Of a stretch of DNA of 33,405 nucleotides, positions 1-33,405 are shown one piece after another. The stretch lies in NCBI GenBank assembly GCA_016191015.1, contig JACPPM010000147.1, positions 1 to 33,405 of the forward strand. The letters run 5' to 3'. The notes under the pieces are model-generated. The model was not told where the DNA came from. It was given only the letters and a program-made list of their open reading frames with translations, and did no database searches. The DNA is from Acidobacteriota bacterium (lineage in GTDB: Bacteria > Acidobacteriota > CAIWXX01). Numbering within the stretch: the first letter of the stretch is position 1; every line of letters begins with the position of its first letter. Both the position numbers and the translations under genes were made by a program.

Positions 1-150
1 GTAGAGGGCCCATTCTCATAGACTCAAGGGCCATGCTCGCGACTTCTCCGGTCGGATTGCCGGGCGAGGGACGGAAATTCATGACCATCCGGCACCCAGC
101 GACCACAATTACCAATTCCTTCACAGCTTCTGAGGCGTTACCAGGAGACC
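1..150. other. Left edge without an assigned gene
   Basis: I recognise no gene here. One minus-strand frame stays open to the window edge from about position 140, but it has no convincing ribosome binding site and no recognisable motif, so it may be the edge of a gene outside the window or chance. Confidence 0.3.
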
Positions 151-161
151 AAAAAAACCTC

Positions 162-189
162 TTGACATGAGTTTCTTATTAGCTAATAT
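162..189 (+). promoter_or_regulatory. Sigma70-type promoter of the first rrf2 gene and probably of the dsr operon
   Basis: A consensus -35 box TTGACA at 162-167 is followed after 16 bp by TAATAT at 184-189. The predicted transcription start falls near 196, inside the operator-like site at 195-210, and about 30 bp ahead of the rrf2 start codon. No comparably strong promoter is visible in the 115 bp between rrf2 and the next gene, so this promoter probably also reads into the downstream operon. Confidence 0.7.
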
Positions 190-194
190 ATCCG

Positions 195-210
195 ATTGGA
201 TAAGTCATCT
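195..210 (+). promoter_or_regulatory. Candidate Rrf2 operator, copy 1
   Basis: The site ATTGGATAAGTCATCT starts 5 bp after the -10 box and ends 14 bp before the rrf2 start codon. It matches sites at 20235-20250 and 20703-20718, which read ATGGGATTAGTCATAT and ATGTGATTAGTCATAT; the shared core is GATWAGTCAT. Position over the transcription start fits a repressor. That the Rrf2 proteins bind here is inferred from co-occurrence. Confidence 0.6.
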
Positions 211-224
211 AATGGGAGTCAGTC

Positions 225-626
225 ATGGAGTTATCATCCCGTAGCGAGCACGCCCTCCTGGTGCTCCTGTACCTGGCTCGGCAGGACGCCGGTCGGCACG
301 TCACGGTCGAGGCAATCGGCTCCACACAGCGGATCCCCCCGGGACTCCTTGAGCCGATCTTGCACGCGTTGGAAGGTGCCCGATACGTCCGCAGCCAACA
401 GGGTCAGCAGGCCGGCTACCGGCTTGCGAAAAGACCTTGCGACATCACGATCGCCGAAGTCATCCGGATCTTCGATGGTGCGCTGGCTCCCACCGACTCA
501 GTGAGCAGGTATTTCTTTGAACCAACCGCCCTTGAGCAGGAGAAGAATCTGATTCGTCTGTTCAAGCAGATCTGCAAGTACGTCTCCGGCAAGCTCGAAC
601 GCACAACACTCGCCGACCTCCGATGA
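225..626 (+). CDS. Rrf2-family transcriptional regulator (first paralog)
   Basis: A 133-residue winged-helix regulator of the Rrf2 family (relatives: IscR, CymR, NsrR). The N-terminus MELSSRSEHALLVLLYLARQ and the wing followed by GYRLAKRP are typical of the family. The three closely spaced cysteines that hold an Fe-S cluster in IscR are absent; the only cysteines are in RPCDIT and QICKYV, so sensing may be protein-based as in CymR. The start ATG has GGGAG six bases upstream. It is a clear paralog of the regulator at 20289-20690, with a more divergent wing (QAGYRLA where the paralog has GGYRLA). It sits first in the dsr operon behind an operator-like site, which suggests autoregulation and control of dsr expression. 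The signal sensed is unknown; a thiol or cysteine-synthesis signal is an inference from the gene neighbourhood. Confidence 0.9.
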   Translation: MELSSRSEHALLVLLYLARQDAGRHVTVEAIGSTQRIPPGLLEPILHALEGARYVRSQQGQQAGYRLAKRPCDITIAEVIRIFDGALAPTDSVSRYFFEPTALEQEKNLIRLFKQICKYVSGKLERTTLADLR

Positions 627-741
627 GTCTTGTCATCGACGCGCATTTCTTCTTCGCGTTCGTCGGAAGGTCCTTGCGCTGCCCCAACTGTCCTGAACCG
701 AAAGCCTTCATATCCCTAGCGTGGGTGGAAAGAGCTGAACC

Positions 742-2610
742 ATGACGAGCAACAACATCGAGAAGACGATCTACCTCGACAACGCGGCCACCAGCTATCC
801 CAAGCCGGACGTGGTCTACGATGCCATGGACACGTTCGCCCGCCAGGTGGGTGGGTCGGGCGGGCGCAGCTCGCACCGCCGGGCCATCGAATCGGCGACG
901 GTGATCGACGGAGCGCGCGAATCGCTCGCCACCTTGCTCGGCGCTAACAACCCCGAGTGCGTCTGTTTCGCGCAAAATGCCACCGAGGCGCTCAACATTG
1001 CCATCTACGGGCTCGCACAACCGGGGCGGCGCATCATCACGAGCATGGCCGAGCACAACTCGGTGCGCCGGCCGCTCGCCGATCTGCGAGATCGGTGCGG
1101 CTGCGAGGTAATCACCGTCCCGGCCGATGGACGCGGAAAATGGGATCCGCGCGCCGTCGTCGAAGCTCTCCGACCGGAGACGGCATTCGTGGTGCTGAGC
1201 TGGGCGAGCAATGTCACCGGGGCGCTCCAGGACATCGAGCTGGTGGCACATGCCTGCCGAGCAATGAATGTCCCGCTGGTTGTCGACGGAGCGCAGGTCT
1301 GCGGCGTTTATCCCGTGAACTTCAAAGAGCTCGGGTTTGCTGCATTGGCCTTCACCGGCCACAAGTCGCTCCTCGGCTCGCAAGGGACGGGCGGTCTGGT
1401 TGTCGATCCAGACTTGGCACCTCGCATCCGGCCGCTCAAGCGTGGCGGGAGCGGCACCGTCAGCCATTCTGAGGTTCACCCCGAGTTACTCCCGGACCGC
1501 TTCGAAGCCGGCACGATGAACTGCCACGGGCTGTCGGGACTGTACGCCGGCGTCGGCTTCTTACTGGAGCGCGGCGTCGAGTCCGTGCGCGCGCACGAGA
1601 TGGCGTTGTGGCGCCGCTTTCGTGAAGGGTTGCGCGAGATCGGCCATGTGCGAGTATACGGGCCGGTGGAGGCGGATCAGTCGGTGAGCATCGTCTCGGT
1701 GACCGTCGACAGAATGGAGCCGACCGACGTCGGCTTCCTCCTGGACATGCGCCACGGGATCTTGACGCGCACCGGCTTGCACTGCGCTCCGGGCGTTCAT
1801 CAGGTCATCGGCACTCTACCCACTGGCACCACCCGCTTCTCGATGGGGTTCTCAACTACCGAGGCCGACGTGGATACCGCCCTGTTCGCGCTCGCACACA
1901 TCCGCGAACGTGAAGCGCGCCCATCCACAGTGCCTACACCCGCGCGTCCTGCAGAGGCGTCAGCCGCCGTTCACGAGAAGTCCTACAAGCTCGATCAACT
2001 CGGCTTCCTCGTCGACAGCCACGAGTGGGACGAGGACTTCGCTCGCGGCATCGCCCCCTCGCTCGGGATCCCAGATGGGCTTACCGATGCGCACTGGAAG
2101 GTCATCCGCTTCCTGCGCGCGGCCACCGCCGAGACCGGCAGGTGTCCACTGGTGTACCACACGTGCAAGAAAACCGGCCTCGGCCTCGTCGACCTCCAGC
2201 GTCTCTTCCCGACCGGCTACCTGCGCGGCGCGTGCAAGATCGCCGGGATAACCTTTCGAGACGGATCGTTCAACGAACCGCGAGCCAGCAAGACCGAGAT
2301 GGCTCCGCATGTGCCGTTCGCGGGCAAGCCTTACCCAGTCAATGCGCAGGGCTTCCTCTTGTCCCCGATCTACTGGGATGAGACATTTGCAGCCGGCCGG
2401 GCCGACGAGCTCGGCATCTCGGGGCCGATGACTGACAAGCACTGGCAGATCATCCGCTGGCTCCGCGAGAGCTTTGAGCGCACCAGGCAGGTGCCGACAG
2501 TATTCGAAACCTGCAACCAGTGCGGAGTCACGATTGACGAGATGGAACAGCTCTTCCCGACAGGCTACCACCGTGGCGCGGTGAAGGTCGCCGGCCTTCG
2601 CGCCCTGTAG
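742..2610 (+). CDS. Cysteine desulfurase fused to two tandem DsrC/TusE-like domains
   Basis: A 622-residue three-domain protein. Residues 1-390 are a class V aminotransferase/cysteine desulfurase of the SufS/CsdA type: the PLP lysine is K208 in FTGHKSLLGSQGTGG and the persulfide-forming cysteine is C348 in RTGLHCAPG. After a Pro/Ala-rich linker come two DsrC/TusE-like domains, about 411-520 and 524-622, each with the GFL..W.E.F start and the LFPTGY.RGA.K.AG end. Of the DsrC redox cysteines, domain 1 keeps only CysB (C498 in RGACKIAG) and lacks the C-terminal CysA; domain 2 has neither (V614 at the CysB position). Both keep a cysteine matching C70 of the stand-alone DsrC. The fusion suggests that persulfide sulfur taken from cysteine is passed within one chain toward the Dsr machinery. 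It is the first enzyme gene of the operon, 28 bp before the next gene. The start has GGAAAGAG upstream. Domain identities are clear; the physiological role is inferred. Confidence 0.88.
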   Translation: MTSNNIEKTIYLDNAATSYPKPDVVYDAMDTFARQVGGSGGRSSHRRAIESATVIDGARESLATLLGANNPECVCFAQNATEALNIAIYGLAQPGRRIITSMAEHNSVRRPLADLRDRCGCEVITVPADGRGKWDPRAVVEALRPETAFVVLSWASNVTGALQDIELVAHACRAMNVPLVVDGAQVCGVYPVNFKELGFAALAFTGHKSLLGSQGTGGLVVDPDLAPRIRPLKRGGSGTVSHSEVHPELLPDRFEAGTMNCHGLSGLYAGVGFLLERGVESVRAHEMALWRRFREGLREIGHVRVYGPVEADQSVSIVSVTVDRMEPTDVGFLLDMRHGILTRTGLHCAPGVHQVIGTLPTGTTRFSMGFSTTEADVDTALFALAHIREREARPSTVPTPARPAEASAAVHEKSYKLDQLGFLVDSHEWDEDFARGIAPSLGIPDGLTDAHWKVIRFLRAATAETGRCPLVYHTCKKTGLGLVDLQRLFPTGYLRGACKIAGITFRDGSFNEPRASKTEMAPHVPFAGKPYPVNAQGFLLSPIYWDETFAAGRADELGISGPMTDKHWQIIRWLRESFERTRQVPTVFETCNQCGVTIDEMEQLFPTGYHRGAVKVAGLRAL

Positions 2611-2638
2611 TCCAGATCATGAGGCTCAGGGGGCAAGC

Positions 2639-4141
2639 ATGAGGTATGCGTTCGTCGTCGACAATCACCGCTGCATCGGCTGCCACGCTTGTTCAGTTGC
2701 GTGCAAGACCGAAAATCACGTGCCGCTCGGCGTCTTTCGCACCTGGGTCAAGTACGTCGAGAAGGGCCGCTTTCCGAACACCCGCCGGCATTTCCAGGTC
2801 ACGCGATGCAACCACTGCGCCGAGCCACCCTGTGTGGCGATCTGCCCGGTAGCCGCGGTCTCACAACGCCGCGACGGCATCGTCGACTTCAACTCAGCGC
2901 GCTGCATCGGCTGCAAGGCATGCATGCAGGCCTGCCCTTACGACGCCATCTACATCGACCCTGAGCGGCACACGGCCGCTAAGTGCAACTTCTGTGTGCA
3001 TCGCACTGACCTGGGTTTGGCACCGACCTGCGTCGCCGCTTGTCCGGCGCGGGCAATCATCGCTGGCGACCTGGATGATCCTCAGAGCGAGATCTCGCGC
3101 ATCATCGGGCGCGGTCAGGTGAGCGTGCGCAAGGCCGAGCAGGGCACGCGTCCGATGCTTTTCTACGTCGGTGCTGAGCAGACGGCGATCATTCCAGGAG
3201 CTTCCCGCAACGACCGCGCGTACATGTGGTCTGAACCGAACCACGCACTTGATGGCGGACATGAGACTCGCGCCGGCTTACCGACCGGTGGGCGTACTGT
3301 TTACGATGTTGAACACGAGCGTCCATGGGGCTGGCAGATCCCGACCTACTTCTGGACCAAGTCGATCAGTGCCGGCATCTTCGCTGTTCCCGCGCTCGCC
3401 TGCGCCGCCGGGCTGCCGGCGCCAGCTGCTCTAGGCGGGCTGCTCTTGAGCGGCCTGGCACTGTTGTTCATGGCCGCGACGCTGGCGCTGCTCCTCGGCG
3501 ACCTCTCGCGCCGCGAGCGATTCCTACGCGTGCTCCGCAGGCCGCGCTGGCAGTCGTGGGTGTCGCGTGGGGCGTTCTTACTCGTGGCGTATGTCTGCAT
3601 GACGGCGGCCTTCGGCATTGCACACCTGGTCCATGCCCCGCGCCTCGCGACGCTCCTGCTTCTTCCTACGGCCATCACGGGCGGGTTGGCGGCCGTCTAC
3701 ACGGCCTTTCTTCTGGGTCAGTGCGAAGGGCGTGACCTGTGGCAAGCTCCGCTCCTGCCTCTCCACCTCATCGTTCAGGCGGCAATCGCCGGCACAGCCG
3801 TGCTGGCTGTTTTGGGCGTGGGAGCAACGGCGCTCCCCGTGATCTGGTGGGTGCTCGCAGCCGGCCTCGGTCTGCATCTGTTGATGGTGACAATCGAGCT
3901 AGGCCCGCGACATGCCACCGGCAACAGCCTGCTGGCGGCCCGTGCCATCACGCGCGGTCGTTATCGGCGGATCTTCTGGGGCGGGGCAATCGTCGTGGGC
4001 GGCGTGATGCCGGCTCTCCTCCTGGCAGCCGGCCCGGCGGCCGTGTGGGCAACTGCCGCATCCGGCGGGCTGGCACTGCTCGGCCTCCTCGCCTTCGAAT
4101 GGTGTTTCATCATGGGCGGGCAGATCGCCCCGAACAGCTAG
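2639..4141 (+). CDS. SoeB-SoeC-like fusion: four-cluster ferredoxin plus NrfD/DmsC-type membrane anchor
   Basis: A 500-residue electron-transfer subunit. The N-terminal 200 residues carry four [4Fe-4S] cysteine sets as in DmsB/PsrB/SoeB: C12, C15, C18, C22, then CNHCAEPPCVAICP, CIGCKACMQACP and CNFC with CVAACP. The HERPWGWQIPTYFWTKS stretch opens the membrane part, in which I count about eight hydrophobic segments, matching the NrfD/DmsC-type quinone-interacting anchors. In characterised SoeABC and polysulfide reductase systems these are usually two proteins; here they are one. There is no signal peptide, so the iron-sulfur part should face the cytoplasm. The gene lies 21 bp before the catalytic subunit gene. 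A good AGGGGG ribosome site precedes the ATG. Likely role: electron exchange between the molybdoenzyme and the quinone pool. A polysulfide or other sulfur reductase is the alternative. Confidence 0.85.
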   Translation: MRYAFVVDNHRCIGCHACSVACKTENHVPLGVFRTWVKYVEKGRFPNTRRHFQVTRCNHCAEPPCVAICPVAAVSQRRDGIVDFNSARCIGCKACMQACPYDAIYIDPERHTAAKCNFCVHRTDLGLAPTCVAACPARAIIAGDLDDPQSEISRIIGRGQVSVRKAEQGTRPMLFYVGAEQTAIIPGASRNDRAYMWSEPNHALDGGHETRAGLPTGGRTVYDVEHERPWGWQIPTYFWTKSISAGIFAVPALACAAGLPAPAALGGLLLSGLALLFMAATLALLLGDLSRRERFLRVLRRPRWQSWVSRGAFLLVAYVCMTAAFGIAHLVHAPRLATLLLLPTAITGGLAAVYTAFLLGQCEGRDLWQAPLLPLHLIVQAAIAGTAVLAVLGVGATALPVIWWVLAAGLGLHLLMVTIELGPRHATGNSLLAARAITRGRYRRIFWGGAIVVGGVMPALLLAAGPAAVWATAASGGLALLGLLAFEWCFIMGGQIAPNS

Positions 4142-4162
4142 CTGACAGAGAAGAGAACCAAT

Positions 4163-7009
4163 ATGAATGAGTCAGCGACCACCAACAACGAGCTGCTCTC
4201 GTGCCCGCCGGTCGAGAAATGGGACGATTGGGTCGAGTACGATCCGGACGCGTGGCCGGCGCGGGTGGCTCGCCACTACGAGCTCATACCAACGATCTGC
4301 TTCAACTGCGAGTCGGCGTGCGGCTTGTTGGCCTACGTCGACAAAGCGACGGGCCGAGTGTGCAAGTTCGCGGGCAACCCGCTGCACCCTGGCAGCCGTG
4401 GGCGTGTGTGCGCCAAGGGTCCGGCGGTCATCAATCAGATCCACGATCCGGATCGGGTGCTCTATCCCATGAGGCGAGTGGGCAAGCGTGGCGAGGGCAA
4501 GTGGCAGCGCGTTTCCTGGGACGAGGTCATCGAGACCTTGGGCGCACGCATTCGCCGCGCCATCACTGAAGGGCGTGGCGAAGAGGTGATGTACCACGTG
4601 GGCCGGCCGGGGCACGACTTCATCATGGAGCGTCTCGTTCAGTCCTGGGGCATCGACGGACACAACTCGCACACCAACATCTGCTCGGCCGCGGCGCGTC
4701 TCGGCTACGTGCTCTGGCATCACGCCGACCGCCCTTCGCCCGATCACGCCAACGCGCGCTTCATCCTGCTGCTTTCCGCCCACCTCGAGAGCGGGCATTA
4801 CTTCAACCCACACGCGCAACGCATCATCGAGGGCAAGATGAAGGGCGCCAGGCTGGTGGTGATGGATCCCCGGCTCTCGAATACGGCCAGCATGGCAGAC
4901 GAATGGCTGCCGACCTATCCGGGCTCCGAGGCCGCCGTGCTGCTCGCTATGGCCCGAATCATTCTCGACGAGGGATGGTTCGACCGCGAATTCGTGCGCA
5001 CGTGGACCAATTGGCAGGATTACGAGGCCGACGGGTTTGCGGCGCGAGGCAACTCGTTCGACGACTTCGTAGCGGCGCTGCGGAGCCACTATGCACGTTA
5101 CACGCCGGAGCACGCCGAACAGGAGAGCGGCGTCCCGGCGAATCAAATCGTCCGGCTGGCGCGCGAGATCGCGGATGCCGGCAGCCGATTCTCGTCGCAC
5201 GTTTGGCGGGGTGCCGCCTCGGGGAACCTCGGTGGCTGGCAGGTGGCGCGCTCGCTCATGCTCCTGCACGTCCTGACCGGCTCGGTGGGCACGCCCGGCG
5301 GTCACAGCCTGAATGCGTGGGACAAGTTCGTGCCGCGCCCATTCAAGGTGCCGCCTCCGCAAAAGAAATGGAACGAGCTGCTCTATCCGCGCGAGTGGCC
5401 CCTGTCGCACCACGAGCTGTCGTTCCTGCTGCCGCACTTTCTCAAGGAAGGCCGCGGCCGCCTGGACGTCTATTTCACGCGCGTCTTCAACCCGATTTGG
5501 ACGTACCCGGACGGACTGTCCTGGGTCGAGGCCCTGCGAGACGAGAAGCTGGTGGGGTTGCATGCGGCGCTGACGCCGACGTGGAGCGAGACTGCGTGGC
5601 TTTCCGACTACGTCTTGCCGATGGGGTACTCCTCCGAGCGGCACGACCTCATGAGTCAGGAAACGCACGCGTCCCGCTGGATCGGCTTCCGTCAGCCGGT
5701 GTTGCGCGTTTTCAAGGAACGTCGCGGTGAGCCGGTCGATCTTACATGTCAGGCTAATCCCGGCGAGGTGTGGGAAGAAGACGAGCTCTGGATCTCTCTT
5801 TCGTGGGCCATCGATCCGGATGGCTCTCTGGGCATCCGCCAGTACTTCGAGTCCCCGTACCGCCCCGGCGCGCGCATCACGGTGGACGAGTATTATCGCT
5901 GGATCTTCGAGAACTCGGTGCCAGGCTTGCCTGAAGCAGCGGCGCAGAAGGGCCTCACCCCGCTCCACTACATGCGCCGGTACGGCTGCTTCGAGATCGC
6001 CAAGGACGTGTATCGCGTCAACGGGACACCGCTCTCCGAGGCCGACTGCGCGGACGCCGTAGCCAACTCCGCTGGCGTGTTGGAGAAAGACGGCAAGCCC
6101 GTCGGCATCAATATCAGGGGTGAGCGGGTCGTCGGCTTCAACACGCCCTCACGCAAGCTCGAGCTCTATTCGAGCGTTGTCGCGGCCTGGAAGTGGCCCG
6201 ACCAGGCGCTCCCCGAGCACGTGAAGAGCCACGTGCATCCTGCCGCGATTGCGCGAGCGGCCGGTCGCGAGGCGCCTGATTTCGACGCTGCGGCCATGCC
6301 GTCGGTCGAATGGATGGCAGAGGCGTGCGGCGATGTCTACTGCCTCCTGCCGATCTTCCGATTGCCGACGCTCATCCATACTCGGTCTGGGAACGCGAAG
6401 TACCTCTACGAGATCTCGCACAAGAACCCGCTGTGGGTCGCACCCCCTGACGCCGAACGATTGGGCGGTGTCGAGACCGGCGACCTGATCAAGGTGCACA
6501 CCGAGATCGGTTGGTTCGTGCTGCACGCGTGGGTGACCGAGGGGCTGCGGCCGGGTGTGGTCGCGTGCTCGCATCATCTCGGCCGCTGGCGGCTCGGCGA
6601 GGAGAACAAGACCGAGCGCATGTCGAGCGCTCAAGTGGACCTCCAAGAGCTCGGCAAGGGTCGCTGGTTCATGCGGCAACAGCGGGGCGTGCACCCATAC
6701 GAGTCATCCGATCCCGACACATCGCGGATCTGGTGGCGAGATGCCGGCGTGCACCAGAACCTCACTTTCCCGGTCCACCCGGATCCAGTGAGCGGGATGC
6801 ACTGCTGGCACCAAGTCGTGCGCGTGGAGAAGGCCGGGCCAAATGACCGCTACGGCGACATCTTCGTGGACACCAACCTTGCGCACGCCGTGTACAAGAA
6901 GTGGAAGTCTTTCGCGCGTCCTGCTCCCGGCCCCGGTGGGCTTCGTCGCCCGCTCTGGCTCCCCCGTGTCGCGCGCCCAGCACCGGAAGCGTACGTGATG
7001 AACAAGTAA
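4163..7009 (+). CDS. soeA: SoeA-like cytoplasmic molybdopterin oxidoreductase (probable sulfite:quinone oxidoreductase)
   Basis: A 948-residue member of the DMSO reductase/CISM molybdoenzyme family. The N-terminal [4Fe-4S] motif is C46, C49, C53 and C83 in GRVCAKG; a likely molybdenum-ligand cysteine is C174 in HTNICSAAARLGY. There is no twin-arginine signal, which is typical of SoeA and unlike the periplasmic PsrA/PhsA enzymes. With the fused SoeBC protein it would form a membrane complex on the cytoplasmic side that oxidises sulfite to sulfate and reduces quinone. Its place immediately before dsrAB (18-bp gap) fits sulfite made by reverse-acting DsrAB being oxidised in the same compartment. 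The family is certain; sulfite specificity is inferred from missing Tat signal and context. Thiosulfate, tetrathionate or polysulfide remain possible substrates. Confidence 0.75.
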   Translation: MNESATTNNELLSCPPVEKWDDWVEYDPDAWPARVARHYELIPTICFNCESACGLLAYVDKATGRVCKFAGNPLHPGSRGRVCAKGPAVINQIHDPDRVLYPMRRVGKRGEGKWQRVSWDEVIETLGARIRRAITEGRGEEVMYHVGRPGHDFIMERLVQSWGIDGHNSHTNICSAAARLGYVLWHHADRPSPDHANARFILLLSAHLESGHYFNPHAQRIIEGKMKGARLVVMDPRLSNTASMADEWLPTYPGSEAAVLLAMARIILDEGWFDREFVRTWTNWQDYEADGFAARGNSFDDFVAALRSHYARYTPEHAEQESGVPANQIVRLAREIADAGSRFSSHVWRGAASGNLGGWQVARSLMLLHVLTGSVGTPGGHSLNAWDKFVPRPFKVPPPQKKWNELLYPREWPLSHHELSFLLPHFLKEGRGRLDVYFTRVFNPIWTYPDGLSWVEALRDEKLVGLHAALTPTWSETAWLSDYVLPMGYSSERHDLMSQETHASRWIGFRQPVLRVFKERRGEPVDLTCQANPGEVWEEDELWISLSWAIDPDGSLGIRQYFESPYRPGARITVDEYYRWIFENSVPGLPEAAAQKGLTPLHYMRRYGCFEIAKDVYRVNGTPLSEADCADAVANSAGVLEKDGKPVGINIRGERVVGFNTPSRKLELYSSVVAAWKWPDQALPEHVKSHVHPAAIARAAGREAPDFDAAAMPSVEWMAEACGDVYCLLPIFRLPTLIHTRSGNAKYLYEISHKNPLWVAPPDAERLGGVETGDLIKVHTEIGWFVLHAWVTEGLRPGVVACSHHLGRWRLGEENKTERMSSAQVDLQELGKGRWFMRQQRGVHPYESSDPDTSRIWWRDAGVHQNLTFPVHPDPVSGMHCWHQVVRVEKAGPNDRYGDIFVDTNLAHAVYKKWKSFARPAPGPGGLRRPLWLPRVARPAPEAYVMNK

Positions 7010-7027
7010 GGCAAGCTAGGAGCTTTT

Positions 7028-8212
7028 GTGACTGAGAAGAAACCGACTCCACTACTCGACAATCTCGAAGCCGGCCCGTGGCCGAGTTTCGTCAAAGAGC
7101 TCAAGAAGAGCGCCAAGAGCCCGATGGTCCAGGACCTGCTGGGTGTCCTTGAGCGCTCGTACGAGGACAAGATGGGGCACTGGAAGCACGGCGGCCTGGT
7201 CGGGGTCAGGGGGTACGGTGGCGGTGTCATCGGACGATACAACGAGCTCGCCCGGGAGTTCCCGGACGCCGCCGAGTTTCACACGGTGCGCATCAACCAG
7301 CCGGCCGGCTGGTTCTACACATCCGACGTCATCCGCACCCTCTGCGACATCTGGGAGAGACATGGCTCGGGCCTCACCAATTTTCACGGCGCGACGGGAG
7401 ACATCATCTTTCTCGGAGCCAGGACCAGCGAGATCGAGGCGGTGTTCGGTGAGCTCATCGAAGCCGGTTTCGATCTCGGAGGATCGGGCTCGTGCCTGCG
7501 CACGCCGAGCTGCTGCTGCGGTATGGCTCGTTGCGAGTGGGCTTGCTACGACACCATGGCCCTGACGTATGACCTGACGCAGACCTTCCAGGACGAGCTG
7601 CATCGGCCCTCCTTCCCGTACAAGTTCAAGATCAAGAGCTCGGGCTGCCCAAATGACTGCGTCGCCGCGATCGCTCGCGCCGATCTCTCGATCATCGGCA
7701 CGTGGCGTGACGATATCCAGGTCGATAGGACCGCGGTCACCCAGTATGCCGCCGGGGGGCAGATCGACATCGCGGCCGACGTGGTGGCCCGCTGCCCGGC
7801 CGGGTGTATGACGTGGGACGGCCGATCGATCGGGATCGACAACGAGAGCTGCGTCAGATGCATGCACTGCATCAACGCCATGCCGAAGGCGCTCGCTCCC
7901 GGCAAGGACCGCGGCGCAACGGTTCTCGTGGGCGGCAAGGCCACGATCCTCGGCGGCGCCCTGCTCTCCTCGGTGCTCGTACCCTTCTTGAGAATGGAGC
8001 CGCCCTACGATGACCTCAAGGAGCTCATTCGCGCCATCTGGGACCTGTGGGGCGACCACGGCAAGAACCGCGAGCGCGTCGGCGAGTTCATTCAGCGCAT
8101 CGGCCTCGGCAACTTCCTCGAACAAATCGGCCTCGACCCGCAGCCTGAGATGGTCGCGCAGCCGAGGACGAATCCTTACATCTCCTACGAGCCCAAGGAA
8201 GGGAGACCGTAG
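7028..8212 (+). CDS. dsrA: Dissimilatory sulfite reductase alpha subunit DsrA
   Basis: 394 residues, close to the usual length of about 400-440. The siroheme-[4Fe-4S] ligand pattern is present: C163 and C169 in [15 protein letters not shown], and C207 and C211 in GCPNDC. The signature [20 protein letters not shown] is that of DsrA, although the usual KCSGC reads KSSGC. A ferredoxin insert follows, with CPAGC and CVRCMHC. The start is GTG, supported by AGGAG five bases upstream. With DsrB it forms the alpha2beta2 enzyme that interconverts sulfite and DsrC-bound sulfur in the cytoplasm. It is followed directly by dsrB. The three consecutive cysteines C162-C164 are unusual. Whether this enzyme is of reductive or oxidative type cannot be read from motifs alone; a tree is needed. 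Confidence 0.97.
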
Positions 8213-9301
8213 ATGTGCCCCGCCCCAGCCAAGAGGAAGACCGACATCGGCGCGCCGCACTACGACAAGTTTCTGCCGCCGATCATCAAGAGGAACTACG
8301 GCAACTGGAGACATCACGAACTGCCGCGGCCGGGCGTTGTCGTGCACGTTGCCGAATCTGGCGACAAGCTCTATTCGGTGCGCGCCGGCAGCCCGCGCCT
8401 CTTGAGTATCGAAACGCTGCGACTCTTCGCCGCGATCGCGGATGAGTTTTCGGACGGCTACCTGCGGTTCACGAGCCGCAACAACGTCGAGTTCCTGCTC
8501 GCCGACCCGGCCAAAGTCGATCCCCTCATCGCACGGCTGAAGCAGGAGGGGTACCCGGTCGGCGGTACTGGGGCATCCATCACCAACATCGTCCACACCC
8601 AGGGGTGGGTGCACTGCAACTCGGCGGCCTCGGACGCCTCGGGCGTCGTCAAGTCCGTGATGGACGAGCTCCTCCCGTACTTCGAGTCCATGACGTTGCC
8701 CGCGCGGCTGCGCATCGCCTTCGCCTGCTGCCTCAACATGTGCGGCGCCGTGCACTGCTCGGACATCTCCATCCTCGGCATGCACCGCCGCCCGCCGAAG
8801 ATCAATCACGCCACACTGGCGAAGAACTGCGAGATCCCGACGACGATCGCCTCATGCCCGACCGGCGCCGTGCGCCCGGCCACCGTCGACGGCAAGCCGT
8901 CGCTCGAGATCATCGAGGAGCAGTGCGTGTTGTGCGGAAACTGCTGCGCGGTCTGCCCGTCCATGAGCCTCAACGACCCTGGTGACGGAATCTCGATCTG
9001 GGTCGGCGGCAAGGTTTCGAATGCGCGCCGCGAGCCGATGTTCTCGAAGCTCGCCATTCCCTACCTGCCGAACAATCCGCCGCGCTGGCCTGAGGTCGTT
9101 TCGGCCGTCAAGAACCTCGTCGAAGTCTACGCCGCCCACGCTCGGAGATTCGAACGCATGGGCGAGTGGATCGAGCGGATCGGTTGGCCGAGGTTCTTCA
9201 AGCTCACCGGCATCGAGTTCACCAAGCACCACATTGACGATTTCAGACACGCGGGCGAGAGCTTCAAACGATCCGTGCACCTCCGTCGGCCACCAGCGTG
9301 A
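8213..9301 (+). CDS. dsrB: Dissimilatory sulfite reductase beta subunit DsrB
   Basis: 362 residues, normal length. Conserved segments are [16 protein letters not shown] (C134), [15 protein letters not shown] (C172, C173, C177, C182) that ligate the catalytic siroheme-[4Fe-4S] centre, and a ferredoxin domain with [12 protein letters not shown] (C238 to C248). It is the catalytic partner of DsrA. The ATG begins at the base after the dsrA stop codon, with AAGGGAG upstream, so the two are translationally coupled. Its TGA overlaps the GTG of dsrD. Nothing in the active-site motifs suggests loss of function. Confidence 0.97.
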
Positions 9302-9552
9302 CCATCAAGCCAATGGGCAGCATGACTGTCGAGCAGGTGGCGGAGGCCATGTATGCGCTGGTGAAGGAATGCCACGGCAAACGAAACCTCAGGGCCACCG
9401 ATCTCACTAAGGCGATGATCGATAAGATCGGCGCGGAAAGCTGCGACAAGCAGATGTGCAAGGAGGCCATCCGACTGCTCGTGGACGGTGGCCGCTGCAC
9501 GTACGCGTACCTCGGCGGAAGCTACATCGTGTTGCCGCCGGAGACTTGTTGA
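9298..9552 (+). CDS. dsrD: DsrD-like winged-helix protein, activator of DsrAB
   Basis: A small protein of 84 residues, in the size range of DsrD (about 78) and in the DsrD position directly after dsrB. The predicted fold is a winged helix: helices around AEAMYALV and [11 protein letters not shown], then a two-stranded wing in [12 protein letters not shown]. DsrD is known to bind DsrAB and stimulate sulfite reduction, and is used as a marker of the reductive direction. The GTG at 9298 overlaps the dsrB stop; ATG codons at 9313 and 9322 are alternatives, the last giving 76 residues. Similarity to characterised DsrD is structural rather than strong at residue level. It is unusually cysteine-rich (C32, C57, C62, C75, C84, counted from the GTG start). 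Confidence 0.75.
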
Positions 9553-9553
9553 C

Positions 9554-11236
9554 ATGAGCCTGCTGAAGAAGCCGGCGATCGCCAAGCCCCTGCGCCTCGC
9601 ACCACGAGGTGGTGTTGGCGTTTCTGCAGCTCGGCCGAGGCAGGTCGAGAAGCTCGCGCCCTGCGCCATGTACTGCCCGGCCGGCAACGACATTCGCGGC
9701 ATCGCGGCGCTCATCGCGCAGCGCGAGAAAACCGGTCTGTCCCTCGAGGAGGCCTGCGATCGGGCCTGGCGCCTCGCCGTCGAGACCACCCCGTTCCCGG
9801 CGGTGCTGGGCCGCATCTGCGCGCACCCCTGCGAGAGCCGTTGCAATCGCAAAGCGAAAGACAGCGCTGTCGCGATCAACTCGCTCGAGCGCTTTGTCGG
9901 CGACTGGGGACTTATGCGCCGTTTGAAGTTGCCCGGTTACGATGGTGGCGCTTCGCCTGGCGCGCAAGTCGCCGTCATCGGTGCCGGTCCCGCCGGCATG
10001 TCGTGCGCCTATCAGCTTGTGCGGCGAGGCTATCGCGTCACAGTGTTTGAGAGCCTGCCGCAAGCCGGGGGCATGCTGCGTTACGGCATCCCACCTCACC
10101 GTTTGCCACGGCGCGTCCTCGATGACGAGATCCACCGCATCGTTGATCTGGGCGTCGAGCTGCGTTGTGCGACTCCGATCGGGACGGCGATCAGCCTCGA
10201 TGAGGTGCACAGAGATTTCGCGGCGGTGTTCCTGAGCATCGGCGCTCATGTGGGTAGGCGGCTCGATGTCGTCGGTGCCGAGGGAACGGGTGTCTACCTC
10301 GGTGCCGACTTCCTGCGCCGCGTGGCAATCGGAGAGAGACCGCAGCTCGGCAACAAGATCGTCGTGGTCGGTGGCGGCAACACCGCCATCGATGCGGCTC
10401 GCCTGTGCGTTCGCTTGTTGGGCGCGGGCGCCGAGATCGCACTGTTGCGTCAAGAGAACGAGACGATATCCAACGAACTGATGGGCGCTGTCCAGGAGAG
10501 GGTCAGGGTTGAATTGCTCGCGACGGTCGCGAGCATCGAGCGCGCGACTTCGGGATGCATCACCAAGGTGGTGGCTCAGCGTGTCGATCTCGGCGCGCCA
10601 GACGCGTCTGCGTACCCGGCGCTGCAGCCGGTTTCAGGCGGAACGTTCGACATCGAAGCCGACACGCTCATTTTGGCGGTCGGCCAGCGGCCCGACTTCC
10701 GGAGCCTCGGCAGAGCTTTCGGCAAGATCACGTCGCTCGATGTCGACGCCTCGGGCAAGACGAGGTTCACGGGCATGTGGTCCGGGGGCGACGCGGTGAG
10801 GAGCGGCACAGCAGCCGCCGCGATCGCGCAAGGCCGCCGAGCGGCCCTCGCCATCCACGCCCAACTCAGCGGTGAGACTGTCCAGGAATCCCCGCACCGT
10901 CCCGACATCGGCCCGGAACGACTCAAGCTCGACTACTACGAGACCAAGCCACGGGCTGAGCGCAAGACGGTACCGGTCGCGGATCGGGTTGCTGATCTGA
11001 GCATCGAGATCGACCAGGGCATCGAGCCGGCGCAAGCGTTGTGCGAAGCCACACGCTGCCTGTCCTGTGGCCGCTGCTTCGGGTGCGAACGCTGTTGGAT
11101 GTTCTGTACGCCGGCGGACATCGCGAAACTCCCTGCTGTGGCGACGGGCAGCTACTTCCGAATCAAGAACGAGGCGTGTGATGGGTGCAAGAAGTGCGCA
11201 GAGGAATGCCCGAGCGGTTTCCTCGAGATGGCCTAG
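9554..11236 (+). CDS. dsrL: DsrL, NAD(P)H-linked iron-sulfur flavoprotein partner of DsrAB
   Basis: 560 residues, related to the small subunit of glutamate synthase. An N-terminal cysteine set (C37, C41, C89, C93, C97) binds Fe-S; the FAD motif is VIGAGPAG (143-148) and the pyridine-nucleotide motif is VVVGGGNTAID (about 270-280). A C-terminal double ferredoxin has C497, C502, C505, C508, C511, C514, C518 and C542, C545, C548, C552. DsrL shuttles electrons between NAD(P)(H) and DsrAB and is needed for sulfur oxidation in Allochromatium vinosum; related forms occur in reducers and disproportionators. The ATG at 9554 is one base after the dsrD stop, and an upstream in-frame extension has no support. 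It is shorter than the roughly 650-residue A. vinosum protein, lacking extra C-terminal sequence. The NADP-type RR pair after the second Rossmann strand reads RQ. Confidence 0.92.
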   Translation: MSLLKKPAIAKPLRLAPRGGVGVSAARPRQVEKLAPCAMYCPAGNDIRGIAALIAQREKTGLSLEEACDRAWRLAVETTPFPAVLGRICAHPCESRCNRKAKDSAVAINSLERFVGDWGLMRRLKLPGYDGGASPGAQVAVIGAGPAGMSCAYQLVRRGYRVTVFESLPQAGGMLRYGIPPHRLPRRVLDDEIHRIVDLGVELRCATPIGTAISLDEVHRDFAAVFLSIGAHVGRRLDVVGAEGTGVYLGADFLRRVAIGERPQLGNKIVVVGGGNTAIDAARLCVRLLGAGAEIALLRQENETISNELMGAVQERVRVELLATVASIERATSGCITKVVAQRVDLGAPDASAYPALQPVSGGTFDIEADTLILAVGQRPDFRSLGRAFGKITSLDVDASGKTRFTGMWSGGDAVRSGTAAAAIAQGRRAALAIHAQLSGETVQESPHRPDIGPERLKLDYYETKPRAERKTVPVADRVADLSIEIDQGIEPAQALCEATRCLSCGRCFGCERCWMFCTPADIAKLPAVATGSYFRIKNEACDGCKKCAEECPSGFLEMA

Positions 11237-11258
11237 CAGCCGCACAAGGACAAGGATC

Positions 11259-11265
11259 AAAGGAG
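11259..11265 (+). promoter_or_regulatory. Strong ribosome binding site of dsrC
   Basis: AAAGGAG lies seven bases before the dsrC ATG. Most other genes of this operon have weaker sites or overlap with the gene before them, so dsrC is probably translated at a higher rate, in line with DsrC being a stoichiometric substrate protein. Confidence 0.7.
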
Positions 11266-11272
11266 ATTCCTA

Positions 11273-11590
11273 ATGGCACAGATAGTAGTGGGGGACGTCA
11301 CCATCGAGGTCGATGAGGACGGCTTCATCCAAGAGCCGGAGAAGTGGAACGTCAAGGTAGCTCAGGCACTGGCCGAGACCGAGTATGTCAACGAGCTCAC
11401 CGAGGGCCACTGGAGGCTCGTCAACTATCTGCGCGAGTACTACCAAAAGTTCGGCGTTGCGCCGATGATCCGCAAGCTGTGCAAGGAGACCGGCATGAAG
11501 CTCGCTGAGATATACGAGCTCTTCCCCACGGGCCCAGCCAAAGGTGCGTGCAAGGTCGCCGGCCTGGCCAAGCCCACGGGCTGCGTCTAG
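11273..11590 (+). CDS. dsrC: DsrC, sulfur-carrier substrate protein of DsrAB
   Basis: 105 residues with every DsrC hallmark: the start of the fold at DEDGFIQEPEKWN, the helix pair around GHWRLVNYLREYY, and the flexible C-terminal arm. Both redox cysteines are present: CysB (C93 in KGACKVAG) and the penultimate CysA (C104 in PTGCV). This makes it a true DsrC able to form the trisulfide with DsrAB, in contrast to TusE (CysA only) and to the two degenerate copies fused to the desulfurase at 742-2610. It lies between dsrL and dsrM, so the trisulfide product can be handled by DsrMKJOP. Start is set by a strong AAAGGAG. Confidence 0.97.
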   Translation: MAQIVVGDVTIEVDEDGFIQEPEKWNVKVAQALAETEYVNELTEGHWRLVNYLREYYQKFGVAPMIRKLCKETGMKLAEIYELFPTGPAKGACKVAGLAKPTGCV

Positions 11591-11595
11591 TCGGG

Positions 11596-12528
11596 GTGGA
11601 CGTGCCAGGCCTGTGCCTCTTCTTCGGCGTCATCGTTCCAAGCCTCGCAGTTGTCTCCTTCTTCGGCGGGTTCGCCTGGAAGGCCATCGGATGGGCACGC
11701 TCGCCCGTGCCTTTCCACATCCCGATCACCTGCGGCCAGCAGCGTTCGCTGCCGTGGATTCGCTCCAACCGCCTCGACAATCCGCACACGCCGATGGGAG
11801 CGGCATTGCGAGTGGCCCTCGCAGTGCTCCTCTTTCGCCCTCTGCTGCGCAACACAATGACCGAAATCTACGCTGGACCCAAGCTCACGTATGCGCCGAG
11901 CAGATGGCTTTGGCTGTTTGCGGTCATGTTTCACTGGTCCATGCTGGTCATCGTGCTGCGTCACCTGCGTCTCTTCGTCGAGCCCGTGCCCGCCTGGGTC
12001 CTGACGTTACAGCGATTCGACAGGTTCTTCGAGGTGGGTCATCCGGTGATCCACGCGTCAACTGTCCTCTTTGTTCTCGGACTTGGGCTGCTGCTGCTCC
12101 GCCGTTTGAGCTCCCCTCAGCTCCGCTACATCTCGATCTTGAATGACTACTTCCCGCTCTTCCTCCTGCTCGGCATCGGTGCGACCGGCACGCTCTTGCG
12201 CCACTATTCGAACAGCGACGCGGCGGCAATCAAGGAATTCGTTATGGGCTTGGTGACACTTTCGCCTCTTGCGGTGTCCGGCATCCCTGCGCTCTTCTAC
12301 GTGCACCTCTTCCTGGTGAGCGTGCTCCTGGCGTATTTCCCGTGGAGCAAGCTCATGCACATGCCCGGCGTCCTGATGAGCCCGACCTTGAACCTCGCCA
12401 ACAATAGCCGCGCCGTTCGCCACGTCAACCCGTGGAACCCTCCCGTCGGAGTCCATTCGTACGCCGAATACGAGGACGAGTTCCGCGGGCGCATGATCGA
12501 AGCCGGCCTCCCGGTCGACAAGCTCTAG
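11596..12528 (+). CDS. dsrM: DsrM, membrane cytochrome b subunit of DsrMKJOP
   Basis: About 310 residues, a NarI-like integral membrane protein that binds heme b and exchanges electrons between quinone and DsrK. The segment ARSPVPFHIPITCGQQRSLP near the N-terminus is a DsrM signature, and several hydrophobic helices follow, with histidines in MFHWSMLVIVLRHLRLF and FYVHLFLVSVLL placed as heme ligands would be. No ATG is suitably placed at the front: GTG at 11596 or 11602, just after the dsrC stop, is the likely start; the reading frame continues upstream into dsrC without need. It ends two bases before dsrK. Confidence 0.92.
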   Translation: MDVPGLCLFFGVIVPSLAVVSFFGGFAWKAIGWARSPVPFHIPITCGQQRSLPWIRSNRLDNPHTPMGAALRVALAVLLFRPLLRNTMTEIYAGPKLTYAPSRWLWLFAVMFHWSMLVIVLRHLRLFVEPVPAWVLTLQRFDRFFEVGHPVIHASTVLFVLGLGLLLLRRLSSPQLRYISILNDYFPLFLLLGIGATGTLLRHYSNSDAAAIKEFVMGLVTLSPLAVSGIPALFYVHLFLVSVLLAYFPWSKLMHMPGVLMSPTLNLANNSRAVRHVNPWNPPVGVHSYAEYEDEFRGRMIEAGLPVDKL

Positions 12529-12530
12529 GC

Positions 12531-14156
12531 ATGGCGGTCAATGTGAAGCCCGATCAGCCTGAGTACTACAATCACGAACAGCTCACTCAAATCGACTATC
12601 GGCCGCCGGCACAAGCGTGGGAGTCGAGGCCCGTCACGATCCGGCCGGGCTCATTCCTTCACCCCGCCAAACCGAAAGGCGCCAGCTCTCTCGGCCTGCC
12701 GCACCCGCGCCAGTGGTCGCCGATGGACGAGGATTGGAAACTCCCGGCCGACTGGAAAGAGATCATCATCACAGGCATGAAGGAGCGCCTCGAGAAATAC
12801 CGCTCCTTCAAGATCTTCATGGACACCTGCGTCCGCTGCGGCGCCTGCGCCGACAAGTGTCACTTCTTCATCGGGAGCGGTGACCCCAGGAACATGCCCG
12901 TTCTGCGCGCCGAGCTGTTGCGTTCGATCTATCGCAACGACTTCACACTCACGGGCCGACTGCTTGGCACGCTGGCCGGCGGCCGCGAGCTCACCGTCGA
13001 TGTCATCAAAGAGTGGTTCGCCTACTTCTACCAATGCACCGAGTGCCGGCGCTGTTCGGTGTTTTGCCCCTTCGGCATCGACACGGCCGAGATCACGATG
13101 ATGGCGCGCGAGCTGTTGCAGCTCGTCGGGGTGTCGGTCAACTGGATCATCGAGCCCGCCGCCAACTGTGATCGCACCGGCAATCATCTTGGCATCCAGC
13201 CGCACGGGATGAAGGACACGCTCGAATTCTTCGCGGACGAAATAGAGGAGCTGACCGGCGTGCGCGTCAACGTCCCGATCAACAAAAAGGGGGCAGAGAT
13301 TCTCTTCGTCACGCCCTCCGGCGACTTGCTCGCCGATCCCGGCACGTACACGTGCATGGGCTACCTCGCGCTCTTCCACGAGATCGGCTTAAACTACACC
13401 TGGAGCACGTATGCCTCGGAAGGCGGCAACTTCGGCCTGTTCTCGTCGGCCGACCTGATGAAGCGCCTCAACGCCAAGATCTTCGCCGAAGCCCGGCGCC
13501 TTGGCGTTCGGTGGATCCTGGGCGGTGAATGCGGCCACATGTGGCGCGTCGTTCACCAATACATGGACACGATGAACGGCCCAGCCGATTTCCTGGACGT
13601 GCCGGTCTCGCCTGTCACCGGCACGCGCTTCAGCCACGCACGCTCCACGAAGATGGTGCACATCGCCGAGTTCACCGCCGACCTCGTGAAGAACGGCAGA
13701 CTCACGCTCGATGCGAGTCGCAACGACCGCCTGCGCGTGACTTTTCACGACTCGTGCAACCCGGCACGTGCGATGGGACTGATCGAGGAGCCGCGAGCCG
13801 TGTTGAAGAGCGTCTGCCGGAATTTCTTCGAGATGCCCGAGGAGACCATTCGCGAGAAAACCTTATGCTGCGGCGGCGGGGCGGGGCTCGGCGCCGGCGA
13901 GAACATGGAGGTGCGCCTGCGCGGCGGCATGGCGCGTGGATTGGCCGTCAAGCACGTGCGCGACGCGCATGGGGTCAATCGCCTGGCCACGATCTGCGCG
14001 ATCGATCGCGTCACGCTGACCACGGTGTGCGACTACTGGGCGCCGGGCGTCAAGGTCGCCGGTCTGCACGAGCTGGTCGCAAACGCACTGGTCATGAAAG
14101 GTCAAAAGAAGCGCACACATGACTTCCGGCACGAGCCGCTGGATCCGGAGAGTTAG
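12531..14156 (+). CDS. dsrK: DsrK, HdrD-like iron-sulfur catalytic subunit of DsrMKJOP
   Basis: 541 residues, cytoplasmic. Two ferredoxin motifs are seen (C100, C103, C106, C110; and C169, C172, C175, C179 in CTECRRCSVFCP), followed by the heterodisulfide-reductase type CCG domain: GGECGHMWRVV, HDSCNPARAMG and LCCGGGAGLG with C446-C447. This domain carries the noncubane [4Fe-4S] cluster thought to reduce or form the DsrC trisulfide/disulfide. The ATG at 12531 is two bases after the dsrM stop; an in-frame upstream extension overlapping dsrM is not needed. It is followed by dsrJ after six bases. Confidence 0.96.
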   Translation: MAVNVKPDQPEYYNHEQLTQIDYRPPAQAWESRPVTIRPGSFLHPAKPKGASSLGLPHPRQWSPMDEDWKLPADWKEIIITGMKERLEKYRSFKIFMDTCVRCGACADKCHFFIGSGDPRNMPVLRAELLRSIYRNDFTLTGRLLGTLAGGRELTVDVIKEWFAYFYQCTECRRCSVFCPFGIDTAEITMMARELLQLVGVSVNWIIEPAANCDRTGNHLGIQPHGMKDTLEFFADEIEELTGVRVNVPINKKGAEILFVTPSGDLLADPGTYTCMGYLALFHEIGLNYTWSTYASEGGNFGLFSSADLMKRLNAKIFAEARRLGVRWILGGECGHMWRVVHQYMDTMNGPADFLDVPVSPVTGTRFSHARSTKMVHIAEFTADLVKNGRLTLDASRNDRLRVTFHDSCNPARAMGLIEEPRAVLKSVCRNFFEMPEETIREKTLCCGGGAGLGAGENMEVRLRGGMARGLAVKHVRDAHGVNRLATICAIDRVTLTTVCDYWAPGVKVAGLHELVANALVMKGQKKRTHDFRHEPLDPES

Positions 14157-14162
14157 ACCATT

Positions 14163-14546
14163 ATGGCCGATGGCGCGAAGGTGGCTGGCGGGCTCATGGT
14201 CTTCGTTGCTCTCGCATGCGCGCCGATCTGGCTCGTCCTGGCTCGTCGCTCGACGGCTTCGCAACCGGAGATCGAGCTGCCAGTCGGCCAGAAGCGGTGC
14301 GTTGAGTCGGCGGAGTTCATGCGACAACGGCACGCCGCACTGCTCGTCGACTGGCGCGACGCCGTCGTCCGCGAGGGACTCAATCGCTACGTCGCATCAG
14401 ACGGGCGCGAGTTCCGCATCAGCCTGACCGGCACGTGCCTCGGCTGCCACACCCAGGCATCCGCGTTCTGCGATCGCTGCCACGCCTACATCGGGGTCAG
14501 CCCGGAGTGTTGGAGTTGCCACGTTAGACCCTCGGAGAATCCGTGA
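14163..14546 (+). CDS. dsrJ: DsrJ, periplasmic triheme cytochrome c
   Basis: 127 residues. An N-terminal uncleaved anchor (about residues 7-27) is followed by a periplasmic domain with three heme c motifs: CLGCH (92-96), CDRCH (103-107) and CWSCH (116-120). C46 in GQKRCVES stands where A. vinosum DsrJ has the cysteine that ligates one heme in the unusual His/Cys coordination. As part of DsrMKJOP it links periplasmic redox chemistry to DsrO/DsrP. A GGAGAG site precedes the ATG, and the stop codon overlaps the dsrO start. Confidence 0.95.
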   Translation: MADGAKVAGGLMVFVALACAPIWLVLARRSTASQPEIELPVGQKRCVESAEFMRQRHAALLVDWRDAVVREGLNRYVASDGREFRISLTGTCLGCHTQASAFCDRCHAYIGVSPECWSCHVRPSENP

Positions 14547-15316
14547 TGGACAGGAGAGACTTTATCAAGACAGCGGGGCTCGGCGCGTTTGGTCTGGGAG
14601 GTGCCGCCGTTGGAACGGCGCTCATTCGGGCGACCACCACGAAGCCATCGCGGGAGGTCGTGAGAGCCAAACGCTGGGCGATGGGGATCGATCTCCGCGC
14701 TTGTGCGCAACACCCCGGCTGCCGGAAGTGCATCGACGCATGCCACGCGGCGCACAACGTTCCGTCGATCCCCGAGCCCCGGCACGAGGTGAAATGGCTG
14801 TGGAAGGCGACTTACGAGCGCACCTTTCCGGAGCAGGTCCACGAGTACACTACGGCCACCACGCGCGAGCAGCCTGTGCCCGTTCTATGCAACCACTGCG
14901 CAAATGCGCCGTGCGCCCGCGTCTGCCCCACCGGCGCGACCTGGAAGCGCGCCGACGGCATCGTCATGATGGACGAACACCGCTGCATCGGCTGCCGCTA
15001 TTGCATGGCGGCGTGCCCGTATGGGGCGCGCAGCTTCAACTGGCAGGATCCACGCCCCTATCTTCACACGGTGACTGCGGACTACCCGACCCGGGCGAAA
15101 GGTGTGGTCGAGACGTGCACCTTCTGCGCCGAACGGCTTGTGGCCGGGCTTCCGCCCGCGTGTGTTGAGGCTTGCCAAGCGGCGGGCTTTGGAGCGCTTC
15201 TGTTCGGTGATCCCGATGAGCCCGGTGCGGAGATTGGCCGAGCGCTACGCGCGCGTGACGCGCTGCGGCGCAGCCCAGCGCTCGGCACGGCCCCGCAGGT
15301 CTTCTACCTGGTGTAA
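14546..15316 (+). CDS. dsrO: DsrO, Tat-exported periplasmic iron-sulfur subunit
   Basis: 256 residues starting with a twin-arginine signal, MDRRDFIKTAGLGAFGLGG. The mature part has four ferredoxin cysteine sets, including CIDACHAAHN, CNHCANAPCARVCP, CIGCRYCMAACP and CTFC with CVEACQ. DsrO passes electrons between DsrJ and the quinone-reactive DsrP in the periplasm. The ATG at 14546 overlaps the dsrJ TGA (ATGA-type overlap); a GTG at 14543 is an alternative. It resembles the ferredoxin half of the SoeBC fusion but is exported and is a separate protein. Confidence 0.95.
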   Translation: MDRRDFIKTAGLGAFGLGGAAVGTALIRATTTKPSREVVRAKRWAMGIDLRACAQHPGCRKCIDACHAAHNVPSIPEPRHEVKWLWKATYERTFPEQVHEYTTATTREQPVPVLCNHCANAPCARVCPTGATWKRADGIVMMDEHRCIGCRYCMAACPYGARSFNWQDPRPYLHTVTADYPTRAKGVVETCTFCAERLVAGLPPACVEACQAAGFGALLFGDPDEPGAEIGRALRARDALRRSPALGTAPQVFYLV

Positions 15317-15323
15317 TCTCTCC

Positions 15324-16454
15324 ATGCACACACCCGGTCTGACTCGGCCTCGTTTGTACTGGTGCGCCGTGGCCGCACTGGGCCTGCTCGTGGCGTTGGG
15401 CATCGCCGCCTATTCGCGTCAGCTCGCCAGCGGCATGCAGATCACGGGCCTCTCTCGTGACATCGCTTGGGGGTTGTACATCTCCCAGTTCACGTTTCTG
15501 GTTGGTGTGGCCGCCTCAGCGGTGATGGTCGTCCTGCCGTACTATCTTCACGGCTTTGAAGCTTTCGGGAAACTCACGGTCATCGCGGAATTCCTCGCCG
15601 TCGCGGCGCTGCTGATGTGCTTGCTCTTTGTGTTTGTCGACATGGGTCGGCCAGCGCGCGTCCTGAACGTGCTTCTAAATCCGTCGCCAGGCTCACTGAT
15701 GTTCTGGGACCTCCTGGTCCTCGCCGGCTATCTTCTCCTGAACCTCGTTCTTTTGCGCACCACACTCGTTGCGGATCGCTATGGCGTGCCCCTGCCGGCA
15801 TGGGTCCGGTCGCTCGTCTACATCTCGATTCCCTGGGCCTTCGGGATTCATACGGTGACAGCTCTCCTCTATGCAGGCCTCTCGGCAAAACCTGCTTGGA
15901 TGACCGCCATCTTGGCCCCGCGCTTCTTGGCTTCGGCCTTCGCCTCAGGTCCGGCGCTCCTCATCATCCTCGCGCTGATCTTGCGCTGGACTACCAGGAT
16001 CCATGTTGAGGCGATCGACAAGCTCGGAGAAATCGTGGCTTACGCGATGACCGCAAATGTGCTCTTCACCGCGCTCGAGATGTTCACAGCCCTCTACAGC
16101 GGCATTCCAGATGAGGCTGAGCACTTCGAATACCTTTTTGTCGGGTTCCTGGCCCCATGGGCGTGGGCATCGACATTTCTGGCGATCGTGGCGCTCGCGA
16201 TTCTGTTGGTTCCGAAGGCGCGGCGCAACGCCATGTTGCTCGCCGTCGCGTGCTTGGCCGTTGTCGGATCAGTGTGGATCGATAAGGGGCTGTGCATGAT
16301 CGTGGCTGGCTTCGCGCCGACACCTCTGGGCGATGTCACCGAGTATTGGCCCACACTCCCGGAAATCTCAATCGCGGCTGGCATCTACGCGGCGGGCTCG
16401 CTCGTGCTTCTGGTGCCCGGCCGGTGGGTACTCGCTCGCCGCGAACAACAGTAG
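15324..16454 (+). CDS. dsrP: DsrP, NrfD-family membrane quinone subunit
   Basis: 376 residues with about ten hydrophobic segments, of the NrfD/PsrC family. Family features are the ITGLSRDIAWGLYISQFTFL region in the first third and VDMGRPARVLN in the loop after an early helix. It is the integral partner of DsrO in DsrMKJOP and exchanges electrons with quinone. The ATG at 15324 comes seven bases after the dsrO stop; the reading frame is open further upstream but that part overlaps dsrO and is not real. The next gene begins eight bases later. Confidence 0.94.
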   Translation: MHTPGLTRPRLYWCAVAALGLLVALGIAAYSRQLASGMQITGLSRDIAWGLYISQFTFLVGVAASAVMVVLPYYLHGFEAFGKLTVIAEFLAVAALLMCLLFVFVDMGRPARVLNVLLNPSPGSLMFWDLLVLAGYLLLNLVLLRTTLVADRYGVPLPAWVRSLVYISIPWAFGIHTVTALLYAGLSAKPAWMTAILAPRFLASAFASGPALLIILALILRWTTRIHVEAIDKLGEIVAYAMTANVLFTALEMFTALYSGIPDEAEHFEYLFVGFLAPWAWASTFLAIVALAILLVPKARRNAMLLAVACLAVVGSVWIDKGLCMIVAGFAPTPLGDVTEYWPTLPEISIAAGIYAAGSLVLLVPGRWVLARREQQ

Positions 16455-16461
16455 AGACGAC

Positions 16462-18279
16462 ATGTATCCAGTCATGCTCAATCTGCGCGGCCGTCGCTCC
16501 CTGGTGGTGGGCGGTGGCGGCGTCGTCCTCCGCAAGATCCAGGCGCTTCTCGGTGAGGAGGCGCGAGTGACGGTGATCGCCCTGGAGCCGATCAGTGCCC
16601 TGGAGGACAAGGCGAACCGTGGAGAGATCGTGCTGCTGCGGCGAGCCTTTGCCGAGAGTGATGTCGACGGTTTTGCACTGGTCTTCGCGGCAACAAACGA
16701 CCGGGCCGTCAACGAGCGGGTGGCGAGGGCGGCACGGATCCGCGGCCTGTGGGTGAACGTCGCTGACGACCCCGAGCTGAGCGACTTCCACTTGCCGGCG
16801 CGCGTGCAACGCGGCTCCCTGCAATTGACGATCGCGTCGGCCGGCGGTGCGCCCTTCGTCGTGCGACGCCTGCGGCAGATGCTCGAGCGCAAGCTCGGGC
16901 CTGAGTGGTCGATGTGGATCGAGGCGGCTGCCAGATTCCGCCGTGCGGTGCGCGCCCTGGCGGTGCCGCACGCAGAGGCCGAGGAGAAGTTCGATCGATT
17001 CTTCGCAGCGACGGTCGACGATGTGCGGCTGAGCGCGCGCGTTCCGGTCGCACGGGAAGAGGAGAGCTGGCTCGGGTCACCAGCGGCGTTGCCACACGAC
17101 GCTCCTGATCGAGGGCGCGAGTCACGAGTGACCGGCTTCGTGTCCCTCGTGGGCGCTGGTCCGGGTGATCCGGGACTGTTCACGATGCGAGGACACCGAC
17201 GACTGCAGGCCGCCGACGCGGTCGTTTACGACCGGCTCGCTGCCACGACGCTCCCTTGCGACTTGCCGCGCGAGACAGAGCTCCATTGCGTCGGCAAAGA
17301 GGCGGGGAATCACCCCGTTCCCCAAGAAGAGATCAACGCACTCCTGTTACGGCTCGCGCGTGAGGGGAAACGCGTCGTGCGCCTCAAGGGCGGCGACCCG
17401 TTCATCTTCGGCCGTGGCGGTGAAGAGGCCGAGGTGCTCAAGGCCGCGGGAATTCCGTTCGAAGTAGTTCCAGGAGTCACGGCGGGAATCGCCGTCCCAG
17501 CCTACGCCGGCATTCCGGCGACGCATCGTGGTGAGTCTGTCCGTGTGACGCTGCTGACAGCTCACGAATGCGTCAAGGACCGCGAATCGCAAGTGCGCTG
17601 GGATCTGCTGGCGCAAGACCCGCATGCGACGCTCGTGGGGTACATGGGCGTGAGCAATCTGGCGACTGTCGCCCGGCGCCTCATCGACGGAGGGATGAAT
17701 CCCGCGACCCCAGCGGGCGCGATTCAATCCGGCACGATGTCGCGACAGAAGGCAGTCTACAGCACAATTGGCGACCTACCGACCGCGGCCGATCGCGCCA
17801 AGATCCAGCCGCCCGCGATTTTCGTAGTCGGCCCTACAGTAGGACACGCGAAGGCGCTCGACTGGTTCACAACAAGGCCGCTCTTCGGCGAGCGCCTCGG
17901 CATCCTCGACCCGGATGCCGCACTCGCAGATGCGCTGGATATCGCCGGCGCCGAGATCATCGATGCGACCCCACCCATTACGCCGGCCGCCAGCGTCGTC
18001 ATGCGCACCCAGCCGCTGACGGGTTGGCTGTTCAAGACCGCCGAGGAAGTCGAGCTTCTCGACGAGGAGCGAGACAACCCTGGCTTCTGTGTCGATACGA
18101 TCGCTTGGTGCCTCACGCCCAACGCCGCCGCGCGTGCGAGAGAGCGCGGGTGGCGGTGCATCGAGGAGCTCGCTCGATGCCCCACCGCGAGCGCGGTCGT
18201 GACTGCCATCGCAGCCCGGCAAACGCACCGAGGTCCTTCGAAAGTCGATTGCGGACTTCAGCATTCGCCAGCACGATGA
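16462..18279 (+). CDS. cysG: CysG-like siroheme synthase with a short HemD-like tail
   Basis: 605 residues in three parts. Residues 1-205 are a precorrin-2 dehydrogenase/ferrochelatase domain (Rossmann start [13 protein letters not shown]). Residues 223-470 are uroporphyrinogen-III C-methyltransferase, with [31 protein letters not shown] and [20 protein letters not shown]. Residues 471-590 begin [14 protein letters not shown] like the HemD half of CobA-HemD fusions, but at about 120 residues this part is roughly half the usual length, so it is probably not an active uroporphyrinogen-III synthase. The first two parts make siroheme, the cofactor of DsrAB, which explains its place as last gene of the dsr operon. 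The ATG follows the dsrP stop by seven bases. Confidence 0.92.
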
Positions 18280-18332
18280 GATTGCGCGTCTCAAGGCAGC
18301 GCAGCCATGATCCCGGCTTTCTCTCACCGCCG

Positions 18333-18353
18333 AAAAGAGCGTTAAGGCCGCTC
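18333..18353 (-). terminator. Weak intrinsic terminator after cysE
   Basis: On the minus strand GAGCG, a seven-base loop, CGCTC and then TTTT lie about 53 bases after the cysE stop. The stem is only five G/C-rich pairs, so termination may be partial. It also lies downstream of the convergent dsr operon end at 18279. Confidence 0.35.
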
Positions 18354-18405
18354 ACCGCCAGTCTGCCTATCGGACCTGTGCCGAGCGGCAATCTCCGAGA
18401 CGTCA

Positions 18406-19113
18406 CTAGATTGAAAAGTCACTCCAATGCCAGACGCCATGGTCCGGAGCATGCAGGGCCGGTGCGTACAGGCCGCCTCCATTGACCCGCTTTTCCAGCG
18501 TCTCCACGTGAGCGATCAAGGCTGCCAGAGTATCTCCGATCGTATCGGGCAGACGCCCATGCTCGAGGTCAGGTTTTTCATCAGGAGAATGCGGTGGACG
18601 ATTGCGCACGACGATCTGGCCCGGGACTCCCACGACGACCGAATCCGGCGGCGTCGATTTCACGACGACGGCATTTGCACCGATACGGCTGTCGGCGCCG
18701 ATCGTGATTGCACCAAGAACCTTTGCCCCGGCTCCAATCACTACACGGTCTTCGATGGTCGGATGGCGCTTGGTCTTCTGGAGGCTGGTGCCGCCCAGCG
18801 TCACCCCATGATAGAGCGTGACGCTTTCACCGATCTCCGCTGTTTCGCCGATGACGACTCCCATTCCGTGATCGATAAAGCAATTTCGCCCAATGCCCGC
18901 GCCTGGATGGATCTCGATGCCCGTGCAAGCGCGTGCCAGCTGAGAGATCGCACGAGCAAGGAGCTTGAACCCGCCTCTCCAGAGGCGGTGGGACAAGCGA
19001 TGCGCCCAAATGGCATGGAGACCCGGATAGCAGAGCAGCACTTCCAATGCGTTGCGAGCGGCCGGGTCCCGCTCCAGGGTGGATCGCACATCTTGACGAA
19101 TCGTCTTGAACAT
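18406..19113 (-). CDS. cysE: Serine O-acetyltransferase CysE
   Basis: 235 residues. It acetylates serine with acetyl-CoA to give O-acetylserine, the acceptor for sulfide in cysteine synthesis. The sequence has the N-terminal helical region and the left-handed beta-helix of hexapeptide repeats, with the CysE signatures [19 protein letters not shown] and [10 protein letters not shown], then [18 protein letters not shown]. The start chosen is MFKTIRQD, preceded by GGAGG with a five-base spacer; an ATG 45 bases further upstream is less well supported. It follows cysK by 66 bases, which contain a strong stem-loop. Confidence 0.96.
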
Positions 19114-19142
19114 TACATCCTCCGGCTCCAACTTGAGAATGG

Positions 19143-19171
19143 CTGCCCCGGTAAGCATTCTGCCGGGGCAG
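19143..19171 (-). other. Intercistronic stem-loop between cysK and cysE
   Basis: A nine-pair perfect stem (CTGCCCCGG with CCGGGGCAG) encloses an 11-base loop eight bases beyond the cysK stop. There is no U-tract, so it is more likely an mRNA-stability or attenuation element than a full terminator. Confidence 0.6.
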
Positions 19172-19179
19172 GCTCTGTC

Positions 19180-20127
19180 CTACAGAGACGGCTGCGCGTC
19201 CGCCAGATCAGCAAACAACGCTGTGGAGAGATAGCGTTCGCCGAATGAGGGGACGATCACCAGGATGAGTTTGCCAGTGTCTTGTGGACGGTGCGCCACT
19301 TGCAGGGCAGCCCAGACCGCCGCCCCGGAGGAGATACCGACCAGCAGACCCTCTTCGCGTGCCAGACGGCGTGCCGTGTGGAAGGCGTCGTCGTTTTTGA
19401 CCCGGATGATCTCGTCGTAGATCTTGGTGTTGAGGATCTCCGGGACAAAGCCCGCGCCAATACCTTGAATGGGGTGCGGACCTTTCGCTCCGCCCGAAAG
19501 CACAGGCGACGCATCCGGCTCGACGGCAATCGCCTTGAACGACGTCTTGCGCGATTTGAGCACCTCACCGACGCCGGTGATCGTACCGCCCGTCCCTACG
19601 CCCGAAACAAGATAGTCGATCCTTCCGTCCGTGTCGCGCCAGATTTCCTCAGCGGTGGTCCTGCGGTGGACCTCCGGGTTGGCTGGATTCTTGAACTGTT
19701 GGGGGATGAAATACTTCTTGTCCGAGGCCGCGATCTCCTCGGCTCTCCGAATGGCTCCCCCCATACCCTCCGGGCCGGGGGTCAGTATCAGATCCGCCCC
19801 GTAGGCACGCAACAGCATGCGGCGTTCCTTGCTCATTGTTTCGGGCATAGTCAGGATCAGCCTGTATCCGCGCGCCGCACAGACAAACGCTAGCGCGATT
19901 CCGGTGTTGCCGCTGGTCGGCTCGACGATGATCGTATCCTTGTTGATCAGCCCCGCTTTCTCCCCTGCTTCGATCATCGCCACGCCAATGCGGTCCTTCA
20001 CCGAATGGGCCGGGCTATAGAATTCCAGCTTTGCGACTACCTCTGACTTGGCTCCATCGGTCACGCGGTTCAGACGCACCAATGGGGTGTTTCCCACCAA
20101 GTCGGCTACGGTATTTGCGATCTTCAT
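19180..20127 (-). CDS. cysK: O-acetylserine sulfhydrylase (cysteine synthase A)
   Basis: 315 residues, normal for CysK. It condenses O-acetylserine and sulfide to cysteine using PLP. Seen: K44 in [11 protein letters not shown] binds PLP, the TSGNTG loop binds substrate, and [16 protein letters not shown] binds the cofactor phosphate. The start [10 protein letters not shown] has GAGGAGA eight bases upstream and matches the family N-terminus. A 25-residue in-frame extension begins at 20202 and overlaps the stop of a tiny leader frame, so a longer form is possible. It is placed to capture sulfide from DsrAB or an assimilatory reductase. The promoter region holds an operator-like site, suggesting Rrf2 control as with CymR. 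Confidence 0.97.
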
Positions 20128-20198
20128 GACACTTCTCCTCGTGTTTTCGATACGCTCCAGGTCTTGGGGTGTTCTTTCTGTGTCGTTGCCGCCGGGAA

Positions 20199-20219
20199 TC
20201 ATGATCCTTCGAATCGCAT
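20199..20219 (-). CDS. Possible six-residue leader peptide upstream of cysK
   Basis: The frame MRFEGS then stop starts with ATG four bases after AAAGGAG. Its TGA overlaps an ATG in frame with cysK (ATGA overlap at 20202-20199), a typical translational-coupling geometry. It has no cysteine codon, so it is not a simple cysteine-attenuation peptide. It may be chance. Confidence 0.3.
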
Positions 20220-20234
20220 TGTGCTCCTTTGCCT

Positions 20235-20250
20235 ATGGGATTAGTCATAT
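20235..20250. promoter_or_regulatory. Candidate Rrf2 operator, copy 2 (cysK promoter)
   Basis: ATGGGATTAGTCATAT on the plus strand differs from the copy at 20703-20718 in one base and shares GATWAGTCAT with the copy at 195-210. It overlaps the presumed -10 box of the cysK promoter. Confidence 0.6.
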
Positions 20251-20276
20251 AACAAAACTGAGAAAGAAATGGGCAA
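20247..20276 (-). promoter_or_regulatory. Probable cysK-cysE promoter
   Basis: On the minus strand TTGCCC (20276-20271) is followed after 18 bp by TTATAT (20252-20247). The boxes are imperfect, but location between rrf2 and cysK and overlap with the operator-like site support use. Read-through from the rrf2 promoter is also possible. Confidence 0.4.
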
Positions 20277-20288
20277 CGTTCGCATGGT

Positions 20289-20690
20289 TCATCGGAGGTC
20301 GGCGAGTGTTGTGTTCTCGAGCTTGTCGGAGACGTAGTCGCGGACTTGCTTGAAGACGCGAATCAGGCTCTTCTCTTTTTCGATAGGGGTCGATTCGTAG
20401 AAGTACCGGCTCACAGACTCGGTCGGAGCCAGTGCGCCGTCAAATAGACGAATGATCTCGGCCACCGAAATGTCACGCGGCTTCTTGGCCAGGCGATAAC
20501 CGCCATGCTGGCCCTTCAGGCTGCGGAGGTAGCGGGCTCGCTTCAGCGTGAGCAGAATTTGCTCGAGGAATTTGGGAGGAATGCCCTGGGCGGACCCAAT
20601 TGAATCAACCGTCACGTACTGGTCGGCCTCCTGCCGTGCCAGATGGAGAAGCGCCAAGAGGGCATATTCACTGCGAGCAGTCAGCCTCAT
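20289..20690 (-). CDS. Rrf2-family transcriptional regulator (second paralog)
   Basis: 133 residues, the same length as the regulator at 225-626 and alike throughout, with shared FDGALAPTESVSRYFYEST-type and NTTLADLR C-terminal blocks. It starts MRLTARSEYALLALLHLARQ and has the classical wing GQHGGYRLAKKP. It contains no cysteine at all, so it cannot hold an Fe-S cluster through its own thiols; a CymR-like mode, in which CysK binds the regulator to report cysteine status, is an attractive inference since cysK is the next gene. It is preceded by a promoter and an operator-like site with the same layout as the first paralog. Confidence 0.92.
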   Translation of the reverse strand: MRLTARSEYALLALLHLARQEADQYVTVDSIGSAQGIPPKFLEQILLTLKRARYLRSLKGQHGGYRLAKKPRDISVAEIIRLFDGALAPTESVSRYFYESTPIEKEKSLIRVFKQVRDYVSDKLENTTLADLR

Positions 20691-20702
20691 CCAGCTCTCA
20701 CA

Positions 20703-20718
20703 ATATGACTAATCACAT
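20703..20718. promoter_or_regulatory. Candidate Rrf2 operator, copy 3 (second rrf2 promoter)
   Basis: Read on the minus strand it is ATGTGATTAGTCATAT, five bases after... the -10 box region and ending 12 bases before the rrf2 start codon, the same position as copy 1 in front of the first paralog. Confidence 0.6.
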
Positions 20719-20722
20719 GGGA

Positions 20723-20751
20723 AGTATCATTAAACATTGCGATGATGTCAA
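20723..20751 (-). promoter_or_regulatory. Sigma70-type promoter of the second rrf2 gene
   Basis: On the minus strand TTGACA (20751-20746) is followed after 17 bp by GATACT (20728-20723). The predicted start of transcription falls inside operator copy 3, so a bound repressor would block initiation. Confidence 0.65.
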
Positions 20752-21007
20752 GTGTGTTTCTTGAACCGAAATCCGCGGTCGGGCCCTTGTGGCGGGGTCT
20801 GGGTCGAATCGGAGAGACGGTGTGGATATGGTCTGAAGGAAACTGCGGTGTTAAGACTGACGTGGGCGCATCTGATCCAGTCCGGCGGAGTGGGACCGAT
20901 CGGTGCAGCGGTCCTTCTTCCCGATCTCCATCTCTTCGACCTCGCGGCGTTGATGCTCCGGGTCGATGCCTGCGGCACGGCCGGCAGGCACGGGGACGCG
21001 GAAGAAA
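20752..21007. other. Intergenic region between the rrf2 promoter and cysA
   Basis: Open frames on both strands cross this stretch, but none has a ribosome site or a recognisable motif, and I call no gene. It contains a stem-loop just after the cysA stop and a second, smaller one at 20893-20914 (GGACCG with CGGTCC). Confidence 0.4.
20967..20990 (-). terminator. Stem-loop after cysA, possible operon end
   Basis: A ten-pair stem with one bulged base and a three-base loop (TGCCTGC, GGC, loop, GCC, GCAGGCA) starts 17 bases after the cysA stop. No U-tract follows, so it may stabilise the 3' end or act with Rho rather than terminate by itself. Confidence 0.4.
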
Positions 21008-22066
21008 TCACGTCTCGATGAAGACCCGTTCCTCCTTCAAGCTCACGTAGACCTCGTCGCCCTTGCCGAGACCGAGCGTCCGGTAGCGCTCCTCGGGAAG
21101 ATCGACGTGCGCCATCTCGCCCCACTCCGTCAAAACCTCGACTTTCACCTGTGGGCCGGCCGGGTTGATGTGCACCACGCGCGCGCGGAAGTGGCCTCTG
21201 CCGTTGGGTTTGCGATCGATGTCGAAGTGATGCGGGCGCACGTAGACCTTCGCCTCTGCGGCATCGGGCGCCGCGTCGCCGGGCAGGCCCATTGCGATTT
21301 CTCCGACAAACACCTGGCCGTCTTCAACGCGTCCGTGGAACAGATTCACCTTGCCCAGGAAGTGGTAGACGAACGGTGAGGCCGGATGGTGGTAGACCTC
21401 CTCGGGTGTTCCAACCTGCACGGCGCGGCCGTGATTCATAACGACCACACGGTCGGCCACTTCCAGCGCCTCCTCCTGGTCGTGCGTGACGAAGACACCG
21501 GTGATGTGGAGGTCGTCGTGGAGGCGGCGGAGCCACCGGCGGAGCTCCTGACGGACGCGCGCGTCGAGGGCGCCGAAGGGCTCGTCGAGCAGCAGCACGC
21601 GGGGCTCGACCGCGAGCGCCCGCGCCAGCGCGACACGCTGGCGTTGACCGCCTGAGAGCTGTGTCGGGTAGCGATCCGAGAGCCAGTCAAGCTGCACCAG
21701 TTTCAGCAGATCCATCACACGATCGCGGATGCCCTGCCTTGAAGGCCGCACAGGCCGCGGCCGGACGCGCAGCCCGAATGCCACATTGTCGAAGACCGTC
21801 ATGTGACGGAAGAGCGCGTAGTGCTGAAATACGAAGCCGACTCGCCGGTCACGAACGTTGCGACCGGTCGCGTCCTCGCCGTCGAAGAGCACTGCGCCGG
21901 CGTCGGGGATCTCGAGCCCGGCGATGATGCGAAGGAGGGTGGTCTTGCCTGACCCTGACGGACCGAGGAGCGCCACGAGCTCGCCGGTGGGCACATGCAG
22001 GCTCACATCCTGCAGCGCCGTGAACGTGCCGAAGGTCTTCGTGATCCCGCGCGCCTCAATGCTCAT
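21008..22066 (-). CDS. cysA: Sulfate/thiosulfate ABC transporter ATP-binding protein CysA
   Basis: 352 residues. Walker A is GPSGSGKTT near residue 37, the ABC signature LSGGQRQR is near 136, and Walker B is [12 protein letters not shown] with the switch histidine in [17 protein letters not shown]-terminal TOBE-like regulatory domain includes [10 protein letters not shown], typical of CysA. The true start is MSIEARGI, with AGGAAGG upstream; the open frame extends further into cysW but is not supported. It energises sulfate import through CysT/CysW and is the last gene of the uptake operon, overlapping the end of cysW by 11 bp. Confidence 0.96.
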
Positions 22067-22964
22067 CTTGTTCCTTCCTCTCTCCAGTGCTGGCAGTAAG
22101 ACCGTTCCTGCCCGAATGTGCCTTCGACTCGACCAGGCGTTTGGCCACGAGCGTGACCAGCGCCAAAGCGGCCAGGAGCGATGCCACCGCGAAAGCGGCT
22201 GCTGAGTTGTATTCGTTGTACAGGATCTCCACATGCAAGGGGAGCGTGTTCGTCACACCGCGGATGTGCCCCGAAACGACCGACACGGCTCCGAACTCGC
22301 CCATCGCCCTCGCGTTGCAAAGGATCACGCCGTAGAGCACCCCCCACTTGATATTGGGCAAGGTCACACGGAAAAACGTCTGCCAGCCGCCTGCACCCAG
22401 GGAGACGGCCGCTTCTTCTTCCTCGGTGCCGTGAGCGTGCATGAGCGGGATGAGCTCGCGAGCCACGAGCGGCAGTGTCACGAACATCGTCGCGATCACG
22501 ATGCCCGGCGTCGCGAAAATGATCTTGAGCCCGTGGGCGTCGAGCCAAGGGCCGAACAGGCCGCGCGCGCCGAAGAGCAGCACGAATACCATTCCGGAGA
22601 TCACGGGCGATACGGCGAACGGCAGGTCGATGAGCGTGATCAGGGCGCTCTTGCCGGTGAACTCGAACTTCGCGATCGCCCACGCCGCGGCGAGCCCGAA
22701 GACCAGATTCACTGGCACGACGATCGCCGCAGTGATGAGCGTGAGACGCAGGGCTGCAAGCGCTTCAGGTTCCCCGACAGCCGCCAGGTATGTGGCGCCT
22801 CCCTTCGCGAATGCCTGCTCGAAGACGACCGCGACGGGCACGATCAGAAAGAGTCCGAGGAAGGCGAGCGCCACGCCGAGAAGTCCAAAGCGGACAAAGG
22901 CAGGCTCGGTAGTCGAGCTTGCCCGGGCCGCAGCCAATGTTCGTACTGCCGTGCTGCTGGACAT
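22056..22964 (-). CDS. cysW: Sulfate ABC transporter permease CysW
   Basis: About 302 residues with six membrane segments and the permease EAA-type loop [28 protein letters not shown] (only part cited as motif: [10 protein letters not shown]), which contacts the ATPase. [15 protein letters not shown] is the CysW-type segment near the end. The start at 22964 is chosen because GGAG lies six bases upstream; an ATG at 22979 overlaps the cysT stop (ATGA) and ATG 22967 is also possible. With CysT it forms the membrane channel of the sulfate importer. Confidence 0.94.
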
Positions 22965-22975
22965 CATGCTCTCCT

Positions 22976-23800
22976 TCATGCCGCCGACAAGCGTCTGGCA
23001 TTGAGCCATTGGAGGATGTTGATAGCGAACAGGAGCCCGAAGGAGATGACGAGCATGACGACCGCAATGGCCGTCGCTCCGGCATAGTCGAACTGATCCA
23101 GCTTCGTCATGATGAGAAGAGGAACGATCTCAGTGCGCATCGGCATGTTTCCCGAGATGAAGACTACCGAGCCGTATTCACCGAGAGCTCGCGCGAACGC
23201 GAGAGCAAAGCCGGTGAGGACGGAGGGGAAGACGGCCGGCAGGATGATCTGCCGGAACGTCTGCAGCCGGTTGGCCCCGAGGGTAGCCGCGGCTTCCTCC
23301 ACCTCGCGCTCCAGGTCCACCAGCACCGGCTGCACAGTGCGAACGACGAAGGGCAGGCCGATGAAGGTCAACGCGATCACGACGCCGAGCGGAGAGTATG
23401 CGGCTTTGATTCCCACGGCCGCGAGTTTCGCGCCGATCCATCCCGTGGGAGCGTAGGTCGCGGTCAGTGCGAGCCCGCCGACGGCGGTCGGAAGAGCAAA
23501 CGGTAGATCGACGAGGCCGTCGACGATGGCGCGCCCCGGGAAGCTGTAGCGGACCAGTACCCAGGCCACCAGCAGGCCGAAACCCGCATTGATCAGCGCG
23601 GCCGCGAAGGAAGCCCCGAAGCTCAGCCGATACGACGCCAGCACGCGCGGAGCCGTGACGATGTGCCAGAATTGATCCCACGAAAGCGATGATGCCTTGA
23701 GGAAGGCCATCGAAAGCGGGATCAGGACCAGCAGCCCGAGATACAGGAGTGTGAAGCCCATCGTGAGGCCGAAGCCGGGCAGAACTGAATGCTTCTTCAT
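22976..23800 (-). CDS. cysT: Sulfate ABC transporter permease CysT (CysU)
   Basis: 274 residues, six membrane segments. The block [17 protein letters not shown] and the EAA loop [18 protein letters not shown] are characteristic of CysT/CysU, and [14 protein letters not shown] marks the C-terminal third. It pairs with CysW. Its start lies 29 bases after the binding-protein gene, its stop overlaps the cysW start region. Confidence 0.95.
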
Positions 23801-23821
23801 GGAGCTGATGCCCTCATCAGG

Positions 23822-23842
23822 GCCCGGGCTCAGAACCCGGGC
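23822..23842 (-). other. Stem-loop at the end of the sulfate-binding protein gene
   Basis: A perfect seven-pair GC stem (GCCCGGG with CCCGGGC) has the sbp stop codon in its seven-base loop. Stem-loops at this place in binding-protein operons often protect the upstream message, so that more binding protein than permease is made. Confidence 0.55.
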
Positions 23843-24846
23843 TGATAGATCTGGTCAAAGATTCCGCCGTCGTTGAAGTGCGATGCTTGCGCCTTCTGCC
23901 AGCCCCCGAAGAGCTCATCGATCGTGAACATCTGGACCTGTTGGAACTGTTGCGAAAATTCGGCGGTCACTGATGGTGTGCGTGGCCTGTAGTAGTGTTT
24001 CGCAGCAATCCGCTGACCTTCGTCGGAGTACAGGAATTCCAGATAGGCTTGTGCCACAGTGCGGGTCTTGTGCTTGTCCACCACCTTGTCGACGACACTC
24101 ACCGGTGGCTCGGCCAGGATGCTGACCGTCGGAACGACGATTTCGAAATCGCCCTTGGCGAGCTCCCTGGCGGCCAGAATGGCCTCGTTTTCCCACGCGA
24201 TCAGGACATCGCCGATGCCGCGCTCGACGAAGGTCGTTGTCGATCCGCGCGCTCCCGAGTCGAGGACTGGGACGTTCTTGAAGAGGCGCGCGACGAAATC
24301 ACGTGCCTTCGCGTCGTCCCCGTTCTGCCGCTTGAGCACGTATCCCCAGGCCGCGAGGTGGTTCCAGCGGGCGCCGCCTGAGGTCTTTGGATTCGGCGTG
24401 ATCACCGAGATCCCGGGCTTCACGAGATCATCCCAGTCCCTGATTCTCTTGGGATTGCCTTTGCGAACGAGGAAGACGATCGTGGATGTGTATGGGGAGC
24501 TGTTGTTGGGGAGCCGCTTCTGCCAGTTGGGAGCGATGAGCCCCGCCTTCTGGATCGCATCGACGTCGTAGCCGAGGGCGAGCGTGACGACATCGGCTTC
24601 AAGCCCGTCGATCACGGCTCGGGCCTGCTTTCCGGACCCTCCGTGCGATTGGTTGATCGTCACCGTCTGACCCGACTTGGCCTTCCAGGCCTTCGCGAAC
24701 GCCGCGTTCAGCTCCTGATACAGCTCGCGCGTCGGGTCGTAGGACACATTCAGCAATGTGACGTTGGTTTGGGCCGACCCGCCGAGGCTGGGGACGAGGA
24801 CGAGGGCAATGCTGAAGACCGCAATCAGTGTTTTCTTGTATGTCAT
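23830..24846 (-). CDS. sbp: Periplasmic sulfate-binding protein
   Basis: 338 residues, the usual length for Sbp/CysP. A signal peptide ends at about GGSAQ (residue 26). The mature protein opens with [17 protein letters not shown], and has the family segments [20 protein letters not shown] (sulfate-binding SGKQ region) and [18 protein letters not shown]. It captures sulfate, possibly thiosulfate, for CysTWA. AAGGAAG precedes the ATG. It follows the porin gene by 36 bases and ends in a stem-loop. Confidence 0.95.
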
Positions 24847-24882
24847 CTCTCTACTTCCTTTGTGTGTCAGATTCGATCCGAG

Positions 24883-26223
24883 CTAGAAGGCGACCTGGAG
24901 ACGGCTGAGGATGACTCCTTCCGGGTCGCGGTCTCCGGAGGAGCTCCCACCCCGGAACGTGGACCGTTCGTAGTCCCCCACAACCTTGACGTTTTTGCTC
25001 AGATACCAATTCAGCCCCATCGCCCATGCTCTGATCCTCCGGGCGCTCTTCGTGCCGTCAGCGAACCCGCGTGTGAAAACATCCTCATCGAGCCGAAGAT
25101 CGCTATACCGCAGCACTACCTCGACCGCCCCCCAGTGACCCTCGCGCGGTGCGAGAGAGTGCGCCGGAGTGACGCCGCTGTAAGAGGCCACTTCGCCTGT
25201 GAGGACGTATGAGCCGGCCAGCTGCCAAGCAGAATTCCGAACGTTCGCTCGCGTTTCGCCTCGCCTCACATCCTGCGAAGACGAGACGAATTCGGCGAGG
25301 AGTCCCAAGGCTCCCCAGCCGTAGTAGACCTGCGGCGAGACTCTGAAGTGATCCCCGTCCGCCACGGTCCCGGTGGAGTAGCTGAAGAACGTCTGCTGTC
25401 CCGGCGTCTTGAATGACGGAAGTGCTCCGGCCTGCTCGCCAATCGTCATGGCCACGCCGAATGCGACACCTTTCAGATGTGCGCTCGAGCTGCTCTTGAA
25501 TGGGCGAGTGAAAAGTCGGGCGACGATGTCCTTCTCGGAGTTACTGTCGCTGTCTGCGCTTCCGCCGTCGGCCACTCCGTTGAACGCGCCCGCGGCATAG
25601 CTGACCACACCGCCGGAGAGATCACCCGAGAACTGAACTCCGATATCCCGGTTGGGCACGAGGTTATTGGGTAGAGCGCGTTCGACAAAGAGCAGGTTCG
25701 CTCCCGACTGCAGCCGCTCAACCCCGAACGGTTCCTTGAACTTCCCTGCCTGGACGTTGAACGCCCGCGAGATCCGCAGCCCGATGATAGCGTCCTGCAG
25801 GACAACCTTGCCGTCACCAAAATCTGGGACCACCTTGAAATCGAATCGGCCGGCGAGCGAGCCTTCGACGATGGGACGGATGCGCCTGAGCAGCAACGTG
25901 TCGGTCACTGCCGGGGCGCCGGTGAAAAACCTCCCGTCCGTCTGATACAGCCCCCGGAATTTCATCTGAAAGCTGCCGTCCGCGGATCTCAGGAAGAACC
26001 CATCTTTCCCCACACCAAATGTCGGTGCGTCCTTCGCTTTCTCCTTTGTCTTCTCAGCTTCCAGCTCCCGGAGTCGCTCCAAAACCTTGATCTTCTGCTC
26101 AAGCTCCGCAAGCCTTTGCTCGACCGTCGTCGTCTCTGTGGCCGCATCCTCGGCCATCGAGTAACTGGAAAAGCCGACAAGGCTGGCGACCAGACCCCAA
26201 ATGATAATGGACCTCGCCCTCAT
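24883..26223 (-). CDS. OprO/OprP-family outer-membrane porin
   Basis: 446 residues. A signal peptide (to about SMAEDA) is followed by a coiled-coil segment (residues 32-62, rich in Glu, Leu and Lys) and a beta-barrel with short alternating hydrophobic strands, ending in the aromatic-terminated LSRLQVAF, which fits recognition by the outer-membrane assembly machinery. GRFDFKVVPDFGDGKVVLQDA and AGKFKEPFG are typical of the phosphate-selective porin O/P family. As first gene of the sulfate-uptake operon it is likely to admit sulfate or another anion; this specificity is inferred from position. It shows the organism has an outer membrane. AGGAGGA gives a strong ribosome site. Confidence 0.9.
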   Translation of the reverse strand: MRARSIIIWGLVASLVGFSSYSMAEDAATETTTVEQRLAELEQKIKVLERLRELEAEKTKEKAKDAPTFGVGKDGFFLRSADGSFQMKFRGLYQTDGRFFTGAPAVTDTLLLRRIRPIVEGSLAGRFDFKVVPDFGDGKVVLQDAIIGLRISRAFNVQAGKFKEPFGVERLQSGANLLFVERALPNNLVPNRDIGVQFSGDLSGGVVSYAAGAFNGVADGGSADSDSNSEKDIVARLFTRPFKSSSSAHLKGVAFGVAMTIGEQAGALPSFKTPGQQTFFSYSTGTVADGDHFRVSPQVYYGWGALGLLAEFVSSSQDVRRGETRANVRNSAWQLAGSYVLTGEVASYSGVTPAHSLAPREGHWGAVEVVLRYSDLRLDEDVFTRGFADGTKSARRIRAWAMGLNWYLSKNVKVVGDYERSTFRGGSSSGDRDPEGVILSRLQVAF

Positions 26224-26350
26224 GCTTCCTCCTGTTTGGTTCCGTTTCCGGCGGGTGTCCGAAAACTGCCTGCCAGTTCAGATGTGCTGCGCACTAGTCG
26301 CATGTGCAATCCTTTGATAATGGTAGTGTATCGATTGATTTAATAGAGTG

Positions 26351-26360
26351 ATATGACGAA
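26351..26360. promoter_or_regulatory. Possible degenerate Rrf2 site in the porin leader
   Basis: ATATGACGAA matches nine of ten bases of the ATATGACTAA half of operator copies 2 and 3, but the flank does not match. It lies about 100 bp beyond the promoter, inside the leader. A chance match is quite possible. Confidence 0.2.
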
Positions 26361-26379
26361 AAAAATGCAGTTTTAAAGC

Positions 26380-26409
26380 GTGGTCTTGGCCTTGAGACCA
26401 CACAAGACC
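26380..26409 (-). promoter_or_regulatory. Two mutually exclusive hairpins in the sulfate-uptake leader
   Basis: In the transcript, GGTCTTG (26409-26403) can pair with CAAGACC (26388-26382), or GTGGTCT (26401-26395) can pair with AGACCAC (26386-26380). Both stems have seven pairs and share the same downstream segment, so only one can form at a time. The leader from the predicted start to the porin ATG is about 230 nt. This resembles an RNA switch or attenuator but matches no riboswitch I can name. Confidence 0.4.
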
Positions 26410-26462
26410 GGAACTCGTTGATATAGCTATGCGCTTTCTCAATCACTATACTCATTCGATCG

Positions 26463-26491
26463 ATTGTATGTATGTTATTTCGATCTGTCAA
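26463..26491 (-). promoter_or_regulatory. Strong sigma70-type promoter of the sulfate-uptake operon
   Basis: On the minus strand TTGACA (26491-26486) is followed after exactly 17 bp by TACAAT (26468-26463), in an AT-rich stretch unlike the surrounding GC-rich DNA. It directs transcription into the porin, sbp, cysT, cysW and cysA genes. Confidence 0.7.
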
Positions 26492-26697
26492 GTCCTTTTT
26501 TTCAGTTTTTCAGATTTTGCTCATCGGAACTTGATTCGCGAGTCCCATGCCGTGAGCGAGCGGCCTTCGGTCATCCGCGAATATAGAAGTAACTCCATTT
26601 AATTACTAACATTTGTCTCGACTATCCACCGCCCAGCGAATAGTCTGATGTCGGTTTACGTTCGGCTGCAGTTGTTGGCCGCAGCACGGCCGTACGC
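26492..26697. other. AT-richer intergenic DNA between the uptake promoter and the dehydrogenase gene
   Basis: No gene is visible. The stretch is downstream of the short-chain dehydrogenase gene and upstream of the porin promoter, and contains A/T tracts that could be an UP-element or regulator site for that promoter. Confidence 0.4.
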
Positions 26698-27498
26698 TCA
26701 GCTCTTCGATTTCTGCATCTGGTACACGATGATGGTGACCAGACGGCGGGGCGTAAATCGAATGGACTGTGCCAGGAGCCTGTTCACAATTCCCGGGACC
26801 GCGATCCGCGATCCACGCATCATGGCCTTGTACCCGACCTTCGCCACGGTTGCGGCGTCCTGCATGCTCAGGAGGCCGCTCACCAACCGCGACTTCTCCA
26901 TCTTCGCGGCGCCCTGGAAGCCGGTGCGCGTCGGCCCCGGGCAGAGCGCCGTCACGGTGACGCCCGATCCCTGCAGCTCAGCGGCGAGTGCTTCCGTGAA
27001 GGACAGGACATAGGCCTTCGTCGCGTAGTAGACGGCCATTAGTGGTCCCGGCTGAAAGGCTGCGGTCGATGCCACATTGAGGATCCGGCCCTTGTGACGG
27101 GCCACCATTTCGCGGGCGAAGAGCTTCGTCAGGTGGGTGAGAGAGACGATGTTCAGCCTGAGCATCTGCAGCTCGGCCTCCAGGTCTGTCTCGACGAAGG
27201 GACCGTAGGTGCCGGCCCCGGCATTGTTCACGAGGGAATCGATGACGATTCCGTCATTCCGCAGCGCCTCGAGAATGTGATCCGGTGCAGCCGGGTCCGA
27301 AAGATCCGCCGGGAGAACTCGAACCTGGATGGGGTGGGATGAGGCGAGCTCTTCGGCGAGCTTCTGGAGGTCGGCCTCGCGGCGAGCGACGAGCACGAGG
27401 TCGGTTCGGTCGCGCGCGAAGAGCCGGGCCAGCTCCAGTCCGATGCCGCTTGATGCCCCCGTGATGAGCGCCGTCCCATGCGAGTCATTGCTGGTCAT
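26698..27498 (-). CDS. Short-chain dehydrogenase/reductase
   Basis: 266 residues, classical SDR length. The nucleotide motif is TGASSGIG near residue 14, NNAGAG follows near 91, and the catalytic set is a serine in LNVASTAAF with YYATK (Tyr and Lys). The ARR after the second strand suggests NADP(H). The closing PGPTRTGF is typical of SDRs. A strong GGAGGTGAT precedes the ATG. The substrate is not predictable. It is divergent from the peptidase gene and not clearly linked to sulfur metabolism. Confidence 0.93.
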   Translation of the reverse strand: MTSNDSHGTALITGASSGIGLELARLFARDRTDLVLVARREADLQKLAEELASSHPIQVRVLPADLSDPAAPDHILEALRNDGIVIDSLVNNAGAGTYGPFVETDLEAELQMLRLNIVSLTHLTKLFAREMVARHKGRILNVASTAAFQPGPLMAVYYATKAYVLSFTEALAAELQGSGVTVTALCPGPTRTGFQGAAKMEKSRLVSGLLSMQDAATVAKVGYKAMMRGSRIAVPGIVNRLLAQSIRFTPRRLVTIIVYQMQKSKS

Positions 27499-27616
27499 AC
27501 TCGATCACCTCCGACAACTCATCCTATCATCTCGCTATCCGACCCCACCGACGTGCTCCGAACGGAGAGCCCGTCGTTTGTATTCTGTGGTACGATCCGA
27601 GGCTGGGAGTCGATGG

Positions 27617-29326
27617 ATGGTGACCAGATCGAGTATGAACGCGAGCGCCGTATTGGGTCTCCCTCTGTTGTCACTGTTCTGTCTCCTCCTGACGGATTCA
27701 TCGGCCCCGGCCGACGTGTTGCCGCACGGAGGAGAGACCTGCGCGCCGCGAATGTGGGAGCTGGAGGCTCGACCTCAGATGCGTCTGCAGTCCGTTCACA
27801 GTCCGGCGGACGCGACTGGCTACGACGTGAGCAAGTACACAATCCGATACGATGTGAGCTTCACGAATCGGACCATCCGCGGGGATGTGACGATCGATGC
27901 CACCTCGAGGAAGGATGCTCTCCGCACAATCGACCTCGACTTCCACGGCTTCACGATCGGCAGCGTGACGGTCGACGGCAAGGCGGCGGCCTACCAGCGG
28001 GTCAGCGACGGGTACCTCCTGCGTGTAAGACTCGGCAAGTCCGTCGCACGAGCTCGAACCTTCAGTGTTCGCGTTCGGTACTCGGGTAGCCCGGGGACGA
28101 GTCGAGATGGGCTCGGATTCGGGTTCACCTCCCGTGGGGCGGCGACGTTCGCCGAGCCAGACGGCGCACGCGAATGGTTCCCATGCAAGGACCGGCCGTC
28201 CGACAAGGCCGAGTACGAAGGGTTCATCACTGTCCCGAGCACGATGATCGTGGCATCGAACGGCGCGCTGGCGGGTACGACTGTGTCCGGCAATGCCACG
28301 ACGTACAATTGGAAGGAAACGCATCCGATCGCCACCTACCTCATCTCTCTGGCAATCGCCAACTACCGGATCATCGAGGACTCGCTCGGGGCGCTCCCGC
28401 TTCGCCACTATGCCTATCCGGATCTGGAAGCGGCGGCGCGACAGGACTTCTCTCGGACGCCGGCGATGATCGATGCCTTCCAAACCAAGCTCGGAGTGCC
28501 GTTCCCCTTCGACAAATACGGGCATGCGCTTTTCGACAACTTCGGTGGTGCGATGGAGCACCAGTCGTGCACGAGTTACGGGACCGGGCTGATCACCGGC
28601 GACAATTCGCTCGACGTGGTGGTGGCGCATGAGCTTGGCCACCAGTGGTTCGGCGATTTCGTCTCGCCTGCGAACTGGAAGGAGATCTGGCTGAACGAAG
28701 GCTTCGCAACCTGGACCGAGTTCCTCTGGATCGAGTCTGCCGCCCCCGGATCATTGCGCCGCTACATGGCGCTAGCCGAGGAGCGGTACATCTCTTACGA
28801 AGCGCGAGTCGGCAGATACCCGCTCTATGCGCCACCGTGGCAGTACCTGTTCGGGACAACGATTTACGAAAAGGGCGGCTGGGTCGTCTCGATGCTGCGG
28901 TACCTGCTCGGCGACGAGGCGTTTTTCAGAGGCCTGAACGACTACCTCGAGGCCCACGCCTACCGAAACGTCAAGACAACCGACCTGCGCACCGTGCTCG
29001 AAGCAGCCTCCGGCCGCGATCTCTCGGCCTTCTTCGATCAGTGGGTCTACGGCGTCGGATATCCGACCTACGCCGTCTCGTGGAATTCGGCGGCCGTCAC
29101 CGGTGGATACGATGTCGCCGTGCGCATCCGCCAGACCCAGACGGGCACCCCGGTCTTCACGATCCCGCTCGAAGTCGAAGCGCGCGCCACCGGCAGCACC
29201 CCCGACCGCCGCCGGGTCGACATCACCTCAGCCGACACCACTATTCACCTCACCTTCGCCTTCCAGCCATCCAGCGTGGTCATCGACCCCGACAACAAGG
29301 TGCTGGGGATCGTCAGCGGGCAATAA
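27617..29326 (+). CDS. Secreted M1-family metallopeptidase (aminopeptidase N-like)
   Basis: 569 residues with an N-terminal signal peptide (hydrophobic run about residues 10-28). The exopeptidase motif GGAMEH is at 310-315, the zinc site HELGHQWFGD starts at residue 338, and the third ligand lies in WLNEGFATW. A tyrosine in TIYEKGGWV fits the transition-state-stabilising Tyr. It lacks the long C-terminal helical domain of PepN and ends in a beta domain, which matches the shorter bacterial M1 proteins. The start at 27617 has GGGAG seven bases upstream. It probably trims peptides in the periplasm or outside the cell. Confidence 0.93.
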   Translation: MVTRSSMNASAVLGLPLLSLFCLLLTDSSAPADVLPHGGETCAPRMWELEARPQMRLQSVHSPADATGYDVSKYTIRYDVSFTNRTIRGDVTIDATSRKDALRTIDLDFHGFTIGSVTVDGKAAAYQRVSDGYLLRVRLGKSVARARTFSVRVRYSGSPGTSRDGLGFGFTSRGAATFAEPDGAREWFPCKDRPSDKAEYEGFITVPSTMIVASNGALAGTTVSGNATTYNWKETHPIATYLISLAIANYRIIEDSLGALPLRHYAYPDLEAAARQDFSRTPAMIDAFQTKLGVPFPFDKYGHALFDNFGGAMEHQSCTSYGTGLITGDNSLDVVVAHELGHQWFGDFVSPANWKEIWLNEGFATWTEFLWIESAAPGSLRRYMALAEERYISYEARVGRYPLYAPPWQYLFGTTIYEKGGWVVSMLRYLLGDEAFFRGLNDYLEAHAYRNVKTTDLRTVLEAASGRDLSAFFDQWVYGVGYPTYAVSWNSAAVTGGYDVAVRIRQTQTGTPVFTIPLEVEARATGSTPDRRRVDITSADTTIHLTFAFQPSSVVIDPDNKVLGIVSGQ

Positions 29327-29340
29327 AGAGGCGCCCGTTT

Positions 29341-29369
29341 TTGACAGCGCCCCACCCATCTGGTATATT
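29341..29369 (+). promoter_or_regulatory. Promoter of the tRNA-Asn gene
   Basis: Consensus TTGACA (29341-29346), a 17-bp spacer and TATATT (29364-29369) place the start of transcription about 10 bases before the tRNA. Confidence 0.8.
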
Positions 29370-29386
29370 CCGCGATCCGTGGCTGC

Positions 29387-29461
29387 TCCTCAGTAGCTCA
29401 ACGGTAGAGCATCCGGCTGTTAACCGGAGGGTTGTAAGTTCGAATCTTACCTGAGGAGCCA
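29387..29461 (+). tRNA. tRNA-Asn (anticodon GTT), CCA encoded
   Basis: A full cloverleaf can be drawn: acceptor TCCTCAG with CTGAGGA, D arm GCTC/GAGC, anticodon arm TCCGG/CCGGA around CTGTTAA (anticodon GTT), and T arm GTAAG-TTCGAAT-CTTAC. G is the discriminator and CCA is encoded. Confidence 0.97.
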
Positions 29462-29615
29462 AGATTACCCCGCTGGGCCTCAGCCGTCGTCACTACACCC
29501 ACGGCCCGGGACGCGGGGCTGGGGCACGAAGACCGTCCACTTCTTCTGATTCGACCTTCCTCAGTTCCCGGCCTTGCCTGCATGCTATGCTCGCCACAGT
29601 GGGCAGGATCCGCGG

Positions 29616-29927
29616 ATGGTTCGCATCGTCGTCGACGCTGTCACCGACAGCCTCTCCGAGGTGCCCGATCGCGTGGCCCGAGGTGAACATGTCAGGGTTG
29701 AGTTGCGCGACGGGAGGGGGTTCGTAGCTGTACCCTTGGACGAAGACGATCGCGTTCACGACGAGGATTCAGACGGGGCGTTGTACACACCAGAGGAATG
29801 GGCGGCGGTGCGCGAGCGATTGGCGGCGCTGCGGGGAAAGTGGGCGGCTATCAAGGCTACCAGCGACGACCTGATTCGAGAACGCCGCGCGGATGTTGAG
29901 CACGAGCCACAGAAGTGGGGCATCTAG
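29616..29927 (+). CDS. Phd/YefM-like antitoxin
   Basis: 103 residues from ATG 29616. The N-terminal pattern (TDSLSEVPDRVARGEHVRVE and then GFVAVPLDEDD) is that of Phd/YefM antitoxins, which bind DNA as dimers and neutralise a toxin with the charged C-terminal tail. That tail is present (EEWAAVRERLAALRG and after). The toxin gene that should follow is truncated. A start 42 bases further upstream is in frame but less likely by family comparison. Confidence 0.65.
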   Translation: MVRIVVDAVTDSLSEVPDRVARGEHVRVELRDGRGFVAVPLDEDDRVHDEDSDGALYTPEEWAAVRERLAALRGKWAAIKATSDDLIRERRADVEHEPQKWGI

Positions 29928-30232
29928 TACTTGACGATATCCAATCTCTGGCAATCCACTTGATACGCCGGGATGCCGGTCGTGAGCTCGTCGTCGATGC
30001 GGGACGAATGAAATCGGCGGCTCCCGGCGTCTCCCTCGCCGACTGCTTCGCCGCAACTCTCGCTCAGCGCCTCAGCGGCGTTGTGCTCACCTCTGATCCT
30101 GATTTCCAGACGCCTGCCACCCTTGGCTTCTGCCGGGCTCAGTTCTTCAGGGAACCCGGATCGAGGTGGAAGGCTCTCGCGCTGGTCGTCAGTGACCCGA
30201 TGGACGCTGACGGGCTGCGTCCTTCCCCCTGA
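29915..30232 (+). pseudogene. Truncated PIN-domain (VapC-like) toxin
   Basis: The frame starts with GTG overlapping the antitoxin gene by 13 bp, as VapC genes often do. After a short HLVLDD start it jumps to the C-terminal PIN core: GVSLADCFAATLAQRL followed by VLTSDPDFQ, which hold the late acidic residues of the active site. The middle of the domain, including the usual early acidic residues, is missing, which indicates an internal deletion. The unrelated tail after about 30150 is read-through. Probably inactive. Confidence 0.6.
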
Positions 30233-30437
30233 GTCAGCCAATGCCGTAATGTCGGCGGCACGACCCAGGCCGGTATCTCGGTCCCCATTGACCCGGCCGT
30301 CATTCCCCAGATCCCACATCGTTTCCTTGCCAGGCTCGACTGCCACATGCTCAAATCTCGATTGCCTTTCCGGTCGTGACGGCAGCATCCGGAACCGCCT
30401 TCATCCCTCCTGTTGATCCGCTTGATCGGACGGCTCG

Positions 30438-31739
30438 TCACATCACTTTCTTCTTCGTCTGTTTCTCGATCTGGGTTCTAAGTTGAGTGAGATCGATAAT
30501 GGCCGAGCACTTCGGGCACTCGAGCCTATTGTCCGAGGGAAATGCGTGCGCGCCTGTGGCGAGAGCGACCGCCTTCCCCAGGTTAGCCTGGACTAGGCAC
30601 CTGTTCGCACACCTGATGCACTTCACTCCGACCCGCACGGTGTTCGCCGGCGGTGGTGGGAGAGTCGGGTCGACTGCGGGAATCGCGCTCTTGCCTTCCG
30701 TTGACGAATCAGGCGACGAATCGACGCTTGCTTCCTCCTGCTTTTCCGGGCCGGAGCGCGTCTCAGAGATGTCGATCACGTTCTGACACTTAGGACACGT
30801 GAACGTGTTGGTTGACGGGAAGGAGAAACATCCCGGCGTGGTGGCGATGGGTTCCCCGAGATTCAGTTGAATACACCAAGCGGCTCCGCACCTTGAGCAC
30901 ACAATCTGAAGCCGCGCCGTGTTCGGTGGGGGTGGTGGAAGGGTCGGGCCGTCCACCGTGGGGGGGGTTAGTGCGGCAACGACGTTGAGATCGGATCCAG
31001 CCAGGACCACGATTTCCCTAGTCCAATCTACAAAGCCATCCTTGAACACAGAAATCACGTGCTTGCCCGCCTGAAGCTTCAACTGGGCGGGCGTATTCCC
31101 CACATAGGATCCATCGACGTTCACTTCGCATAGCTCCGGTATGGAGCTGACCCGCAGCGATCCAGACTCCACCATTGCGGAACCCGCCTTCTGCGAGGCT
31201 GCGACCGTCATTGGCATTGAGGAAGGTACAAACTCTCGATCATCCTCAGCAACCGCAATCGGTACGTCTGTCACTCCTCGCAGTGCCGTAAGGACTGCTC
31301 TGTAGTTGTCCTTGTGGGCTTGGATCAGGAGCGCAGATCTAGTTCCCTGCTCGGTTGTGAACTCGATGCTGACATAATGAAGCCTGGTCTTGTGAAGTAG
31401 CCCGAACAGCGCGAGAGGCGCTACGAGGATTCCCACGGCTACCATCGTGCCTACCCTTCGATGGGCCTCCTGACCATATCCAATGCCGGTTACACGCCGT
31501 GGATCAATCCTGATAATCTGGCCATCCTTCAGATCGAGTCGTATTTCTCTTGAATCCACAATCAGCCGGTTGTCCCAGTCATCATAGTCCACAGTCGTTT
31601 GTACAGTGCCGCCGTTGTAACGGATCCTGTCGAACGAGTTTCCTGCTGCATCCACCCAAGTCACGGAGGCAACGCACAGAATTAGGAGTACCCCGACCCA
31701 AGACCGGAGACTGCCCGTGCAAAAACAACCGCTCGTCAT
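30438..31739 (-). CDS. Secreted PEGA-domain protein with two C-terminal zinc-ribbon-like repeats
   Basis: 433 residues, function unknown. An N-terminal signal peptide or anchor (about 10-30) is followed by a small beta-rich region, a hydrophobic segment at about 98-115, and a PEGA domain at about 193-257 (GSLRVSSIPELCEVNVDGSY and a GKHVISVFKDGF strand). The C-terminal 170 residues are two copies of a unit of about 80: a PTLPPPP linker, a CxRC pair, NLG, FPS and CPKC (sequence order C..C, then CPKC). The four cysteines per repeat suggest a zinc ribbon, which is odd for an exported protein. The start ATG at 31739 has AAAGGGGA upstream; a TTG 18 bases earlier is in frame. It stands alone, without operon partners. 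Confidence 0.75.
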   Translation of the reverse strand: MTSGCFCTGSLRSWVGVLLILCVASVTWVDAAGNSFDRIRYNGGTVQTTVDYDDWDNRLIVDSREIRLDLKDGQIIRIDPRRVTGIGYGQEAHRRVGTMVAVGILVAPLALFGLLHKTRLHYVSIEFTTEQGTRSALLIQAHKDNYRAVLTALRGVTDVPIAVAEDDREFVPSSMPMTVAASQKAGSAMVESGSLRVSSIPELCEVNVDGSYVGNTPAQLKLQAGKHVISVFKDGFVDWTREIVVLAGSDLNVVAALTPPTVDGPTLPPPPPNTARLQIVCSRCGAAWCIQLNLGEPIATTPGCFSFPSTNTFTCPKCQNVIDISETRSGPEKQEEASVDSSPDSSTEGKSAIPAVDPTLPPPPANTVRVGVKCIRCANRCLVQANLGKAVALATGAHAFPSDNRLECPKCSAIIDLTQLRTQIEKQTKKKVM

Positions 31740-31994
31740 TGGATGTCCCCTTTCCAAATGGTCATGAGGATTCCGACCCCTATGGGGCTGCGAGGGCGTC
31801 GCGAATGAACAAATCTCATTCTGAATGGCTCGCCTCGGATGTTCACATGCATCCTATCATATCCATCCTGAAGGAAGCGGATGGTCCCTCCACACTTCTC
31901 CACACGTTGCTCCGTGCTCGCCACGCCGTCTCTGCCAGTTCTTCTGATGATGCCCGTAAGGCACAGGCGTGAGACGCCGATCGGAGCTGCGCAA

Positions 31995-32213
31995 TCACCG
32001 CATGCCAGCTAGTTTCTCTTGCAGCCACACCGTGACGAGAGTCTGATACGGCACGTCGCGCTTGTTGGCCTCGACCTCTATTTGATCGAGCATGCCGAGG
32101 GGCGGGCGAATGGAGATGGATTTCGTGGAGAGCCCATCGCCGGACGGGATGTACACCGCCTGCAGTGGTTCCGATTCCAACTGCGCTGTTGATCGGCCCT
32201 GACGAGGAGTCAT
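31995..32213 (-). CDS. CopG/BrnA-type ribbon-helix-helix antitoxin, orphan
   Basis: 72 residues. The C-terminal half (KSISIRPPLGMLDQIEVEAN and VPYQTLVTVWLQEKLA) is the ribbon-helix-helix of BrnA/CopG antitoxins. No BrnT-type toxin frame lies on either side, so it appears to be an orphan. It is divergent from the DUF433 gene, separated by 25 bp. The 255 bp beyond its stop (31740-31994) hold no gene I can support. Confidence 0.65.
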   Translation of the reverse strand: MTPRQGRSTAQLESEPLQAVYIPSGDGLSTKSISIRPPLGMLDQIEVEANKRDVPYQTLVTVWLQEKLAGMR

Positions 32214-32238
32214 GATACGTTAGATAGGGTGGCGCGAT

Positions 32239-32538
32239 ATGAGTAGCATCGTCTCCAAGCACATCGCGGTCACGTCGGATGTGTGCGGAGGGAAGCCGCG
32301 GATAGCCGGGCGGCGGATCACTGTCCAGGATGTCGTGATCTGGCATGAACGGCAGGGAAGGAGCCCCGATGAGATCGCCACTGAGTATGATCTGACGCTC
32401 GCCGAGGTTCATGCGGCGATGACCTACTACTTCGACCACCGCGAAGAGATCGACGAACAGATGCGGTCAGAGCGGAAGTTCGCTGAGGAATTCCAGAATC
32501 AATGCCCGTCTCTCTTGACACAGCGGGTCGGCAGATAA
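32239..32538 (+). CDS. DUF433-family antitoxin
   Basis: 99 residues. GGKPRIAGRRITVQDVVIWH and YDLTLAEVHAAMTYYFDHREEID are hallmark segments of DUF433 proteins, small winged-helix antitoxins usually paired with a PIN-like DUF5615 toxin downstream. AGGGTGG precedes the ATG. The next frame contains only a fragment resembling such a toxin. Confidence 0.85.
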   Translation: MSSIVSKHIAVTSDVCGGKPRIAGRRITVQDVVIWHERQGRSPDEIATEYDLTLAEVHAAMTYYFDHREEIDEQMRSERKFAEEFQNQCPSLLTQRVGR

Positions 32539-32541
32539 ACG

Positions 32542-32660
32542 CGTCCGCCTGTACCGATTTCCTTGCCATGCTGACCGAGGACAACCGGCACCGAGCGGGA
32601 TGGCATACGGAAAGCGGACGTTACGGTGTGGAAGAGTGGCTGCGGATCTATCCTGCTCGC
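32542..32660 (+). pseudogene. Possible remnant of a DUF5615 PIN-like toxin
   Basis: The frame gives TDFLAMLTEDNRHRAGWHTE and then RYGVEEWLRI, which loosely resembles the DFL...H.GI......IGE.. end of DUF5615 toxins. It is in the expected place after the DUF433 antitoxin but lacks the N-terminal half. Weak similarity, so tentative. Confidence 0.25.
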
Positions 32661-32672
32661 GCAGGTAATCAG

Positions 32673-33117
32673 GCCGCTCAAATCCGCCGCCTCCGCGAAG
32701 CACTCCGGCCGCGGGTGGGGGCCGAGGGGCCCCTGCGCGACGAGCTGCTGAACATCGAGCGGCTGGAAGAGCGGGCGAAGGCGCTCGCGGCGCGTGGCAC
32801 GAAACGTCTTCCCGGGCGTCGACGACAACGCGCGCCTTCTGCGCGAAGCCTACCGCGTCATGGCCGACGACGTGCACCGCGGGGAGCTCGTGACACCGGC
32901 GGTCGAGTGGCGCCTCGACAATTAGCACCTCGTGGCTTCAGAGATCCGGGACGTCCGCCAGAATCTCCCGCGGGGCTACTACTGCGCGCTGCCGAAGCTC
33001 GCCCTGCGCGAGTTCGCCGGCCACGCGCGCCTGGGCGCTGAAAGCGGCAGCGATCGCGCCGCCCGTGCGACTGCCATCGAGCGGGCAGGCTATCGCCATT
33101 GTCCAGCTCCTCTGTGA
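32673..33117 (+). pseudogene. Remnant of a cyclic beta-1,2-glucan synthase (NdvB-like)
   Basis: One frame reads RDELLNIERLEERAKALA, the N-terminal signature of NdvB-type glucan synthases. Near 32800 the similarity shifts to another frame: LLREAYRVMADDVHRGE, then EWRLDN, a TAG stop where the family has Phe, then HLVASEIRDVRQNLPRGYY and LPKLALREFAGHARL. So there is at least one frameshift and one in-frame stop in about 350 bp, and the remaining 2,500 or so residues of the family are absent. It cannot make the enzyme. Confidence 0.7.
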
Positions 33118-33405
33118 TCGTACGCCGCCCGCCCTCCTTGTTCGTGCCTGGGGACGATGGTATTCCCTACCCATGATTGAATGGCGGGAGTACCTAACGC
33201 GGCCGAGCCGCAACCAAAGAGGTTGCGTCTCCGCCGCGCGTGAGAGCGTGGAGCGTGGAGCCGGAGCCCTTGAGCGAAGCGAAGGGGTGAGAGCGTTCTT
33301 CCGAGCCACCCTGATCGTCCGAGGCGAGCGCTCCGTTCCTGCATTCCTCTCCTCCTGCGTTCCTGAGAGGAGTTCGGAAGATCTTGCCCCCTCGAATTCT
33401 TGCCA
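33118..33405. other. Right edge without an assigned gene
   Basis: No recognisable gene. The open frames here lack ribosome sites and known motifs. The DNA continues the degraded character of the ndvB remnant before it. Confidence 0.35.

Follow-up and report, generated by a model that had tools for sequence, protein, structure and literature searches.

Why should a cysteine desulfurase stand at the front of a dsr operon, and why should it carry two DsrC domains on the same polypeptide? These questions are raised by a gene at positions 742 to 2610 of a 33,405-nucleotide stretch of DNA (here called the window) from an Acidobacteriota bacterium whose genome, 6.43 Mb in size, is estimated to be 100% complete. 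Gene fusions reveal partnerships, and the present case directs attention to one that holds in dozens of Acidobacteriota genomes lacking dissimilatory sulfite reductase, between DsrC and the TIGR01977 desulfurases, a family whose annotation goes no further than hypothetical equivalog.

A desulfurase joined to two DsrC domains

A frame check showed positions 742 to 2610 to be one open frame of 622 codons on the forward strand, and profile searches bear out the original prediction of a complete desulfurase followed in the same frame by two tandem DsrC-like domains. The desulfurase domain (residues 1 to 387; positions 742 to 1902) matches TIGR01977, the cysteine desulfurase/selenocysteine lyase family of EF_2568, over residues 10 to 387 with 412.5 bits, exceeding the curated cut-off of 377. 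Residues K208, H105, D182, Q185, and C348 are all present and do not vary among seven aligned TIGR01977 proteins; K208 is the PLP lysine and C348, inside a TGLHCAP motif, the catalytic cysteine. The domain misses the SclA cut-off (313 versus 525 bits), a score that does not fix the substrate as cysteine or selenocysteine, and its closest solved structures are cysteine desulfurases, with SufS and CsdA types prominent. A Pro/Ala-rich linker (residues 388 to 409; positions 1903 to 1968) leads to two stretches that match the DsrC family PF04358, one at residues 410 to 503 (domain 1; positions 1969 to 2250) and the other at about residues 527 to 620 (domain 2, residues 527 to 622; positions 2320 to 2607). 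The double-DsrC part alone, as modeled by AlphaFold (pLDDT 88, pTM 0.59), matches DsrC structures, with TM-scores by target length of 0.87 to 0.90 against 2V4J_C and 3OR2_C, and consists of two well-predicted domains joined by a low-confidence linker. A domain search of the fusion found no MOSC, FdhD, DNA-binding, or signaling domain.

The cysteines also fall where they had been predicted. Domain 1 keeps CysB (C498) and has Ser509 (codon at 2266 to 2268) at the CysA position, 11 residues beyond CysB, while domain 2 has Val at the CysB position and ends before the CysA arm. Three further cysteines, C468 and C475 in domain 1 and C591 in domain 2, are conserved as well and had not been mentioned in the prediction.

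The fusion looks genuine on the given sequence rather than a read-through of two genes, because the linker contains neither a stop codon nor a Shine-Dalgarno-like start signal and third-position GC is similar across the three domains (0.81, 0.86, and 0.81). An assembly or sequencing artifact that joined adjacent genes through a lost stop codon is a concern chiefly because the protein is a singleton: no second fused copy was found among 396 Acidobacteriota genomes or in a scan of the genomes of 84,980 species, and the source genome's class is represented by one other genome in the collection searched. Set against this are the in-frame, gapless join and the long tree branch on which the desulfurase and the double-DsrC part each sit. 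The read error that had been raised as a possible refutation, such as a single wrong base that removed a stop, is very improbable. As far as the collections searched show, the fusion protein is unique. It is also the source genome's sole TIGR01977 match at an E value of 1e-95 or below, and the fusion and the DsrC of the operon described below are that genome's only DsrC-family proteins.

Known systems share parts of this design. With DsrC (TIGR03342/PF04358) the fusion has in common the fold, the CysB of domain 1, and the LFPxG...GAxKxAG motif, but it differs in its tandem domains, its lack of CysA and of a free C-terminal arm, and its attachment to an enzyme. TusE of the E. coli sulfur relay, which has the same fold and acts downstream of a cysteine desulfurase, keeps a penultimate cysteine that is absent from the C terminus of the fusion (...KVAGLRAL). 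The IscS/TusA/TusBCD/TusE and TusA/DsrEFH/DsrC relays follow a common logic in which a desulfurase or carrier passes sulfur to a DsrC-family protein, whereas the window operon lacks DsrEFH and holds the desulfurase and the DsrC fold in one polypeptide. The molybdenum cofactor sulfurases ABA3 and MOCOS, in which a NifS-like domain is fused to MOSC, likewise join a desulfurase to a sulfur-passing domain; the fusion has DsrC domains in that place. None of the other TIGR01977 members examined carries a DsrC domain.

The operon and its direction of sulfur flow

The gene had been predicted to head a dsr operon. It does head a co-directional operon, but dsrA does not follow it directly, because two molybdoenzyme genes of SoeABC/PsrABC type intervene. 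All genes of the operon lie on the forward strand, and an Rrf2-family regulator (225 to 626; PF02082, 92 bits) is encoded directly 5' of the fusion. The first molybdoenzyme gene (2639 to 4141; PF13247, PF03916) specifies a 4Fe-4S protein of the SoeB/PsrB kind fused to an NrfD membrane protein of the SoeC/PsrC kind, and the second (4163 to 7009; PF00384) a molybdopterin subunit resembling SoeA/PsrA; the gaps from the fusion through these two to dsrA are 28, 21, and 18 bp. There follow a dsrA probably of the reductive clade (7028 to 8212; TIGR02064, 561.7 bits), dsrB (8213 to 9301; TIGR02066, 498.8 bits), a small open reading frame (9298 to 9552), dsrL (9554 to 11236), and a dsrC that, by family profile and sequence, has both CysA and CysB (11273 to 11590). 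The small frame has no Pfam match and is DsrD-like by position and resemblance only; 12 further dsr loci of the phylum have a homologue, in most cases immediately 3' of dsrB. Downstream come dsrM (11548 to 12528; NF038037, 446.8 bits), for which the longest frame is given and whose true start is probably further in, dsrK (12432 to 14156, longest frame; NF045796, 708.4 bits), dsrJ (14163 to 14546; NF038038, 141.9 bits), dsrO (14543 to 15316; PF13247 and position), dsrP (15102 to 16454, longest frame; PF03916 NrfD and position), and a CysG-like siroheme synthase (16333 to 18279, longest frame; NF007922, 427.9 bits). Elsewhere the source genome encodes one TusA and two DsrE-family proteins. On the opposite strand 3' of the operon (19180 to 24846) lie genes for a PLP enzyme of cysteine synthase fold, a second Rrf2 protein (20289 to 20690), and a sulfate-type ABC transporter.

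The window DsrA belongs with the DsrA proteins of its phylum, since it shares 64 to 74% identity with them (36% with the exceptional L193) and 46% with phage-borne rdsrA. Acidobacteriota dsr systems have been described as sulfate or sulfite reducing, with a DsrL of type 2 (PMC8528874), and an acidobacterial DsrL-2 is paired with reductive-type DsrA (PMC7596348). In that same survey reductive-type DsrA was always paired with DsrL-2, and the NADP-binding YRR motif was replaced, as YNK, in only two candidate genera (PMC7596348). The window DsrL lacks YRR and has a local deletion, although its DsrAB groups with the reductive-type proteins of the phylum; other Acidobacteriota DsrL proteins keep the motif (nine sequences covering the site). 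A search of the source genome for AprA, which would mark sulfate reduction or Apr-based sulfur oxidation, found none, and DsrAB is the genome's sole NIR_SIR-family protein. Gene content would accommodate either direction of flow, with cysteine sulfur reduced to sulfide via DsrMK or oxidized by DsrAB to sulfite that passes to the molybdoenzyme.

The molybdoenzyme, whose Fe-S and NrfD parts are fused and whose genes lie inside a dsr operon, has close relatives in Thermomicrobium, Rhodococcus, and haloarchaea. Its Mo subunit shares 60% identity, over 95% of its length, with a protein of Thermomicrobium roseum and 57% with one encoded on Rhodococcus jostii pRHL3, and inspection of its N terminus revealed no Tat motif. 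In Thermomicrobium, Rhodococcus, and Natrinema a gene of 4Fe-4S/NrfD type lies directly 5' of the Mo subunit gene; on pRHL3 the pair is preceded by DsrE-like and TusA-like genes and has metallo-beta-lactamase-fold hydrolases near it. We infer a SoeABC-like enzyme, that is, a sulfite dehydrogenase, and a Psr/Phs-type reductase is a possible alternative.

Desulfurases and DsrC beyond the window

Of the 396 Acidobacteriota genomes, 61 have both a protein of the DsrC family and a desulfurase of TIGR01977, and in 39 of these the two lie no more than 6 kb apart. The counts rest on coordinates collated by hand and on two E-value-limited searches, the one for DsrC starting from a double-DsrC query, and they include related genomes that do not count as independent cases. 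The pair lies within 6 kb in 38 of the 45 genomes that lack dsrA and in 1 of the 16 that have it, with a median gap of about 1.9 kb over all linked genomes. Because these genomes are several Mb in size, well under one such pair would be expected by chance, and the case for a recurrent functional link between TIGR01977 and DsrC in Acidobacteriota is strong. An HmcF/TmcB/DsrK-like gene is also present in 23 of 28 linked loci inspected, most of them with a four-transmembrane (4TM) protein, and the DsrC tails have both CysA and CysB in all 20 checked and, in a further alignment, with the single exception of L051. Earlier reports of the second cysteine of DsrC came almost exclusively from organisms that have DsrAB (PMC3397948). 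A conserved cluster of DsrC, a 4TM protein, an HmcF/TmcB/DsrK-like Fe-S protein, and TIGR01977 recurs in loci L047 to L054 and L282 to L301, in Acidobacteriota genomes most of which lack dsrAB. No description of this cluster was found in the literature searched, and the wider partnership across the phylum is apparently undescribed.

Related arrangements occur elsewhere. In Syntrophobacteraceae and Myxococcota a CysA-only DsrC homologue adjoins TIGR01977, and in L338 and L342 such a pair has an adjacent Mo subunit of xanthine dehydrogenase type, while in L337 it stands beside an 885-residue gene similar in size to the Mo subunit; these three loci may represent a molybdenum cofactor sulfuration module. 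One acidobacterial cluster (L053, 2170 to 12617) combines a Psr/Sre-like molybdoenzyme, a YeeE-type sulfur transporter, DsrC, an HmcF-like protein, and a TIGR01977 desulfurase.

Descent of the fusion desulfurase from the DsrC-linked TIGR01977 clade is not supported, as it groups with unlinked members on a long branch (13 rows, SH-aLRT 95). Because it falls outside the linked clade, the fusion unites the two families for a second time, independently, and is not an offshoot of the common module. Its closest stand-alone relatives have mostly housekeeping-like neighbors, except for a Se/S-carrier-like gene in L331, and no desulfurase was found near the other Acidobacteriota dsr loci (19 loci with dsrA inspected).

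The double-DsrC half comes from a different background. Three aligned double-DsrC proteins served as query in the scan of the genomes of 84,980 species, from which the source genome and very near ones may be missing. It returned 89 relatives, and 80 loci were kept; the family set comprises 95 proteins. Their hosts include Zixibacteria, Syntrophobacteraceae, Desulfobacterales, Chloroflexota, Ignavibacteria, Calditrichota, and Acidobacteriota, among others, and within Acidobacteriota a tandem DsrC pair was found in only 3 of 396 genomes, two of them stand-alone. The relatives inspected are stand-alone proteins, most of them near 220 residues, with no desulfurase fusion among the 80 loci and no dsrA or dsrB in their flanks (some contigs being short); where other genomes encode a double DsrC, TIGR01977 and DsrC are as a rule not neighbors. 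The fusion, seen here only, gives no ground for saying that this domain order always accompanies dsrAB. C498 is invariant in the 95 sequences (100%), C468, C591, and C475 are conserved in 96, 97, and 86% of them, and Val occupies the CysB position of domain 2 in 96%. No double-DsrC protein has a cysteine C-terminal to the domain 2 motif, and Cys occurs at the exact CysA spacing of domain 1 in 2 of 92 relatives, a sign that the ancestor was probably a complete DsrC. The window copy has the family features (tandem DsrC, C468, C498, and C591, and GYHRGAVK in domain 2), is 41 to 53% identical to 52 relatives, and sits on a long branch in a clade labeled mainly Syntrophobacteraceae/Myxococcota (98/93).

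Neighbors of this broad stand-alone family (L061 to L140) are varied and include NiFe hydrogenase genes, histidine kinases and other two-component genes, hmcABC/F, formate dehydrogenase-N, DsrK/HmcF-like genes, and an IscS-SelD fusion. In L074 the double-DsrC gene overlaps a DsrK/HmcF-like gene, and in L099 it stands 5' of hmcABC and hmcF. The viral collection held no relatives in scans with the single desulfurase protein or the double-DsrC alignment, and only distant desulfurases (20 to 34%) in a scan with the desulfurase alignment; a plasmid search with the double-DsrC part gave no match, and a literature search returned nothing relevant on RspA-type or tandem DsrC proteins.

Possible routes for cysteine sulfur

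Our preferred reading, which we advance tentatively, is that the fusion is a desulfurase with a tethered DsrC-type docking or acceptor module that delivers cysteine sulfur to proteins of its own operon, with the intact DsrC as the likeliest recipient. A SufS-like desulfurase carries in cis a double-DsrC module taken from the widespread stand-alone family. Cysteine would yield a persulfide on C348, the DsrC-fold pair would position the enzyme on its operon partners, and sulfur would pass to an intact carrier, most probably CysA of the operon DsrC, and on to DsrAB/DsrMKJOP. On this view C498 would not be the carrier itself but may take up sulfur transiently or serve as a resolving thiol, the part played by CysB in DsrC. 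The tight operon with the molybdoenzyme genes, dsrAB, dsrL, dsrC, and dsrMKJOP speaks for this reading, together with the recurrence of TIGR01977 beside DsrC in dsrA-lacking Acidobacteriota, the CysA-only pairs of Syntrophobacteraceae and Myxococcota, the persulfuration of Allochromatium vinosum DsrC by IscS (PMC3397948), the invariance of C498, the DsrK/HmcF-like and hmc neighbors in L074 and L099, and the scarcity of other TIGR01977 and DsrC proteins in the source genome. Against it, the genes directly 3' of the fusion encode a molybdoenzyme and not Dsr proteins, the desulfurase is outside the DsrC-linked clade, other dsr loci of the phylum have no desulfurase nearby, and the fusion lacks CysA, the only cysteine of Allochromatium vinosum DsrC that takes up sulfur (PMC3397948).

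That last observation bears most heavily on the built-in relay of the original prediction, in which sulfur would move from C348 to C498 to DsrC so that cysteine feeds sulfite reductase. The invariance of C498 and an operon with dsrC and dsrAB would suit such a relay. In vitro, however, E. coli IscS and cysteine persulfurated A. vinosum DsrC on CysA only, and CysB, the residue retained here, was irrelevant and carried no sulfur (PMC3397948). The relay is thus weakest where it makes C498 a carrier, and with the CysA position replaced by Ser509 or deleted we consider it improbable. The prediction was half right: a desulfurase and DsrC do pair in the phylum, and a functional link between them is in keeping with that recurrence and with the IscS result, while the cysteine relay as it was stated is doubtful. 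Its alternative, in which the domains dock on Dsr proteins but do not complete the redox cycle, agrees better with the residues present. The best rival to our preferred reading is that the fusion uses cysteine to sulfurate the molybdenum cofactor of the enzyme whose genes follow it immediately (2639 to 7009), which we regard as rather unlikely. IscS with FdhD sulfurates formate dehydrogenases, and NifS-like proteins act so for molybdenum hydroxylases. The short gaps to the molybdoenzyme genes, the modules of L337, L338, and L342, the cluster of L053, and the placing of double-DsrC genes 5' of a formate dehydrogenase-N gene in L134 all argue for it, as does the position of the TIGR01977 namesake EF_2568 within a region for a selenium-dependent molybdenum hydroxylase (PMC2276186). 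Yet, except in L053, the common Acidobacteriota DsrC-desulfurase module has no molybdoenzyme among the neighbors scanned, the fusion has neither MOSC nor FdhD, and the same molybdoenzyme pair lacks a neighboring desulfurase in Thermomicrobium, Rhodococcus, and Natrinema.

A role in regulation is also to be weighed, in which the double-DsrC part would sense thiols or act as an adaptor and the whole protein would tune the operon together with Rrf2. Histidine kinases are frequent beside stand-alone double-DsrC genes, above all in the nearest relatives of the window copy, a sigma-54 activator adjoins the copy in L045, and Rrf2 genes lie directly 5' here and in L111, L116, and L118. The absence of DNA-binding and signaling domains from the fusion speaks against such a role, and the presence of a complete desulfurase among metabolic genes favors a chemical function; we judge regulation to be an outside possibility.

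Beyond our preferred reading of the fusion, one might speculate that cysteine is a respiratory sulfur substrate, TIGR01977 enzymes persulfurating DsrC and DsrK/HmcF-type membrane complexes turning over the DsrC disulfide or trisulfide that results, whether DsrAB is present or not, and that the window protein is the fused form within a dsr operon, an idea we think unlikely as it stands. Should cysteine sulfur indeed enter redox cycling of the DsrC type, DsrC would do more than serve sulfite reduction, sulfur oxidation, and tRNA thiolation, and finding a dsrC with both cysteines would no longer be evidence that a genome supports inorganic sulfur dissimilation. Genomes with DsrC and the desulfurase and without DsrAB make the idea directly testable.

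Two observations on stand-alone double-DsrC loci touch on selenium. In L078 (9998 to 12875) a gene for an IscS/NifS-SelD fusion lies directly 3' of the double-DsrC gene and hints at a selenium link, and in L134 (10892 to 14020) and L129 (3952 to 5163) the formate dehydrogenase-N gene beside double-DsrC is apparently split by a stop codon that possibly encodes selenocysteine.
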